This document shows, one piece after another, positions 1 to 64,000 of a DNA stretch of 64,000 nt. This stretch comes from Nitrospirales bacterium (lineage in GTDB: Bacteria; Nitrospirota; Nitrospiria; Nitrospirales; UBA8639). Numbering within the stretch: the first letter of the stretch is position 1; each line of letters opens with the position of its first letter. The stretch spans positions 1-64,000 of the forward strand of contig JAJDBM010000036.1 of assembly GCA_029261355.1 (NCBI GenBank), in the 5' to 3' direction. The notes beneath the pieces are model-generated. The model saw only the letters and a list, made by a program, of their open reading frames with translations. It was not told the origin of the DNA and searched no databases. Made by a program: the position numbers and the translations under genes.

Positions 1-2
1 GT

Positions 3-140
3 AAAGGCAGCAAGGCCTCAGTCCCACTTCCATCAGGCTGGCAAACGGTTGATGAAGCCATGACACGTCCTCTACCTGACACGTCTTGGATGGATAAACC
101 CTGGCCTCGATCAAAGTTCACCGATTGGCTCAATTCGTAA
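3..140 (+). CDS. C-terminal fragment of an unidentified protein
   Basis: An open frame enters from the left edge and ends at the TAA at 138-140, giving about 45 C-terminal residues ending in FTDWLNS. The fragment is rich in Pro, Trp and Ser, and no family is recognisable. The stop lies just upstream of the cupredoxin gene, whose Shine-Dalgarno-like AAAGGA overlaps it, so the two are probably co-transcribed. Confidence 0.5.
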   Translation, partial: KGSKASVPLPSGWQTVDEAMTRPLPDTSWMDKPWPRSKFTDWLNS

Positions 141-154
141 AGGAACCTTCCCAG

Positions 155-550
155 GTGCGAACCATCCTTCTCATTCTATTCATGAGCCTTCACTCCATCG
201 TTCAAGTGGTGCTTGGTGAAACAACTGACTCGACCATTACGGTCACGACAACTGGCTTTCAGTTTCAGCCACAATCCTGGACAGTGAACTCAGGCAAAAA
301 AGTGACAGTCACCATCACCAACATGACGGTACAAGAACATGAGTGGGTTCTACTCAAAGCAGGAACAAAAATCACCCTCCCATTTGGAGAGGATGACGAA
401 CAGAAAGTTTACTGGCAAATCCAAGCCAAAGCTGGTGAAATCAAAGAAGGAACATTTTTCGCTCCCCTTGAACCAGGAACGTATGACATCATCTGCGGAA
501 AACCTCGACATATGGAACGTGGAATGAAAGCCACATTTACCGTCAAGTAA
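155..550 (+). CDS. secreted cupredoxin (type 1 copper protein)
   Basis: This is a small periplasmic blue-copper protein of about 131 residues, likely an electron carrier. The protein opens with a signal peptide (MRTILLILFMSLHSIVQVVLG) followed by a single beta-sandwich domain. Type 1 copper ligands are visible: a His in the EHEW segment, and then Cys, His and Met in the C-terminal stretch IICGKPRHMERGM, in the usual H...C..H..M order. A TTG at 125 would add ten residues, but GTG at 155 places the AAAGGA at about 138-143 at good spacing and puts the signal peptide at the N-terminus, so I chose it. It follows a truncated gene of unknown function and converges on bluB with an 18-base gap. Its redox partner cannot be read from the sequence. 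Cupredoxins are abundant in nitrite oxidisers, which fits but does not prove the organism call. Confidence 0.8.
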   Translation: MRTILLILFMSLHSIVQVVLGETTDSTITVTTTGFQFQPQSWTVNSGKKVTVTITNMTVQEHEWVLLKAGTKITLPFGEDDEQKVYWQIQAKAGEIKEGTFFAPLEPGTYDIICGKPRHMERGMKATFTVK

Positions 551-568
551 TCCAAGTCTGAAATCAGG

Positions 569-1279
569 CTATCCGTTCTTGACTTTTTTCAATGTCCCGT
601 TTCCATTTTTCCGACCCCAAGATTCATAATGAACCAATTGTTCAAGAGGAAGTCGTTTCCTCCAACCAGCCTTCTCCAAATCTGGATTGGAAGAAAACTC
701 TTTCACATAGCCCATACATAAATAAGCCACCAATTTCACTGGCCGAGGAATACCTACAAGGTTTTTCAAAGCGTCATAGTCCAAAATACTCACCCAGCCA
801 ATACCAATCCCCTCAGCTCGTGCGGCCAACCACAGGTTTTGAATTGCACAGCACGTACTGTAAAGATCTGTCTCTCGAATCGTGGATCGACCCAAAACAT
901 TCGGTCCACCACGCTGCCTAGTACAGGTCACACAAAGATTAATTGGGGCTTCCTCTATGCCTTCAAGCTTGAGACCGCGATACAATGTTCCTTTGGCCCC
1001 ACGGTACCGCTTAGATGCCTCGTCATTTGCCAAGGTAAATAATTGCTTCACCTTTTGCTTGGTGTCCTTTTCGCGGATCACAAGAAAATCCCATGGTTGC
1101 ATGAATCCCACAGAACCCGCATGGTGGGACGCTTTCAAAATTCTCTGTAATGTTGCTTGAGGAATACGTTTCGAAAGAAAGTCACGCCGAACATCTCGAC
1201 GCTCAAAAATTGCACGATAGACCGCATCCCGTTCGTCGACTGAGAAGGCATTGACTTGTTGAGGTATGGACTTTTTCAT
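569..1279 (-). CDS. bluB: 5,6-dimethylbenzimidazole synthase BluB
   Basis: BluB belongs to the nitroreductase fold and cannibalises reduced FMN with oxygen to make 5,6-dimethylbenzimidazole, the lower ligand of cobalamin. The 236-residue protein shows the family signature ERRDVRRDF near residue 28, the SVGFMQPWDF segment of the flavin site, and the GIGIGWVSILD and AYLCMGYVKEF stretches typical of BluB rather than of general nitroreductases. It is the last gene of the B12 island on this strand, about 40 bases downstream of a small CWC protein gene and the cobO gene, and probably shares their transcript. Requirement for oxygen in the BluB reaction implies at least microaerobic growth. No riboswitch sits directly in front of it. 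Confidence 0.88.
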   Translation of the reverse strand: MKKSIPQQVNAFSVDERDAVYRAIFERRDVRRDFLSKRIPQATLQRILKASHHAGSVGFMQPWDFLVIREKDTKQKVKQLFTLANDEASKRYRGAKGTLYRGLKLEGIEEAPINLCVTCTRQRGGPNVLGRSTIRETDLYSTCCAIQNLWLAARAEGIGIGWVSILDYDALKNLVGIPRPVKLVAYLCMGYVKEFSSNPDLEKAGWRKRLPLEQLVHYESWGRKNGNGTLKKVKNG

Positions 1280-1316
1280 GACATTAAAAGTTAAAGTAAA
1301 ACATAAATATTTAGGT

Positions 1317-1496
1317 TTAAGAAATTGAGCGTTGCTCCCGACTCACCATGCCTAAACAACGTGGACAGAGACAATTATCATAATTTTCTTCGATCTTGCG
1401 ACGTTGCTCAGATGTTAACGAAACATCATTACACCAACAACGATAGTCAGACGTGCACCCAAAAGACTCTCCACAACAACTACAAGACTTTTCCAT
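1317..1496 (-). CDS. small cysteine-rich CWC-type protein
   Basis: A 59-residue frame lies between cobO and bluB on the same strand, with AAGGA-like sequence just upstream of its ATG and 34 bases after the cobO stop. The protein begins MEKSCSCCGESFGC, continues RCWCNDV and has a C-terminal CLCPRCLGM, giving nine cysteines arranged as paired knuckles. The central CWC motif matches what I know as the cysteine-rich CWC family, probable zinc-binding proteins of unknown role. The opposite strand carries a 69-residue frame with no such pattern. Its position suggests co-expression with adenosyltransferase and BluB, but a direct role in cobalamin metabolism is not shown. Confidence 0.7.
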   Translation of the reverse strand: MEKSCSCCGESFGCTSDYRCWCNDVSLTSEQRRKIEENYDNCLCPRCLGMVSREQRSIS

Positions 1497-1530
1497 TTCC
1501 TTGCCCCAGGATCTTTACTCTGTCGATTCG

Positions 1531-2127
1531 CTAAAATTCAATGCCTTTTTGCGCCTTAATACCCTTCCGAAATGGGTGCTTAATCATTTTCATTTCTGAC
1601 ACAAGATCAGCCGCTTCAATCAACTCATCCTTTGCCCCACGACCTGTGATGACCACATGCATCATAAGCGGACGCGCATTGATGTCAGCTAAAACTTGGT
1701 CTAAGGAAACATAGTCATGAGTGATGGCAATATTCAGCTCATCAAGAATAACCATCCCATACTCAGGATCCTGTAAAAATCCTACCACAGCCTTCCAAGC
1801 TTCTTGGGCACATTGTTTGTCGCGCTCACGATCTTGCGTTTCCCAGGTATAGCCTTCGCCCATGCGTAAGAATGTGACTTGCTCGTCAAATCCCTTTAAA
1901 ACACGCTCTTCAGCGGTATCAATGGCTCCCTTGATAAATTGCACAACCGCAACTTTCATCCCATGCCCCACGCCACGCATGGCCATACCGAGCGCAGCCG
2001 TTGTTTTCCCCTTTCCTGCTCCCGTATAGACTATCAATAGACCTTTTTCTTCTTGCGCGGCTTCAATACGCCGATCAACGGAGGCTTTGAGTCGCTCCAT
2101 TCGTGCCTGATGATCTTGTTCAGTCAT
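1531..2127 (-). CDS. cobO: cob(I)alamin / cobyrinate a,c-diamide adenosyltransferase
   Basis: This CobO/BtuR/CobA-type enzyme transfers the 5'-deoxyadenosyl group of ATP to reduced corrinoids, giving adenosylcobalamin precursors. The 198-residue protein has the family's P-loop GAGKGKTTAALGMAMR near residue 37, the VVQFIKGA strand, a central VILDELN motif, and the C-terminal MKMIKHPFRKGIKAQKGIEF that closes the active site. Its length is normal. AAAAGGAG lies before the ATG. It lies upstream of the CWC gene and bluB. A 237-base gap without a riboswitch separates it from the PepSY gene upstream, so it may either read through from riboswitch A or have its own promoter. It serves both de novo synthesis and salvage. 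Confidence 0.92.
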   Translation of the reverse strand: MTEQDHQARMERLKASVDRRIEAAQEEKGLLIVYTGAGKGKTTAALGMAMRGVGHGMKVAVVQFIKGAIDTAEERVLKGFDEQVTFLRMGEGYTWETQDRERDKQCAQEAWKAVVGFLQDPEYGMVILDELNIAITHDYVSLDQVLADINARPLMMHVVITGRGAKDELIEAADLVSEMKMIKHPFRKGIKAQKGIEF

Positions 2128-2364
2128 CCAGAACTCCTTTTATATAGTCCTCAGTTTTACTGGGAAAACCGAGATTTTTGCAATTTCTGATTGCCTCAAA
2201 AAAGGGACAAAATCCCATCACATTACCACTATGGATTCAACCTTGACCACAGTCGCATACTCCAGATTGAGTCATATCACACATAAAGACTACCCTAGCA
2301 ATACATCGACACGGAACACATCATGTCAAAGGGTCGATCCATATCATGTCCGTCATCAATTATT

Positions 2365-3813
2365 TCAGGAAACCCACTCCCGGCACATTCGCTTCCAACC
2401 TATCACGACTCCCGTGACGCTAAATGTAAAACCTACAGATAGGAGTACAAGCATCACGATATCCCATAAGGGCCGATTTTCAACGAGACCTGGAATGTCT
2501 AGGCTGTGTAAACCATTAAACATCCATCGATAGAGTCGACGGCTTTGATCCATCACGGATAAAACCATCCCCGATTCCATATCAATATGCACCCAAGTTT
2601 CTACTGGGTCATCTAGAATGAGTCTCAACGTATTTTGAGGTAGGGCACTGGACCTCAATTGCGAATATGGATCATTTTTTTCTAGTTTTTGAACTAACAT
2701 TACCTTTGACTCAGTCCAAGCAGACTGTACAGCATTAACAATCTTGGCCTTAGTAAGCGTGGCCAGGACAAGTTCCTTAGCATTCACAACCTCATATAAC
2801 TGTACTCCGTTCTGACCTGTTGCTAGAGCAAATGGCTTTGCATCAACAGCCAAGAACTCTATCTCGTTGACATCAACGATAGTTTGAAGAGAAGTCGTCG
2901 TAAATAGTGCGATCGTGTCTTCTAACGTCATTCCGCGATAGTCTTGTAGATGGCTTCGATCAGGCATTGGCGTCGAAAACAACCGTCCATGATCCATAGA
3001 AAGCCACCCACTGGCTATCCAAGTTAATACAAGGACCCCAGCAAATAATCCAAGAATATGATGGCCACGCAACCAACCGGAATATGAGCTCCAGTCACCA
3101 GAACGCTTCACAGACCTAAAGGAATATAATTGCCTCACACCTAAACCAAAGCCAATCATGGTCGTGATGACACCTAAAAGGGAAACCCACCAGACTACCT
3201 GATCCCAAAGTGCCCAATGTCGACGTAATATTGTGGGATAGATCCAATGAATAATCGCTCCGAGGTAATTCCAGGCACGCTCAGGTCTTTGCGTTCGCTG
3301 TAAGACTTCTCCAGTGCGCGATGAAACATACAGGACCGTCGCCTGCGGATCTTGAAAATGGATACGGTAAAACGGTCGATACGCATCAAACTGTTGATGA
3401 ACGATCCATTGATCATAATCAAGCGGACCTTCGATGATTCTAATCGAATGGGCAAAAAATGCTGAAGCCAGACGACCAGAAACTTCTCGATCAATGAGAC
3501 TCGCAGTCTTCTCATCATTAGCGGGAACTGCGATGGCAGATCCCCCATCAGTATGAACAATATAGGTCGGCTTCCCATCGACATCCATGAGTTGTAATCG
3601 TGTAGGATTCTTGATGCCTGATACGTGAAGCGCGTCCGACGGTGATAGAGTAATTTTTGATAAATCGATGAGCGGACGATGCGCTTGCCTTTCGCTCTGA
3701 GAGAGTGAAGGAAAGGGATGATAAATCAGAACAGCGCCACTAAAAAACCACGCAGAAAACATGAGGCATAAACATATCCCAATCCAACGATGTATTAAAC
3801 GGAGAACATGCAT
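2365..3813 (-). CDS. PepSY-associated TM-helix membrane protein
   Basis: This is a 482-residue inner-membrane protein with PepSY-type domains. An N-terminal helix (HRWIGICLCLMFSAWFFSGAVL) is followed by a large extracytoplasmic PepSY-containing region. Further helices lie around residues 195-230 and 255-275, a second soluble region follows, and a final helix sits near residue 455. Relatives next to siderophore receptors are thought to act as ferric-siderophore or metal reductases, with conserved histidines in the helices (HRW at the start, HHILGL in the middle). It lies 21 bases downstream of a TonB receptor gene that is led by a cobalamin riboswitch, so it should be controlled by B12. A role in reducing the imported corrinoid or metal chelate is inferred from this context. 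Confidence 0.78.
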   Translation of the reverse strand: MHVLRLIHRWIGICLCLMFSAWFFSGAVLIYHPFPSLSQSERQAHRPLIDLSKITLSPSDALHVSGIKNPTRLQLMDVDGKPTYIVHTDGGSAIAVPANDEKTASLIDREVSGRLASAFFAHSIRIIEGPLDYDQWIVHQQFDAYRPFYRIHFQDPQATVLYVSSRTGEVLQRTQRPERAWNYLGAIIHWIYPTILRRHWALWDQVVWWVSLLGVITTMIGFGLGVRQLYSFRSVKRSGDWSSYSGWLRGHHILGLFAGVLVLTWIASGWLSMDHGRLFSTPMPDRSHLQDYRGMTLEDTIALFTTTSLQTIVDVNEIEFLAVDAKPFALATGQNGVQLYEVVNAKELVLATLTKAKIVNAVQSAWTESKVMLVQKLEKNDPYSQLRSSALPQNTLRLILDDPVETWVHIDMESGMVLSVMDQSRRLYRWMFNGLHSLDIPGLVENRPLWDIVMLVLLSVGFTFSVTGVVIGWKRMCREWVS

Positions 3814-3834
3814 GATCGTTCATATTCGAATAGA

Positions 3835-6006
3835 TTAAAAATCAATTTGCGCATTTATTTCATATGCTCGAGGAGATCCCAGCAAAACCTGATCCGGGTA
3901 AAAGGTATCGCCCCAATAGGCGTATACTTTATCAAAAATGTTCGTGACTCTTGCTTGAATACGTACCGGTCCCTTGCGATACCCAACATAAATATCCACG
4001 ACCTCATATCCTTTTAACGTCATGGTGTTTGCATTATTGTTAAATCGATCACTGACGTAACGAAATCGCCCTCCGACTTCAAATGGGAGATCAGCAATGT
4101 TGCGGTACCGCGTCCATGCGTTCACAACCCACTTAGGGACATTCGGAGGGCGATTTCCTGAGTTCAAGCCGAAAGACTCAAATTCAGCAGCGGTAAAAAC
4201 CCCGTTGCCCCCCAAACTCCAACGAGAAGTTGCTCGGAACACACCTTCAAATTCAAATCCACTCGATCGTTGCTTCCCAACATTATCAACAACCCCACCG
4301 CTTCCTATCGTCACGAGAATATCCTCTCGTTCGATATAGTATCCAGCCAACAGCACTTCGACGTGACCATCCAAAAACTGAGACTTGATTCCCACTTCCC
4401 ATTGATTCGCATTGGTCAAGTCAAAGTCTTGATTACCATTGACGAGAAAAATATTTGATCCGACAGGGTCAGCTCCAGAGGTCCATTGACCGTAGGTCAC
4501 GATCGAGGGGATGAACTCATACACGACTCCAAGTCGCCAACTGAGAGGACGAAATGTTCGTTCAAACGCATTAGCAGAATTAAAACTTCCATCCAAATTA
4601 AAACTATCACGGTTCAGTCGAATGAAATCTTGACGAAGTGCCGTGACGAGTCTCAAGTGAGAAGTCAGCTCCAAACTATCTTCGAAATACAACGCAACTG
4701 TTGTAATTTTAGTAGGGTTCAGGAATGATTGGCCGGGATCTGCAAACAACCCAGGATTTGGATTGAAAGGATCGACGCTATCAACATTTCCAAAGAATCG
4801 ACTTCTTCGTGTAAAGTCCACATAGCTGAAATCTACTCCCATCAAAGCCGTATTGGGTACACTCACTACCCGCGTTTTCAAGATGGCATTAATCCGATTC
4901 CCGACGGTGCGTTGGTCATGAGAGACGAAAAACCGATCACGGTCAATTAAATTGGTGGCCGCATTAAACGTATACGTTTCTGCGTTGCGCCATTCACGAT
5001 CTGCAGAAAAATAATAAAAAGTATTGCGTATCGACCATAACGAGTTGAGTTTCCAATTTACATCCAGATGCGTAAAATATTGATGTGAATTAGCTTCCTC
5101 ATTCGAAACATTATAGTTCTGGAAACGCATCCGTTCGTCGATGGTTCGTCCATCCGTGGTCTCGACCACACCCTTGAGAGGATTGGTCCCAAAGGTACCG
5201 GAAACCAACGGGGTTCCCCAATAATTAGGCAAGGAATCCTCCAAATAATCAAACCCAATGGTGACTTCTAGATCGTCAAAAGGTTTCCAAAGAAGTGACC
5301 CCGTGCCATTCAACGATCGCGAGTTGGCATTCTCAACATATCCGTCCGTCCCGGCATGACTGATATCTGCTCGATACCAGAGAGTTTCGCCCAACGAACC
5401 GCCTGCTCCAGCCCCTAGTTTGATCGTGTCGTAGCGACCGTACGACGTCAACATCTCCCAAGAATCTTCAGCTTTCATTGAGGGTCGCTTTGTGACGACA
5501 TTCAAGGTACCCGCAATGGCTCCCTGCCCATGAAGAACAGAGGCCGGACCTTTCAGCAGTTCAATTCGATCTAAATTAAATCCGTTTTGTGGGCGACCTG
5601 TCATCGATGCGGGGCCAAGCCAAATCCCATCGCGTAAAATTGTAATTTGATTCTCGGTGAATCCACGCATCGAAAAACTAAAGGGTTGGGCTGGTGAAGC
5701 CCCCCATGTCACTCCAGGAACTGCCTCCACGGCTTCAGCGACGGATTTATAGCCTTCGTTTTTCAATTTGGTATTATCCATGACATGAACAGATGCGGGG
5801 GTCTGGAATATCGTCAGTCCAAGCCGACTGCTAGTTGCAGGGTCACCACTAAAGCGAAGATCCTGTCCAATCACCAGAACTTCCTTTAATTGCATTGGAG
5901 GATCATCTTGTTTTTCTTCGATGACATCTGAATCTTGCGCAAGAGCGACCGAGGCAATGAGTAGGAAGCAGAAGCTTGCCACCAAAGTCCTGAAAAAGCG
6001 TCTCAT
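3835..6006 (-). CDS. TonB-dependent siderophore-type outer-membrane receptor
   Basis: This 723-residue outer-membrane transporter carries a signal peptide ending around ASVALAQ, then a plug domain (TPASVHVMDNTKLKNEGY, PGVTWG, MRGF, RIELLKGPASVLHGQGAIAG, NVVTKRP) and a 22-strand barrel ending in a terminal aromatic (INAQIDF). The plug resembles the FhuA/FpvA-like siderophore receptor family rather than BtuB. An in-frame GTG at 6021 is possible, but the ATG at 6006 has AAAAGGA five bases before it. A cobalamin riboswitch precedes the gene, and a PepSY reductase-like gene follows. The substrate could be a corrinoid, a cobalt chelate or a siderophore; riboswitch control argues for something tied to B12 supply. 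Confidence 0.87.
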   Translation of the reverse strand: MRRFFRTLVASFCFLLIASVALAQDSDVIEEKQDDPPMQLKEVLVIGQDLRFSGDPATSSRLGLTIFQTPASVHVMDNTKLKNEGYKSVAEAVEAVPGVTWGASPAQPFSFSMRGFTENQITILRDGIWLGPASMTGRPQNGFNLDRIELLKGPASVLHGQGAIAGTLNVVTKRPSMKAEDSWEMLTSYGRYDTIKLGAGAGGSLGETLWYRADISHAGTDGYVENANSRSLNGTGSLLWKPFDDLEVTIGFDYLEDSLPNYWGTPLVSGTFGTNPLKGVVETTDGRTIDERMRFQNYNVSNEEANSHQYFTHLDVNWKLNSLWSIRNTFYYFSADREWRNAETYTFNAATNLIDRDRFFVSHDQRTVGNRINAILKTRVVSVPNTALMGVDFSYVDFTRRSRFFGNVDSVDPFNPNPGLFADPGQSFLNPTKITTVALYFEDSLELTSHLRLVTALRQDFIRLNRDSFNLDGSFNSANAFERTFRPLSWRLGVVYEFIPSIVTYGQWTSGADPVGSNIFLVNGNQDFDLTNANQWEVGIKSQFLDGHVEVLLAGYYIEREDILVTIGSGGVVDNVGKQRSSGFEFEGVFRATSRWSLGGNGVFTAAEFESFGLNSGNRPPNVPKWVVNAWTRYRNIADLPFEVGGRFRYVSDRFNNNANTMTLKGYEVVDIYVGYRKGPVRIQARVTNIFDKVYAYWGDTFYPDQVLLGSPRAYEINAQIDF

Positions 6007-6039
6007 CCTTATCCTTTTCACGAGGATCTATCATATAAT

Positions 6040-6190
6040 TCCGGTCAGGTTTCCTGACTTCGGGCATCCTACTAACCATGCCTTCCCATCTTATGAGACA
6101 GTGGCAATCTCTGGTGTTCGTTCCCTTTACAGTTGCGGGACAGCGATGGACTTTCACCAAACTTCCCTAAACCGGATGGACAACAGATGC
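6040..6190 (-). promoter_or_regulatory. cobalamin riboswitch A (upstream of siderophore-type receptor)
   Basis: Read on the minus strand, this leader has the conserved cobalamin-riboswitch elements in order: GGGAAG, the GTGAAAGTCCATCGCTGTCCCGC core, ACTGTAAAGGG, and a B12-box-like GTCAGGAAACCTGAC at about 6044-6058. It ends about 35 bases before the receptor start, and no clear terminator with a U-run is visible, so regulation is probably translational. It begins directly after the DUF2149 gene, so the receptor gene forms its own regulated unit. Confidence 0.9.
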
Positions 6191-6214
6191 AGTATTGTTA
6201 TGTAGTGATAATCG

Positions 6215-6517
6215 TTACTTCGATTCCCTTTCAATGAGATAGAGTTTTCCTGTTTTGGGGTCACGGAATACTTGCCCCATTGACTCATATCCGGTCCCAA
6301 GACTTTCAATCCCTGCTGGCAAACCAGGGAGTTCTTGTCCTTTTTCCACGACTTGGGGTTTCGTCAACCGATCAATCAATTCGGGGCTGAGTGCGGCAAG
6401 TGCTGCAATAAGCCCACAGGCAAACACAAGCATGATGTCGACAAAGTTCGCGAGTGGTCCCAAAGGGTCTTCGTCTTGTTGGTCAAATTGGCTTGTACGC
6501 CATGCTGATCGATTCAT
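6215..6517 (-). CDS. DUF2149 protein, ExbD-like
   Basis: This is a DUF2149 protein of about 100 residues with a single membrane helix. The segment DPLGPLANFVDIMLVFACGL (about residues 17-36) closely resembles the ExbD/TolR transmembrane motif, including the aspartate (about D27) that carries protons in ExbD. A short periplasmic tail follows, containing RDPKTGKLYLI. A GTG at 6529 would extend it by four residues, but the ATG at 6517 has the better ribosome site (GAGGTGAG). It lies 13 bases after the ExbB-like gene and is the last gene of the btuB-cobB-cobN-like unit. I infer an ExbB-ExbD-like proton-driven pair serving the exported CobN-like protein. The family's biochemical role is not established. 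Confidence 0.8.
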   Translation of the reverse strand: MNRSAWRTSQFDQQDEDPLGPLANFVDIMLVFACGLIAALAALSPELIDRLTKPQVVEKGQELPGLPAGIESLGTGYESMGQVFRDPKTGKLYLIERESK

Positions 6518-6530
6518 GGTGGCACTCACC

Positions 6531-6968
6531 TCATGATGCTACGGACGCTATCATTTCGTCATACCAACGTCGTCGAAAACGTCCAAGGACAAAGCCGACG
6601 ATTCCCGTCAATAAACCCAAAACTGTGGTATCAAATGCAACAGTCACCGCTGTCGTGAGAATCGATAGATCGCCTTGACCCAAACCGGCTAAACCAGGAC
6701 CTAAGGGAATCAACGTTCCCATCAAACCCAACATCGGAGACACTCGCGTCAATATATCTGCCCGTTCGATACGCCGCCGTGCAATATGTTCAAACATCAC
6801 ACGTTCATGACCTGCGGGGATGTGATTTAATCCCCAAAACCGCTCTCCCATAGCAAGTCCAATTTCCCAAATGGCTAACAACAGCATCACTCCTAATCCC
6901 AGAATAATTGGATAGAGGAGAAACGCAACAAACTCATGCATGAGGGTAATGACAGTACCGCTGTACAT
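6531..6968 (-). CDS. MotA/TolQ/ExbB-type proton channel subunit
   Basis: This 145-residue inner-membrane protein of the MotA/TolQ/ExbB family has a first helix near residues 13-33 (LLYPIILGLGVMLLLAIWEIGL). A cytoplasmic loop follows, and then the family signature SPMLGLMGTLIPLGPGLAGL with the second helix. The third helix holds TTAVTVAFDTTVLGLLTGIVGF, with the conserved threonines lining the proton path. It is shorter than flagellar MotA and has no stator-specific features. Its ATG (6968) overlaps the stop of the CobN-like gene and has GGGAGA upstream. It lies just before the ExbD-like DUF2149 gene. Together they should form a proton-motive-force-driven complex linked to the CobN-like protein. 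Confidence 0.82.
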   Translation of the reverse strand: MYSGTVITLMHEFVAFLLYPIILGLGVMLLLAIWEIGLAMGERFWGLNHIPAGHERVMFEHIARRRIERADILTRVSPMLGLMGTLIPLGPGLAGLGQGDLSILTTAVTVAFDTTVLGLLTGIVGFVLGRFRRRWYDEMIASVAS

Positions 6969-9900
6969 CACATTTTCTCCCAGGGTTTCTGACGTCCTCT
7001 TCGAACCCCCAAATACAGAAGGATGGACACAAGAGGAACAAAGAGCCAGAGATGCGGTACCACATCTTCCATCACACTGCTTGTCGAAACAGATTGAACG
7101 TCAGAATTGCTCTCTGAAACTTCGTCAACAGCTATTTCAGCAATTGTGGTCACGGACGCTTCCTGAGCAGGATCCGCCAGACGTTCACGTGATAACACCG
7201 CTTGTAATCCTTGCCATTGCGCTGTATCGATATGACCTGCGAGCCAGTCAAAGAGTGGATGATCAGGTCGAGTATGCCCACTACCTGGCAGACCATGTTG
7301 AATAAGTAAATCAGCCAATTCCCCACTCAATTCTTTCAAGGTCTTGTCGTCTGCTTCCCAAAATCCTTTTTGGGCAGCCACAAGCATCACGGCCAACATA
7401 TTGGTTTTGACATGAACATTTTGACCTTCTTCAAGAAACTCATCCAGACCAAGTTCATAACGATCATCAAGATACACTGACTTGACTTCATCCCACACCG
7501 CACTCGTAATAATCTCGGGATTCGTCACTTGCCAGCCCCATAGATACTCAAGGAATTCACTCCCCATCGTCCGCGCTCCAGCATAATCGTGCTCCATGAG
7601 CGGTCGTAACCAAGCAGGATTCAGAAACTGTCCACGAAGCTCTGTCATTAAGGCCTCGTCTAAATTCACCAGCTTTGATTGCTTCGGATCGGCGTGGCGC
7701 ACAATACGAGCATGAGGTGGCGTTCCTGTGAGACTTTCCACTGCGAGACTGAGCCCTCCAAGATAATCGAAGGCATCATTGTTATCCATAAGGCCATACA
7801 GGTTACTGGCACGACCGAGATAAGTATGTTCGATGTTCCTGACATTTTCTTGAAACCGTTCTTGCCTGCGTTGTCCACGAAAGCCAACTCCATAGGCATG
7901 TCCCATACGATTGAGATAGGACTGAGCAATCTGCGTGCGATCTTCCCAAGCCCCTGAACGTTCAACTAACTTGTTGACTCCAGCACCATACGACCCTGGC
8001 GCCGTTCCAAAGATTCGAAGACTGGCCTCTCGTCCAGCTGTTGTTACGGAAACACCAGTTGCGAGCAAGGCACGGGCTTCGTTAACCCACTGCGCAGCCA
8101 CTCGATTTTGCTGAAGACTCTCACTCCCTCCACTGGCTAACGGTCCTAAGGGCTCAAAGGCTGACTCAAGTGCGGTCACTAACGCCGGATAGTCTCGACG
8201 AATAGTCATGCTCGCACCATCAAGTGCTAACAGCACAGCTTTGTCCAACCATAAAATCTGTTCACCATAGAGGTCGCGAAACAAACCGGACGTCACAAAG
8301 ACCACATCGCGTCGCTCCCCTTTGTCCTCCAAATCTCTTCGGCGAATTGAGGTGAGTATGCCTCGGCTATTCCAAACAGGTTCAACACCCAACATATCCA
8401 ACCCAAAAGCCACCATCGCTCCTTCATCACGAACGGCATCAGAGGCCCAGAGAATGACCGCTTCTTTTCCATTCTGTGAGGCAGGCTTCTCCAAACGAGC
8501 TTTGGTCGCAAGTTCTTTACCTAGGGCAAAACCCAATCGTGTTGGTAAAAGGCTTCCGTCGAGAGCATGGAAATTTCGACCAGTTGGGAGGACTTCTGGA
8601 GTACGGATCGGATCATTGCCTTTTCCTGGTTCTACATAGCCACCAGCTAGTGCATTGAATAATGAATGCCGTTCGGCTTCAGGTGAATTGATAAGATCAA
8701 GACGCATCACGTCGTGCTTTTGGGATCTCTTCTCTTTCCCCACAATTGAAGCCACCATGGTATCGACAGCCTGACTCTTCCAATCAACACCGAAAATATG
8801 CAGACCAAGAGGCATATAGTTTTCCTGTAGCTTGGTCAGATAATGCCCCGTCTCGTGTACGAGCAGAGCATCATCGACCTCATCAAAACGTATTCCTCTA
8901 ATACTCAACTCATCCGCCATGCTGATGGCAAGCTCATCTCGTAGATTGAGAGCTTCAATGCGTTCGCGAATTGCCGTCACTGCTCGGATACGTGCAGATG
9001 AGGCAGAATCAGGATCTGCTGCCTCGAAACTTTCAACAAGTTGTCGCAGACCGAGCAGGTCATCATAAAGTTCCGTTGTACTTAAAGGTGGAGTTAAATG
9101 ACTGAGCATGACAGCAAGTCCACGACGTTTGGCCTGAATGCCCTCTCCAACTCCATCAACGATATAGGGATAAATCCCTGGTGTTTCACCTGCGATATGC
9201 CAAGAATAATCTAGTGGCCCAACTCCCGTACCATGCCGTGGAAGAAATTCGTACGTCGAATGGCGTCCTAAATGAATCAACGCGTCGGCCTGAAACTCTT
9301 CACGCAACCAAAAATAGAAAGCCATGTATTGATGTGTTGGGGGAAAGGTGGTATTGGCATGGAGAAGTTCTTCATTGAGTTCCCAACCTCGTGGAGGTTG
9401 AGGACCAATGAACACATTTCCGAAACGAATGCCGGGAATCACAAATTGTGAGTCATGAACCATGACTCGCCCTGGTACTTCACCCCACCCACCTATGCCC
9501 TCTATCGATGTCTCACGAACAGCCCGATTCAAAGCCGTGGCCATACTCCAGTCTGTTCCACCGTTGATAAGAAGACGATACTGTTGCTCCAGCTGTTCTA
9601 AGAGGTCCTTTGCTCGGTCACGGCTAGGATGATCCGCACCATCAAGAACAAAGCGCACATTCCCCATCACCGTCTCCAGAATTCTGAGTGCGAGAGTGCC
9701 TTCACTTGCGGCAATCGCCACTCGCAAACTTTCGTGAAGATACCCTAACGGTCCGTGTTTCATTTCGGATTGCAATTGAGGCGGTAGGTTTTTGAACCAT
9801 AGGTCATACGTCGCTGCAGTTACTGTAGTTACGACCTTCGACATTCGCTGCAAGGCTTCCGCATGCTCAGGTAGATTCACACCCTGTTCTTGAATCCGAT

Positions 9901-11323
9901 CCAAAAGAGCTTGCGGGTTAAGTGGGAGCTCACCTGTGTCATAACCTAGAGCCTTCATCTGTGTCAGCAGATGCCAGAGACTTGCCGGCACATCAAGGTT
10001 GTCTGCGCCAATGTTATGTCGTCCTGGTGGATGGTTGTAATACACGATCGCAACATGTTTATCGGCATTCGATGTCGCCCTCAGGCGATACCAGTGACTG
10101 ATTCGCTTGATCATCCGATCTGCTTGATCGAGAACTGGCTGAGTAATACTCATCTGAAGTCCAGTTAACGGATGCGTCCAAGACTTCGCGGCTGTGGCGA
10201 GGACAAGAGGTTGACTCAGCCCTTGAATTTCAGGCATCGCAATGCGGTAATGAACGGAGTTCCAGGGAAGACCTTCTTCTGACAACATCCATTGATCATG
10301 TGAACGATCTGTGAGCCGCAATCCTTTCAAAACAGGGACGTTGAGACGCGACAGGACTTGAGTGGCCAGTTCACGCCCCTCCCCACCACCAAGCACAAAA
10401 TCTTGAAGCGAGATAACCGCGGCCAATGGGGCTCTTTCACTCAAGCCTTCGATGACCTTCAAGGCCTCGACGCTACTTTCCCCCCACAAGGCGAAGAGAG
10501 CAAGACAGTCAAATGCATCGCTCCGAGCGGATTTACATAATTGATTGATAAGGTCAATATTTCCCTTACTATCACCTCGGTCATGATCAATAATCGCAAT
10601 CCATGGTTTATCTGTCGTAAGCAAAATTTTATCGTTAGAGATAATGGTTTCGTGTTGATACATCCGAACGTTGTCTCGGGGAAGCAATGAAGCGAGTTCT
10701 ATTTCAACTCCGAAAGTCCGAAACATGAGCCCAATCAAGCTCGCAAGATTTTTTTGCCCACGAGCTTGCCAGTAAGCTTTAGCAAGAATCCAAGCCTTCT
10801 GACGTGGAAACGTTTGGGAACGTTCCTTGACCCAATCCAAGGGACTCTGACTATTTAGAGGAGACAGTCCAATGGCTTTGACCTGTTCGGCATTCAGATC
10901 AGCAAAGAGTGGCCCAGCTTGATCACGAGATTGCGTGACCAGTGCCGGAGTTGAATTGATGGCCAATACAGGCTTTGAAGGATGACGACTGAGAACATGT
11001 TCTAGTCGGACTGCCGCATCACCAAACATCGCGACCGCTAAGATCACATCACTTTGATCAACGAGCTGCTTCACCGCACCATCGCTCATCGTAGAAAATT
11101 GTGTACTTGAGCGAAAGATCAACTGATGATTCGAATGACGATCGTGAAAATAATCTGCACCAGCAGCTAGATCGACAGCCGAACGGTCTGAAACAATCGC
11201 AAGTAACTTCTCTGCATGACTGATGGAGGGTGAAATCAAATGGAGGAAAAGAATGACGCAAGCTGCAACGATGAGCATAGCTCGGCGAGAGAACACAGAC
11301 AGACTCTCTTCATATGATGTCAT
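6968..11323 (-). CDS. exported, membrane-anchored CobN-like chelatase
   Basis: This 1,451-residue protein belongs to the CobN / magnesium-chelatase H family, whose cytoplasmic members insert metal into tetrapyrroles. Family motifs include YYNHPPGRHNIGADNLD (about residue 425), GRHSTYEFLPRHGTG (about 690), GEGIQAKRRGLAVMLSHLTP (about 725) and FGTAPGSYGAGVNKL (about 1120). Unlike classical CobN it starts with a signal peptide (ISPSISHAEKLL, cleavage about residue 37). It ends with a transmembrane helix (LWLFVPLVSILLYLGV) followed by RRGRQK, so the large domain should lie in the periplasm. No CobS or CobT ATPase subunits are in the window. It overlaps cobB by four bases and is followed by ExbB- and ExbD-like genes. 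The nearest described relatives I recall are the HmuS-type proteins of Bacteroidota haem-uptake loci; here the context is cobalamin. Metal removal from, or insertion into, a corrinoid is possible but unproven. Confidence 0.85.
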   Translation of the reverse strand: MTSYEESLSVFSRRAMLIVAACVILFLHLISPSISHAEKLLAIVSDRSAVDLAAGADYFHDRHSNHQLIFRSSTQFSTMSDGAVKQLVDQSDVILAVAMFGDAAVRLEHVLSRHPSKPVLAINSTPALVTQSRDQAGPLFADLNAEQVKAIGLSPLNSQSPLDWVKERSQTFPRQKAWILAKAYWQARGQKNLASLIGLMFRTFGVEIELASLLPRDNVRMYQHETIISNDKILLTTDKPWIAIIDHDRGDSKGNIDLINQLCKSARSDAFDCLALFALWGESSVEALKVIEGLSERAPLAAVISLQDFVLGGGEGRELATQVLSRLNVPVLKGLRLTDRSHDQWMLSEEGLPWNSVHYRIAMPEIQGLSQPLVLATAAKSWTHPLTGLQMSITQPVLDQADRMIKRISHWYRLRATSNADKHVAIVYYNHPPGRHNIGADNLDVPASLWHLLTQMKALGYDTGELPLNPQALLDRIQEQGVNLPEHAEALQRMSKVVTTVTAATYDLWFKNLPPQLQSEMKHGPLGYLHESLRVAIAASEGTLALRILETVMGNVRFVLDGADHPSRDRAKDLLEQLEQQYRLLINGGTDWSMATALNRAVRETSIEGIGGWGEVPGRVMVHDSQFVIPGIRFGNVFIGPQPPRGWELNEELLHANTTFPPTHQYMAFYFWLREEFQADALIHLGRHSTYEFLPRHGTGVGPLDYSWHIAGETPGIYPYIVDGVGEGIQAKRRGLAVMLSHLTPPLSTTELYDDLLGLRQLVESFEAADPDSASSARIRAVTAIRERIEALNLRDELAISMADELSIRGIRFDEVDDALLVHETGHYLTKLQENYMPLGLHIFGVDWKSQAVDTMVASIVGKEKRSQKHDVMRLDLINSPEAERHSLFNALAGGYVEPGKGNDPIRTPEVLPTGRNFHALDGSLLPTRLGFALGKELATKARLEKPASQNGKEAVILWASDAVRDEGAMVAFGLDMLGVEPVWNSRGILTSIRRRDLEDKGERRDVVFVTSGLFRDLYGEQILWLDKAVLLALDGASMTIRRDYPALVTALESAFEPLGPLASGGSESLQQNRVAAQWVNEARALLATGVSVTTAGREASLRIFGTAPGSYGAGVNKLVERSGAWEDRTQIAQSYLNRMGHAYGVGFRGQRRQERFQENVRNIEHTYLGRASNLYGLMDNNDAFDYLGGLSLAVESLTGTPPHARIVRHADPKQSKLVNLDEALMTELRGQFLNPAWLRPLMEHDYAGARTMGSEFLEYLWGWQVTNPEIITSAVWDEVKSVYLDDRYELGLDEFLEEGQNVHVKTNMLAVMLVAAQKGFWEADDKTLKELSGELADLLIQHGLPGSGHTRPDHPLFDWLAGHIDTAQWQGLQAVLSRERLADPAQEASVTTIAEIAVDEVSESNSDVQSVSTSSVMEDVVPHLWLFVPLVSILLYLGVRRGRQKPWEKM

Positions 11324-12702
11324 TTTGACTGTCTGGCCAGCGCCGCCTGAATCAAGGCAACAGGCACTTGAGGATTGCTACTAAAATGGAGATGTGTATA
11401 GAAAGCCATCACATTTCCTACCATGATGCCGTCACCACCTCGATCACGCCCCTGCGAATCAGCAATACGTCCAACATATTCCAGGTCGCCAAGAGTATGC
11501 ATCTGTGAATAGTGAAATTCATGGCCACGCACGGTTATGCCTTGTTCTCCCAGAAGCCCCGAGCATGTGACCGTCAATTCTCGATACCCAAGGGTCATAC
11601 GTTTCCCAGTCATTGAGGTCTCAATGGGAATGACACCGACCATGTCATACACAGTCCCATCAAAGTCACACAATCTTTTTCCCAGGTACATCAGGCCACC
11701 ACATTCCGCATAGATTGCCCCTCCAGCGACGGCAAACTCGTGCACTGCCGATCGCATGGCTAAATTCTTCTCTAATTGTTGAGCATAGACTTCTGGGTAT
11801 CCTCCACCAAAATACAGCAAATCCACATCCGGTAATGCCGTATCATTGATGGGAGAAAACCTCATGAGTTCTGCGCCTTCAGCTTCAAGGAGGTCTAGAT
11901 TGTCACGATAGTAGAAGCAAAAAGCCGGATCATAGGCGACACCGATTTTGACTGAGGGCCTTCTTCTTTGAAGAGCATGGTTCTCCTTATTCAAATCCTC
12001 ATCCGTGAAATGACTACAGGATTGGGCAATCTGTTCAATCAGATCTAGTTCCACGGTTTCCAATACAGATTGCCCTAGCTTCTTATAGAGATCATCGTTC
12101 TTTCCCTCGATCGCCGTTTGAAGACCCAAATGACGATCGGGAATTGTGATCTCTGAATCTGGGCGAAGATATCCGACGACCTTGACATCCGTATCCTGTT
12201 CGACCGCTTCCTTTAATAATTGGTAATGGCCATCATTTTTTATCCGATTAAATAAGACCGCCTTGACCTGAAGAGCTGGATCAAATGTCGCATATCCATG
12301 GACCATCGCGGCCGCCGATCGAGCCATTCCACTACCATCAATGACTAAAAGAACAGGAATGTCTAGTTGTTTCGCTTGTTCAACGGCACTTCCACGATCA
12401 CTGATTGGAGAGCTGCCATCAAAGAGGCCCATCATACCTTCGATGATCGATAAATCTGCATCATGAGCAGCTCGTAAGAAACGCTGTCGATTAATCGCTG
12501 CCTCTAACATCCACCCATCAAGATTCAAAGATTCTCTTCCGCATGCAGCATGATGATGCCCCGGGTCAATAAAGTCTGGACCTATCTTAAACGGCTGCAC
12601 CCGACGCTCCTTAGATCGAAACGCAGCCAACAGCGCCAATGTCACCGTTGTTTTACCGACACCACTATGGGTGCCGGCAATTAAAAGACGAGGATACTTC
12701 AT
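11320..12702 (-). CDS. cobB: cobyrinate a,c-diamide synthase
   Basis: CobB (CbiA in the anaerobic pathway) amidates the a and c side chains of hydrogenobyrinate or cobyrinate using ATP and glutamine. The 460-residue protein has an N-terminal dethiobiotin-synthetase-like ATP domain with GTHSGVGKTTVTLALL, EGMMGLFDG and the FNRIKNDGHY strand. Its C-terminal type 1 glutamine amidotransferase domain has the nucleophile Cys in YAECGGLMYLG and the catalytic His in FYTHLHF. Length and motifs are normal. It follows btuB by three bases and overlaps the CobN-like gene by four bases, so all are under riboswitch B. Its presence in a transport operon hints at salvage of incomplete corrinoids or at a scattered de novo pathway. 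Confidence 0.92.
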   Translation of the reverse strand: MKYPRLLIAGTHSGVGKTTVTLALLAAFRSKERRVQPFKIGPDFIDPGHHHAACGRESLNLDGWMLEAAINRQRFLRAAHDADLSIIEGMMGLFDGSSPISDRGSAVEQAKQLDIPVLLVIDGSGMARSAAAMVHGYATFDPALQVKAVLFNRIKNDGHYQLLKEAVEQDTDVKVVGYLRPDSEITIPDRHLGLQTAIEGKNDDLYKKLGQSVLETVELDLIEQIAQSCSHFTDEDLNKENHALQRRRPSVKIGVAYDPAFCFYYRDNLDLLEAEGAELMRFSPINDTALPDVDLLYFGGGYPEVYAQQLEKNLAMRSAVHEFAVAGGAIYAECGGLMYLGKRLCDFDGTVYDMVGVIPIETSMTGKRMTLGYRELTVTCSGLLGEQGITVRGHEFHYSQMHTLGDLEYVGRIADSQGRDRGGDGIMVGNVMAFYTHLHFSSNPQVPVALIQAALARQSK

Positions 12703-12705
12703 GGA

Positions 12706-14721
12706 TTATTCATTACCCTGAGAATCAGACAAAATAGGTAGTTCAAAATTCACACGCATCCCCCCCCAAATGGACCGACCAGGGGTACCAAAAAACTTGA
12801 TTTCCTCATATTTTCTATCCGCAAGATTCTCTACACGTGTATAGACTTCGATATGGCTGTTGACTTGATACGTTGCGGCTAAATTAAAGATATAGAAGTC
12901 CGGGAGTGGTCGTTGATTCCCTGTCGTACTAAAGCGCGATCCCACATACCGAAAAGTGCCAGTCATACTGAAAGGATCGATGGGCTGATAGGTCAAAGAC
13001 GCACTCCCTTGATGAACAGGCCATCGTGCGAGGCGATTACCAGTCCTTAAGTCTCTGGTTGAGGTGTAAGTATACTGGCCATCAAAATCCAGTCTTTTCA
13101 TGAATCGCAATTCCTGAGCAAGGACGATGTTAAGACTGGCCTCCACTCCCTTCGCTCTAGCGCGCCCAATATTTTGAGCACAAAAACCGGATGGTGCAAA
13201 TGAGCCACACCCTGCAAGATCAAATGCTGACACAATCAATTGTTTATATTTTGTCCAAAAATACCCCACACTCATTTTGATGCGATTGTTAAACAGCGAT
13301 TGATCAAGTGCTACATCAAAATGCTTGCTTTTTTCTGGTTGCAGGGTTGGATTACCAAAATCCGGGAAAAAGAGTTCATTGATATCAGGTGTTCGAAAAC
13401 CTGTCGCATAGCTCGCCCGTAACTTTGTCCCTGTCTCTTTAAGTAGATAACCGCCAGTAAACCGATACGTAGTCCTATCGCCGGCCGTGTTATGGGAATC
13501 CTGACGAAATCCTCCTGTGGCAAATATTCGATCAAATAAATTGAGCTGAGCCTGAGCAAAACCTGCATGACTCGACGTAACTTTTTCAGTAAAAGTCCCT
13601 TTGTTCTTCCCTAGTTGTTCTCGAAACTGGTACCCCACAGTGACAATAACTGGCTTGCCAATATAAAAATTACTTTGTGCTTCAATTCGATTACTCTTGG
13701 TTCGAATATCCGAATTCCCAAAATCCGGTGACGTAGTCTCTACGCCGGATGTCAAACCCAGACGATTGGTTCCGGCTTGATTAATTGACCTCTCTCGGGC
13801 ATGGGAAACGGTAATTTTTCCATCCCACCAATCTGTGAAGGGCTGATGGTAACTTCCGCTGTAAATAAACTGACGGTCGGTTGATTTCTTTTTAAAACTA
13901 TCGAATGGCCCACCACTAAAGGTACTTGAATTATCAAGATCAAGATCTTGATTGATCCAACGAAATACAAATTCTAAACGACCATCACCAGGAATATTCA
14001 CTCCGACTAGAGACGACCCTTGCCAGTTACGAAGCGCGTCACGTTCTCCCGCACCACGCCGAAAATTAACCGAAGAGAATTTTGTCATATCCCAACGGGA
14101 CAACGACAGAGAAACATCGACAGGTCCAATTGCCCCAGCAATACTGCCTCCTTCACGAATAGAGTTATAAGAACCGTATTCGGAGAAGATTCTAGCGACC
14201 GGCGTGCCAGTTCCACGTTTCGTTCGTATGTCAACCACCCCTCCACTCGCATCAGAGCCCCACAACATGCTCTGTGCTCCTCGAAGAATCGTCACCGACT
14301 CAATGTTATCCGTCGTTAATGTGCCAAAATTGAATTGTCCGAGTGTCGCACTATTCACAATGGCTCCATCAATGAGAACCAGCGTTTGATCAGAGCCACC
14401 CCCTCGAATACGAAATGAGGCTGCAGTTCCCGGGCCCCCACTAGAAAATATTGCTGCACCTTGAGTAAACCCAAGTGCATTTACCAAAGTCTTGTCATTT
14501 CGACGCTGAAAGTCTTCAGCGGTAATGAGCTCCACCGCACTCGTGACATGACTAATTGGAATAGGGGTTTTGGTAGCGGTGACAATAACTGGATCTAGTT
14601 GTTGAATATCTTCGGGATCGGAATCACTCGCGGCATGCAGCGGCAATGGGAGGAATAGAAATATAAGAAAAAGCTGAAGTACAAGAACAAGAAAATGACG
14701 AAAAGACGAATAAAAATACAT
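12706..14721 (-). CDS. btuB: TonB-dependent cobalamin receptor BtuB
   Basis: This is a 671-residue outer-membrane receptor for corrinoids. After a signal peptide (LFLPLPLHAASD) come a TonB-box-like segment (DPVIVTATKTP), a plug with AAIFSSGGPGTAASFRIRGG, QTLVLIDGAIVNS, VTILRGAQSMLWGSDASGGV and IRTKRG, and a barrel with the BtuB-typical YATGFRTPDINELFFP and LQPEKSKHFDV. The C-terminus (IWGGMRVNFELPIL) is followed by a polar tail. An upstream in-frame ATG exists at 14742, but the ATG at 14721 has GGGAGG at ideal spacing. A cobalamin riboswitch sits directly upstream. A run of eight G on the coding strand (12760-12767) encodes the Trp-Gly-Gly near the C-terminus and could slip. Confidence 0.9.
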   Translation of the reverse strand: MYFYSSFRHFLVLVLQLFLIFLFLPLPLHAASDSDPEDIQQLDPVIVTATKTPIPISHVTSAVELITAEDFQRRNDKTLVNALGFTQGAAIFSSGGPGTAASFRIRGGGSDQTLVLIDGAIVNSATLGQFNFGTLTTDNIESVTILRGAQSMLWGSDASGGVVDIRTKRGTGTPVARIFSEYGSYNSIREGGSIAGAIGPVDVSLSLSRWDMTKFSSVNFRRGAGERDALRNWQGSSLVGVNIPGDGRLEFVFRWINQDLDLDNSSTFSGGPFDSFKKKSTDRQFIYSGSYHQPFTDWWDGKITVSHARERSINQAGTNRLGLTSGVETTSPDFGNSDIRTKSNRIEAQSNFYIGKPVIVTVGYQFREQLGKNKGTFTEKVTSSHAGFAQAQLNLFDRIFATGGFRQDSHNTAGDRTTYRFTGGYLLKETGTKLRASYATGFRTPDINELFFPDFGNPTLQPEKSKHFDVALDQSLFNNRIKMSVGYFWTKYKQLIVSAFDLAGCGSFAPSGFCAQNIGRARAKGVEASLNIVLAQELRFMKRLDFDGQYTYTSTRDLRTGNRLARWPVHQGSASLTYQPIDPFSMTGTFRYVGSRFSTTGNQRPLPDFYIFNLAATYQVNSHIEVYTRVENLADRKYEEIKFFGTPGRSIWGGMRVNFELPILSDSQGNE

Positions 14722-14769
14722 ACACTGACCTCCCTTTGGCACGAAGGGTGTTCTGGAATGATCTGGCAG

Positions 14770-14935
14770 TTGGATGTCCTGACTTGCGGATCACAGCTTC
14801 TCTGCGCCTTCCCATAGACAACCTGCCTACAGTGACATAATTACAGAGTGACTCCCCGCTTACAGTGGCGGCACCGTGCTGGATTTGCACCAGCTTCCCC
14901 ATTTCTCTCCCAGCGTTGTCCCTTACAGTCCCCTC
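14770..14935 (-). promoter_or_regulatory. cobalamin riboswitch B (upstream of btuB operon)
   Basis: Minus-strand reading gives GGGGAAGCTGGTGCAAATCC, then CGGTGCCGCCACTGTAAGCGG, a variable arm, and the B12 box GCAAGTCAGGACATCC at about 14772-14788. This is the textbook order for a cobalamin riboswitch. It lies between the end of btuD and the start of btuB, and about 50 bases separate the B12 box from the btuB start. No strong terminator hairpin with a U-tract is visible, so translational control of btuB is likely. The unit it controls should run through the DUF2149 gene. Confidence 0.93.
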
Positions 14936-14986
14936 TCCTTTTGTTAAATGATTAAAGAAAAATAACGAAATACAAGAGACGACTCT

Positions 14987-15817
14987 CTAAACCGGCAATG
15001 AAACTCGTGGCATTCCTGATTGAGGATGCCGATCGACTAACACTGCACACCCATACACCTGTTCTAATACATCAGGCATGATGACTTCTTCTGGAGTCCC
15101 CCTCTTTACCATCTGCCCATGATCTAAAAGCAATAACTGATCACAAGATTGACTCGCAAGATTGAGGTCATGCGAAACAAGTACGACCGTCAAGCCACGA
15201 TCTTGATTCAAGCGACGCAATATCCTAGCAATATCTAATTGATGATGAAGATCTAAGAAGGCAGTTGGCTCATCGAGCAGTAATATTTTAGGATGTTGAG
15301 CGAGTGCCCGTGCAATAATCGCTCGTTGCCGTTCACCACCTGAGACATCGGTGATCAGTCGATCGGCAAGATGCACGACATCAAGGTCTTGCATTGCACT
15401 CTGCGCAATCGCCAAATCTTCTGGATCTTCCCAATGGCAGCCACCCAAACCTGCATGATGAGGAAAGCGCCCCATAAGTACCATTTCGCCAATGGTAAAT
15501 GGAAACACTTGCTGCGTTTCCTGAGGCACAAATGCCACTATTCTCGCGATGTCTGCTTGCGAAAGCTGTTCAATATTTTGCCCAAATAGTTCAATGCTAC
15601 CTTCTTGTTTCGTAAAGACTCGAGCCAATAATTTCAACAAGGTACTTTTTCCAGAACCATTCGGACCAAGGATCCCTACGATGCTTCCAGCTTCAATTGT
15701 ATAACTCAATTCGGTTATTACCGCTTCTGGATTCTTAGCAAACCGCGATTGATAACGGTACGTCACGTTCTGCACCGATAACGCAGGAAACGTCACTGGA
15801 TATTCTTCACTGTTCAT
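14987..15817 (-). CDS. btuD: cobalamin ABC transporter ATP-binding protein BtuD
   Basis: This is a 276-residue ATPase of the FecCD/BtuCD importer class. The Walker A motif is GILGPNGSGKSTLLKLL, the Q-loop lies in AFVPQETQQ, the signature is VSGGERQRAIIARALAQ, Walker B is ILLLDEPTAFLD, and the switch His is in VVLVSHDLNLAS. Its ATG overlaps the stop of the btuC permease gene (ATGA), indicating translational coupling. With BtuF and BtuC it forms the inner-membrane uptake system that works with BtuB in the outer membrane. The assignment to cobalamin rather than iron-siderophore comes from the riboswitch at the head of the operon. Confidence 0.9.
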   Translation of the reverse strand: MNSEEYPVTFPALSVQNVTYRYQSRFAKNPEAVITELSYTIEAGSIVGILGPNGSGKSTLLKLLARVFTKQEGSIELFGQNIEQLSQADIARIVAFVPQETQQVFPFTIGEMVLMGRFPHHAGLGGCHWEDPEDLAIAQSAMQDLDVVHLADRLITDVSGGERQRAIIARALAQHPKILLLDEPTAFLDLHHQLDIARILRRLNQDRGLTVVLVSHDLNLASQSCDQLLLLDHGQMVKRGTPEEVIMPDVLEQVYGCAVLVDRHPQSGMPRVSLPV

Positions 15818-16968
15818 GAAATAAACTGAGCCCGTCTATTCATCAAAAGGTAGAGAAACACTGGCCCGCCCACAAGTGCTGTCACCACCCCGACAGGGAT
15901 CTCAGCCGGACTAAAGATTGTCCTGGCAACCGTGTCGGCCACCATGAGAAATATCCCCCCTGTCAATCCGGCCATTGGAAGTAACAGACGATGATCTGCT
16001 CCCAAGACCAAACGGACAGCATGCGGAACAATCAACCCGACAAACCCAATAACTCCACTAAAGGCCACCACGGCTCCCGTCACTAACGCCGTAGCAAAAA
16101 ATACCAATTTCTTAACTCGTTCAACTTCTACGCCAAGTGATCGAGCGCCTTCCTCTCCCAAAGTTAAAAGATTGAGCGACTGAGCCTGAGACCCTAATAC
16201 CACAAATCCAATCCCAAGATAGACCGCCAACACACCCAACGTCTGGTAATCAGGTCCGGTCAGCGAGCCCATCAACCAAGCCATCATCCCAAACACACGA
16301 TTAGGGTCAGCAATACTGGCGAGAAACATAATGAGAGCTGAAAAAATAGCACTGAGCACCACGCCTGCCAATAACAAAGTATAGATAGAAAACCCATAGT
16401 TGGTGGCGGCAATCTGATAAATAATCATCAAGGACACCACAGCTCCCAGAAATGCGCAGATTGGGAGAGCCGCGACACTCCACATTGACACTCCCACTCC
16501 AAACAACAGCGCGATGGCCGCGCCTAAGGCTGCACCACTAGAAATACCCAAGACAGAAGGATCGGCTAAAGGGTTGCGCAACAACGCTTGAAGCGACACT
16601 CCGACGGCAGCAAGGCTGCCACCCACGAGACATGCTAAAAGAAGCCGTGGGAGGCGGATTTGAAAAAGGATAATATTCGTCGGATCGGTGCTCACATCCG
16701 CTTGATCTGAAGACGTCATGGCCTGAAAAAATAGACTAATCATTTTGGGGAGCTCAATGACTTGCGTGCCATAGCGAAGACACATGATCAACACCACCAT
16801 GGTCAGTCCCAACCATAGGCCAACCCAGAATAACCATCGCGAAAATGTCAATGAGCGAATTTCTGTCGCAGAAGATGTGGCTTGAATTGGTAAGGGCACA
16901 GGGTCTGTGATCTTCCCGGAGAAATGAGAAGAGGGATCCGAAGATGTTTCTACAGGTAATTTCACCAT
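15814..16968 (-). CDS. btuC: cobalamin ABC transporter permease BtuC
   Basis: This is a 384-residue FecCD-type permease with about ten transmembrane helices. Family signatures include LPRLLLACLVGGSLAAVGVSL, LLRNPLADPSVLGISSGAALGAA, and the C-terminal GFVGLIVPHAVRLVLGADHR coupling region, followed by PAEIPVGVVTALVGGPVFLYLL. The N-terminus has an unusually long polar extension of about 50 residues before the first helix. A TTG at 16983 could add five residues; I prefer the ATG at 16968. It follows the small lipoprotein gene by about 30 bases and overlaps btuD. It should act with the BtuF-like binding protein. Confidence 0.88.
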   Translation of the reverse strand: MVKLPVETSSDPSSHFSGKITDPVPLPIQATSSATEIRSLTFSRWLFWVGLWLGLTMVVLIMCLRYGTQVIELPKMISLFFQAMTSSDQADVSTDPTNIILFQIRLPRLLLACLVGGSLAAVGVSLQALLRNPLADPSVLGISSGAALGAAIALLFGVGVSMWSVAALPICAFLGAVVSLMIIYQIAATNYGFSIYTLLLAGVVLSAIFSALIMFLASIADPNRVFGMMAWLMGSLTGPDYQTLGVLAVYLGIGFVVLGSQAQSLNLLTLGEEGARSLGVEVERVKKLVFFATALVTGAVVAFSGVIGFVGLIVPHAVRLVLGADHRLLLPMAGLTGGIFLMVADTVARTIFSPAEIPVGVVTALVGGPVFLYLLMNRRAQFIS

Positions 16969-16996
16969 ACCATTCCGTCCCAACCCTCTTGCTCTA

Positions 16997-17380
16997 CTAA
17001 TCTAATTCGTTTTGACTATCAAACTCGATCCGAGCTAAGCGCTGCACCGTTCCCTGTTCATTGAAGCTGACACTCAACCCTTTTGTGTGTGAGGTAATGG
17101 CCTCATCAGAGGTCAAAGCTAACAATCCCACGACTGGAATATATAAGGCGGGGTTCGACTCAAAGGAGGAAAAGGCATACGACCAAATTTCAACTGGCTT
17201 TCCATTTTCATCAGATTTATAGGTTATATTGGGTGTCCCCAACAGTTTCGTCACTTCTGCCTTTGTGGTCTTCCCTGCAATCACCTGCTTGATCAGGGCA
17301 TCATTCTGAACGGAAGGATTACCCGATGTTGCACATCCCGTCACCACCAGCACAAGACACAACAACCACATCTGCTTCAT
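16997..17380 (-). CDS. small SmpA/OmlA-like lipoprotein in the btu operon
   Basis: The 127-residue protein has a lipobox (VVTGCATS), so it should be a lipoprotein. It then has a BamE/SmpA-OmlA-like fold pattern: KQVIAGKTTKAEVTKLLGTPN followed by a WSYAF strand and a C-terminal LSVSFNEQGTVQRL strand. This arrangement is known from many small lipoproteins of unknown partner. AAGGAG lies five bases before the ATG at 17380; a GTG two codons earlier is less likely. It sits between btuF and btuC in the same orientation, which is unusual for cobalamin importers. A scaffold role for the importer is possible, but a chance insertion into the operon is equally possible. Confidence 0.75.
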   Translation of the reverse strand: MKQMWLLCLVLVVTGCATSGNPSVQNDALIKQVIAGKTTKAEVTKLLGTPNITYKSDENGKPVEIWSYAFSSFESNPALYIPVVGLLALTSDEAITSHTKGLSVSFNEQGTVQRLARIEFDSQNELD

Positions 17381-17439
17381 GCCCACTCCTTATTGAAAAC
17401 CTGAAATATCATTGCGTATACACATTCTTGGAAAGAGCA

Positions 17440-18438
17440 TTAATTTGCGACATCTTCTGTCATCACTTCAGGGTGCAGCACCCGTACCAATTGCTTGAGC
17501 CCATCAATAATTCGAGGTCCCGGGCGGTTCAATACATCACTTTCCACCTGAAACAATTTACCTTCCTTCACTGCAGCGAGTGTATCCCATCGTCTCCATC
17601 GGTCTTGCTCCGACTGAGGGATCCCTTCAAAACGTCCAACCGGAAACAACAGAATGTCAGGGTTTTGCCGTATGACTTCTTCCATACTCAGGCGAGGATA
17701 GGGAGAGGTTGCACCTTCAGCCGCATTCCGTCCGCCAGCAAGCACAATCAGGTGGTGAATAAAACTACCAGGACCCACCGTTATAAGTGGATCAGAGTTT
17801 AAGACATACAAGAGACTCGGACGTTCACGTCCCTTTAAACGATCCGAAAGCTCGGTTATTTGCTTACGCAAGATTCTCGTCTGCTCATTTGCAGCCTCAG
17901 ACTTCCCCACCATTCGTCCTAATAATTTGATATGGGCCATTATCTCTTCAACAGTGTGAGGGTCAAGAATAAACGTGGGAATCTTTAACTGCTCGAGTTT
18001 CTTCAATAAATCGACACGCATAAATGACTTGGGTGCCAGGACCAAATCTGGTTGAAGCGCCACGACCGACTCGATATTTGGTTGAGCGTACCCTACGACT
18101 GTTTTGTCTTTGGCCTTCTCTGGAAAATCACAAAACTCTGTGACTCCGACAATTTCATCATCGAGACCAATGGAAAAGAGTATTTCAGTAATGCTGGGCG
18201 CAAGGGAAATAATACGCGTAGGCGGCTTCGCCAAAAAGAGCTTCCGCCCCATATCGTCAAGAAATGTTCGAGGTGCCAAATTGGCCATAAATGGCATCCC
18301 CGTTAAAATCCCTTGTTGTCGACGTTTTTTCATCAGTGACTCATCAATTTCATTCGCAAACGTAAGGCTCACTCCCCAAAGCAAGATAGCACAGACAAGC
18401 CCAACGACAATGAATCGAGACGGTTGGCGAGATAGCAA
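17440..18438 (-). CDS. btuF: periplasmic cobalamin-binding protein BtuF
   Basis: This 332-residue protein is a class III (helical-backbone) periplasmic binding protein. A signal peptide (LVCAILLWGVSLTFA) precedes the lobes. Family motifs are RIISLAPSITEILFSIGLDDEIVGVTEFCDFP, NIESVVALQPDLVLAP and LIVLAGGRNAAE, plus a C-terminal RPGPRIIDGLKQL. It should deliver corrinoids to BtuC. No ATG fits the N-terminus; a TTG at 18438 has GAGGA ten bases upstream. That GAGGA belongs to the 3' arm of a terminator-like hairpin at the end of a cobalamin riboswitch, so initiation would be occluded when the hairpin forms. A start further downstream at a GTG would remove part of the signal peptide. Confidence 0.85.
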   Translation of the reverse strand: MLSRQPSRFIVVGLVCAILLWGVSLTFANEIDESLMKKRRQQGILTGMPFMANLAPRTFLDDMGRKLFLAKPPTRIISLAPSITEILFSIGLDDEIVGVTEFCDFPEKAKDKTVVGYAQPNIESVVALQPDLVLAPKSFMRVDLLKKLEQLKIPTFILDPHTVEEIMAHIKLLGRMVGKSEAANEQTRILRKQITELSDRLKGRERPSLLYVLNSDPLITVGPGSFIHHLIVLAGGRNAAEGATSPYPRLSMEEVIRQNPDILLFPVGRFEGIPQSEQDRWRRWDTLAAVKEGKLFQVESDVLNRPGPRIIDGLKQLVRVLHPEVMTEDVAN

Positions 18439-18477
18439 AATAAAAAAATCCTCAAGGCCTGACAGACCCTGAGGATT
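18437..18477 (-). terminator. riboswitch expression platform: terminator hairpin overlapping btuF ribosome site
   Basis: On the minus strand AATCCTCA pairs with TGAGGATT, with an added GG/CC pair and a nine-base loop, followed by TTTTTTTATTTT. This is a good intrinsic terminator placed at the end of cobalamin riboswitch C. The 3' arm also contains GAGGA, the only plausible Shine-Dalgarno for the btuF TTG start that follows the U-run. The same hairpin could therefore act on both transcription and translation. Confidence 0.8.
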
Positions 18478-18479
18478 AC

Positions 18480-18625
18480 ACCCGTTTCATCATCCTCACC
18501 CATTCCCCAGCCCACGAGGGAAAGAAGGTCATCGAATGAAGAAGTATTCTGGCTTCTGGGCTTTGCCCAGTTACAGCGGCGGGACCACGTGGGACTTCCA
18601 CCCACTTCCCTTCTAGCATTCTGTA
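18480..18625 (-). promoter_or_regulatory. cobalamin riboswitch C (upstream of btuF)
   Basis: Read on the minus strand: GGGAAGTGGGTGGAAGTCCCAC, GGTCCCGCCGCTGTAACTGGG, and the B12-box-like GAAGCCAGAATAC at about 18541-18557. These are conserved cobalamin-riboswitch blocks in the correct order. About 60 bases of linker lead to the terminator hairpin at 18437-18477. It should shut off the btuF-lipoprotein-btuC-btuD unit when adenosylcobalamin is plentiful. Confidence 0.92.
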
Positions 18626-18799
18626 TACATGTGAGATCGACTCTAGGCTAGAACTCAAATGCTTGTCAACTCTCCTAAAAAAAGCAACTTTTAGGGTAGA
18701 ATTTTTCAGCACATATTTAGAACAAGTCGAGAGGCTATGCAACAAGTGAACTGAGATGAAAAATGAATTAGCCAGGAAAACTGATTGACATATTGACCT

Positions 18800-19840
18800 A
18801 TGACACGATTTCGGTCACCCTATATACGTCTTATGTCCAAACCCTCCTCATCGACCTTCTTTGCGCGGCACGGATATTTACTATTTCTCCTTCCGCCGAT
18901 CTTCGTCTACCTTCTGGCTGCAATCCTCTTTGGACTAAGCCTCAATACTCAAAACATGGGATTGCCAATCATTATTGGAGGGCACATTGCCTCTCAAGAT
19001 CTTGAGGCCTTGTCCTTTGCTCTCATCGAAATGAAAACCCGATATATGTGGTTTGCGACAACGGTCGTGTATCTTATCGTCTGCCTCTACGCCGCGGTAT
19101 TATGTGGAACCATTATTTACCGCTCACATTCCGGCCGACGCTTGTTTCTCGTCAACGCTATAGGAAGTGGCCTCATCATTTTTGGAATCATCGGCCTCAC
19201 CTACAGTGCCATGACACAAGATGCCATGTTCGAATTAATTTATCACTTTAGTTTCGCCACTCTTTCCGCAACAGGTTTTTATCAAGCAACATTCCTGGAT
19301 CGAATAGACTTACTCCTCTCCCTCTCCAATATATTAGCCGTCGTCGTGCCATGTTTTGTCCTGCTCGCCGCCTCAAGTACATTAGCTCCCTCGTCTCAAA
19401 AAGCTGGCGGTGAACTCACACATCTAACGACTCAAATGCGGCATCTCAAGGGAGTCCTCAATGCCGGATCGGCTCTCTTGGTTGGGGGAATCTTACAGAT
19501 GAGCGCATGGCTTCGATGGCCGGCTGGCTTACTGAGCGACCCCACAGAACAGGCAGCGCTCTCTGGGGCGGTCCTTTCCATCATCATGTTTTGGGGGGCA
19601 ACCTTCACTCTCATGCTCATTACGACCTACGGCCCAGCTGCCAGCTATCTCAGTATGCAAGCTCGAAACTATGCTGAGAAAGCTCGACGTGCAGGAACCA
19701 TTCAAGATCCCGAACGCTGGCTCCACGACAACCACTTCTCCATTACCCTTGGCGAACAATTACCTCAAATCAGTGTCATCCTTGGCCCAGTCTTAGCTGG
19801 GCCGATTGGGTCATTTCTGATGTCACATGTGAGTTCGTAA
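18800..19840 (+). CDS. multi-spanning membrane protein of unknown function
   Basis: The 346-residue protein has about six to seven hydrophobic helices. They lie near residues 27-47, 82-107, 115-138, 173-193, 214-234 and 248-271, with a last hydrophobic stretch near 325-342. Polar stretches lie between helices 1 and 2 (HIASQDLEALSFALIEMKTR) and near the C-terminus (RNYAEKARRAGTIQDPERWL). I do not recognise a family. An alternative ATG twelve codons in (MSKPSSSTFF) is possible because no strong ribosome site precedes either. It stands alone on the plus strand, divergent from the btuF riboswitch, and is followed by a convergent peptidase gene. Its size and topology would suit a sensor or transporter-like role, but nothing specific can be claimed. 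Confidence 0.7.
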   Translation: MTRFRSPYIRLMSKPSSSTFFARHGYLLFLLPPIFVYLLAAILFGLSLNTQNMGLPIIIGGHIASQDLEALSFALIEMKTRYMWFATTVVYLIVCLYAAVLCGTIIYRSHSGRRLFLVNAIGSGLIIFGIIGLTYSAMTQDAMFELIYHFSFATLSATGFYQATFLDRIDLLLSLSNILAVVVPCFVLLAASSTLAPSSQKAGGELTHLTTQMRHLKGVLNAGSALLVGGILQMSAWLRWPAGLLSDPTEQAALSGAVLSIIMFWGATFTLMLITTYGPAASYLSMQARNYAEKARRAGTIQDPERWLHDNHFSITLGEQLPQISVILGPVLAGPIGSFLMSHVSS

Positions 19841-19957
19841 TACGATCAAGAAATGAGATTCGGTCTGGATTTGATGGAAGAACTACGTCTGGAAGATTTG
19901 CCCAGCGTAGCGACACTCGACTTCAAAGACGAGTGCCGCCAATGATCCAGTAGAATC

Positions 19958-21544
19958 TTACGATGGATTATTCGGACAGTTGTCAATCGTCTGCAATAAA
20001 GGACCAATGAGTGGAACGAGAAAAGGACCAAACGCTTGGGTAGGACCAAAGAATTCTTCTGGAAACGCAACATTGATTGCTGTGGTCAACGGGAGATCAC
20101 AATAGCCCCCTTCATTGTCGGGCTCGGTCGACCGCCAGCTTGCAATAATTCGTAAGGATTTCATAATCGCCACTTCATTCATCCTCGTGTTCATTTCACG
20201 AAATCGCCTCCCATCGAGAAACTGATTGGTACTGACCCCAGGCACAGGCATACCGTTGACAACCTGCTGAACAGGGAAAGATATCGCTTTGGTAAAATTG
20301 ACACTTTCCCATCCTCCAACGATCGCCCCAATTTCCCCATAAGCAAAAGCCGTCCCACCATTGATGGTGCCCATTCCTGCTCGAATTTGAGCAAAGCGAT
20401 TCACAGTTCCAAAGCCAAGTCGATCGATCTTCTTGGCCACTCCAGCCGCTAAACTTCGAGAACGGGTTTGTTGGATACCTCCATCCTCATTGAGTTCCGA
20501 TATGATTGGACTAAACACCACCTCGTTTTGTTCATTCTCAGCTTGGCAGAGTGCTGATGGGAGGACGCCAAGAATCGCACCAGGAACAATACTATTGGGA
20601 TCGATCGCGCAGGATGTCTTTTGGAGATCTCCATGAAGGTCAAGCAGGACATCTGGTCGCCAAGCTAAGGCCACCGCAACCATTGCCTGATTTTCATGGG
20701 GTCGAATCGGATGTTGAAGATCAACAAAATGGTAACGGTTTAAATTATATCCAACCCCAACCGCCCCAGAAAAACCAGCTTCAGAGTCTTCAGCGTACCC
20801 ACCTCCCGCTTGTGGATCGACATTCGTACGAGTCAAGGCACAATTTTCCTCTATGACAGTCCCATTCGGTGTACCAATGAAACATTCTGACGATGGTTCG
20901 CCTCCATCAGGATTGGCACGAACCACAAAAAGTATATTCAATTTTCTCAGAAGGCGCTTGAAGCGTTTTTGCTTAGCAAGCTGACGAATGATCTTTAAGG
21001 CCGCTTCTGTTGAACGTACTTCATTCCCATGTTGCTGAGTAATAATCATGACCTTTAAGCCATGTTTATTCCCCAATCGTGCCGCCCATAACTCACGACC
21101 TTGCGTGGAAAAGCCAACTTGAGTTGGGTCCTGATTTCCTCGTCCACCATCGTTGATGGTACAGAGGACCGCTTGTCTCACACTAGGAATCCCCCCTCGC
21201 GTTGAATTTCGAGAACTTACACGAGTTGAATTTCGACTGGATCTACAGATATCTGCAGGCATCGAAGGCTCAAAGTGCAAATCAACATCAATATCAATGA
21301 GCCCACCATTATCCCCATTCTCAATCAATGGACCCACGACAATCTTGTTTCGCGCTTGCCGTTCAATACGAGTAAGCTTTCGTTTAATTTCCTCATAGGT
21401 GGTTAAGTCTCGAAATCGCTGTTCGCCACTCTCACCATGCTGATGAAGACCTCTTGTCGCCGACATCGCGGACAGGCTTGATAAGGGTATGGCAAGTATT
21501 GCGCAAGCCACCAGAACCCCTGACTTGCAAAGAACTCTCTTCAT
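19958..21544 (-). CDS. secreted M14-family zinc carboxypeptidase
   Basis: This 528-residue protein has a signal peptide (VLVACAILAIPLSSLSA) and a peptidase M14 domain. Zinc ligands are visible as His172 and Glu175 in QQHGNE and His304 in LLDLHGD. The substrate-site NxNR-like YNLNRYHF is near residue 270 and the typical VVRANPDGG near 208. Residues around 100-117 contain a short tandem repeat of RNSTR, encoded by repeated GTTGAATTTCGA on the plus strand, perhaps a small duplication in a linker. AAGGAGGG precedes the ATG. Relatives trim peptides or remodel cell-wall peptides in the periplasm or outside the cell. The C-terminal region is Cys- and Pro-containing with no clear second domain. Confidence 0.82.
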   Translation of the reverse strand: MKRVLCKSGVLVACAILAIPLSSLSAMSATRGLHQHGESGEQRFRDLTTYEEIKRKLTRIERQARNKIVVGPLIENGDNGGLIDIDVDLHFEPSMPADICRSSRNSTRVSSRNSTRGGIPSVRQAVLCTINDGGRGNQDPTQVGFSTQGRELWAARLGNKHGLKVMIITQQHGNEVRSTEAALKIIRQLAKQKRFKRLLRKLNILFVVRANPDGGEPSSECFIGTPNGTVIEENCALTRTNVDPQAGGGYAEDSEAGFSGAVGVGYNLNRYHFVDLQHPIRPHENQAMVAVALAWRPDVLLDLHGDLQKTSCAIDPNSIVPGAILGVLPSALCQAENEQNEVVFSPIISELNEDGGIQQTRSRSLAAGVAKKIDRLGFGTVNRFAQIRAGMGTINGGTAFAYGEIGAIVGGWESVNFTKAISFPVQQVVNGMPVPGVSTNQFLDGRRFREMNTRMNEVAIMKSLRIIASWRSTEPDNEGGYCDLPLTTAINVAFPEEFFGPTQAFGPFLVPLIGPLLQTIDNCPNNPS

Positions 21545-21742
21545 ACAGCCCTCCTTGGTGTAAATATAATGAAAACTTTCACTGAATTAGGAACCCGGCA
21601 CCACACAATTGAGTAGGACCTTCCTAATCCTTCCCAATCAACGGTACATGAATCGTCTATGAGATAGGTCACAAAATTCTATCGATGCACGAACAGACAT
21701 CATGCCCTCAGAGATTACTGACGCTCAGTACATTTCTCACGT

Positions 21743-22321
21743 CTAGTCGCCTATATTCAAGGAACGCGCATTCACCCCAGTAAACATGGTAGTTGAAAAT
21801 CGTTTCAGGGTTTGACCTTTAAACACCGAATCCTCTAACTGCTTCACCATGGCCACACCTGCTTCTTTCGGGGCGACAACTAACAGCCAGGGAATATCAC
21901 CACTCATCCAATCCCCGACTTCCAAACGAAATGGGGTATGTGCTTGCTTTTGAACTTCTAGTTTTTTATCGACCTCCACCGATACATGTGCCCACATGGC
22001 CAATCCCTTCAGAACTGACAGTCCTAGGGGATCCCTAACCGTTTCATGGACGAGCATGACTTGATTCGTCAATAACGGTGGAAGGACCAACCATTCCAAA
22101 TCACCCAAATTCATGTACCGATACAACGGAGAGCGACATAACAACGCCACAATTTCACCAAAAGCCAACGTCAGATTTTGTGGCGATGTTTGCATATCTT
22201 CGACTGTAAAAAGCGAAAAAGTTGCTTCTCCCTTTTGTGAGGGAGTCTGCATCGCGTTGACATCAACCTCTCCTGATTGGTCACCTGCTGGTGCCTGAGT
22301 ATGCTGTTGGGGTAGTTTCAT
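21743..22321 (-). CDS. HlyC/RTX-toxin-acyltransferase-fold protein lacking catalytic residues
   Basis: The 192-residue protein matches the toxin-activating lysine acyltransferase (HlyC) family in its conserved core: SPLYRYMNLGDLEWLVLPPL, the WAHVSVEVDKKL strand, and EVGDWMSGDIPWLLVVAP. In HlyC the catalytic His23 lies in SPLHRNW and Asp92 in WFIDWIAPFG. Here the equivalents are Tyr (about residue 67) and Val (about residue 148), so both are missing. The protein also has an extra polar N-terminal region of about 55 residues. The start at ATG 22321 has GGAAGGA upstream; a GTG at 22357 would add twelve residues. No RTX toxin gene is adjacent; an RTX-repeat protein lies 34 kb away. It is probably a non-acylating relative or one with changed chemistry. 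Confidence 0.72.
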   Translation of the reverse strand: MKLPQQHTQAPAGDQSGEVDVNAMQTPSQKGEATFSLFTVEDMQTSPQNLTLAFGEIVALLCRSPLYRYMNLGDLEWLVLPPLLTNQVMLVHETVRDPLGLSVLKGLAMWAHVSVEVDKKLEVQKQAHTPFRLEVGDWMSGDIPWLLVVAPKEAGVAMVKQLEDSVFKGQTLKRFSTTMFTGVNARSLNIGD

Positions 22322-22970
22322 TATCTGTCCTTCCAAATTTTTCATTGAAAAAACCACAGACTAATCCGTCAGTCATCAATTCAATTTTGATTGAAATAAT
22401 CATTGAAAAATCCATGCCTGTATCGCTCATAAAATACTGACGATTATTGAGTTGAAAGACCCGCGAATCTAACACGTCTGTCTAAAAATGAAACCTAGAC
22501 CAAAGTATAGTTCTCGGCAATATATTTCATTCTCCTTCTCATTCGACAATCAAAATGTTGCAAGCATGTAGAAGGAGTGCACGGCTGCAGTTAAGACTGC
22601 ATCATGTTTGAAAATAGGTTTTTAATGGGTTATACGGCGCCGGGTATTGTGCGGACGGGAAGTCATCAACCACGGTAGGAAAACATGGAAACCCAACGAG
22701 TGATTTCCTATTCATGGATCCACTCAATTCAACGACATGGACCATAATGTATGAGATAAGGAAGGGCCGCTATCACGAATTCCTCGATTTCTCTCTCTGG
22801 GACTATGCATGACGTGTCATGATGAATCGTACTTTTCATGGAAGCATATTCAGATGAAATATTGCCTCAAAACAACTACGTTCGTTGATAGCCGCAACCC
22901 CGAATACGACAAGAGAAAAGATACGGGCTCTTATGTACCGTCTGGGACTGTCTTGGATTTGTTCAAGATT
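22322..22970. other. non-coding gap with no recognised feature
   Basis: About 650 bases separate the HlyC-like gene from the decayed regulator. I found no gene with a ribosome site and family match. A 43-codon plus-strand frame from 22854 to 22985 reads protein-like in part but has only a weak GGAAG upstream and overlaps the end of the pseudogene, so it is not called. A short inverted repeat TGCAGTTAAGACTGCA occurs near 22583-22600. Confidence 0.4.
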
Positions 22971-23617
22971 TTACAGAGGTGAGGTATGAGGTCCGTTTTT
23001 GAAATAAGTGGGAGCATACAGAGCTAATTGAACACGAGACTTGAGTTTGAGTTTTTTGTAGATATTGGTGAGATGCCATTTTACGGTCTACTCCTTGATG
23101 CCTAAACGATGGGCAATTGCCTTGTTGCATAGGCCAACGACAATTTCCGTGGCAATCATTTGCTCATGAAATGAAAGTAAGGCTTCTATCTGCCGTTCCG
23201 CTTCAACCTGTTGAAACTGTGCAAGCTCAATTCTCGCAGCTTGCCCCTGCTTTCAGGATGATCATGAATCAGGCCTATGACATATTCAATCCCAGGAATA
23301 ATTCAAATATAAACAGGGTGCGTTACCTGTCCTTCTGACAACTCTATCCATACGTCAGATAGAATTCGATCAGTCAAGGCCTGCTTAATTTCCCCATGTA
23401 CCACCTTTGCGATGTCAGGTGACAATACTTCATAAACCTGTTTTCCTCTGATTACCTCTCCACCACAAAAATGGCCGTATAATGGGTTGGGAAACTAGCA
23501 ATCCACATAAGTTCCGTTCACATCCCACACAAACACTTTATTGGGAAACGATACTCCTGATCCATGCCAACTCTGCTTGATGTATAACGATTTTGGTGGC
23601 ACGGTAGGTTCATTCAT
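22971..23617 (-). pseudogene. decayed PAS-LuxR (NarL/FixJ-type) regulator
   Basis: From an ATG at 23617 the minus strand reads a PAS-like segment (PNKVFVWDVNGTYVDC, then LYGHFCGGEVIRGKQVYEVL). An in-frame TAG, a TGA where isoleucine-rich sequence continues, and a frameshift of one base follow. In the shifted frame it reads a helix (IELAQFQQVEAERQIEALLS) and a LuxR-type helix-turn-helix, NKAIAHRLGIKE-stop-TVKWHLTNIYKKLKLKSR. The stop TAG replaces a codon inside the DNA-recognition part, and the frame ends at TAA 22971. Three separate lesions show it is non-functional unless the sequence has errors. Confidence 0.85.
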
Positions 23618-24088
23618 ACTGAGTCAAAACTGATACGAACGTATGTGTTCATGCTTGAGTACAACCCATTGGTTGATCAATGTCCTCTTCCACTGTTCTA
23701 AAAATAAAGACAACACTAATGATCTATGACGCAAAGGAGAGGCTTCCTGAATAAGAAGAAGAGCGTCACGAATACTTCTCGAAGTCCATGCGGTAATAGC
23801 AAATTGATGATACGAAGCCCCCCCCCACATACATTGAAATATAGGGAAGTCTTTTTACGTATACCCTCTATTCAAATAGCATGAAAAATGTGAGAAAGAA
23901 CACAAATCAGCAGCCTTGGTTCAGGATGTTATTATGCCCCTTATTTTCCACATCAAGACCATATCATGACAACCGAACGGCGAAAGGACGAGTATACCAC
24001 TGGCGGCATTTTCCAACAGACCCATTCAGTTGTATACGTATTCACATAGAAATCCTTCACTTAGAGTCCTCGCACATTGTCTATCCTG
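23618..24088. other. gap upstream of pseudogene, with a nine-C tract
   Basis: This interval holds a 68-codon minus-strand frame (23624-23830) that starts inside a run of nine C (23818-23826) and has no clear ribosome site or recognisable family. It may be the degraded upstream neighbour of the PAS-LuxR remnant. The rest, up to the end of cobQ, shows nothing I can support. Confidence 0.35.
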
Positions 24089-25618
24089 TCACGGCTTCAG
24101 TCCAAGACTCGTCAAAATGAAAGTCATATTTATGTGGGTCTCCATATGATCGGCCCATTGATCAAGTGCAGAAGACAATCGTCGGGATACGGTTTCTGAC
24201 ACTTCATCAGCCACAGCAGGAAGTCCCTTTCGTCCTCGTATTCGATTCAACCACAATCGACGAAAGCCAGGTTGATCAAACACCCCATGAATATAGGTCC
24301 CCCACACATGTCCGTCATCGCGACAAGCTCCATCAAAGACTGGGTCACTACCAGAAATGATTCGGAAACACGGCTGACAGGATTCCCCTTGCGTCACACC
24401 CATATGAATTTCATAGCCCTCAACACAACAAACAGAAGTCGCATGGATAAACACCGTCTCGGCGTTTACCTGAACAGTTTTTTTGTCTTTCACCAGTTCG
24501 GTCCTGACTTCCAATAATCCTAAACCATTTATCTCCCCACCACCTTCAACCTTCTGTGGATCGGAAATCTGGCTCCCAAGCATTTGAAATCCACCACAAA
24601 TTCCCACGATTTCTGTTCCACCATGGCAGTGATCCATGAGAGCTTCAGCGAACCCTTCCTTTTTCAAATATTCTAAATCAGCGATCGTCGTTTTACTGCC
24701 TGGGACACACACAACATCGGCTCCCTCTAATTCCTGAGGACTTCTCACATAGCGAAGCACAACATCCGATTCGGCTTTTAGTTGATTGAAATCTGTAAAG
24801 TTGCTCATATGTGGTAGAAGCAGAACTGCAATATTTACCATTGTTGGGAGAAATGATATTGGTTGTGCACGATCGAGGTCTAGGCTATCTTCTTGGTCAA
24901 GTTCAAGCCCCCTCAGATAGGGGAGGACACCAAGAACTGGAATACCTATCCGCGACTCAATCATTTGCACACCATCTTCAAACAGGCTCAGATCTCCTCG
25001 AAACTTATTTATGACAATTCCCTTGACTCGCTGACGTTCCTTGGCTGAGAGAAGGTCAATGGTGCCAATCACTTGAGCAAAGACTCCGCCTCGATCAATA
25101 TCCGCCACTAAAATCACGTCGGCATCGGCCATTTCTACGACTGGCCAATTCACAATATCTCTATCCCGCAAATTCATTTCCGCTGCACTCCCAGCACCTT
25201 CAATCACCATCACCTCGTAGATCTTGGCTAATCGCTCATAACTCTCTGCCACCAATTTGAGTAGAGCGGTCTTATTTCTAAAGTATTCTTTGGCTTCCTG
25301 TGTATTCCAAACTTTCCCTTGCACGATGACCTGGGATGTATGATCAGCTTCCGGCTTAAGTAAAATCGGATTCATATCGACATGTGGTTCGAGTCTACAG
25401 GCTTCGGCTTGAAGAACTTGAGCCCGTCCCATCTCTCCTCCATCTCGTGTCACGAACGAATTCAACGACATATTTTGCGCTTTAAACGGCGCAACTTTTA
25501 CACCTCTCCGTACTAACAGTCGACAAATACCTGCCGTCACAAGACTTTTCCCAACATCTGAGCCCGTCCCTAAGATCGCAAGAGCTTGTGCTGTAGACTC
25601 CTCACTCTGGTTACCCAT
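24089..25618 (-). CDS. cobQ: cobyric acid synthase
   Basis: CobQ amidates the b, d, e and g side chains of adenosylcobyrinate a,c-diamide. The 509-residue protein has the ATP-binding GTGSDVGKSLVTAGICR at the N-terminus, the QNMSLNSF and QAEACRLEPHVDMNPILLKP family segments, VIEGAGSAAEMNLRDRDIVN, and VPGSKTTIADL. The C-terminal glutaminase domain has Cys in GICGGFQMLG and His in TYIHGVFD. AAAAGGA precedes the ATG. It lies outside the main B12 island with no cobalamin riboswitch upstream; the short divergent gap to the solute-binding protein gene carries both promoters. Its presence supports at least late-stage corrin synthesis or cobinamide-type salvage. Confidence 0.94.
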   Translation of the reverse strand: MGNQSEESTAQALAILGTGSDVGKSLVTAGICRLLVRRGVKVAPFKAQNMSLNSFVTRDGGEMGRAQVLQAEACRLEPHVDMNPILLKPEADHTSQVIVQGKVWNTQEAKEYFRNKTALLKLVAESYERLAKIYEVMVIEGAGSAAEMNLRDRDIVNWPVVEMADADVILVADIDRGGVFAQVIGTIDLLSAKERQRVKGIVINKFRGDLSLFEDGVQMIESRIGIPVLGVLPYLRGLELDQEDSLDLDRAQPISFLPTMVNIAVLLLPHMSNFTDFNQLKAESDVVLRYVRSPQELEGADVVCVPGSKTTIADLEYLKKEGFAEALMDHCHGGTEIVGICGGFQMLGSQISDPQKVEGGGEINGLGLLEVRTELVKDKKTVQVNAETVFIHATSVCCVEGYEIHMGVTQGESCQPCFRIISGSDPVFDGACRDDGHVWGTYIHGVFDQPGFRRLWLNRIRGRKGLPAVADEVSETVSRRLSSALDQWADHMETHINMTFILTSLGLKP

Positions 25619-25754
25619 TACAGTTAATCCTTTTAAAGACGTAATTTCATCACTAAAAAATTCTGACTACACGCTGCCACCTACTGCCAGCCTCACAAGG
25701 TCTATGGTACATTGCACGTATTGTTCATCTCTAAACACTTACGGTGGTTGTCCT

Positions 25755-26609
25755 ATGAAAATCAAACAAACACGTGATCATGTATTCGTCTCTTTATTTC
25801 TATTTCTGACCTTCCTGGGCATCATGGGCCTTCCCTTGCTAGCGGAGGCTGAAACTTCCTCCGTCACAACACCCCATGTACTCGATGACGTGCTACAAAA
25901 GGGCACATTGGAAATTGGTGTTTCATTATTTACCCCTTGGACATTGAAAAACTCACAAGGGGACCTCGTGGGATTTGAGATTGATGTTGCAAAACAATTA
26001 GCCAAGGACCTAGGAGTCAAGCCAAATTTCCATATAGTTGATTGGAAGAATATTCTACCTGCCTTGTTAAGCAAGAAAATAGACATCATCATTGCCGGCA
26101 TGACGATTACCCCACAAAGAGCGTTGAAGGTGAATTTTAGCCAACCATATGCTGAGTCTGGGGTTGGGCTAGCGACCAATATGCAACTGACCAAGTCCTT
26201 TACCAGCCTCAAAGACCTCAATCGCTCAGATGTGACACTCGCAGCGGTTGCGGGAACAGTGGCCAATGACGTAGCTCACCGTGTTTTTCCGAACGCGACG
26301 ATTCAAACCTTTCCAACAAGTGAGAAGGCCATCGTTGCGGTTACGGTGGGGAAAGTGCATGGGTATGTCGAACACAACCCTCTCCCAACATTCCTGACAC
26401 TTGATTACCCTGGCAAAGTCGATGAACCGTTATCGAAACCACTATTATCCACAAAAGCTGGCTTTGCGATTAATCAGGGGAACCCTGATTTCATCAATTT
26501 TCTAAATGCATGGATTATTGCCCATGAAGCAGACACCTGGCTAGGTTCCGCACAAGAGTATTGGTTCGAGTCATTAGATTGGAGAAAAGATGTTGGGATG
26601 AAACCATGA
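25755..26609 (+). CDS. periplasmic amino-acid-type solute-binding protein
   Basis: This 284-residue family 3 bacterial solute-binding protein has a signal peptide (FLTFLGIMGLPLLAEAE), followed by LQKGTLEIGVSLFTPWTLKN. The conserved GDLVGFEIDVAKQLAKDLG, NILPALLSKKIDIIIAGMTITPQRA and VNFSQPYAESG segments define the ligand pocket, and LAAVAGTVANDVA the second lobe. The ATG at 25755 is chosen over an upstream frame start (25704) because it begins directly at the signal peptide. No ABC permease or ATPase genes follow. Instead a frameshifted small gene overlaps its stop by four bases. It may work with an importer encoded elsewhere or as a sensory binding protein. Confidence 0.85.
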   Translation: MKIKQTRDHVFVSLFLFLTFLGIMGLPLLAEAETSSVTTPHVLDDVLQKGTLEIGVSLFTPWTLKNSQGDLVGFEIDVAKQLAKDLGVKPNFHIVDWKNILPALLSKKIDIIIAGMTITPQRALKVNFSQPYAESGVGLATNMQLTKSFTSLKDLNRSDVTLAAVAGTVANDVAHRVFPNATIQTFPTSEKAIVAVTVGKVHGYVEHNPLPTFLTLDYPGKVDEPLSKPLLSTKAGFAINQGNPDFINFLNAWIIAHEADTWLGSAQEYWFESLDWRKDVGMKP

Positions 26610-26996
26610 CTGGAGGCCTTTCTCTTGTTAGACACATTCCCTCAGACATTCTCTGCTTGATGGCCGCTATGCCTCTGCTCCTTGCAGCCGGTATTCTTGA
26701 ACAATCAGGTAATCAGCACACGTTACCAGAGGAAGAATCGTATCGATCCAACTTTTCCGAGATGATTCTGGATTCATCAAGCTGGAGAACACCTCAACAA
26801 CCAGGGGTACCATGGAGAGAAAGTCCCCGCCCACCGGTAGAATGGCGCTCCCCCGCCAGCACCCCCCCCCCCGTCAACGACCACACGGCATAGCATCGAA
26901 CTCTTTCCCAAATACCAGCCTGGGAAAACGACCGACTTTGACCCGATTACCCGAGAAGAAAAACCCCTGATCAAAGTATTTGAATTTGGATCGTAG
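26606..26996 (+). pseudogene. frameshifted (possibly phase-variable) small membrane protein gene
   Basis: The frame starts at the ATG overlapping the stop of the solute-binding protein gene (ATGA). It encodes one hydrophobic helix (ILCLMAAMPLLLAAGIL) and then a Pro/Trp-rich stretch (SSWRTPQQPGVPWRE, RPPVEWRSP). At a run of 11 C (26862-26872) the present frame hits a stop at 26893 after PPPVNDHTA. In another frame beyond the tract the sequence continues as a convincing protein: RHSIELFPKYQPGKTTDFDP, then EEKPLIKVFEFGS and a stop at 26996. A tract of 10 or 13 C would join the two parts. The gene is either broken, phase-variable or affected by a homopolymer sequencing error. I do not recognise its family. 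Confidence 0.7.
26862..26872 (+). repeat. poly-C tract (11 C) at a frameshift
   Basis: An uninterrupted run of 11 C lies inside the coding region of the small membrane protein gene, exactly where the reading frame breaks. Runs of this length mutate readily by slipped-strand mispairing and are also a common place for sequencing errors. Confidence 0.85.
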
Positions 26997-27101
26997 AGTA
27001 AGGTAACGATTGCGAGATCCACCTTAAGACAAGGTGAGAACAAATCTCTTCGGTAACTTAAATTCAACTAAAACAATGAATTGCTAGCAGATGGGAAGAA
27101 T

Positions 27102-28496
27102 TTAGGAGGCAGAGACTAATTCATTCAATACCACTTTGAGTAATCCAGATTCCGACGGAACGAGCCTGCTCACCACAACACGGTTTCCGCCATCAAACTT
27201 GGCTTGAGCCATGGCCCGGTCAGCTGCAGAAAAGACATCTTCAAAATCACAGGGAAAGGTCGCAGGAAGACTCACAACCCCAAAGCTCGCCGACACTGAA
27301 ATGCCACTCGGATTTGCTGATTCCACAAATTCACGTAATCGATCCACCTTGGCCTTAGTATCTTCTTCAGAACAATGCGGTAAGGCCAGGGCAAATTCAT
27401 CATCATTGGTTCTGGCCACAATATCTTCATTTCTTGAAAATGTTTTCAACATCATCGCCATTTCTTGCAAAACCATGTCGCTAATACTTTGACCATATCG
27501 ATCATGAATATATGCAAAATGATCAAAACTAAATAGGACCAGGCTAAAGGGATACCCATGTCGGAAGGCTTCATTTGCCCGCTGATTTCCGGCATTAAAC
27601 AGGTAGGGCTTGCTATAGAGAGAGGTGAGCTCATCAGTCATCACCAATTGACGAAGCTCTTTTTCTTGAGCATCTACCTTATCAAGGAGATTTTTTATGA
27701 GAAGAAGATTCCTCACTCGACAGTGCAACTCTTCTTCAACAACAAGTTTCCCCACATAATCATTGGCGCCTTTCTTCAAAGCCTCAGGCACAGAAATGAG
27801 TTTCTTGGTGTTACAGATAGCCAAGATTGGTCGTTGCGACTTCGGACCATGCGTCGATCGTATCGCCTCGATTAAGTCAAAATTTTGCGAGGGACTTTTT
27901 TCCCCAATCGCCACCACAACCAGATCATATTCTTCTGTCTCAAATGCAGCATACGCGCTCTGAGCAGACACAAATTGATGGACCTGTAGCCCCATTCGCT
28001 CAAGTAATTCTTTCATATGCTTTCCGGCTAACGTATTGCCTTCGACATACAACAGACGACCCTTAAAAAAACAATTCTTTTGAATCAACCCAATGAGACC
28101 AGTGATATATTGAAAAAACTTATTCAGATCCTGCTTCGAAAAATCCTGAACTAATCCATCATGCAAGTTAGTGGGAACCGGCGATGTGCCAGTCAAAGAA
28201 AACAGAAACAGTGGTGTTCGTCGATTACAGTCGGAGACTTTCAGTGAATCAAAAAAACGTTTTTCGGTAGTCTGACCAAGCGGAAAGGACGCACAGATAA
28301 AATCAAATGCTTCCTCTTGAACATACCGAAGAGTCTCAGCACCATCATTCGACGTCACAACGATGACATCATGATGCTCAAAAATCTTACTCAGTCTCTT
28401 CAGATCAGCTTCGACTGAATCAGCAATCAGCACTCTCAATACACCACTAAATGTATTGGCAGAACTAGCAATAAATGATGGAAGAGTAGCTTTCAT
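27102..28496 (-). CDS. two-receiver GGDEF-like protein with degenerate motifs
   Basis: The 464-residue protein has two response-regulator-like domains followed by a GGDEF domain. The first receiver starts LRVLIADSVEADLKRL, but where the phosphoacceptor Asp should be it reads DFICASFPLG. The second starts RLLYVEGNTLAGKHM and reads DLVVVAIGEKS at that site, also without Asp. A linker helix (LLLIKNLLDKVDAQEKELRQL) joins TDELTSLYSKPYLF and the GGDEF domain, whose signature is RTNDDEFALAL in place of GGDEF. The rest (ISVSASFGVVSLP, AADRAMAQAKFDGGNRV) is intact. It may be a non-catalytic c-di-GMP-pathway or scaffold protein. The ATG at 28496 has GGTGGA upstream; a TTG four codons earlier is less likely. 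Confidence 0.82.
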   Translation of the reverse strand: MKATLPSFIASSANTFSGVLRVLIADSVEADLKRLSKIFEHHDVIVVTSNDGAETLRYVQEEAFDFICASFPLGQTTEKRFFDSLKVSDCNRRTPLFLFSLTGTSPVPTNLHDGLVQDFSKQDLNKFFQYITGLIGLIQKNCFFKGRLLYVEGNTLAGKHMKELLERMGLQVHQFVSAQSAYAAFETEEYDLVVVAIGEKSPSQNFDLIEAIRSTHGPKSQRPILAICNTKKLISVPEALKKGANDYVGKLVVEEELHCRVRNLLLIKNLLDKVDAQEKELRQLVMTDELTSLYSKPYLFNAGNQRANEAFRHGYPFSLVLFSFDHFAYIHDRYGQSISDMVLQEMAMMLKTFSRNEDIVARTNDDEFALALPHCSEEDTKAKVDRLREFVESANPSGISVSASFGVVSLPATFPCDFEDVFSAADRAMAQAKFDGGNRVVVSRLVPSESGLLKVVLNELVSAS

Positions 28497-28795
28497 GATT
28501 CCACCCAATGAAGATACAACATACTATATGCCAATAAAGTCACAAAGCCCTATAACATCTTCGGAATGTGGAAGAAGGAGCTTAAACTAAAAAGTTTGGT
28601 CTCTCTATCAAAATGGTGCAAGCCCATACATCAACCAAGTCAATAATGAGTCCATTCTTCAGGAATAGATGAATGGCATCGCCTATTCCAACTTGGCCAA
28701 ATCATTCGTAGATAGAAAGAACAAATGAAATCCTTGACTTGTCTGACAAACCACGTCACCATAGGGACAAACACTTACCATCAGGAGAACGTCCT

Positions 28796-29197
28796 ATGAT
28801 GAACCGTCACACTTCTGTTCTGTTGAACTGTCTACTTGCCAGTTCTTTTTTCCTCATCATGCCTGGGTGCACCCTCAAAGCATCAACCGAATCACTCACT
28901 GACGCGACAACGAACTTTCTTTCCTCCACAACTCCTGGCGCATGGTTCTCCGTCGATGGCCTCTTGAAGCCAAGCGAACGAGTCAACGCATTCCTCGTCA
29001 CTAATTATGAAAATCTTCAACAAGATATGGCGAGAGGCGAAGGAGAGTACCTCACGGCATTTGGTACCTTAACCAATATTCCTGCCGAGGAAATGACCTC
29101 GTTCAAAACACATGCGCAAGAACAATTCCAACGGCTCTATGCATTAGACCAGGTCACGCCTCAAATGTTTATCGAAATGGCATCTACCGTGAAGTGA
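28796..29197 (+). CDS. DUF3015-type secreted lipoprotein
   Basis: This 133-residue protein has a signal peptide with a lipobox-like IMPGCTLKA. The family-like core is FLVTNYENLQQDMARGEGEYLTAFGTL, followed by a helical tail (FKTHAQEQFQRLYAL). The NxxxLxxDMAxGxGEYL pattern matches DUF3015, small exported proteins of unknown role that are common in Nitrospira and Proteobacteria. AGGAG lies eight bases before the ATG at 28796; the longer frame from 28739 lacks a ribosome site and would bury the signal peptide. It converges on the next gene. Confidence 0.78.
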   Translation: MMNRHTSVLLNCLLASSFFLIMPGCTLKASTESLTDATTNFLSSTTPGAWFSVDGLLKPSERVNAFLVTNYENLQQDMARGEGEYLTAFGTLTNIPAEEMTSFKTHAQEQFQRLYALDQVTPQMFIEMASTVK

Positions 29198-29239
29198 TCA
29201 AATTTAACTTTCGGCCCTCCGATGACAGGAACGCCGAGA

Positions 29240-29725
29240 TTATCGAACCCCATGTTGCTGATAACATTTCAGCGCATCCAAAAATCCGTGGTTCGCTAGA
29301 TTAGAGGCTTTGCCGATATAATATTGTTCCACCGCATCACAATAGCTTCCTTTCTCTTCAGACTGACAAGCCACAAGAGCCTCCCGCATATTATTGGAAG
29401 CTTTTCTTGCAACGTTTTCCGCATAGGACTGGGAACGATCCTGCTCACGAATTTGTTTACCCAAAAAGATTATCTGGTCCTTAATGCCATCGGCCCGTTG
29501 AATCGCTGATGGGATTGATGCCTGAATCATGGTTCGCATCGTCTTTTTAAATCGTTCGTTCGCGATGGATGCGAGCACCTCTTCGATTTTACCTTCAAGC
29601 ATTAATAAATCAGTGGGACAGGCTATTTCTCCCTCTCCATTACTACTGGATTTTGCCATGACTTCAGCACACATCAAGAGTCCCATCAAACCTAAAACAC
29701 AACATATGATGGCTATGAATTTCAT
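29240..29725 (-). CDS. secreted protein of unknown function
   Basis: The 161-residue protein has a signal peptide (IICCVLGLMGLLMCAEVMA) and a mostly helical mature part. Four cysteines (ACPTDLL, VACQSEEKGSYCDAV, LKCYQQ) could form two disulfides, which suits a periplasmic protein. AGGAGGG lies before the ATG. No family recognised. It converges with the DUF3015 gene and diverges from hrpB. Confidence 0.7.
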   Translation of the reverse strand: MKFIAIICCVLGLMGLLMCAEVMAKSSSNGEGEIACPTDLLMLEGKIEEVLASIANERFKKTMRTMIQASIPSAIQRADGIKDQIIFLGKQIREQDRSQSYAENVARKASNNMREALVACQSEEKGSYCDAVEQYYIGKASNLANHGFLDALKCYQQHGVR

Positions 29726-29807
29726 ACTTCCCTCCTATTATATACAACTCAAACTATTCACTGATTCTTGAACTTCACATCTATCTCTATTATACATTCC
29801 GAGTATC

Positions 29808-32333
29808 ATGCAAGATATCGCACGGCCACCAATCAACGCAGTCCTTCCCGAATTACAAGCTACGTTGACCAATCACCGAAATGTCGTACTCAGCGCATTG
29901 CCTGGTGCGGGAAAGACCACCCGGGTGCCACTGGCACTCCGTCACGAACCCTGGCTGGCCGGTCAACGTATCATCATGCTCGAGCCTCGTCGTCTGGCTG
30001 CACGAGCCTCAGCCTCGTATATGGCCTCGATGCTTCAAGAACAGGTAGGTCAAACTGTGGGTTATCGTACCCGCATGGATACTCGAATAGGTCCAACCAC
30101 ATGCATCGAGGTCGTGACTGAAGGTATTCTGACGCGTCTCTTGCAAAGTGACTCTTCATTAGAACAATACAAATTAGTCATTTTTGACGAATTTCATGAA
30201 CGAAGTCTCCATGCAGACCTTGGATTAGCCTTGTGTCTCCAAACTCAAGAAGTTCTCCGAGACGATCTTCGCATTCTTGTGATGTCTGCCACACTGGATT
30301 GCGAGGCCGTGTCCAAACTTCTGAAACAGGCTCCCATCATCACATGCGAAGGAAAGACCTTTCCTGTCGAAACTCATTACATCCCACATACTCAGACATC
30401 AAAAATTGAGCCAGCAATCGTCAGGACCATTCAATCTGCATTAAAAGAAAAAGCTGGCAACATTCTTGTCTTTCTCCCTGGTGTAGGAGAAATCCGTTAC
30501 GTTCAATCATTACTCGATAAAGCCCAACTTGGAACCGATATCATGGTCGCCCCACTTTACGGAAATCTTTCGCAGAAAGACCAAGACCAGGCAATACGAT
30601 CACCCCAACATGGAATGAGGAAAATTGTATTAGCCACATCGATAGCTGAAACAAGTCTTACAATTGAAGGGGTTCGCGTGGTGATCGATTCCGGACTTAT
30701 GCGAGTCCCTCGGTTTGATCCTCAAAGCGGAATGACACGGTTATCCACAGTGAAAGTCTCACATGACTCGGCAACACAACGCCGAGGCAGAGCTGGTCGA
30801 CTAGAACCTGGATCATGCTATCGCCTGTGGTCGGCAGTAGAACAGCAACGATTACTCCAACGAACCTCTCCTGAAATTTTGGGCGCCGACCTCGCCCCCC
30901 TTGCGTTAGAACTTGCTGCCTGGGGCATTACAGACCCACGAAGTTTATCATGGCTTGACCCACCACCTCCTGGTGCGTTGCGGCATGCACAAGACCTTCT
31001 ATCGAAAATAGGAACCCTAGACGACAACAAACGTATTACCATACATGGCCAGAAAGTAACGGCCCTCCCATTACATCCTCGACTCGCGCACATGCTCGTC
31101 AAAGCCCAAGAATTAGGGGAAGGGCAATTAGGGTGTGAAATCGCAGCTATTTTAAACGAACGCGATTTCTTGAAAATGCCCATTCGCGAACGAAGTGCTG
31201 ACCTACAAATTCGAGTGGACCTTGTACAGACACCACCACATATTCATCGAGAGACCTCGATGGATCAAGCCATCTATCAACGTGTCCAAAAAGTTGTAGA
31301 ACAACTCAAGACCCTCTTGCCCCCCTCATCACAAAACACCCACCCCAATTTTCGCAATAACTTGGTCGGATTACTCCTGGCGTTTGCCTACCCAGATCGT
31401 ATCGCACAACGTCAGAATCAGCAGCTCGGATACTACCGCCTCGCTAATGGCAAAAGTGCTGTTTTCAAAGAATCAGAATCACTGGCTACTGAAGAGTATA
31501 TCGTGATTGCAGAACTGGATGGCACAAAACCTCATGCCCACATTTTTCTCGCAGCACCCATAAATCTTGAGGAACTCGAAGAACAATGTCCGGATCTCTT
31601 TCTGAAAATGGACTGTGTTCAATGGGATGAACACCAATCCTCGGTGTACGCTCGTCGAGAACATCGACTTGGAGAATTAATCATCGATCATTACCCCCTT
31701 ACTGAAACATCGTCACATCTCGTCATCTCAGCGTTGATTGAGGGAATTAGACAGAAAGGTCTTTCCTGTTTGCCATGGACGAAAGACCTTCGCAATTGGC
31801 AAGCACGAATCACCTATATTCGAAAAACTCTAGGCAAAGGATCGGACTATCCAGACGCGAGCGATCAACATCTACTAGAAACAATTGAAAGCTGGCTGGA
31901 GCCGTATCTCAGTGGCATGTCCAGTCTTGCAGAAGTCAAACGCATGAAGCTCCATATTCCCCTGCATGCTCTCTTGAATTGGAAACAGCAACAAACATTA
32001 GAACACCATGCTCCCACACATCTCGTGGTACCGACGGGCTCAAGGATTGCTTTGGATTATTACTCACAAGACATTCCGGTTCTAGCGGTTCGACTCCAAG
32101 AAATGTTTGGACAGGTCGAAACACCAAAGCTTGCAGAAGGAAAGGGATCAGTATTACTACACCTCCTTTCACCTGCACGACGACCAATTCAAGTCACACA
32201 AGACTTAGCGAGCTTTTGGAAGAATGGCTACGAGGAGGTGAAAAAGGAACTCAAGGGTCGCTATCCCAAGCATTCTTGGCCAGATAATCCACTAGATGCT
32301 CAGCCAACTCGACGTACAAAACCAAAACATTAA
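29808..32333 (+). CDS. hrpB: ATP-dependent helicase HrpB
   Basis: HrpB is a DEAH-box-like helicase of poorly defined role in RNA metabolism. The 841-residue protein has motif I LPGAGKTTRVPLALR, motif Ia LEPRRLAARASA, motif II DEFHERSLHADLGLAL, motif III VMSATLD, and motifs IV-VI in LVFLPGVGEIRYV, ATSIAETSLTIEGV and QRRGRAGRLEPG. The C-terminal HrpB domain ends PRRPIQVTQDLASFWKNGYEEVKKELKGRYPKH-like, split here as PIQVTQDLASFWKNGY and KKELKGRYPKHSWPDNP. This closing motif is diagnostic. Length is normal for HrpB. No strong ribosome site precedes the ATG. It stands alone and converges on pyruvate kinase. Confidence 0.94.
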   Translation: MQDIARPPINAVLPELQATLTNHRNVVLSALPGAGKTTRVPLALRHEPWLAGQRIIMLEPRRLAARASASYMASMLQEQVGQTVGYRTRMDTRIGPTTCIEVVTEGILTRLLQSDSSLEQYKLVIFDEFHERSLHADLGLALCLQTQEVLRDDLRILVMSATLDCEAVSKLLKQAPIITCEGKTFPVETHYIPHTQTSKIEPAIVRTIQSALKEKAGNILVFLPGVGEIRYVQSLLDKAQLGTDIMVAPLYGNLSQKDQDQAIRSPQHGMRKIVLATSIAETSLTIEGVRVVIDSGLMRVPRFDPQSGMTRLSTVKVSHDSATQRRGRAGRLEPGSCYRLWSAVEQQRLLQRTSPEILGADLAPLALELAAWGITDPRSLSWLDPPPPGALRHAQDLLSKIGTLDDNKRITIHGQKVTALPLHPRLAHMLVKAQELGEGQLGCEIAAILNERDFLKMPIRERSADLQIRVDLVQTPPHIHRETSMDQAIYQRVQKVVEQLKTLLPPSSQNTHPNFRNNLVGLLLAFAYPDRIAQRQNQQLGYYRLANGKSAVFKESESLATEEYIVIAELDGTKPHAHIFLAAPINLEELEEQCPDLFLKMDCVQWDEHQSSVYARREHRLGELIIDHYPLTETSSHLVISALIEGIRQKGLSCLPWTKDLRNWQARITYIRKTLGKGSDYPDASDQHLLETIESWLEPYLSGMSSLAEVKRMKLHIPLHALLNWKQQQTLEHHAPTHLVVPTGSRIALDYYSQDIPVLAVRLQEMFGQVETPKLAEGKGSVLLHLLSPARRPIQVTQDLASFWKNGYEEVKKELKGRYPKHSWPDNPLDAQPTRRTKPKH

Positions 32334-32489
32334 TGTTCAAATCCCAATTTCTCCTGCACATAGGACAATGTCATTGGCTTGGCTTTCTTACCATACAAAA
32401 CTATCCCACCTAGGCCATCCCTATACTAGTAGCATATACTTATGACTTACGAAGGTTCGTTTAGATCTACATCAATTTTTTCAAGCACC

Positions 32490-33893
32490 CTATTGGGGAA
32501 TTCCTCGAATCTGAATGGAATCAATCCGTTGATGCGCTAAGACGTCTGAAATAATGACGACCTTTTCACCAGATTGAAAATGTTCATGCTTCTTTAAAAT
32601 CTTAAAGGCCGTTTGCAAGGTTTTTTCAGGGTCCGAGCTAAAACTAATCCGGAACGGAAAGACACCTCGATTCAACATCATTGTTCGACGAGATTGACTT
32701 ACGTTTGTAAAAGCATAAATGTTTGTAGAAAATGGACGACAATTTGAAACAAAGTCAGCCATAATTCCCCTTCTTGTAATCACGACAATCCCTTTGGCCC
32801 GTAACCCAGTCGCAAGCTGAACGGCCGCAATGGCCAATTGTTGCTTATCATTCATCAGTTTTATATTTTTAGCAAATTGCAACCCTGGTATAGCCTCGGT
32901 TTTCATAGAAATATTTCGCAGATGCTCAATACATTTCAAAGGATATTTCCCGACCGTCGTTTCTCCAGATAACATGACGGCATCGACTTCTTCATAGACA
33001 GCATTTGCCACATCCGTCACTTCCGCACGAGTGGGGATCGGATTATGAATCATCGATTCTAGAAGATGCGTCGCCACAATCACTCGTTTCCCATGTTCTG
33101 CACATAACCGAACAATTCGACGCTGAACATTGGGTAAGTCTTCTAAATTGATTTCAGCTCCCAAATCTCCTCGCGCCACCATAATTCCATCAGATTCGTG
33201 GATAATGTCTTCCAGATTGCGAACACCTTCCTGATCTTCAATTTTTGCAATAATTTTTATCTTTCCAGCTTTCTTCCCCATGAGTTGTTTTAATTTCAAA
33301 ATATCCTCTGCCTCTCGAACAAAGGACAGCGCAATGTAATCGACATCGGCTTCAAGACCAAAGGCAATATCCTTTTCGTCCTTTTGCGTAATCGCCGGAA
33401 GGTTGACTCGAATACCTGGCAAGTTGACATGACGCTTGCTCTTTAAAACGCCTCCATCAAGAACTCGACATTGCATCAGTGGACCCGATTTTTCGAGTAC
33501 TTCAAAATTAATTAATCCATTATCCACCGTAATTTTATCGCCTACATTGACCGTCTCAATTAAATCGGCATAGTGAATGTGAATTGAGCTTTCCTCTACA
33601 TTCAACGCCCCACGTGCAGAAATCGACACTATTGAGCCTTCTCGTAAATTTAAATCGTTAGCGAGGTCTCCTGTGCGAATCTCGGGACCTTGTGTGTCCA
33701 GGAGAATTGGAATAGGAAATTCTACTTTTTTATTCAATGTTTTGATGTGCTTAATTATTTTGGCATGTGACTCATGATTGCCATGAGACATGTTTAAACG
33801 AACAATATTCATGCCGGCATCGTACATTTTTCGTAGCATTTCGTAGGACTCAGTCGCAGGACCGATTGTGCAGATGATTCGTGTCTTTTGCAT
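32490..33893 (-). CDS. pyk: pyruvate kinase
   Basis: This enzyme converts phosphoenolpyruvate and ADP to pyruvate and ATP in lower glycolysis. The 467-residue protein has the family blocks IVRLNMSHGNHESH, LLDTQGPEIRTGDL, the B-domain (VGDKITVDNGLINFEVL), VDYIALSFVREAED, the catalytic KIIAKIEDQEGVRNL with Lys, and DGIMVARGDLGAEI. PTRAEVTDVANAVYEEVDAVMLSGETTVGKYP leads to a shorter allosteric C-domain ending IQIRGIPQ. GGAGAGA lies before the ATG. It is divergent from the phosphatase/phosphofructokinase fusion gene 369 bases away, so two glycolytic control enzymes share an upstream region. Confidence 0.95.
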   Translation of the reverse strand: MQKTRIICTIGPATESYEMLRKMYDAGMNIVRLNMSHGNHESHAKIIKHIKTLNKKVEFPIPILLDTQGPEIRTGDLANDLNLREGSIVSISARGALNVEESSIHIHYADLIETVNVGDKITVDNGLINFEVLEKSGPLMQCRVLDGGVLKSKRHVNLPGIRVNLPAITQKDEKDIAFGLEADVDYIALSFVREAEDILKLKQLMGKKAGKIKIIAKIEDQEGVRNLEDIIHESDGIMVARGDLGAEINLEDLPNVQRRIVRLCAEHGKRVIVATHLLESMIHNPIPTRAEVTDVANAVYEEVDAVMLSGETTVGKYPLKCIEHLRNISMKTEAIPGLQFAKNIKLMNDKQQLAIAAVQLATGLRAKGIVVITRRGIMADFVSNCRPFSTNIYAFTNVSQSRRTMMLNRGVFPFRISFSSDPEKTLQTAFKILKKHEHFQSGEKVVIISDVLAHQRIDSIQIRGIPQ

Positions 33894-34262
33894 ATGTCTC
33901 TCCGTAATAAAGAGGATTATCTCTTATTTGGATAGCTATGGAAATAGAACCGAAGAGTTAGGTCACTCACAAATAAGAATTGATCAAAATCTGAGCTTAC
34001 AATTACCTCAGTTCTACCTTAGTATAGGAATTACAGACGGTACTTACTCCACATAAATGAATAGCTCTTACATGTTTTTGAAAAGCTCATCGGGATGCTA
34101 AGAAGATGAAATCTCGTCATCGACAGAAAACTATCTACAGACAAACCACATCAAGACTTCATCTAGGAAATACGGTGCGTCCACTCAATACCAAGAACAA
34201 GTCACGTGACAATGACCTACATATACTTGGTTCTATCGTAGCTGGGAGAAATGAGGTAAGGG
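33894..34262. other. divergent intergenic region between pyk and pfk-fusion genes
   Basis: About 370 AT-rich bases carry the promoters of two divergent glycolytic genes. No riboswitch, repeat or small gene could be supported. A shared control of both genes from this interval is plausible but no operator is evident by eye. Confidence 0.4.
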
Positions 34263-36578
34263 ATGAATGCTAAAAGAGAAACATTAGAATTTGTCACGAT
34301 TGATGGTCTTCTCTCTTATGGAGAGAGCATCGCTCGACGTCCATCAATAGAGGGATCTGAGGTTCCATCGCCACCAGCACAATCGGAAGATCGACCACAA
34401 CGCGCTCGCGAAGCCATGCCAGCGATTACTGCATTTGTGAAGAATTCCCAAGTCGGTTTCACCGATGCAGACGCATATAGTCAAGCACGACACACACTTA
34501 TCCAGGAAGCCTGCCATGGCGATGCATTGGTCTTTTATGCTGCCTGGAACCATCTCCTTGCTAAAGGGGAGCTTTCCCCTCTCTTACTGGCTCCCATTGG
34601 CGCGACGAAAAAACCCGTACGTCGTCGTCCCGTGGCGATCGTCCCGCGTGAGCACATGACTCCTAATTTAACTGAAGGACGAATTGTCCTTGATATCGGC
34701 GACGACCGGTTCTGGTTAATGCCTCGAGACCTCAGTGCCCGTACGCTTTTTTTCACCATGCGGCACGGGGTGTCACAGATGGATAGTAAGAAGTTTCGGG
34801 TTGGGCGCCGGCTTCGTAATGTTCTTGATCCTCAGCAAGGAATCCCCAAGGCTGAAGCTATCGGGACTGCCCTAGCCAGAACCTTAGGCCTGGTGGGTCA
34901 ACAACTCGACTTCCTTCATCTGCATAACTACCTGGACTCGGACTCCTTCATCCATATGGTGAGCAATAGTCCCAATACTCGTCAACTGTTCGAACAGGTC
35001 GTCTCCATCCTTGCCCCTGAAACAGCCAAAACCACTCAGCCCATCACGGAATGGGCCTTAGAATCACAAGACTTTGGATGGGCAACCGGCATTGAAAAAT
35101 CAGTCGAAAACGAAGAAGCAGCCAAGACCTTTGGCGTCGATGCCATCACAGCCAAACGTCTGATTACGCATCCATTGTATTCCTATCCAGGAGGCCATTC
35201 CTTCTTTGAACTCTACGTGGAACTCGTTGATGGATTTCATCAATTAGGACAAACCCATCAAGGAAAAGTCCTGTGTTTATACACGCATAGCTCCACATTG
35301 CGGGCACTCTTAATTTTTCTAGACCCCCGCCCTTTCAGTGAAGCTTTTTCAGAATTTGGGGGCTATAAAGAGGGACAAGATAACGTTGTCCTCCTAACCT
35401 ACGAACATGGACAATTATCTGGGTATTCTACGGCTGTCGGACTATCAGAACGAGAACGTGCAGTCCGTAAGGCTTGGATGACCATGGAAGAAAACCGACT
35501 GACGAAAGTCGCCCTGAAACCACGTCAACTAAAGCGTCTTGTTGCATTAGTCTCTGGGGGGGACTTTGCGGGAGCCGGGGCAGCATTGAAGGAACTACGT
35601 GTGACAGGAAACCGGTTAGGACTCGAAGTCTATTTTGCTCACCACGGATTTCTAGGATTAGCGAACAATTGGATTGAGAGAGTCACTGAGGAAAATACAC
35701 GAGGAATGGGAGACCACCCAAGCAGTCCAATTGGAAGCAGCCGATTTGAAGTTTTTAAGGAAGAGCAGGCACAATTCGCGGCCATCAAACATCTTCACCC
35801 TTATATGGAAAATGGAGCGTTAATTGTGATGGGAGGTGACGGAAGTATGCGTGGGGCTCGGGCCATATTTGAACGCTTCGGGATACAAGTTGTAGGAATC
35901 CCCGGTTCGATCGATGATAATCTTGCTGGAACGACATCCCTCGGGCTTCAATCTGCTGTCGCCCTCGCCAACGAATCAATCGAGTCACTGAAGGCAACGA
36001 GTGCCGCGATGGGAAGTGTATTTTTTGTAGAAGTTATGGGAGCAGGATCCGGTCACTTGGCGTTAATGTGTGCGTACCAAGCCAGAGCTGAGGGACTCTT
36101 GGTGAATGAACATCCTGATCCTGATGCGTATATCGAAGACATCATTTTAGGCACATTAAAGCAGACCTTGGGAGTCCGAAATAAAAGCCATATCATTATT
36201 GTAGCGGAACGCACACCCCACCATCATCATCCTGAAGGTGGGGTACATGGCTTGGTGGATTATGTTGCCGGAAGAATTTCTCAATGGACGCACTTACAAA
36301 CAAGACCTGGCTCCTATCCTCTTTCCGTTGCGACCAAGGCCACGATACTTGGGCATACCTTACGAGGGGCTTCACCAACTCCAGTGGATAAAACCATGGC
36401 CCAACTCTTCGCGTATGAGGCAATTCGACGTTTGATCGATCAGCCAGAGCAGGTTATTGGCTGCATGTTAGCCTATAAAGCCACAGGTAACATTCAACCC
36501 ATCCCTCTACATGCTGTGTCACCAAAGCCCTTTGACTGGGAGCTGTTCGCTCGAATGCATGGAACCGAGCTGACCTAG
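34263..36578 (+). CDS. histidine phosphatase / 6-phosphofructokinase fusion
   Basis: The 771-residue protein joins two enzymes. After an N-terminal region of about 160 residues of unclear fold comes a histidine-phosphatase-type domain. It has FFTMRHGVSQ (Arg167, His168), a fructose-bisphosphatase-like YPGGHSFFELYVELVDG (about 308) and the second histidine in LYTHSSTLRALL (His342). From about residue 424 it is a phosphofructokinase: VALVSGGDFAGAGAAL, VMGGDGSMRGA, GIPGSIDDNLAGTTSLGLQSA and VEVMGAGSGHLAL. The nucleotide motif GGDGS favours ATP over pyrophosphate. The GGDxPGxN loop and MGR motifs are altered (FAGAGA, MGAGSGH). The order resembles eukaryotic PFK-2/FBPase-2 reversed, but the kinase domain is PFK-1-like. 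GAGGTAAGGG precedes the ATG. Confidence 0.85.
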   Translation: MNAKRETLEFVTIDGLLSYGESIARRPSIEGSEVPSPPAQSEDRPQRAREAMPAITAFVKNSQVGFTDADAYSQARHTLIQEACHGDALVFYAAWNHLLAKGELSPLLLAPIGATKKPVRRRPVAIVPREHMTPNLTEGRIVLDIGDDRFWLMPRDLSARTLFFTMRHGVSQMDSKKFRVGRRLRNVLDPQQGIPKAEAIGTALARTLGLVGQQLDFLHLHNYLDSDSFIHMVSNSPNTRQLFEQVVSILAPETAKTTQPITEWALESQDFGWATGIEKSVENEEAAKTFGVDAITAKRLITHPLYSYPGGHSFFELYVELVDGFHQLGQTHQGKVLCLYTHSSTLRALLIFLDPRPFSEAFSEFGGYKEGQDNVVLLTYEHGQLSGYSTAVGLSERERAVRKAWMTMEENRLTKVALKPRQLKRLVALVSGGDFAGAGAALKELRVTGNRLGLEVYFAHHGFLGLANNWIERVTEENTRGMGDHPSSPIGSSRFEVFKEEQAQFAAIKHLHPYMENGALIVMGGDGSMRGARAIFERFGIQVVGIPGSIDDNLAGTTSLGLQSAVALANESIESLKATSAAMGSVFFVEVMGAGSGHLALMCAYQARAEGLLVNEHPDPDAYIEDIILGTLKQTLGVRNKSHIIIVAERTPHHHHPEGGVHGLVDYVAGRISQWTHLQTRPGSYPLSVATKATILGHTLRGASPTPVDKTMAQLFAYEAIRRLIDQPEQVIGCMLAYKATGNIQPIPLHAVSPKPFDWELFARMHGTELT

Positions 36579-36593
36579 CGAGACATGATCAGA

Positions 36594-37361
36594 TCAAAGT
36601 TGATTGAGACCCCAATCATAGTCCAGATAAGAGATACGCGGGCTCCCGTTTTTTAATGTTGCTTGGGCATTGTCTGGAGCAAACGGTGCGAGAAACGCAA
36701 GCACTCCACCCTTCGAGTCGAAATCTTCCTTAAACCACTTAAAAATTGACGAAAGACGAACCTGCTTGGAACCTTCAACGCGAAGGCCCTTTTCCGCGTT
36801 TGCCAGAAAAAGTCGTAACTGATCATCTAACTGCGCATCCATCTCTTTCACCGTATAGGCTTCTTTTCGAAGATCTGGACAACTCACGGACGCACATACA
36901 ATCGCGACATGAATTCGGGGTTCTCCCAACTTGCGAAGAATTTCATGCTCAATCTCATTGAGTGTCCTGACTTTTCCTGCAATCGTGCCGACTTTCTTTT
37001 TCCAGACAGCTTGAAAAAAACTACCTGCATCCTTAATGCTTTTGACAGGGTAATGGTCAAGCACCATCTTCACGGCCATGACATTGTACGCGTTCATCCA
37101 AAACACCAATTTATCTTGAGACGTTCTCAACTCAGTAAGTGATGCCTTTTCTAAATCGGTTAACAAACTTGCATAATTAGGATCTTTTGCAATTTTTGGG
37201 TAATCGACAGCATTCAACGTCACCCCATTAATGGTTTTTTCGGCCACATACTTCTTTAACAACCCATCCCACTTAGTAAAATCAAATGCGAATGCAGGCT
37301 GAGTCGCAACCATTGTCAACAAGATCATCCCCAATACTCGTTTTGATAAATACGACACCAT
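36594..37361 (-). CDS. DUF547 secreted protein
   Basis: The 255-residue protein has a signal peptide (VLGMILLTMVATQPAFA) and a DUF547 domain with the family segments KLVFWMNAYNVMAVKMVLDHYP, NEIEHEILRKLGEPRIHVAIVCASVSCPDL and VRLSSIFKWFKEDF. The Cys-rich HVAIVCASVSCPDLR and its His may form an active site, since DUF547 has been compared to cysteine-protease or transglutaminase-like folds. No activity is established. The ATG at 37361 is nine bases from AAGGAG, better than the ATG three codons before it. It converges on the phosphofructokinase fusion with a 15-base gap. Confidence 0.85.
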   Translation of the reverse strand: MVSYLSKRVLGMILLTMVATQPAFAFDFTKWDGLLKKYVAEKTINGVTLNAVDYPKIAKDPNYASLLTDLEKASLTELRTSQDKLVFWMNAYNVMAVKMVLDHYPVKSIKDAGSFFQAVWKKKVGTIAGKVRTLNEIEHEILRKLGEPRIHVAIVCASVSCPDLRKEAYTVKEMDAQLDDQLRLFLANAEKGLRVEGSKQVRLSSIFKWFKEDFDSKGGVLAFLAPFAPDNAQATLKNGSPRISYLDYDWGLNQL

Positions 37362-37836
37362 GATAGACATCTCCTTACAGAATGGGCCTCAGCATAAGGC
37401 ACCTACATGAGTTCTTTTTACGTAAAATTATTTCTATTATCACCATCAATAGTGCAGTCTCTCAAGTGAAAGAAGCATTACAGAATATTGTTTCGAGTAC
37501 ACCCCAAAATGTAAAACCATTGAGGGCTTATAACAGGAATGGAAAAACGCTGACCGATCTTCTCAGTTTACTGTCACTAGCTGGATCAACGACATCTTAG
37601 TGATAATGAAAGGAAAGCGAGCGACATGCCACAGAGTTGGCTCACACAGCTCAGCGAGGGAAAGAAGGAAGAGAAATACTCAGATGTAAGTTGTAAAACG
37701 ATCAGCCATGCAAATCATCGGCGAAGGGCCCAATATTTCCTCACCCATTAAGTAAAGCTGGCTAATCGAATAACCATCAATGTTCATCGATTTCATCCAA
37801 AACCATGATGGTCTAATCTAGTGACTCGTTAAAAAG
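37362..37836. other. intergenic region, no gene supported
   Basis: A plus-strand frame of 72 codons (37382-37600) lies here but has no ribosome site, no family features, and starts with basic AT-rich sequence typical of chance frames. Otherwise about 475 bases show no structure I can name. Confidence 0.35.
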
Positions 37837-38160
37837 TTATGGACTGATATTAGACTCTGATAGATTTTTTGATCTCCTCGAACCTAGAGGATCTTTAAGA
37901 GTCTGAGACTTATCCAGAGTTGCTGGGCTCTCTTTTGATTGGGCGTCAATTCTTGACGAAGGTTGGTGAGTTTTCTGGTAGAGCCAACCGTTAGGCCTAC
38001 GTGTCGATCCAAAGGCTTGATTAACCATTCCTGGATGCGGAATACGTACGACTCCATGAGTAGCCATTCCAGGAAGAGCATCTGATTGCCCTGCAAGACA
38101 CCAGACAGGAAACCCAAAACCCACGACCATAAAAATTAATGTGGCGAATGACTGCTTCAT
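37837..38160 (-). CDS. small secreted protein, unknown function
   Basis: The 107-residue product has a signal peptide (TLIFMVVGFGFPVWCLAG) and a polar, Pro/Ser/Arg-rich mature part without obvious fold. GGAGGATCATC precedes the ATG, which supports translation. No family recognised, and no close neighbours on the same strand within 450 bases. Confidence 0.55.
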   Translation of the reverse strand: MKQSFATLIFMVVGFGFPVWCLAGQSDALPGMATHGVVRIPHPGMVNQAFGSTRRPNGWLYQKTHQPSSRIDAQSKESPATLDKSQTLKDPLGSRRSKNLSESNISP

Positions 38161-38611
38161 GATGATCCTCCCTCTACGAAAACGACAGTATTGTATTAAT
38201 TAGAATATAGATGGCAATTTAGCTAGTCGAGGTATGGGTGATAGCCCTTAATCATTACACTGTTAAACAGTGAGCAAAAAACTTGCCTGCGATAGTTCAA
38301 AAACATTTCCCCTTGGAATATCACATATATTTATGACCCATCTTAAAAAATAGGCCCGTCATAACTCTATTGAGTGAAGGGTTTTACCTACAGATATTTT
38401 TAACAATGTCGAAAGCATTCACTACTCACATTTTCCCAAAATGGAAAGGGAGCACAATACTATCTGCAGTTGAGTTTGGGGAAACAGTATTGAATCGCAC
38501 GAACTCAATAGGAGAAAACCAATGACTATTCAGCTCGTTGAGGAGTGGGAATATTCTGACCTAAAGATGATCGAAAAAAGTAGTAGGGAGGATTTCTTGA
38601 AGTCGAGGCCT
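38161..38611. other. intergenic region with one palindrome
   Basis: About 450 bases with no full-length gene. It contains a perfect 15-base palindrome (listed separately) and the start of a possible 42-codon frame at 38522. Nothing else is recognised. Confidence 0.35.
38258..38272. promoter_or_regulatory. perfect 15-base palindrome, possible operator
   Basis: CACTGTTAAACAGTG has seven-base arms around a central A. It lies about 100 bases upstream of the small secreted protein gene start (38160) and about 250 bases before the plus-strand frame at 38522. It could bind a dimeric repressor; no regulator can be assigned. Confidence 0.35.
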
Positions 38612-38650
38612 TTAAAGATGTTCAGATATCCACCACGCAATAAGCGGTAA
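38522..38650 (+). CDS. possible 42-residue protein
   Basis: A short frame starts at an ATG preceded by AATAGGAGAAAACC, a good ribosome site at seven-base spacing. It encodes a charged peptide, MTIQLVEEWEYSDLKMIEKS and onward, rich in Glu, Lys and Arg. Its end overlaps by 39 bases the end of a convergent membrane-protein gene. The strong ribosome site is the only positive evidence; without relatives it stays doubtful. Confidence 0.3.
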   Translation: MTIQLVEEWEYSDLKMIEKSSREDFLKSRPLKMFRYPPRNKR

Positions 38651-39028
38651 AGCCAGTCCACTGATAAGCACAAATCCACCGCCAGCGATAAATAGATTCC
38701 CCCTTGTTCCAGCACGAGAACCTTCCATGCCTGCAGTTCCAAGCATCTCCGGTGAGTCTGGTAAAGGGACGGGCTTCGTCAGTCGAATTTGAGTCCCTTG
38801 ATACATCAAATAGGTACCCATTCCAACAGCTGGAAATCCAGCAGCCATCGCACAAAATACCAGCAAAAATGTCGTTCCAGTCGTCCCTTCTTCAAGAGAT
38901 TCCTGTCCTAACACAGGTTGCTCCTGAATTGGTGTGTCCACAAATTGCATGAAGGCCCAGCTCATTACGAGCAGAGCCCCGACGATGAGGAAAACTAACC
39001 AACGATAGGGATTACGAGAAAATAACAT
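38612..39028 (-). CDS. small membrane protein of unknown function
   Basis: The 138-residue protein has three hydrophobic helices: WLVFLIVGALLVMSWAFM at the N-terminus, TFLLVFCAMAAGFPAVGMGTYL in the middle, and NLFIAGGGFVLISGLALPLIAWWI at the C-terminus, with polar loops between. No family recognised and no strong ribosome site. Codon pattern and helix regularity support it as a gene. Confidence 0.6.
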   Translation of the reverse strand: MLFSRNPYRWLVFLIVGALLVMSWAFMQFVDTPIQEQPVLGQESLEEGTTGTTFLLVFCAMAAGFPAVGMGTYLMYQGTQIRLTKPVPLPDSPEMLGTAGMEGSRAGTRGNLFIAGGGFVLISGLALPLIAWWISEHL

Positions 39029-39224
39029 AACAGGAGATAAGGGATTCGCCCTTTGGCCTTGTTAGCATGACAACCCATGACAGCAATGATAGAGAGTCAA
39101 CGGGAACCCAATGAGCATACCAGGAATGCGGGTGATTCCCAACGTCAGGTAGAAGGTAAAGAAGATGGGGAAAAAAAGGGCGAGAGAAACTCCCTGAATT
39201 TAGCTAAGATACGCTCAAGACACG

Positions 39225-39520
39225 TCACATGATAGTACATTCAACGCATTGACATCGAACTCTTCTGGATGAAACCCTATTGATAATCATCCTCTCACCG
39301 AGCATTAAAAAGTACTGAACGATGCCAAGAAGCAATAAGGCCAATGAGATATGGGCACGGCTAGGTTGACTCCACTTTCGTGTCCACAGACTAATAGTTG
39401 AGCGTATCAATTTCAAGGATTATGTCTTGGGAATTCCTAAGCAAGTGCTCTCGAATTACGGTGAATGCAATATTCACAATGCAAAACCATTACTAACAGG
39501 GTCAATGACTGGTGATTTAC
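39225..39520 (-). pseudogene. decayed duplicate of the adjacent PEGA lipoprotein gene
   Basis: Minus-strand sequence here aligns to the C-terminal half of the intact gene at 39584-39958. The fragment reads AHISLALLLLGIVQYFLMLGE where the intact gene reads ADISLGLLIPGIVPYFFSARLE. Upstream DNA around 39410-39450 (ATTTCAAGGATTATGTCTTG on plus) matches the intact gene's ATCTCCAAAAAATATGTTTTG region. The reading frame is interrupted and no start remains. It is a tandem duplication remnant. Confidence 0.72.
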
Positions 39521-39583
39521 CAAGTAAAACTAAAATCTTCCTGACAGAATATCATCAGATGACTTTGTCGCACTTCGGACAAA

Positions 39584-39958
39584 TTAACATTTAGATTTTG
39601 CACCTGTGGGCAATAACGAATATTTATAGTCATCTTCTAAACGCGCACTAAAAAAATACGGTACGATGCCGGGAATCAATAACCCAAGAGAGATATCTGC
39701 CCGATAGGCTGATTCTAGCTTTGTTTCCACCTTCTTGCAGCCCCGCTTTTCAATCTCCAAAAAATATGTTTTGGGAATACCTGCACGCGTATTGTAATAC
39801 ACGGGAGTCTCACCAATCGGAGCACCATTGAGGGTAATCTGCGCGCCAGGGGGATCGGTATTAATGCGAGTCGTTTGCAGACAGCCTTGGAGGAGAAAAA
39901 CACACACAAGTAAAAGCGCCAATGAGCCAGTTGATTGACGAGAACGTAACCGTTGCAT
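39584..39958 (-). CDS. PEGA-domain lipoprotein
   Basis: The 124-residue protein has a lipobox signal peptide (LLLVCVFLLQGCLQTT) and then a PEGA-like repeat: TRINTDPPGAQITLNGAPIGETP. A basic, cysteine-containing strand (EIEKRGCKKVETKLE) and a hydrophobic segment (ISLGLLIPGIVPYFF) follow. PEGA domains occur in surface or periplasmic proteins and may mediate binding. GGGAGG lies five bases before the ATG at 39958; an ATG or similar start four codons earlier is disfavoured. A broken copy sits just downstream. Confidence 0.8.
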   Translation of the reverse strand: MQRLRSRQSTGSLALLLVCVFLLQGCLQTTRINTDPPGAQITLNGAPIGETPVYYNTRAGIPKTYFLEIEKRGCKKVETKLESAYRADISLGLLIPGIVPYFFSARLEDDYKYSLLPTGAKSKC

Positions 39959-40054
39959 AGATCCTCCCAATGCTATATTGATATTTTGCAGTCATGGTCA
40001 TTTTCCGCTTGTAGCATACAAATATGTCGAATTCAAGAAAGCGCTCATACTGGA

Positions 40055-40405
40055 TTATCTATGATGTTCCAAATATTCCTTTAAGGCAACCGCATTATTG
40101 AATTGCTCTTCTTTGGAGGCAAAGACAAAGGTCACTTGTTCTTTTTTCTTGTGTTTTCGAACATCCTCTAGATTCACCTGTCGTTCATCCAACTCAGCAA
40201 AATACCGATCTTTAAATTCATGCCATTTGAGCGGATCATGATTGAACCACTTTCTCAATTCCGTCGATGGAGCAGCCTCCTTCAACCACAGATCAATCTG
40301 TGCCTGGGCTTTAGAAATACCACGTGGCCACAGCCGCTCAACAAGCACACGAACGCCGTCATGCTTGGCTGGTTTCTCATACACTCGCTTTAGCAAGATC
40401 GGCAT
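40055..40405 (-). CDS. DUF488 family protein (YeaO-like)
   Basis: This 116-residue cytoplasmic protein shows the DUF488 core: LKRVYEKPAKHDGVRVLVERLWPRGISKAQA, split here by KRVYEKPAKHDGVRVLVERL and WPRGISKAQAQIDLWLKEAAP, then LRKWFNHDPLKWHEFKDRY and a C-terminal strand VTFVFASKEEQFNNAVALKEYL. The family has no settled function. Length is normal. It diverges from the small membrane protein gene at 40547. Confidence 0.87.
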   Translation of the reverse strand: MPILLKRVYEKPAKHDGVRVLVERLWPRGISKAQAQIDLWLKEAAPSTELRKWFNHDPLKWHEFKDRYFAELDERQVNLEDVRKHKKKEQVTFVFASKEEQFNNAVALKEYLEHHR

Positions 40406-40546
40406 TGGTAATATCAGCGTGAGAATTCTACAGCCTATCGTCAGAATTTCTAGAGAACTCTTCAGAAGTCGAAGACTCTCCGATTTACGTATCCATCATA
40501 AGTACATGCATTCAGAAGAAACAACAATTAGGGTCAACGTATCATC

Positions 40547-40810
40547 ATGAAAATACTCCACCTCGGACTCTTGTTCTTTGCCGCACTCGCCACGCTTATC
40601 CTGGTGATGTACATTCGGGAATTCCTTGCTGATTTCCTTACCTTCTTTTTCAACTCCTATCTGGCTATGGCAGGGACAAGTGGAGGGGACTGGGTCTGGT
40701 TGACAGCACAGGCTATCGCCACAATTGTCACGGTATGGTTACTCTTCATGTTGTGGAAAGATTTTGGAAAAACTCGATTTGATGTACTCATGAACTCATC
40801 TGAAGATTAG
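40547..40810 (+). CDS. small two-helix membrane protein
   Basis: The 87-residue protein has two helices, HLGLLFFAALATLILVMYI and TAQAIATIVTVWLLFMLW, joined by a loop rich in Phe and Gly. The C-terminus is charged (KDFGKTRFDVLMNSSED). No ribosome site is clear and no family is recognised. The regular amphipathic layout makes a real gene likely. Confidence 0.55.
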   Translation: MKILHLGLLFFAALATLILVMYIREFLADFLTFFFNSYLAMAGTSGGDWVWLTAQAIATIVTVWLLFMLWKDFGKTRFDVLMNSSED

Positions 40811-41046
40811 ATAGAACCTATTTGGGTCCTCATGAAAATTAACTCAAAAAACCAAGTATTTATCTGAATGAATGTGTCTGACGCCAGGCCAAATTGAAGC
40901 ACACCACATCCCTCGCTTTCTCATAATGAGTCCTTCGAATCCTGGGGAAACAGTTATCACAGGAAACACCTGTACCAATAGTCGAGAATAACTACGTCTG
41001 CATTGGTAGAGAAAAATAAGGCCCTGTAGGTAAATTTAAAACGGTG

Positions 41047-41592
41047 TTACTCCGCTGAAGTCTTCATCCAATACTGTTGATACTCTCGGAGATGCGTTAA
41101 CGTCGAGAGGTCAGATACACGATCAAGAAAGACCTTTCCATCGAGATGATCAATTTCATGTTGTAGGACTCTGGCCAAAAACCCTTCAGCGTGAAATTCA
41201 ACCGTGCCTCCATTTCGATCAATAGCTTCAATTGAAACCCTACGCCATCGAGGCACTCGTGCTCGTAAATCCGGCACACTTAAACATCCCTCCCAATCAT
41301 CTTGGGTTTCAGAGGAATGCTCGAGAATCTTTGGATTGATAAGGATCGTTAAGGGGATATGAGGATACGCTGGATATCGAGGGTTGAGTGGATCAACTTC
41401 CAAAACAATAGCTCGCTGTGGCATATGTACCTGTGGTGCGGCAAGACCAACACCATCAGCATCTCGCATCGTTTCTACCATATCTTCGAGAAATGACTGA
41501 AAACCTAGACTGGCACATTCGCCAGCATTGACGATGTCAGCTCCTGCCCGAATAGCCGGATGCCCTAACCTTGCAAGTTTTAGCAGTGCCAT
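41047..41592 (-). CDS. def: peptide deformylase
   Basis: This metalloenzyme removes the N-formyl group from nascent proteins. The 181-residue protein has the three family motifs GVGLAAPQVHM, EGCLSVPDLRA (metal-binding Cys) and LQHEIDHLDGKVF (two metal-binding His and catalytic Glu). An intact N-terminus starts MALLKLARLGHPAIRAGADIV. Length is usual for a type 1/2 deformylase. It stands alone; the fmt methionyl-tRNA formyltransferase gene that often accompanies it is not adjacent. Confidence 0.95.
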   Translation of the reverse strand: MALLKLARLGHPAIRAGADIVNAGECASLGFQSFLEDMVETMRDADGVGLAAPQVHMPQRAIVLEVDPLNPRYPAYPHIPLTILINPKILEHSSETQDDWEGCLSVPDLRARVPRWRRVSIEAIDRNGGTVEFHAEGFLARVLQHEIDHLDGKVFLDRVSDLSTLTHLREYQQYWMKTSAE

Positions 41593-41709
41593 TATAGAAA
41601 CCCTCTATTATGGTTCAAAATACCACACCCTTGTAAGGAGGGGACAGAAAAGGTAGAAAAAACAGAAATTGACGAAGGAAAAGCCCCAGTCGAGTAAGAC
41701 TCATAAAAC

Positions 41710-42180
41710 CTATACGTTTAATTCAATAATTTCATGTTCAATCTCATTGCCACACACATACAGTCGAGCCATAGAAATCGGCAGATTAAAGCCTCGAGGT
41801 CCTACGCTTCCCGGGTTGAGATACAAGACGCCTTTTTGTGTTTCGACTACAGGCTTGTGAGAATGTCCATAGGTCACGGCGCTGAATCCAGAGGTACACG
41901 GATCAAGGTCCAGATGATCAAGTTGATGCAGTACATAAAAGACGTGAGCACCAACATCAAGATTTTCTGTGACTGGAATATCTTGAGCCCAAGGCTCCTT
42001 ATCATTATGACCTCGCACGGCATGCACGGGAGCAATCATCCGCAATGCCTCAAGGACATCAGAACGTCCAATGTCTCCTGCATGAATGATGAACGCTGAA
42101 CCTTGTAAAGACTCAAGCACCTCTGGACGCACCAGACCATGCGTGTCAGAGATAATTCCCATAATCGTACGCTTAACCAT
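41710..42180 (-). CDS. YfcE/MJ0936-type metallophosphoesterase
   Basis: The 156-residue protein has the calcineurin-like phosphoesterase motifs GIISDTHGL (Asp, His), IIHAGDIGRSDVL, VRGHNDKE, LHQLDHLD and TYGHSHKPVVE followed by LNPGSVGPRG. These supply a dinuclear metal site. Members hydrolyse phosphodiesters; the physiological substrate here is unknown. It is eight bases downstream of an SGNH hydrolase gene, so the two form an operon. Confidence 0.88.
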   Translation of the reverse strand: MVKRTIMGIISDTHGLVRPEVLESLQGSAFIIHAGDIGRSDVLEALRMIAPVHAVRGHNDKEPWAQDIPVTENLDVGAHVFYVLHQLDHLDLDPCTSGFSAVTYGHSHKPVVETQKGVLYLNPGSVGPRGFNLPISMARLYVCGNEIEHEIIELNV

Positions 42181-42187
42181 AATACAA

Positions 42188-42913
42188 TTAGAAGAGAAGA
42201 TTCACGTGCTTTGCCAACGCTAGTCCAAATGTGTGATGAGCCTCACAATCCCAATGCACACCATCAAGACGAGAAGATCCTATGACAGTTCCAGCATCAA
42301 AGAACTCGCAGCCCAATCGATCCCCTACCTGTCGATACTGATCAACTAAAAATACTGACTTCTGATCGGCACCTTTAAACCAACCGTTTGCATTGGCCTC
42401 TCCCATTATGGCCGGAGGTGAGACAAGGAACAACAATGGCCCCGCTTCCTTTGACGACCGAGCCTTCGATAAAACCATCCGCCCTAATTCTTCCATCCCT
42501 TGAGCAATCTGCACTGCACTTAGCTTGAATGAGGCCTTGAGATCATTGGTTCCAAGTAGAATGATGACAAGATCTAAAGGCTGATGATGGCGTAAATACT
42601 TTTCCAACGCAGGTTTTCCATTACAACCTCGTTGCTCAGGATCTTCCAACACGGTCGTCCGGCCATTTCGGCCTTCCTCAATCACCACATACTCGTTGCC
42701 AAGTGCGGCTTGGAGCACACCCGGCCAACGCTCTCGAAAGGGATAGCGCAATCCAGTTCCAGGCTTTGAGCCCCAGGTATTTGAATCACCAAAACATAAA
42801 ATTCGCCGGCCAGTTTTTTTCGGAGCCAGTCTTACGAAGGGTTTGGCAACACATACATCCCATCCCAACATCATGAGTCGAGCAATCTCAGTTCCTATCA
42901 TCATTCCCTTCAT
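42188..42913 (-). CDS. SGNH/GDSL-type hydrolase
   Basis: The 241-residue protein has the SGNH blocks: block I RILCFGDSNTWG with the nucleophile Ser, a Gly in block II (EEGRNGRTTVLED), block III LLGTNDLKASFK with Asn, and block V DGVHWDCEAHHTFG with Asp and His. It is likely an arylesterase- or acetylesterase-like enzyme. The N-terminal 30 residues (before RILCF) form a non-conserved extension with several possible starts, so the exact start is uncertain. It pairs with the metallophosphoesterase gene downstream. Confidence 0.83.
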   Translation of the reverse strand: MKGMMIGTEIARLMMLGWDVCVAKPFVRLAPKKTGRRILCFGDSNTWGSKPGTGLRYPFRERWPGVLQAALGNEYVVIEEGRNGRTTVLEDPEQRGCNGKPALEKYLRHHQPLDLVIILLGTNDLKASFKLSAVQIAQGMEELGRMVLSKARSSKEAGPLLFLVSPPAIMGEANANGWFKGADQKSVFLVDQYRQVGDRLGCEFFDAGTVIGSSRLDGVHWDCEAHHTFGLALAKHVNLLF

Positions 42914-43078
42914 CCATCAAAACGTAAACAAGGTATGGATGGCCATGCCTAATATGACCTGTCAATTGATGGTGGGTTGGAAGAATCACGAAGAACAACA
43001 AGTTCCAGACTGAAGGATTACTAGCAAACATGAGTGTGAGACTTGATCGGGTACAAGAAGACTGCAATCAAAAAGAAG

Positions 43079-45247
43079 TTAATAGACCATTTCATATTTT
43101 CGTAAACGCAAAGAATTCGTCACAACAGAAACACTCGAAAAAGCCATGGCCCCAGCTGCAACCATTGGATCGAGAAATCCCGCAGCTGCAAGAGGAATAG
43201 CCGCGATATTATAGAAGAAGGCCCAGAATAAATTCTGACGGATCGTGGAGTATGTAGCCTGAGCCAATTGCAAGGCGGTCGCCACCAAAGAAGGCTCTCC
43301 AGACATCAAGACAATGTCTCCGGCCTCAATCGCCACATCGGTTCCCGTGCCAACCGCGATGCCGAGATCAGCGGTACTGAGTGCAGGTGCATCATTGATT
43401 CCATCTCCCACAAAGGCCACAGCTTTCCCCTGCTTCTGAAGCTCTTTGACGTGATCAGCCTTTTCAGCAGGTAAAACTTCAGCAATAACCTGAGTGATTC
43501 CCACTTGCCCAGCAATCGCTTCGGCAGTTTGATGATTATCGCCAGTCACCATCACAGTATCTGCTCCCATACTACGTAGCATCTTCACCGATGGCTCAGC
43601 TGAAGAACGGATCGTATCAGCCACAGCAAGCACTCCTCGAATCTGCCCATCCCACCCCGCAAAAAATGTTGTTTTTCCCTCTTGCTCCCATGCCTGAAAG
43701 GCAGCATTCATATGATGAGGAATGTCTAAACCACGTTCCAGCATAAGCTCTCGCTTACCCGCAACCACCTCTACTCCATCAACAATCCCGACTACCCCCA
43801 TTCCCGTGATACTCACAAGCTTCTCAGGGGTACCGAGTTCGATATCACGTTGCTCCACACCAAGGGCCACACCTTTTCCTATGGGATGACCACTAGCAGC
43901 CTCCACCGTCCCAACAAGATATAAAAACTTGGATTCCTCAAGGTCTGTTTCAACATTTGTGAGCGTCATGGCTCCATGCGTCAATGTTCCAGTTTTATCA
44001 AAAATCACCGTCTTGATTGCGCGAGCTTGTTCAAATACCTCTGCATTTTTAAAGAGAATCCCAAGTTCAGCTCCCCTGCCGCTCCCAACCATGATCGCTG
44101 TTGGTGTGGCGAGTCCCAATGCACAGGGACAAGCAATGATCAACACCGCCACACCATTGCGAATAGCTGTGGCTATATCACCTGTTCCCATCAACCAGCC
44201 CGCACATACCACAAGCGCAATGAGAATCACGACAGGCACAAACGTTCCCGAGATTCGATCAACTAATTTCTGGACTGGAGCCTTCGATGCCTGCGCATCC
44301 TCAACCAAACGAATAATTTTTGACAGCGCTGAATTGCTGCCAATTTGTGTCACTTCAATCTCCAAACGACCTTGTTGATTGAGCGTGGCCCCAAAAACGC
44401 AATCTCCAATTTGATGGTCTACGGGCATTGACTCACCAGTGAGCATGCTCTCGTCAATGGATGACTGGCCAATCACAATCTTTCCATCTGTCGGAATCTT
44501 CTCTCCCGGTAAGACCACCACATGATCCCCACGCCGAACATCAGCTGCTTGAATCATCAATTCTTGACCATCTCGCACCACGCGAGCTTCTTTGGCTCCA
44601 AGTTCAACCAGTCGTGCGATGGCCTGAGATGCACGCCCTTTCGCACGGGCTTCAAAATATCGACCCAAGAGAATGAGCGTAATAATCATGCCCGATGTTT
44701 CGAAAAAGATCGCTTCTTTGAAGATCAACGCCCAGACCGAATAGCCCCAAGCTGTCAGAGTCCCTACCGAAATCAACGTATCCATGGTGGCATGAAAGGT
44801 CATGAGCTGCTTAATAAACGCTCGATGAAATTGCCAACCAAAAATAAACACGACTGGAGTCGCGAGCATTAATTGAGCAATGCTTGTGACCATAGATTGC
44901 TCAACAACCATGGCCAACACCATAAGAGGAATACTGAATAGAGCAGAAAGAACCAGCATTCGTCGTTGACTCAGGGCTTCTTGCGAATAACGCTGAACAA
45001 TGCTCTCCCGCTCTTGGTCTGGGACTAAGGGATGTAGGATGTAGCCAATTTTTTCGATGGCACTTTGAAGGGACACGACATCCGTATGTGAGTCAAGAAC
45101 CGCTCTTGCTTCATGCCCTGCAAAATTGACGGTGGCTTCATGAACGCCATCCTGTTTGGAAAGAACCCGCTCAATACGAGCAGCGCAGGAGGCACATGTC
45201 ATCCCCTGGACATCAAACTTTACGGTTACAAAAACAGATTGAGCCAT
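43079..45247 (-). CDS. copA: copper-exporting P1B-type ATPase
   Basis: The 722-residue protein exports monovalent copper using ATP. It has one N-terminal metal-binding domain with [15 protein letters not shown] (Cys18, Cys21), then eight helices. [11 protein letters not shown] in the sixth helix contains the CPC metal site. [12 protein letters not shown] carries the phosphorylated Asp, SGHPIGKG the HP motif and [16 protein letters not shown] the hinge. The C-terminal [15 protein letters not shown] and [17 protein letters not shown] match the Cu(I)-ATPase group. It lies downstream of copZ and csoR in one operon under the palindromic operator. Confidence 0.95.
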
Positions 45248-45256
45248 ATTCAGACC

Positions 45257-45469
45257 TTATGACCTAGCGACGGTGAATCCTTGATCCTCAATGGTTTTGT
45301 TAATAACAGCGGCTTGAATTTTCGCATCATCAAAACTGACATCAACAGTTTTTTTAGCCACATGAACTTCGACCGCACTCACGCCATCGACCGACTTCAA
45401 AGCCCCTTCGATTGATTCTTTACAATGATCACAGGAAATATCAGGAACAGACAGTGTGATGTTCTCCAT
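45257..45469 (-). CDS. copZ: copper chaperone CopZ-like HMA protein
   Basis: This 70-residue heavy-metal-associated domain has the copper-binding loop SCDHCKESIEGAL following ITLSVPDI. The second half (VSAVEVHVAKKTVDVSF, then QGFTVARS) completes the ferredoxin-like fold. The metal motif is CDHC rather than CASC; both bind Cu(I) in this fold. AAAAGGAG lies upstream of the ATG. It probably shuttles copper to the CopA-like ATPase encoded nine bases downstream. Confidence 0.88.
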   Translation of the reverse strand: MENITLSVPDISCDHCKESIEGALKSVDGVSAVEVHVAKKTVDVSFDDAKIQAAVINKTIEDQGFTVARS

Positions 45470-45482
45470 GCAGATTCTCCTT

Positions 45483-45770
45483 TTATTTATTATTTGGACC
45501 AGTAACTTTATTCGTATACCGTAGTGTCTCTAACAATTCATCGACAATTTGTTCTGAGCGGCCTTCCTTCACAGCATGCATAACACAAGTTTCAATATGA
45601 TTTTGAAGCAGAATTCGATTGACTTTCTCCAAAGACCCTTGAAGGGCAGAAACCTGTTTCATAACATCGGGACAGTACCGCTCCTCATCAACCATCTTGA
45701 TCACCGCCTCGACATGACCACGGACCGTCTTTAAACGATTCATGGCCGTCTTCTTATGTTCATCTTTCAT
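45483..45770 (-). CDS. csoR: CsoR-family copper-sensing repressor
   Basis: The 95-residue all-helical protein shows the CsoR family core NRLKTVRGHVEAVIKMV and the copper-sensing triad Cys33 (RYCPDVMKQ), His58 and Cys62 (HIETCV). Family members repress copper-export operons until Cu(I) binds and releases them from G-tract palindromes. A perfect palindrome of that kind begins ten bases upstream of its start. It leads the csoR-copZ-copA operon and so should autoregulate it. Confidence 0.93.
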   Translation of the reverse strand: MKDEHKKTAMNRLKTVRGHVEAVIKMVDEERYCPDVMKQVSALQGSLEKVNRILLQNHIETCVMHAVKEGRSEQIVDELLETLRYTNKVTGPNNK

Positions 45771-45780
45771 ACAATGATTC

Positions 45781-45801
45781 TACCCCACCCCTGGTGGGGT
45801 A
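45781..45801. promoter_or_regulatory. CsoR operator palindrome
   Basis: TACCCCACC and GGTGGGGTA form perfect nine-base arms around CCT, directly upstream of csoR. GC-rich palindromes with G-tracts are the known target of CsoR-type repressors. Placement ten bases from the start codon suggests that it overlaps the transcription start. Confidence 0.85.
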
Positions 45802-46118
45802 GATCAAGAGGAAATATTTCACCACCATCGTGAAAGAAGGTAAATAGTATGTTGGTCTGATATTCAAATTCTCCAAAACAAGAAAACTCCAATACCTCAA
45901 ATACAAGAGTGATCAAAAAAATAAAATATAGTTTTTCCATACCAACTAGTGAAGGGTTTAAAAGCTGTGCTTACATTTCGGTAAAAAATAGCTCAATATG
46001 CTTTAGCGCATTGACTCAATACTTTAATTTGCTAACGTTAAATATTGGATTATTATAGAAGAAATCGAAGGGAGAGTTACTCGCTATCTTGTCATCAGAG
46101 AAACCTTTGAGGAGTATC

Positions 46119-46544
46119 ATGCAACTACACACACTGCTGTACACCAGTGCAGCAAATTTCAAAATAGAGCAATCTCACTTACTGAGCATTCTCAAGACAG
46201 CACGCGAGTTCAACACAGAACACAATATTACAGGGTTACTGCTCTACCATGCACCAACGTTCATGCAAGCGCTCGAAGGAGATCGGGACATTATTTTTAA
46301 ACTCTTTAAGAAAATAGCATTGGACGAAAGGCATACTTCAGTCGATCTTACATACGATGAACCCATCACCACGAGAATGTTTCCCAATTGGTCTATGGGA
46401 TTTCACTTGATAGACGATTCCAACGCATCCACCATTGAAGGATTTTCACTTTTCTTAAAGGACGGGTTCAAAGACAACTCCATCGAAATAAAACAAACCC
46501 TTATATCCACGTTCCTCCTAAACTTTAAGGACGAAGTAACGTAA
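46119..46544 (+). CDS. BLUF-domain blue-light sensor
   Basis: This 141-residue single-domain BLUF protein binds FAD and senses blue light. From the ATG at 46119 (GAGGAG upstream) the numbering matches well-studied BLUF proteins: Tyr8 in LLYTSAA, Asn32 in AREFNTEHNITGLLLY, Gln50 in FMQALEGD, and FPNWSMGF with Trp91 and Met93 near the signalling strand. The domain is followed by about 45 residues that probably form the C-terminal helices. No effector domain is fused, so it should act through a protein partner. It is monocistronic, with a 348-base leader shared with the divergent csoR operon. An in-frame start at 46089 is disfavoured because of the canonical numbering. Confidence 0.93.
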   Translation: MQLHTLLYTSAANFKIEQSHLLSILKTAREFNTEHNITGLLLYHAPTFMQALEGDRDIIFKLFKKIALDERHTSVDLTYDEPITTRMFPNWSMGFHLIDDSNASTIEGFSLFLKDGFKDNSIEIKQTLISTFLLNFKDEVT

Positions 46545-47239
46545 TATTGCTCACAACATTTGCTTTATTCCCGTTGAAAAGAAAAAACAGATCAAAATCA
46601 CACGGTCAAACCCACAACCATTTAAATCAAAATATGACTTTGTTGTGTTGATCTGAATCAAAGGACCAACTTGTCGTGGAATCTTCAATCCTGACGACAA
46701 TCTTCCGCACCGTCATATTCTGAAAACACGGCTTCTTCGGCAGGAACCCTGAGTCAACTTTGACTGCACATGAACCGAAGTGGCACCTTATGCTCCCATG
46801 TTCTTGATACACCCGAACAGAGCATTAAGAAAGCTCTTTGTAAATTAAAAAAAAACCCCCTTCCCTACCACTTCCATTGCTTTAACTCCCTTCTTGTTTC
46901 TCGTGCACCTTTAGACTTGCAAAACTCTACAATATTTCGTCCAGCGTATATTCGCTTTACGCCTAAGCCATCTCAGGAATAAAGGACTAAGAGGTCGCAA
47001 GCCCATTCATCACCCAGCTTTGCTGCATTTTGGTACAATTCAAAATCCATGATAAGACCTCAACAAGGCCCATCTCCATTAATATAGTGAATTCCTAAAG
47101 AACACTGAGATTGCATGTCAACTCGATAAGCTTGGTGCTTTGGTAAATTAATTGATTCCTTTGTCTCCTTCGGATAATCCTCTTGACCTCCATAACTTCG
47201 TTCAACCCAATGAAAAAATGAAAAGCAGAAAGCATCTTA
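46545..47239. other. non-coding gap after BLUF gene
   Basis: About 700 bases hold only short frames without ribosome sites or family features. A minus-strand frame (46627-46812) and a plus-strand frame (46770-46982) overlap each other and are not believable. The interval, together with the Sel1 remnant next to it, looks like a decayed region. Confidence 0.4.
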
Positions 47240-47508
47240 TTATTTAGGGCCTTTCGTTCCCACTACAATGCCTCCACCAGCTCTTTTAATTCCCTCTCCA
47301 TAATAGAACGCATAAACCAACGATACTTGTGCATCTGGATTCACCTGTACTGCCGCAAGACGAAAACACAGAGTAGATTTCTTCACTAATTTCCGTATAC
47401 CCACACCATCTATCGAGCATTCCTCATAGTGATTCTGTATTTCTGTGTGACTATGTTCGGCTGTTTTACGATACCAATGAGCTGCTCTGCTTCTATTCTT
47501 CGGTGATT
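47240..47508 (-). pseudogene. Sel1-repeat protein remnant
   Basis: The minus strand reads an open stretch ending at the TAA at 47240. It holds RSRAAHWYRKTAEHSHTEIQ, then NPDAQVSLVYAFYYGEGI and KRAGGGIVVGTKGPK. The pattern AxxWYRKTAExxxxxxQ and DAQxxLxxxYxxGEGI is that of Sel1 (TPR-like) repeats, with poor consensus. A stop codon precedes it and there is no start, so it is a fragment of a larger gene. Confidence 0.55.
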
Positions 47509-47714
47509 AAAAATTATAAGCACGTGCCAGTTAAAATTGTGCTTTGACATCACCTTTTAACGCAAAGCACATAAAACAAGCTCTGTCCTGCATGAAAGTC
47601 TTCACTCCATATTTGAAGAGGATATTTCATGTAAGTCAGAGGCCAGGGTCTGTGCTGACTTTGACACGAGAAATACTATCTACACATAGGATAGGGAACG
47701 AGCGTCAAGGTGAG

Positions 47715-48308
47715 TTATTGCACAGTCGATTGCATGAGGCGGTTGGCCTGAGGTGGGGAAAATCCCTGATAGCCATTGTGACGCTCTGTCAGTTCAAGAA
47801 CTGAAAACGAATGTCCATCGACTTTTTCGGGGACAGTAAAGATTTGTCGAAGGTCTTCTCCTTGCACGCCAAGAACTTCTCCAGCAAAGGTAATGCCACG
47901 CTTTTTGGATTCCTGCATGGCCTGCTCAATATCCTGAACAAGAATAGCGATGTGGTGGAGTGTACGATCTCCAAACGTGTTAACCCATCCTGGAATGATA
48001 CTCGTTTTCCCTCGATCATCATCATAGGCTTGATCGATGAATAAGGCAGGATAGCCCTGAGCTCGATAGACCTTGGCATACCAATCTTCGTAGTTCAACA
48101 ATTCAGCATAGCTATAACCAAGCTGGAGAAAGTCTTCTGCACGTCGATCGATATCTAATGTACGAACTGTAATATGGTCTAAAACTGGAAACAAACCAAT
48201 ACCAATTTCATTGAGCCCTTCAGCAAACACTCGGGCAGCCTGATTATGTGAGACATATTCATCAACAAGACTGAGAACCGCTACTTCTAACTTAGATCTC
48301 GTTGGCAT
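47715..48308 (-). CDS. VOC-superfamily protein linked to lysine degradation genes
   Basis: The 197-residue protein has the paired-strand pattern of the vicinal-oxygen-chelate superfamily. HITVRTLDIDRRAEDFLQLG and FGDRTLHHIAILVQDIEQAM supply metal-ligand-like His residues, and SFSVLELTERHNG supplies a Glu. GAGGAGG precedes the ATG. It is the last gene of a three-gene unit with an AmaB-type aldehyde dehydrogenase and a saccharopine dehydrogenase. The 2-oxoadipate dioxygenase/decarboxylase HglS of lysine degradation is also a VOC-related metalloenzyme (DUF1338). A distant relation is conceivable, but I cannot show it from motifs. The substrate is therefore unassigned. Confidence 0.68.
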   Translation of the reverse strand: MPTRSKLEVAVLSLVDEYVSHNQAARVFAEGLNEIGIGLFPVLDHITVRTLDIDRRAEDFLQLGYSYAELLNYEDWYAKVYRAQGYPALFIDQAYDDDRGKTSIIPGWVNTFGDRTLHHIAILVQDIEQAMQESKKRGITFAGEVLGVQGEDLRQIFTVPEKVDGHSFSVLELTERHNGYQGFSPPQANRLMQSTVQ

Positions 48309-48418
48309 AGCTTCACCTCCTCTAATCGTCGCTCGAATGCTGTTTGCTGTAAACCTAATCGTTGTATTTGTTCTGAGGAAATACGAATCACGAGCAACGA
48401 GCCATGGGTTCCTCGCTG

Positions 48419-49939
48419 TTATTCAACAGAAAATGTGATGCCTTGGGCAAGTGGCAGGTCCGTACCCCAATTAATCGTATTGGTCTGCCGACGCATATAG
48501 GCTTTCCATGCGTCTGATCCGGCCTCGCGCCCTCCACCCGTTTCTTTTTCACCACCAAATGCCCCGCCAATCTCTGCCCCTGAAGTGCCAATATTGACAT
48601 TGGCGATTCCACAATCACTACCAGTCGCTGCTAAAAATTGTTCAGCATGTCGCATGTTCAGAGTAAAAAGTGAAGACGAAAGGCCCTGGGGAACATTATT
48701 TTGCAACGCTATGGCTTCCTCTAAATTTTGAAATGTCATGATGTACAGAATTGGAGCAAAAGTCTCACGTTGCACCACATCCCATTGATTCTTGGCCCGC
48801 ACAACTGTGGGTTCAACAAAGAAGCCCTTTTGATTCAACACATTCCCACCATACAAGATTTCACCACCAAACTTTTCAGCTTCTTCTAACGTCTCTCGAT
48901 ACCTACGAATAGCTTCTTGATCAATGAGCGGTCCCATCAGCACACCGTCTGCTAATGGATTCCCGATTCGAACTTGTGTATAGCCATGAAGCAATCGTGA
49001 CACGACCTCTTGATATCGAGACTCGTGCACAAGTAGCCGTCGAGTGCTCGTACACCGTTGACCAGCAGTCCCCACGGCCCCGAACACGATCCCAGGGATG
49101 GCAACATCCAAGTCAGCCGTTTCATCGACAATCACGGCATTATTCCCGCTCAATTCAAGCAAGGTTCGACCAAGTCGTTTTCCCACTATCGATGCGACAT
49201 GCCGCCCTACCGGAACGGAACCGGTAAATGAAATAAGTGGGAGCCGCTTATCAGCAACCATTTTCTCGGCCAATTCATTGTTGTCCGTGATATACAGTGA
49301 AAAAATTCCGGCATAACCCTGTTCGTCCATGACGCGATTACAGATATGCTGCACAGCAATGGCTGTCAGCGGAGCCTTCGGGGAAGGCTTCCAGATCACC
49401 GTATTCCCAGCAATGGCAGCAATACAAGCATTCCATGCCCAAACGGCTACAGGAAAATTGAAAGCACTGAATACACCAATGATTCCTAACGGATGCCATT
49501 GTTCAGACATCCGATGTTGGGGTCTCTCTGAATGCATGGTCTTGCCATACAACATACGGCTTTGCCCTACAGCAAAGTCAGCCATGTCAATCATTTCTTG
49601 TACTTCACCATCACCCTCGGCTTTGATTTTCCCAACTTCCATCGACACAAGACTACCCAGGGCATCTTTTTTTTCTCGAAGCGCCTGTCCAATCAGTCGG
49701 ATAACTTCTCCGCGTTTCGGAGCGGGCACCTGTCGCCATACCTGAAAGGCACGCTCAGATTCCTGAACGATACCTTCATAATCTTCAGAGGAACAGAGAT
49801 TGACTTGAGCAATGGATTCGCCTGTCGCTGGATTGATTGAGCTCAAAAGGCCAGACTGCGTGGTTGTCGTCCACTTCCCTAGACCTGCACACCCACCAGG
49901 GTTTGTGGGTTGAAGGTCAAGTTCGGTTAAAATACCCAT
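48419..49939 (-). CDS. amaB: aldehyde dehydrogenase, AmaB/ALDH7 type
   Basis: The 506-residue NAD-dependent dehydrogenase resembles ALDH7 enzymes that oxidise alpha-aminoadipate semialdehyde (piperideine-6-carboxylate) to alpha-aminoadipate in lysine degradation. It has the cofactor site [20 protein letters not shown] and [10 protein letters not shown], and [21 protein letters not shown]. The catalytic Glu is in [12 protein letters not shown] and the nucleophile Cys in [16 protein letters not shown]. The Gly of the usual ELGGNN is Ser here, which is known in this subfamily. A GTG two codons before the ATG is possible. It lies between the VOC gene and the saccharopine dehydrogenase gene, which fits the substrate call. 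Confidence 0.85.
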
Positions 49940-50034
49940 GGTCACCTATCCTTACATGTACATTCAACACATCCACTTTTATCGATAAAAAAACACAAAT
50001 TCTACCGTTTCGCATAAAGAGAGAAGACTCAAGG

Positions 50035-51123
50035 CTACGCATAATACTGGCCAAAACGATTCGTCAGAATATCCTGCAAGCTAAATGTTTCTTGGGTGAC
50101 GAATCCATGAAATGCTGAAGGATTATTGAAAACTAAATCCACAACGGTACACATACTTGATGCCGTCGTCACCTGAATGGCCGACCACAGTTTCCCTGCT
50201 ATCGTTTGAGGATAAATTTTCTTCACATAATTTTCTTCAAACAACTCTCCCTGTTGTTTTCCATTGACAGCTGCATAAATCAAGACCACGTCTTGAAGGG
50301 TCTTAGGAATGGCATGTTCTAAAATCCGTTTTAATGTTTCACGGTCATCATTCAGCTTTAAATCATTCATGAGAAGATGAATCTTTTCACAATGACCAGG
50401 ATACCGAAGCGTCTTATAATTCATGGTGGTCACCTTACCCGCATACGTATCAGCTAAGGTGCCCAATCCTCCTGAGGTGTTAAAGGCTTCATACAATAAG
50501 CCATCCACTTCAATCGTCTCATATCCTTCTAGTGGTTGCAGGGATGCGTTCTTGCCTCCCTCAATACCAAAGCACATGTTGCCATATTCATTAATCAATC
50601 CATCAGTTGACCAGGTCAAAGAATATTTCAAACGATTACTGGGATTAACGGGTAACGCACCAACTCGCATTTTTACTGACTCTATGGTTTCAAAATGTGT
50701 CATGAGTTCGTTGCCCACAATACTGATATATCCAGGAGCAAGCCCACATTGCGGGACGAATGCTTGGGGCGATCCTTGACTCACGGCTTTGATCTGCTCG
50801 GTGACCTCGACATCTTCGGTCAAATCAAAATAATGCAGACTGTGATCCCGAGCCACTCCCCCCACTGTTGGATTACAAAAATATGGAAGACTTGAAACAA
50901 TACCGTCAACGTTGTTGGTTCTCAGAAAAGCATCCAGCTCCCCTTCGGCCATCACATCAAGTACATGCGGATGAAAGTAAGGATTCTTAATCTCCTGAGC
51001 AAGCCGTCTCGTCGTCGTCTCATCCACATCACCAAGAAAAACTTCGTACTCCCCGGTCTCCGATAATAAGACGGATATTAGCGAACCAATTTTCCCACCC
51101 CCCAGCACCAGAACTTTCCTCAT
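50035..51123 (-). CDS. saccharopine dehydrogenase (glutamate-forming type)
   Basis: The 362-residue protein has an N-terminal Rossmann fold (KVLVLGGGKIGSLISVLLSE) and the family blocks VVSSLPYFCNPTVGGVARDH-like, here GIVSSLPYFCNPTVGGVARD, and HYFDLTEDVEV. FVPQCGLAPGYISIVGNEL and the C-terminal TTMNYKTLRYPGHCEKIHLLM complete the pattern. It is close to bacterial saccharopine dehydrogenases that split saccharopine to glutamate and alpha-aminoadipate semialdehyde. The aldehyde dehydrogenase encoded 95 bases downstream would use that semialdehyde. A lysine-ketoglutarate reductase for the first step is not in the window. GGAG precedes the ATG. Confidence 0.87.
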   Translation of the reverse strand: MRKVLVLGGGKIGSLISVLLSETGEYEVFLGDVDETTTRRLAQEIKNPYFHPHVLDVMAEGELDAFLRTNNVDGIVSSLPYFCNPTVGGVARDHSLHYFDLTEDVEVTEQIKAVSQGSPQAFVPQCGLAPGYISIVGNELMTHFETIESVKMRVGALPVNPSNRLKYSLTWSTDGLINEYGNMCFGIEGGKNASLQPLEGYETIEVDGLLYEAFNTSGGLGTLADTYAGKVTTMNYKTLRYPGHCEKIHLLMNDLKLNDDRETLKRILEHAIPKTLQDVVLIYAAVNGKQQGELFEENYVKKIYPQTIAGKLWSAIQVTTASSMCTVVDLVFNNPSAFHGFVTQETFSLQDILTNRFGQYYA

Positions 51124-51427
51124 AGCTCAATACTCCTTCATCCTTCATTATCCTACGTCTCAGGAATTCTGGCTACTCATTTCTGTGGGTCAACTCCAAA
51201 GATCTATTTTCTTCCGATACGCTAGCAGGGCATTCGTAGACTCCATAACTAGAGGCACAGGCAATAAACCCTATAACAATCAAATGCATTGTGGAAAAGT
51301 ATGGAAAACAACAATTGATTCATTCTGAGGCAAATATTTTGCCTCAATCCCTCAAGAACCAGCCGCATCCTCCCGAAACTCACATGAGGAACTTTTACAC
51401 ATTCATCTCAAATGTGACGGAGAAAAT
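51124..51427. other. intergenic region, no feature recognised
   Basis: About 300 bases between the saccharopine dehydrogenase start and the divergent lipoprotein gene. It should hold both promoters. No hairpin, repeat or small gene could be supported. Confidence 0.35.
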
Positions 51428-52051
51428 ATGTGTCTCACGAGTAAACATTCATTATTACTATGCGTCATCCTATGTGCCAACCTTTCAGCTTGCGAATCGA
51501 TGCAAACCCATCAATACGCCATTGAACAAGAAACTGAAAACGCACCCTCATCAACATTCCTACTTGATCCGAGTCAGGATCTGAGTGCCAATCCGAACCG
51601 AGCAGAAGAGCTCCAGGATGAACCTATTGTGCCCATACATTCCTCCGATGCCTTCGCCATGCTCACACCTGCAACGTTCTATCATTCCCCTGATCCACCG
51701 GAGAATCTTCCTGAATACGTGCCGAGCTTATTCTTTGATTTTGATAGTTGGATTCTCACAAATAAAGGAAAACTAACCCTCGAACTGACAGCCGAACAAC
51801 TTAGGAGCGACACCGAAAGCACAATCATTATTGAAGGCCACTGCGATGATCGTGGTTCAGATGGCTATAATTTGGTATTAGGAGATAAACGTGCACATTC
51901 CATACAAGAATACCTTGTAAATTTGGGAATTGAGAAAAACCGTATCACCACCGTTTCTTTTGGTGACACACACCCCGTCTGCTTTGAAAATTCTGATAGA
52001 TGCCATGCATTAAACCGACGCGGGTATATGGTTCTCTTAAAATCTAATTGA
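51428..52051 (+). CDS. OmpA/Pal-like peptidoglycan-associated lipoprotein
   Basis: This 207-residue protein has a lipoprotein signal peptide (LLLCVILCANLSACES) and a variable acidic linker. It then carries an OmpA-C domain with LFFDFDSWILTNKGKLTLELTAEQL, IIIEGHCDDRGSDGYNLVLGDKRA and the closing ITTVSFGDTHP and ALNRRGYMVL. The peptidoglycan-binding Asp/Arg pair (GHCDDRG, NRR) is present. It resembles Pal but is not next to tolB or ybgF genes, so it may be an extra, envelope-anchoring lipoprotein rather than the Tol-Pal component. GACGGAG is close to the ATG. Confidence 0.87.
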   Translation: MCLTSKHSLLLCVILCANLSACESMQTHQYAIEQETENAPSSTFLLDPSQDLSANPNRAEELQDEPIVPIHSSDAFAMLTPATFYHSPDPPENLPEYVPSLFFDFDSWILTNKGKLTLELTAEQLRSDTESTIIIEGHCDDRGSDGYNLVLGDKRAHSIQEYLVNLGIEKNRITTVSFGDTHPVCFENSDRCHALNRRGYMVLLKSN

Positions 52052-52414
52052 CAACACACCCATGACGTTCAATCCGCCTTCCCTTCGTCGTTGAGTCTCT
52101 AATCAGACTCAATAACCCGCTCAATTCCTCAATTTCCCCTCTATGGCCAACTACGGCATTGCTCGTATTAATTGGCATTCGTTCTCACCCAGCACTTTTC
52201 AATAAACCTCCACACAATATCTATTGGGAATTCTTCTAAAAAACCATTCAAGCAATAGTTGGAACCTCCAAAAATTTAAATGCAACCATTTCGACCCATC
52301 TCTCGACTTACTGAGTGAACACTAACAGGACATATTCAAGGTACATTGGTTATTTACTTCTTGCTTCACTCAGGAAAACCTAGACTGAAGCCCTACATCA
52401 AAAGGAGAGCTCAT
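52052..52414. other. intergenic region, no gene supported
   Basis: About 360 AT-rich bases with no believable frame. Stop codons are frequent in all frames on the plus strand. An in-frame extension of the following gene to 52346 is present but has no ribosome site. Confidence 0.35.
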
Positions 52415-53245
52415 ATGCACTTTTTCAACATTCCCCTCATGACTATGCTCATACTCGCCATAACCTTTCCAACAATGGCCAATGCCGTTTCAACAACATT
52501 TCAGGATAATGATGCCGACATCAGCAAGACAGTTTCAGCCTTCCAGGCTGCCCTTGGGAATCCGAATAACGGAAATGCTCCTGGTCCTCTCGCGAACGGT
52601 CGACGACAAATTAACTGGGATGCTGGCATTGTTCCGTTTAACATGCCTGGAGATTTCTTCAATGCGAGAGTCACTCGTGGTGCAGTATTTAACTCAACAG
52701 GCGGATCACAGTTCCGTGTCAGTAATGATGGATTCGACAATAAGTTCAATTCGATTAATCCCACCTATTCAGATCAGTTTCAAACCTTTAGTGCGCCTCG
52801 TCTATTCACTCCATTTGGAACAAATATTCTCGACGTCAATTTCTTTGTGTCAGCTACCAATGTCCCTGCAACTGTCAGTGGATTCGGGGCCATCTTTACT
52901 GACGTAGACCTTCCAAACACAACAAAACTAGACTTCCTTGATTCAAGTGGGGCATCACTGCTCTCACTGTTTGCCCCAACTAATCCTCAAGGACTGTCGT
53001 TTATTGGCGCAACCTTTAGCACTGAACGCATCGCGCAGATCCGGATCACAAGTGGAAATACGGCGATCGGCCCAAATGATGACCCGATCAATGGCATCGA
53101 TATTGTCGTCTTAGATGACTTCCTATACGGTGAACCACAACCTGTCCCTGAACCGTCTACAATGCTCTTATTGGGGTCAGGAATCATTGGACTTGGCTTA
53201 TGGAAAAGAAAAACGAGAGGTGCGAACACATCAACAAAGCCATGA
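52415..53245 (+). CDS. PEP-CTERM sorting-domain protein
   Basis: The 276-residue exported protein starts with a signal peptide (LMTMLILAITFPTMANA) and ends with a PEP-CTERM tripartite signal: VPEPST, a helix (MLLLGSGIIGLGLW) and KRKTRG. Such tails are processed by an exosortase and link the protein to the cell envelope or exopolysaccharide. The mature region has no recognisable domain and is rich in Asn, Phe and Thr. AAAAGGAG lies before the ATG. It is followed by a clear terminator hairpin, so it is a single-gene unit. The exosortase is not in this window. Confidence 0.88.
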   Translation: MHFFNIPLMTMLILAITFPTMANAVSTTFQDNDADISKTVSAFQAALGNPNNGNAPGPLANGRRQINWDAGIVPFNMPGDFFNARVTRGAVFNSTGGSQFRVSNDGFDNKFNSINPTYSDQFQTFSAPRLFTPFGTNILDVNFFVSATNVPATVSGFGAIFTDVDLPNTTKLDFLDSSGASLLSLFAPTNPQGLSFIGATFSTERIAQIRITSGNTAIGPNDDPINGIDIVVLDDFLYGEPQPVPEPSTMLLLGSGIIGLGLWKRKTRGANTSTKP

Positions 53246-53283
53246 GCATCAACAAATAACTCTATCAGTCGCTCATTCAGTCA

Positions 53284-53317
53284 GAGCCTCATCGACATTC
53301 GGTGAGGCTCATTTTTA
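53284..53317 (+). terminator. intrinsic terminator after PEP-CTERM gene
   Basis: GAGCCTCA and TGAGGCTC form an eight-base stem around CGACATTCG-like loop bases, followed by ATTTTTAT. It is 38 bases after the stop codon of the PEP-CTERM gene. Confidence 0.8.
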
Positions 53318-53463
53318 TCCATTTCAGAGACTCACCTTCCCAAAAATTTCGTGATTGACCTTCTATGAAAAACTCGGCACAATCCCTCCACAGTCATGCG
53401 TGAATACGAATCATCGATTCTTACGGCTCCACAGACTTCTAGCTTTCATATCGGAAACCTTGC

Positions 53464-54081
53464 ATGTTACCCCCTTCTGGCACTCCACAAGTTAGGCCGG
53501 ATGAACAAACTGACTCAGTGAGTCGTTCCATAGACACACATGAATTAAAATACCGCTCCCTCCTTCAAGAAATGGCTTCTGGGAACGAGAAAGCACTGGC
53601 AGAGTTCTATCGATCTTTCGAAACACGAATTTATGCATTTGCCAAAATTCGTTTAAACGATTCTCATGAAGCTGCCGACCTACTCAATGACATTATGTGG
53701 GAAATTTGGCGAGGTGCGGGGAAATATGAGGGCCGATCGTCCGTGAGCACATGGGTATTTGGCATCGCTCATCATAAAGTCATTGATCGCATACGCAGCA
53801 AGAGTAAACATGTGATGGAGCCTTTAGAAAACACGGACACAGAAGCGTCAAATGAAGACCTACATGACCTTCTCACTCAAAAACAACTCGGCACCCATCT
53901 TCACTACTGCATAGAAAAGCTATCCACAGACCAACGACAAACCGTACATTTAGCATTCTTTGAAGACTTATCGTATCGAGAAATTGGAGGCATTGTGGGG
54001 AGGCCAGAAGGTACAATCAAAGCCCGTATGTTTCATGCCAAACAAGCACTCAAACGCTGCCTAGCAAGACGCATACGATAG
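53464..54081 (+). CDS. ECF-type RNA polymerase sigma factor
   Basis: The 205-residue sigma-70-family ECF factor has region 2 (FYRSFETRIYAFAKIRLND, ADLLNDIMWEIWRGAGKYEG, SVSTWVFGIAHHKVIDRIR) and region 4 (IEKLSTDQRQTVHLAFFED, LSYREIGGIVGRPEGTIKAR). An N-terminal extension of about 35 residues precedes region 2. It should direct polymerase to envelope- or secretion-linked genes nearby. It is 13 bases upstream of a zinc-finger anti-sigma gene and then a subtilase lipoprotein gene, forming one cassette. Confidence 0.92.
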   Translation: MLPPSGTPQVRPDEQTDSVSRSIDTHELKYRSLLQEMASGNEKALAEFYRSFETRIYAFAKIRLNDSHEAADLLNDIMWEIWRGAGKYEGRSSVSTWVFGIAHHKVIDRIRSKSKHVMEPLENTDTEASNEDLHDLLTQKQLGTHLHYCIEKLSTDQRQTVHLAFFEDLSYREIGGIVGRPEGTIKARMFHAKQALKRCLARRIR

Positions 54082-54094
54082 CAAACTGAAGAAT

Positions 54095-54709
54095 ATGACT
54101 GACGCACCAATAGAACAACCCACTCACCCAGACGAACTATTGCCCTGGTTTGTGAATGGCACTCTTTCTGATGTAGAACGACAGGTTGTCGAATTGCATC
54201 TTGAACGTTGTCCGCAATGCCACCAAGAAACCGTACTCCTGGAAAAAATGAGGACAGAAGTCAAAAACCTTCCAATTCAATCCCCAGGTGAACTTGGGCT
54301 CAATCGTCTTTTACACCAGGTTCGAGCTTCTCAACATATCTCAAACACTGAAGCCTTACCTCAAACCGGATGGTGGCGTACGGGGTTAGCCATCGCTGCG
54401 TCATTAATTATTTCCGTTCAAGCCGGACTACTCATTGATGCCTGGTACCTTTCAAGACCAATGGTACCGCTGGCAGGTCCACAACGACAGGAACCGGTCA
54501 TACAAGTCTCCTTCGTCTCAACGGCCACGGCCACAGAAATTCGTCAAATTATCAGCATTGTCCACGGCAATATTATTGAAGGCCCGAGTCCGTTAGGAAT
54601 CTATCGAATTCACCTCGATCTTGAATCATCTAACACCCAAGACGTTGAACAAATTATTCATCTGCTTCGTCAGGAATCAAATATTATCCAGCATGTGGCT
54701 CAAGATTAG
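54095..54709 (+). CDS. membrane anti-sigma factor with zinc finger and peptidase-inhibitor-like periplasmic domain
   Basis: The 204-residue protein has the ZAS/zf-HC2 motif HLERCPQC (His35, Cys39, Cys42). A transmembrane helix lies at about residues 96-115 (TGLAIAASLIISVQAGLLI), followed by a periplasmic domain. That domain (VSFVSTATATEIRQIISIVH, then IIEGPSPLGIYRIHLDLE) has the beta-alpha-beta look of subtilase prodomain or inhibitor-type folds. It would hold the ECF sigma factor at the membrane. The adjacent gene encodes a subtilase lipoprotein whose own N-terminal region looks similar, which suggests that the anti-sigma's sensor domain may interact with the protease. Confidence 0.85.
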   Translation: MTDAPIEQPTHPDELLPWFVNGTLSDVERQVVELHLERCPQCHQETVLLEKMRTEVKNLPIQSPGELGLNRLLHQVRASQHISNTEALPQTGWWRTGLAIAASLIISVQAGLLIDAWYLSRPMVPLAGPQRQEPVIQVSFVSTATATEIRQIISIVHGNIIEGPSPLGIYRIHLDLESSNTQDVEQIIHLLRQESNIIQHVAQD

Positions 54710-54725
54710 AGACGGAAACAACATT

Positions 54726-56108
54726 ATGGAATCGAGCATCCCAACATTTACAACATTCCCGTTTCTCTCCATCTTACTCTTCTGCTTAACCTCTTGTGCA
54801 ACACCACCGTCTCAAGAACCAGATCACGCTATAAAGAATCCACATGCCACCATCACTGTGGACTCTGAGGCCCCAACCACGATGAAGTTTGATCAGCTAC
54901 GAACGGGAGGCATACAAGACCACATTGATTTGGACGCGCTTGAACCAGGAGAGGTCTGCGTCATCAATGCTAATGAGACTGAGGCAAAAAAATTAGACCA
55001 ATTTGCACAGGCACGATATTACATCAAGAAAAAAAGACGCAGTCTGACGAGCCTTGGATTCATTATGAGCATCTTGCAGGTCCCACCTGGCACCACAGTG
55101 CAAGAAGGGATAGCCACGCTCCGACAAGAATTCCCCACACAAATCATTGATGCAAATCACCATTATTATTTGCAAGGCTTAACTGACGATACTGATCCAC
55201 GACGATATGGACAACGATTGGTCGGCTGGACGAAACAACACGTACATTGCACCAATCCCGACTTCTCGATTGGGATGATCGACACCCCCATTGATATCAA
55301 TCGTCTATCAAAAGATCATCAAACTATTCACACAGAATCGTTTTTATCTACACATGCCTCAAAAGCATCGAACCATCATGGAACCGCCATCGCCACTCTC
55401 CTGGTAGGGCAAAATCAATCTACAAACCATGCCTTACTCCCCAACGCTTCCCTGTTTGTCGCAGAAGCATTTCGACAAACCAAATCCGGCAACACTGAAG
55501 CAACCACCTGGAGTATTGTTCGAGCATTGGATTGGCTTGTCGATCAAAATGTACAGATCATTAATCTCAGCTTAGGTGGTCCACCCAATGCCTTACTCTC
55601 CCACGCCATCAACACCACACTCGGTCATAGCATCCCGATCGTGGCGGCGAGTGGAAATGCAGGACCACTAGGGCGACCAGCCTATCCGGCAGCACAACCT
55701 GGCGTCATAGCCGTCACAGCCTTAGACGCGAAACTGCACCCCTATCGACATGCAAACAGAGGACATTATATTACCTTTGCTGCTCCTGGAGTGGACATTT
55801 GGGTTCCGCATAAAAACGGCAACGGCGTCTTTAAATCAGGAACCTCGTTTGCCGCCCCCTTTGTCACCGCCGCCGCTGCTGCGATCAAACAATCCAACCC
55901 ACAGTGGACACCTAACCAAATCACTCACCAACTCGCCGTCACAGCAATGGATCTAGGCATCACAGGCAAAGATTCAACATTTGGTTGGGGACTCATTCAA
56001 ATCCCACGAACCTGTCAACACACATCCTCGTCCATTCACACGCAAACCGGTGACGTAATCTCTGAGGCGACGCTCAAAGCATCATTACTGTCAGACGGTC
56101 ACGAATAG
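54726..56108 (+). CDS. S8 subtilase lipoprotein
   Basis: The 460-residue serine protease starts with a lipobox signal peptide (FCLTSCATPP, Cys24). Residues about 110-150 (FIMSILQVPPGTTVQEGIATL) form a prodomain-like segment. The S8 catalytic triad is Asp186 (IGMIDTP), His218 (HHGTAIA) and Ser374 (SGTSFAAP), with the oxyanion Asn311 (AASGNAG). Chosen start at 54726: an upstream frame start at 54621 would overlap the anti-sigma gene and mask the lipobox. It should be anchored in the outer or inner membrane, facing the periplasm. It follows ECF sigma and anti-sigma genes, so it may degrade or sense envelope proteins as part of the signalling cassette. Confidence 0.9.
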   Translation: MESSIPTFTTFPFLSILLFCLTSCATPPSQEPDHAIKNPHATITVDSEAPTTMKFDQLRTGGIQDHIDLDALEPGEVCVINANETEAKKLDQFAQARYYIKKKRRSLTSLGFIMSILQVPPGTTVQEGIATLRQEFPTQIIDANHHYYLQGLTDDTDPRRYGQRLVGWTKQHVHCTNPDFSIGMIDTPIDINRLSKDHQTIHTESFLSTHASKASNHHGTAIATLLVGQNQSTNHALLPNASLFVAEAFRQTKSGNTEATTWSIVRALDWLVDQNVQIINLSLGGPPNALLSHAINTTLGHSIPIVAASGNAGPLGRPAYPAAQPGVIAVTALDAKLHPYRHANRGHYITFAAPGVDIWVPHKNGNGVFKSGTSFAAPFVTAAAAAIKQSNPQWTPNQITHQLAVTAMDLGITGKDSTFGWGLIQIPRTCQHTSSSIHTQTGDVISEATLKASLLSDGHE

Positions 56109-56358
56109 TACTAACAACCCTTCCCTCAACTCCAACAGCTCAACAATCATTTGCCAACAACGGACGAGTCCACCCAAGGACGGGTTCACCAATCAATACT
56201 CCATTGCATGGTGTGATCATTTTATAGAAATAATCACAACCAATTCTTCTCGCCTTTCGACTTACCCAACAACACCATTCAATCGCAATGGATTTCACGG
56301 TGAAGTGACAAGCATTCACTCATCACTTCAATCACAAGTCATTAGCAAGGAGGATGAC

Positions 56359-57261
56359 ATGACCCACACAACATTCACATCAGTATTAACCGCAATGGCA
56401 TTGTTAGCTGGATTGGGGATGACAGATCTAGCGGATGCAGGAAAATGGAAAAAACGAAACAACATTCGAATCCAAAACATCATCCAAGGGACTGATCTCA
56501 ATAATTCAAACAACCCCACCGTTCAACCACAAAATAACGCATTGGCTGGAAACGGTCGTGATCAGACCCAACAATCTGGGGACGTCTTACGTGGAACACA
56601 CAAAGACGATCTCATTATTGGCAGGCTTGGATCTGATGTCATGGTGGGAAATCGAGGCAACGATGTCTTAATTGGCGGCACAGAAGATTTCAGTGCCAAT
56701 AATCGTGATCGCGCGTTTGGCGGCCGAAACAATGACATCTTTATGTGGGCGCCTGGAGACGGCTCTGACCGATTTGAAGGAGGCCCAGGTCGCGATGCCG
56801 TCCTATTTGGCTTAATCGGGGAGATCGGTGAAAATCAAGAAATTCAATTCAAAGTTGACCTCCCAAACACTCCAGACACCGGAGATTCTGATCCAATTTT
56901 CCTGAATTCATTCACGAACCTCCCCTTAATGAATGTCAGCAAATCGCCAGGATTTTGTGAAGTGGTTGACGGATCAAATGCAGTAAATGGGAAAGAAGCG
57001 TTGGATGAACTTGATGTCGATCATTTAGTGAAGTTTTTTATTCGTGCCGCAGCTGATGCGTTTGAGAGCGGACTCCAAGACATAGACAATGGCCTTCGCG
57101 TGACACTTCATCTGAAAGACGTTGAAACATTAGTTTGCACCAATCGTGAAGGCGACTCGATTCAAGTCTATGACCTGACCCAAGAACCAGCACAACTCAT
57201 CGACATTGAGGATATTAAAAACAATAAACTCAGAAACCGTATCAAAGCTATCGTCTTTTAA
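56359..57261 (+). CDS. secreted protein with RTX-type calcium-binding repeats
   Basis: The 300-residue protein has a signal-like hydrophobic N-terminus (MALLAGLGMTDLADAG). A nonapeptide RTX repeat region follows: GTHKDDLIIGRLGSDVMVGN, GNDVLIGG and FGGRNNDIFMWAPGDGSDRF. The C-terminal half is acidic with no recognised domain. RTX repeats bind calcium and fold outside the cell. Unlike type I-secreted RTX toxins it has a Sec-type N-terminal signal and only a short repeat run. No HlyB/HlyD genes are near. AAGGAGGA lies close to the ATG at 56359; the frame from 56305 has no ribosome site. Confidence 0.83.
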   Translation: MTHTTFTSVLTAMALLAGLGMTDLADAGKWKKRNNIRIQNIIQGTDLNNSNNPTVQPQNNALAGNGRDQTQQSGDVLRGTHKDDLIIGRLGSDVMVGNRGNDVLIGGTEDFSANNRDRAFGGRNNDIFMWAPGDGSDRFEGGPGRDAVLFGLIGEIGENQEIQFKVDLPNTPDTGDSDPIFLNSFTNLPLMNVSKSPGFCEVVDGSNAVNGKEALDELDVDHLVKFFIRAAADAFESGLQDIDNGLRVTLHLKDVETLVCTNREGDSIQVYDLTQEPAQLIDIEDIKNNKLRNRIKAIVF

Positions 57262-57343
57262 CGAAAGCTGCCAAGAAGACTGTGGCTGACCAACTGGTCA
57301 ACCACAGTCTTTCCCTCATACTCCAGCAGCACAGGAGGATAGA

Positions 57344-57847
57344 ATGTTACCGTTCATGTCTTATTTCATCATCACTCTCAGCCTCATCACTTCACTCTCA
57401 CCATGCAAAGCTGAGGTTTATCTTACAAAGGAAAAATTAACTGTTGATATTCACAACACGACGATGAATGATGTCTTGGAGGATATTCGTCACCAAGGTC
57501 ATTTCACTATCGTGGCCTTGGAAGAAACAAAGATTGGGAATGTACGAATATCTAAAAAGTTTTGGAATCTGCCTCTTGAAGCCGGTCTCGCTCGACTCCT
57601 CACTGGATGGAATTACGGAATAAATCGGAATGAATCGACTGGGAAAATCTCTACACTGTACCTCGTGTCTCAACGAACGGACTCCTCAAGCGTATCGCCC
57701 CCACAACCTCACTCAACAACCCAACAATCAAATCCCAACGCCAATGTCACACAGAGTCAACTGGCCACCTTGGATGAAACCCATGACGACTCTGAATTTC
57801 TTGATACACAGGAAGATGAAGAATACGATGAGTTTCTCAATGAATAA
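57344..57847 (+). CDS. small secreted STN/secretin-like domain protein
   Basis: The 167-residue protein has a signal peptide (IITLSLITSLSPCKAE) and one small alpha/beta domain with LTVDIHNTTMNDVLEDIRHQ, FTIVALEETKIGNVRISKKF and LPLEAGLARLLTGWNYGI. This order of motifs resembles the secretin/TonB short N-terminal (STN) domain, which binds signal or partner proteins. A polar, acidic tail follows (DDSEFLDTQEDEEYDEFL). AGGAGGATAG lies before the ATG. It follows the RTX protein gene and may belong to the ECF cassette. A free STN domain without barrel or FecR partner is unusual. Confidence 0.72.
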   Translation: MLPFMSYFIITLSLITSLSPCKAEVYLTKEKLTVDIHNTTMNDVLEDIRHQGHFTIVALEETKIGNVRISKKFWNLPLEAGLARLLTGWNYGINRNESTGKISTLYLVSQRTDSSSVSPPQPHSTTQQSNPNANVTQSQLATLDETHDDSEFLDTQEDEEYDEFLNE

Positions 57848-57882
57848 ACTGTTCTAAAGAAAAAGGTCTGTAAGGCCTAACA

Positions 57883-57923
57883 TGAAGGGCCTGTGTTGGG
57901 ATGTCCCCAACACAGGCCCTTCA
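57883..57923. terminator. strong convergent hairpin
   Basis: TGAAGGGCCTGTGTTGGG pairs with CCCAACACAGGCCCTTCA as a perfect 18-base stem with a five-base loop. It lies between the convergent STN-like gene and a small secreted-protein gene. Neither side has a long U-run, so it could be a bidirectional terminator or an RNA-stability element. Confidence 0.75.
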
Positions 57924-57965
57924 TATAAGAAAATACGTATTGTTCAGAAAGTAATAAAAAGTGGG

Positions 57966-58235
57966 TTACTTTCCAATCATACTTCCCTGAACATCGTCAA
58001 TTTTCTCATTAATTTTCTCTTTAGCCTGGGATTGAATTTTTTCAGGCATACTTTCTTCTTTGGCTTCTCCCTTGGCTTCTTTAATCTTATCTTCTCCCTC
58101 AGTGGTCATATTTTTGAGGGTGGTCGTCGCTTTTTCCATTTCCCCTTTACCCATGCCAAGATCAAGGGCAGATGATACTCCATGTCCCCCCAATATGAAT
58201 AATCCGAAAAGTAATGCTGCGCATACATGTTTCAT
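57966..58235 (-). CDS. small secreted Lys/Glu-rich helical protein
   Basis: The 89-residue protein has a signal peptide (CAALLFGLFILGGHGVSSA). The mature part is predicted helical and rich in Lys and Glu (KATTTLKNMTTEGEDKIKEA, then PEKIQSQAKEKINEKI). GGAGGTG lies before the ATG. The repetitive KxxE pattern resembles late-embryogenesis-abundant or hydrophilin-like stress proteins, but that is only a resemblance. No other family recognised. Confidence 0.65.
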   Translation of the reverse strand: MKHVCAALLFGLFILGGHGVSSALDLGMGKGEMEKATTTLKNMTTEGEDKIKEAKGEAKEESMPEKIQSQAKEKINEKIDDVQGSMIGK

Positions 58236-58518
58236 CCAACACCTCCATAGAATGCGGTCGGCCCAAAAATAAATGTGAAAGGGGGATGCCCTTAGTCTGT
58301 CATTCTCTTTCTCAAAAAGTCAACGAAACCCTCACCGGCTCCTCTTCATCAGAAATCACATCTCATAAATCGAGTCATCTTTATCCGCTACACCACATAC
58401 TCCAACCACAAAAAAAATGTTTTGTGACAGAAGGCCTGTCTCACAGTACAATCATAATAACATTTCTTAAACGCCAACCCCGATAGCCCATCACTCTATA
58501 GACCTCATAGGAGTAACT

Positions 58519-60348
58519 ATGCCCTATCAACCCATTGAAAATTATGGACTTATCGGCAATATGCGCACGTCTGCCTTGGTTGGTATGAATGGCTCGATCG
58601 ATTGGTTTTGTTATCCCCACTTTGACTCTCCCAGTGTCTTTGCCGCGGTGCTCGACGACAAAAAAGGGGGCACATTCTCAATTGCGCCCACCTCCAGCAA
58701 GGTCACAAACAAACAATATTACTGGCCGGACACCAATGTGCTTGTGACTCGATTCCTTTCACCGCAGGGCGTTAGTCGAGTGATTGATTTTATGCCCGTG
58801 GGATTTCGGTCAAGTCAGAGTCATCCCAATGGACTCATTCGTCGTGTGCAAGCCATTCGTGGAAACATGGAATTCCGGGTCATCTGTCAACCAGGCTTTA
58901 ATTATGCCCGAGACTCACATACAACCAAGATCGCTGAACATGGGGCCATTTTTGAATCTTCCAGCCTCTCCCTCCATCTGGGAACTAACATCCCCCTTAC
59001 ACAAGAGAACAATGGAGTCGTTGCCGTGTTTACTCTCAAAGAAGGCGAAGAAGTGGATTTCTCGCTTCAAGAATTCCATCAAGGAGAGGATGAAGAGCTC
59101 GCGTTTTCAGTACATCACGCTGAAGATCTGTTCACACAAACCGTTGCCTATTGGCGTCGCTGGCTATCCAAATGTACCTACACCGGTCGATGGCGAGAAA
59201 TGGTTCACCGATCAGCCTTGGCACTAAAGTTGTTAACCTTCGAACCGACGGGAGCCATTGTCGCCTCACCCACCTGCAGCTTGCCAGAAGGAATTGGGGG
59301 AGAACGGAATTGGGACTATCGTTACACATGGATTCGCGATGCAGCCTTTACAATTTATGGGCTACTACGAATTGGGTTTACCGATGAGGCTGCACAGTTT
59401 ATGCATTGGCTCGAAGCACGGTGTCACGAATTAAACCCCGACAGTTCTTTGCAAATTATGTATGGCATCGACGGGCGTCACACCCTTACCGAAGAAACAC
59501 TTGACCATTTAGACGGGTATAAAGGCTCCAAACCCGTGAGAGTCGGAAATGGCGCTTACAATCAATTGCAATTAGATATCTATGGAGAACTCTTAGACTC
59601 CGTGTATCTCTACAACAAATACGGCACACCCATTTCCTATGACCTCTGGACACATCTCCGCCGTCTAATCAATTGGGTCTGTGATAATTGGCAACGCACG
59701 GATGAGGGAGTATGGGAAGTACGAGGCGGACAGCAACATTTCGTCTACTCAAAACTCATGTGCTGGGTCGCTCTCGATCGCGGCATTCGTCTGGCTGACA
59801 AACGATCATTTCCCGCTGATCGCGATCGTTGGCTCACAACACGAGATATGATTTATGAAGAAATTATGGAGAAAGGCTGGAATACGACACGTCAGGCCTT
59901 TATCCAACGATATGGAAATGATTCATTAGATGCGGCCAATCTCATGCTCTCACTTGTCTTTTTTGTCTCTCCCACCGACCCTCGCATGCTAAAAACGCTT
60001 GACGCCATCAATCGATCACCCGACGAGGGAGGCCTGGTTTCAAACGGCTTAGTCTACCGCTACAATATTTCGGAAACTGAAGACGGGCTGAAGGGAGAAG
60101 AAGGCACCTTTAATATCTGTACGTTCTGGCTCGTTGAAGCCATGACTCGAGCAGGCAAGGTGGATCGCGGACGCCTCGACGAAGCACGCCTCCTTTTCGA
60201 ACAAATGCTGGGATATGCCAATCACCTTGGACTCTTTGCGGAAGAGACCGGCCATCACGGCGAAGCTCTTGGTAACTTCCCTCAAGCCTTCACGCATCTC
60301 GCTCTTATTAGTGCGGCATTTAATCTTGATCGAGCCTTGGGAAAATAA
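58519..60348 (+). CDS. GH15 glycoside hydrolase (glucoamylase/trehalase-like)
   Basis: The 609-residue protein has the GH15 N-terminal beta-sandwich start ([42 protein letters not shown]) in pieces: [15 protein letters not shown] and [16 protein letters not shown]. The (alpha/alpha)6 barrel follows: [40 protein letters not shown] with catalytic-region residues, and [20 protein letters not shown] with the second acidic region. Length is normal for the bacterial glucoamylase/trehalase group. GGAGTAAC lies before the ATG. No glycogen or trehalose genes are adjacent, so the sugar substrate is unresolved. No signal peptide is seen; it should be cytoplasmic. Confidence 0.92.
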
Positions 60349-60886
60349 CGACTCGGCACAATTCCTCACCAACCACGACCATGATATGAGCAACTAAACT
60401 GTCCTTTCCAACGATTGCGGCATCACCCTCGTGCTCGCCCCCCCCATGTATGGAATGATACATTACGGTATTATGGGCGTGAATTCCTTTCACTCACGAA
60501 AAAACACTGGGTTTTTGAGGTGCCCTACAAAACGGTGTGATCGTAATCGACGAAAATTTATTTCATATCACTATACGAGAGAGATGACACAGACAACACT
60601 CATTGCTATCTTCTAGCTGTAAGAAAGAAGAAGGGAACCAGGCTATCAGAATTCTCCCGCAATTTATTTCCAGTTTGAATGATTCTGAACTTCAGAATAA
60701 GCTAAGTCTTTTGCATCGACTAGACTGCTAAAGGATGATTTCTGAGTTTTAACCCACTCGCAAAACCCCAATCACGATTCATTTCCTATTCATAAATAAC
60801 TCCCAAGAATTTGCATGAATGAAAATTTATTGTTTATATTCACTATGTGTTTCCAAAATGCTTTCCTCAGATAAGATTTTAACCAT
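60349..60886. other. gap after GH15 gene, with an eight-C tract
   Basis: About 540 bases lack a supported gene. A run of eight C lies at 60438-60445. Short frames around 60450-60680 look partly protein-like but are broken by stops in every frame, so they may be a decayed remnant of unknown origin. No strong promoter or hairpin was picked out by eye. Confidence 0.35.
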
Positions 60887-61420
60887 ATGGACTATCGAGC
60901 AACGTTTTACAGAACATTGGGTACTCTGGCCTGTCTGATCTGCTTGACACCCTCGCCATATGCATATAGTGAATTAGTCTTGGACCATAGTCCAAAGCTT
61001 GTTGTAGGCTGGATTGAACTGGTTCAAATTCACCCAGAAAACATTCTACTTCATGCTAAGGTTGATACAGGGGCTGATACCTCTTCACTGAATGTGACAA
61101 ATCTAGAGGAAGTTGTAAAGGAATCGGAACGGTGGGTGAAATTTACCGTAACAACAAGAGAAGGGCAAAGTGTTAATCTTAAAAAGCCGGTTCATCGTTA
61201 TGTGCGCATCAAGCGAAAAGGAGCTGAATCGCAACGACGACCAGTTGTCAAGCTTGATCTTTGTTTAGGAAATATTCTCCGAAAAAATACACAAGTCAAC
61301 CTAACCAGTCGAAAAAACTTTAAATACAACATGTTAATTGGTAGAAGTTTCCTAAAACGTCATGCCGTTGTCGATTCGACAAATACTTATAAACATGAGC
61401 CCAATTGTATAAAACAGTAG
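60887..61420 (+). CDS. retropepsin-like zinc/aspartic protease (RimK-associated type)
   Basis: The 177-residue exported protein has a signal peptide (LGTLACLICLTPSPYAYS) and a retropepsin-like domain with the active-site loop HAKVDTGADTSSLN. The C-terminal IGRSFLKRHAVVDST follows. The family is known as putative ATP-dependent zinc protease and often sits with RimK-like ligases. The start has no strong ribosome site. It is six bases upstream of the transglutaminase-like/7TM gene. In this gene trio it may process the peptide product or a target of the amide ligase. Confidence 0.85.
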   Translation: MDYRATFYRTLGTLACLICLTPSPYAYSELVLDHSPKLVVGWIELVQIHPENILLHAKVDTGADTSSLNVTNLEEVVKESERWVKFTVTTREGQSVNLKKPVHRYVRIKRKGAESQRRPVVKLDLCLGNILRKNTQVNLTSRKNFKYNMLIGRSFLKRHAVVDSTNTYKHEPNCIKQ

Positions 61421-61426
61421 GACTTT

Positions 61427-62947
61427 TTGAGCAAACGCCACCTCTATATTCTCGTCGTCATGTTATCCGTGTTTGGGCTTGGACTCTTCTTCTATAAAGC
61501 TCTCGTCTTGCAATTTCCGTTAGTTCCTGAAGCACAGGCCGAGCTCTGGAATATTGAAGCTCGTCTGACATTTTTTGCCAAAAATAAACCGGCAAAAGCC
61601 TCGCTCGCCCTACCAAGGAACACTCGTCGATACGCCATCGTTGATGAAAACTTCATTTCTCAAGGATATGGATTAACGACGGTCAAGGATGATGAAAACC
61701 GCCGAGCCACGTGGTCAATTCGAAAAGCCAGTGGCAAACAAAATCTCTACTACCGGGCAACAGTTCGTCGTGTAGAAGTCGATGATCCTCCCTCAGAGTC
61801 ACAACCACCGGAAATCGACAAACCTCCTCTAGAGGGTGCACAATTGGCTGCGGCGGAAGCTCTCTATTCCGATATTAAAGGGAAGTCTGCGGATCCCGCG
61901 ACTCTTGTTGCAGAGCTTTTTTCTCGAATGAAACACCCGAAATCTGATCCGAATCTTCAATTACTCCTCGGAAGGGATCATTCATCAGAAAATAAACTCA
62001 AGCTCGCGACGGACATTTTAGCGTTTGCACAGATTTCAAGTCGTATCGTCCACGGCGTTCGTCTCAGTGGATATCAACGACAAGCCAATATTGTTCATTG
62101 GCTCCAAATTTTTGATAAGGGCTTATGGCGCTCACATGACCCTGAGACTGGAAACCCAGCCATCCCGGGCAATTATTTTACCTGGTGGCGAGGACTTCAG
62201 CCGCTCATGAATATTGATGGTGGAGATAAACTCTCCATGACCATGACCATTGCTCCAAACCAGGAAGAAGCCATTCGAGCCGCGATGTACCACACACAGT
62301 TAGCCACGCCAAAACTACTGGAGTTTTCCTTATTTAGCCTGCCCCTTGAAGCACAGGCGGTCTACCGAATTTTGCTAATGGTTCCCATGGGAGCACTCTT
62401 ATTATTAGTGTTGCGCAACGTGATTGGGGTGAAAACATTTGGAACCTTTATGCCGATTCTGATGGCCTTAGCCTTTCGTGAAACTCAATTAGTTTGGGGA
62501 ATCGTTCTCTTTTCATTGGTCGTGACGTTAGGTCTAGGAGTGCGTTTTTATCTAGAACATTTAAAACTGTTGCTCGTACCGCGCTTGGCATCGCTATTGA
62601 TTATCGTCATTATTTTAATGGCCATACTCAGCATTCTGAGTCATAAACTTGGGTTAGAACGGGGCCTCTCGGTGGCCTTGTTCCCCATGGTCATTTTAAC
62701 GATGACCATCGAGCGCATGTGTATTGTCTGGGAGGAACGTGGAGCCAGCGAATCCATTCAACAAGGACTCGGCAGTCTGGCAGTGGCCTCACTCACCTAT
62801 TTAGCCATGTCCATCCCATACATGGAACATATACTTTTCGTCTTCCCTGAATTGCTATTACTTTTCCTGGCGGGCACCTTGCTAATGGGACGCTACTCTG
62901 GATTTAGACTACTCGAGCTCCGTCGATTTAAAGCCTTAACACAATAG
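61427..62947 (+). CDS. inactive-transglutaminase / 7-transmembrane membrane protein
   Basis: The 506-residue protein has an N-terminal anchor (LYILVVMLSVFGLGLFFYK), an extracytoplasmic region of about 280 residues and then seven helices. These begin around residue 310 (IGVKTFGTFMPILMALAF; RLASLLIIVIILMAILSIL; SLAVASLTYLAMSIPYMEHI) and end in LLLFLAGTLLMGRYSGFRLLE. The soluble part matches the inactive transglutaminase-like domain known to be fused to such 7TM regions. It starts with TTG at 61427, preceded by AGGA. It lies between the retropepsin and ATP-grasp genes. The role of the three together is predicted, not shown. Confidence 0.88.
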   Translation: MSKRHLYILVVMLSVFGLGLFFYKALVLQFPLVPEAQAELWNIEARLTFFAKNKPAKASLALPRNTRRYAIVDENFISQGYGLTTVKDDENRRATWSIRKASGKQNLYYRATVRRVEVDDPPSESQPPEIDKPPLEGAQLAAAEALYSDIKGKSADPATLVAELFSRMKHPKSDPNLQLLLGRDHSSENKLKLATDILAFAQISSRIVHGVRLSGYQRQANIVHWLQIFDKGLWRSHDPETGNPAIPGNYFTWWRGLQPLMNIDGGDKLSMTMTIAPNQEEAIRAAMYHTQLATPKLLEFSLFSLPLEAQAVYRILLMVPMGALLLLVLRNVIGVKTFGTFMPILMALAFRETQLVWGIVLFSLVVTLGLGVRFYLEHLKLLLVPRLASLLIIVIILMAILSILSHKLGLERGLSVALFPMVILTMTIERMCIVWEERGASESIQQGLGSLAVASLTYLAMSIPYMEHILFVFPELLLLFLAGTLLMGRYSGFRLLELRRFKALTQ

Positions 62948-62978
62948 AATCACAGACTAACGTCGCGAGAACATTCTT

Positions 62979-63929
62979 ATGTTTGCCTTAAATAATGCCT
63001 TAACCAAACGTGGAGTCTTAGGCCTCAATCACCGCAATGCTGGCTATACGTTGTGGCATAATCCTCGCCATCTTTATCCTCTTGTCGATGATAAACTAAC
63101 GACCAAACGATTGGCTGAGAAGGCCGGACTTGCAGTTCCTGAACTCTATGGGGTCATTGAAATCGAACGGCAAGTTCGGGGTCTGGCATCCCTACTGCAA
63201 CCATATGATGATTTTGTCATCAAGCCCGCCGAAGGCAGTGGTGGTGATGGCATAATTGTCGTGACTGGTCGTCGAAATTCACGATTCCGAAAAGCGAGTG
63301 GCCAGTTTATTACGCAAGAAGATATTGACCATCATGCCTCAAATATCCTGAGCGGGCTCTATAGCCTCGGCGGCCATCCCGATAAAGCCTTAATTGAATA
63401 TCGTGTTCAATTTGATCCAATTTTCGAAGCCATCAGTTTTCAAGGCGTTCCCGATGTTCGCATTATCGTCTTTCTCGGGGTTCCAGTCATGGCCATGGTC
63501 CGCCTACCAACTCGGATGTCAGATGGAAAAGCCAATCTCCATCAAGGAGCCATTGGAGCAGGAATCGATCTTTCAACCGGCCGCACGCTAAGCGGTGTCT
63601 GGAAAAATGAAATTGTCACCGAGCATCCTGATACCGAACAACCCATCGTTGGAGTACAAATTCCACATTGGGAAACATTGCTCCATCAATCAGCCCAATG
63701 CTATGAACTCACAGGACTGGGATACCAAGGCGTTGATTTGGTATTGGATAAAACGAAGGGACCGTTAATACTCGAACTAAATGCTCGCCCAGGATTGAAT
63801 ATTCAAATCGCCAATCAAGCGGGGCTCCTACCAAGGCTTCATCTGGTTGAAGAAGAAACGAAAAACCTCATTTCACTAGCTGACCGACTCGCCTTTGCCA
63901 AACACCACTTTGCTGCTGACAACCAATAA
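62979..63929 (+). CDS. RimK-related ATP-grasp ligase
   Basis: The 316-residue ATP-grasp enzyme resembles the alpha-L-glutamate ligase-like group. It has the ATP-binding DDFVIKPAEGSGGDGIIVVTGR, a metal-binding LILELNARPGLNIQIANQAGL with Glu and Asn, and VPDVRIIVFLGVPVMAMVRLPT. It should join an amino acid to a carboxylate of a peptide or protein using ATP. It lies 31 bases downstream of the 7TM gene and forms one unit with the retropepsin and 7TM proteins. The physiological substrate of this ligase type is unknown; osmotic or envelope roles have been suggested for relatives. Confidence 0.9.
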   Translation: MFALNNALTKRGVLGLNHRNAGYTLWHNPRHLYPLVDDKLTTKRLAEKAGLAVPELYGVIEIERQVRGLASLLQPYDDFVIKPAEGSGGDGIIVVTGRRNSRFRKASGQFITQEDIDHHASNILSGLYSLGGHPDKALIEYRVQFDPIFEAISFQGVPDVRIIVFLGVPVMAMVRLPTRMSDGKANLHQGAIGAGIDLSTGRTLSGVWKNEIVTEHPDTEQPIVGVQIPHWETLLHQSAQCYELTGLGYQGVDLVLDKTKGPLILELNARPGLNIQIANQAGLLPRLHLVEEETKNLISLADRLAFAKHHFAADNQ

Positions 63930-63970
63930 GACCAATCACGATTTTCATTGTGCCATACCGTGTACCAACC

Positions 63971-64000
63971 ATGTTTATTAAACGTTTGGCACTGGAGCCA
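63971..64000 (+). CDS. possible start of a further gene, cut by the window edge
   Basis: An ATG at 63971 opens ten codons (MFIKRLALEP) to the edge. No convincing ribosome site precedes it. Too short to judge; listed only because it follows a co-directional unit. Confidence 0.2.
   Translation, partial: MFIKRLALEP

Follow-up and report, generated by a model that had tools for sequence, protein, structure and literature searches.

A B12-riboswitch-controlled CobN-like protein with export features and an ExbB/DUF2149 pair in a Nitrospirales bacterium: a putative periplasmic step in corrinoid salvage

A btuB-cobB-cobN-exbB-DUF2149 operon placed behind a cobalamin riboswitch was found in a Nitrospirales bacterium, and its CobN-like protein, which carries export features, is best read together with its ExbB-like and DUF2149 partners as a module for proton-motive-force-coupled corrinoid processing in the periplasm during salvage (probability roughly 0.6). 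Judged from the riboswitches, the scarcity of a corrin-ring marker and the presence of CbiB, CobB and a BtuC-type permease in the carrier genomes, the module appears to be B12-repressed, periplasmic and a belonging of corrinoid salvagers. As candidate chemistry we favour the insertion or exchange of a metal in salvaged corrinoids; the more specific assignment to cobalt, inserted or exchanged, is tentative and less likely than not.

The DNA analyzed was the first 64,000 nucleotides (positions 1-64,000, hereafter the window) of contig JAJDBM010000036.1 in assembly GCA_029261355.1. A sequence-only reading of the window had reported a gene trio for the CobN-like, ExbB-like and DUF2149 proteins, and all three genes were found in place on the minus strand, overlapping or nearly touching (Table 1). 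The same reading had placed the trio with btuB and cobB behind a cobalamin riboswitch, and this arrangement was confirmed by the RF00174 match and by the spacings of +3 (btuB-cobB), -4 (cobB-cobN), -4 (cobN-exbB), and +1 nt (exbB-DUF2149). The operon riboswitch scored 118 bits with our own model built from 11 riboswitches. The best NCBIfam match of the btuB-like receptor was TonB-B12 (TIGR01779; 246.6 bits, below the cut-off of 599.7), and cobB also matched TIGR00379 (471 bits, cut-off 261). Because three B12 riboswitches, btuB, btuFCD, cobB, bluB, and cobO lie together in it, this stretch of the window was assigned as a corrinoid uptake and salvage region.

Table 1. Features of the corrinoid uptake and salvage region in the window
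Feature	Position	Strand	Evidence
bluB, corrinoid salvage gene	569-1279	-	TIGR02476, 257 bits (cut-off 150)
cobO, corrinoid salvage gene	1531-2127	-	PRK05986, 277 bits (cut-off 185)
Second cobalamin riboswitch, 5' of second TonB-dependent receptor (3835-6021)	6027-6190	-	RF00174, 85.4 bits
DUF2149 protein, 104 aa, single membrane helix	6215-6529	-	PF09919, 24.5 bits (cut-off 27.1)
ExbB/TolQ-like protein, minimal three-helix form, 146 aa	6531-6971	-	PF01618, 35 bits (cut-off 22.9), E 1e-8
CobN-like class I chelatase-fold protein, 1451 aa	6968-11323	-	PF02514, 800 bits
cobB, cobyrinate/hydrogenobyrinate a,c-diamide synthase	11320-12702	-	NF002204, 498 bits (cut-off 254)
btuB-like TonB-dependent receptor	12706-14742	-	PF00593/PF07715
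Cobalamin riboswitch, 5' of btuB-cobB-cobN-exbB-DUF2149 operon	14751-14941	-	RF00174, 79.3 bits (gathering score 31.5)
btuF-(BamE-like lipoprotein)-btuC-btuD, corrinoid ABC importer	14987-18438	-	Peripla_BP_2, ABC_tran, FecCD
Third B12 riboswitch, 5' of btuF-btuC-btuD	18493-18632		RF01482, 56.7 bits

Several further features of the region were noted. The second TonB-dependent receptor is of the siderophore type, for which a cobalamin riboswitch of its own is unusual; a gene for a PepSY_TM protein (2365-3813) also lies behind this riboswitch (window positions 2365-6190), and a riboswitch stands at the matching place after the module in four other loci (L057, L058, L111, and L121). Between btuC and btuF, a gene at 16997-17386 encodes a small protein that resembles a lipoprotein and weakly matches BamE.

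The expectation that the bulk of the CobN-like protein lies outside the cytoplasm was borne out by its two termini, and no confident cytoplasmic localization emerged from these sequence features. A hydrophobic segment (residues 16-34) and the plausible cleavage site after it (SHA/EK) make up a putative signal peptide of about residues 1-37, and a second hydrophobic segment (residues 1421-1439) is followed by the basic stretch RRGRQK. A signal-peptide-like start was found in 78 of the 80 listed relatives and in none of the cytoplasmic CobN, BchH, and archaeal-type sequences compared. These sequence features make a strong, if not formal, case for export and cleavage of the protein and for its retention in the inner membrane through the C-terminal helix.

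At least 80 relatives of the window CobN-like protein (43-73% identity, near full length in most) were obtained by a scan of bacterial genomes, and the hosts of those listed were Nitrospirales, Nitrospinae, gamma- and betaproteobacteria, Arcobacter-type Campylobacterota, and Myxococcota. ExbB and DUF2149 genes adjoin nearly all of the 80 listed relatives, and since the arrangement recurs in this way in other genomes, it is not due to chance. In the phylogeny, the window family formed one clade on a long stem (SH-aLRT 100), and cytoplasmic CobN, ChlH/BchH and archaeal-type proteins formed another (SH-aLRT 100). A common clade of the window family with CobN was rejected (p-AU 6.5e-5), which set the family apart from the CobNST cobaltochelatases as had been anticipated, and a common clade with HmuS was not rejected (p-AU 0.31). 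The proposed kinship with the HmuS loci of Bacteroidota was likewise upheld, the best PDB match of the window protein being HmuS (9d26, E 1e-108) and the ExbB/DUF2149 partners being the same. The window family thus belongs to the HmuS/BtuS kind but forms its own clade. It is not an HmuS orthologue, the residues that define HmuS being absent, and the p-AU of 0.31 concerns a sister grouping.

A second module of a CobN-like protein with signal peptide and membrane helix, ExbB and DUF2149 was found on contig C40 of the same genome (L013:5167-10215) and falls in a different clade. It adjoins genes for a PepSY-domain protein and a di-haem oxidoreductase. No Rfam riboswitch was found at the C40 copy, and the model built from 11 sequences gave no riboswitch at C40-type paralogs or HmuS loci.

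The ExbB-like and DUF2149 proteins had been read as a dedicated ExbB/ExbD-like pair in which the DUF2149 helix carries an ExbD-like Asp, and the data below agree with both points. The ExbB-like protein scored above the PF01618 cut-off and has the three-helix fold of MotA/TolQ/ExbB: its AlphaFold model (pLDDT 91.7) consists of three long helices, and the 38 top-ranked PDB folds were ExbB/TolQ, none of them with E < 0.001. PF09919 matched the DUF2149 protein of a close relative (L057) with 28.4 bits and that of the C40 copy with 107.6 bits (cut-off 27.1). The membrane Asp31 of DUF2149 was invariant in 99 of 99 relatives and aligns with the membrane Asp of ExbD. The profile match with ExbD was confined to the Asp helix (score 26.7, P 9e-4; ten shuffled controls and one C-tail control, all ≤14.6), and a structure model of DUF2149, of low confidence, had no recognizable ExbD periplasmic domain. 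HmuV (= DUF2149) was described as having no known homology (PMC13227078).

The presence of the C-terminal anchor and of a DUF2149 neighbour was coupled among 109 full-length superfamily members, which through kinship are not independent of one another (both in 91, neither in 12, and mixed in 3 + 3; Fisher p 6e-11), and several of the mixed cases were frameshifted or at contig ends. The coupling recurred in four clades, namely the window family, HmuS, the C40-type, and a Nitrospirota TonB-receptor clade, and among the superfamily members examined the cytoplasmic CobN/ChlH proteins had neither feature. Three loci depart from the usual form. On a Cupriavidus plasmid (L167:6299-10372), a long-branched CobN-like protein with an anchor had no detected ExbB/DUF2149 neighbour, and the product of the gene after it groups with canonical CobN. 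In a second locus (L053:6257-13581), the CobN-like gene is split into two pieces (761 + 583 aa) about 3.3 kb apart, adjoins ExbB/DUF2149 and carries the HmuS-type LDHxFEYMGG motif. In a member of the window family on a plasmid of Marinobacter sp. M3C (L168:7983-12185), the signal peptide is present, the C-terminal anchor, ExbB and DUF2149 are missing, and cobO follows directly; the missing stretch looks to have been lost together, perhaps by one deletion.

The riboswitches and the B12-salvage neighbours now tie the module strongly to corrinoids and not to heme. When the 80 loci of the listed relatives were scanned with the model built from 11 riboswitches, 69 of them had a cobalamin riboswitch 5' on the same strand, and 49 had it immediately 5' of the cobN-like gene (<450 nt); at least 5 of the 11 loci without one were cut by contig ends. 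The recurrent neighbours were btuB, btuFCD, cobB, cobO, cobQ, cbiB, cobU, cobS, and bluB, and neither hmuY nor heme genes were among those of the listed relatives. The corrin-ring marker CbiC/CobH, carried by 99% of cobamide producers versus 5% of cobinamide salvagers (PMC6461909), was detected in 5/49 carrier genomes, some of which are drafts, versus 117/299 Pseudomonadota (Fisher p 4e-5), and was thus missing in 44/49. CbiB was found in 49/49 and CobB in 42/49 carriers; since 46% of precursor salvagers in general have CobB (PMC6461909), the latter is an enrichment and not a unique trait. A FecCD/BtuC-type permease was present in 49/49 carriers, by which an alternative inner-membrane B12 importer replacing BtuCD was ruled out. 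According to its marker profile (CobH absent; CobB, CobO, CbiB, and BluB kept), the Nitrospirales genome itself has no ring synthesis and retains the later steps.

Residues were mapped on HmuS of B. thetaiotaomicron (PMC12583661), in which His-538 is essential. H688 and E727 of the window protein correspond to HmuS His-538 and Glu-577, respectively, and both were conserved in 80/80 listed relatives, as were many other superfamily-invariant residues. The position of HmuS Thr-537 is occupied by Arg (R687) in 80/80 listed relatives and by Lys in 4/4 CobN, that of HmuS His-1209 by Asp (D1183) in 80/80 and also in 4/4 CobN, and that of HmuS Gly-539 by Ser in 80/80, a signature of the family. Because the His and Glu are invariant and two positions are CobN-like, the active centre looks catalytic, and at the R687 and D1183 positions it looks nearer to CobN than to HmuS. 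The heme axial ligands of HmuS were not found in the window protein (a gap for Met-79 and Asp308 for His-254), the Met-rich insertion was absent from its aligned stretch, and in place of the LSLDHxxEFMGG motif with His-1209 it reads DNNDAFDYLGG.

In the proposed mechanism, the module would be switched on when adenosylcobalamin is scarce, and the CobN-fold protein, held after export and cleavage by its C-terminal inner-membrane anchor, would encounter BtuB-imported corrinoids ahead of their onward transport by BtuFCD. As the strict gene coupling suggests, proton-motive energy would come from the ExbB-like/DUF2149 pair, with its invariant membrane Asp, in place of an ATP-driven CobST or ChlID motor of the sort that powers the cytoplasmic relatives; the proton channel probably replaces the CobST ATPase. 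Metal-free or wrongly metallated salvaged corrinoids would be converted at the corrin centre to cobalt corrinoids, which would then be finished by cytoplasmic CobB, CobO, and CbiB. We infer both that the channel drives the CobN-like protein and that corrinoids are its substrate. In its most specific form, that of a periplasmic class I cobaltochelatase driven by the proton-motive force, with the CobST motor replaced by ExbB/DUF2149 and with cobalt-free or mis-metallated salvaged corrinoids as the molecules metallated, in bacteria that no longer make the ring but retain the steps from CobB on, the proposal is rather doubtful. Insertion would require that metal-free or mis-metallated corrinoids be within reach of the carriers and that the periplasm receive a supply of cobalt. 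Further points count against proton-motive-force-coupled corrinoid processing: HmuS, the nearest characterized relative, takes metal out and in vitro needs NADH and not a proton gradient; CobB is often kept by other salvagers that have no ring genes (PMC6461909) and is therefore only partly informative; and the Marinobacter member (L168) is without anchor, ExbB and DUF2149.

It is possible, though again with some doubt, that the CobN-like protein only binds corrinoids as a non-catalytic shuttle, the ExbB/DUF2149 pair driving their pull from BtuB or their hand-over to BtuF with the metal unchanged. The constant co-occurrence of the BtuC-type permease (49/49 carriers), the co-regulation with btuB and btuFCD, and the inability of the carriers to make the corrin ring are consistent with such a role; the catalytic His and Glu and the many superfamily-invariant residues kept in all 80 listed relatives, however, would be unneeded by a mere binder. 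E. coli, for example, has a BtuB/BtuF system that works without a CobN-like protein.

A periplasmic de-chelatase that would take cobalt (or a different metal) out of corrinoids, in analogy to the removal of heme iron by HmuS, is unlikely. The closest solved structure is that of HmuS, a demonstrated de-chelatase (PMC12583661) with the same ExbB/DUF2149 partners (PMC10434189), but such an activity would destroy B12 just when the riboswitch reports its shortage, and the 44/49 genomes without the ring marker could not rebuild the ring; cobalt removal is disfavoured for these reasons, and the replacement of HmuS His-1209 by Asp in 80/80 listed relatives also speaks against it. Release of iron from heme or another porphyrin, by an HmuS orthologue that just happens to lie in a B12 locus, is very improbable: the shared architecture and the unrejected common clade with HmuS fit it, whereas the missing Met-79, His-254, Met-rich insertion and LSLDHxxEFMGG motif, a set of recurrent neighbours free of hmuY and heme genes, and the B12 riboswitch of 69/80 listed relatives do not.

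Just as improbable is a private TonB system, in which the ExbB-like/DUF2149 pair would power an outer-membrane receptor and the CobN-like protein would be incidental. TonB-dependent receptors are frequent neighbours, and HmuU/HmuV were assigned to the energization of HmuR in B. thetaiotaomicron (PMC12583661); against this, the riboswitch lies directly before cobN in 49/80 listed relatives, many loci have no btuB-like gene detected nearby, and the pair follows anchored CobN proteins across the four clades. In addition, the Nitrospirales genome has four separate ExbD genes.

Classical CobN is cytoplasmic and works with CobS and CobT. The absence of CobT (PF06213) from the window, noted earlier, extends to the whole Nitrospirales genome, which by this CobT search has no cobST pair elsewhere; a place in the CobNST clade was not found either. 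PF06213 matched in 5/49 carriers (4 above the cut-off) and was absent in 44/49. Used to look for a CobS or ChlI AAA partner, PF01078 gave one 319-bit match in the Nitrospirales genome (a 511-aa frame read as ComM), the others scoring <29 bits. An orthodox CobN subunit of cobalamin biosynthesis, mislocalized in the earlier reading, is suggested by the family models, which annotate CobN, and by the operon shared with cobB, the preceding step of the aerobic pathway, but it is extremely improbable, and canonical CobN was ruled out by the tree (p-AU 6.5e-5), by partners (CobT absent), by score (every equivalog model below its cut-off, e.g., 463 versus 822 bits), and by the signal peptide and anchor; the absence of CobH also speaks against it.

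Heme (HmuS) loci and, judged by regulation, zinc loci had already provided examples of exported CobN-like proteins accompanied by ExbB/DUF2149. The riboswitches of the present clade, which is large and distinct, tie it to B12 scarcity, and it is also linked to genomes without corrin-ring synthesis; an unrecognized periplasmic step in B12 salvage is thereby predicted. The clade helps to explain the 'cobaltochelatase' annotations noted in non-producers (PMC6461909). If the proton drive is true, an ATP motor would have been swapped for a proton channel on one chelatase fold, and DUF2149 (HmuV) would gain a role.

The exported CobN-like kind is already known from HmuS (PMC12583661), BtuS (PMC6460266), and a Zur-regulated P. 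aeruginosa gene set (PMC4542158). An exported CobN under control of a B12 riboswitch was not described in the literature searched; Rodionov et al. 2003, outside that search, may mention such loci. With CobNST and ChlHID, the window protein shares the PF02514 fold family, the catalytic His and Glu, and the CobN-like Lys/Arg and Asp at two positions, whereas CobN and ChlH are cytoplasmic, have ATP-motor partners and stand in a ring-synthesis context. The likeness to ExbB/ExbD and TolQ/TolR lies in the ExbB-like fold and proton-channel family and in the aligned membrane Asp of DUF2149, but the ExbB-like protein has only 146 aa, and DUF2149 lacks a recognizable ExbD periplasmic domain in its low-confidence model. 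The Pseudomonas aeruginosa PA1922-PA1925 genes (PMC4542158) form a similar set (TonB receptor, CobN-like, ExbD-like, and hypothetical protein), set apart by their description as Zur/zinc-regulated and not B12-regulated. BtuS1/BtuS2 of B. fragilis, whose name and designation as a 'third type' of CobN relative were credited to Rodionov et al. 2003 (PMC6460266), are predicted to be periplasmic and membrane anchored, but were studied in heme iron assimilation, in contrast to corrinoid salvage under a B12 riboswitch. HmuS, encoded with HmuT-U-V in the Bacteroidota hmu operon (PDB 9D26; PMC12583661, PMC10434189), is likewise an exported, anchored CobN-fold protein with adjoining ExbB-like, DUF2149 and TonB receptor genes and with conserved His-538 and Glu-577; the window family differs from it as a separate clade without Met-79, His-254, the Met-rich insertion and His-1209, and the window locus differs in having no HmuY, in having no HmuT-type gene between cobN and exbB, and in being controlled by a B12 riboswitch among B12-salvage genes.
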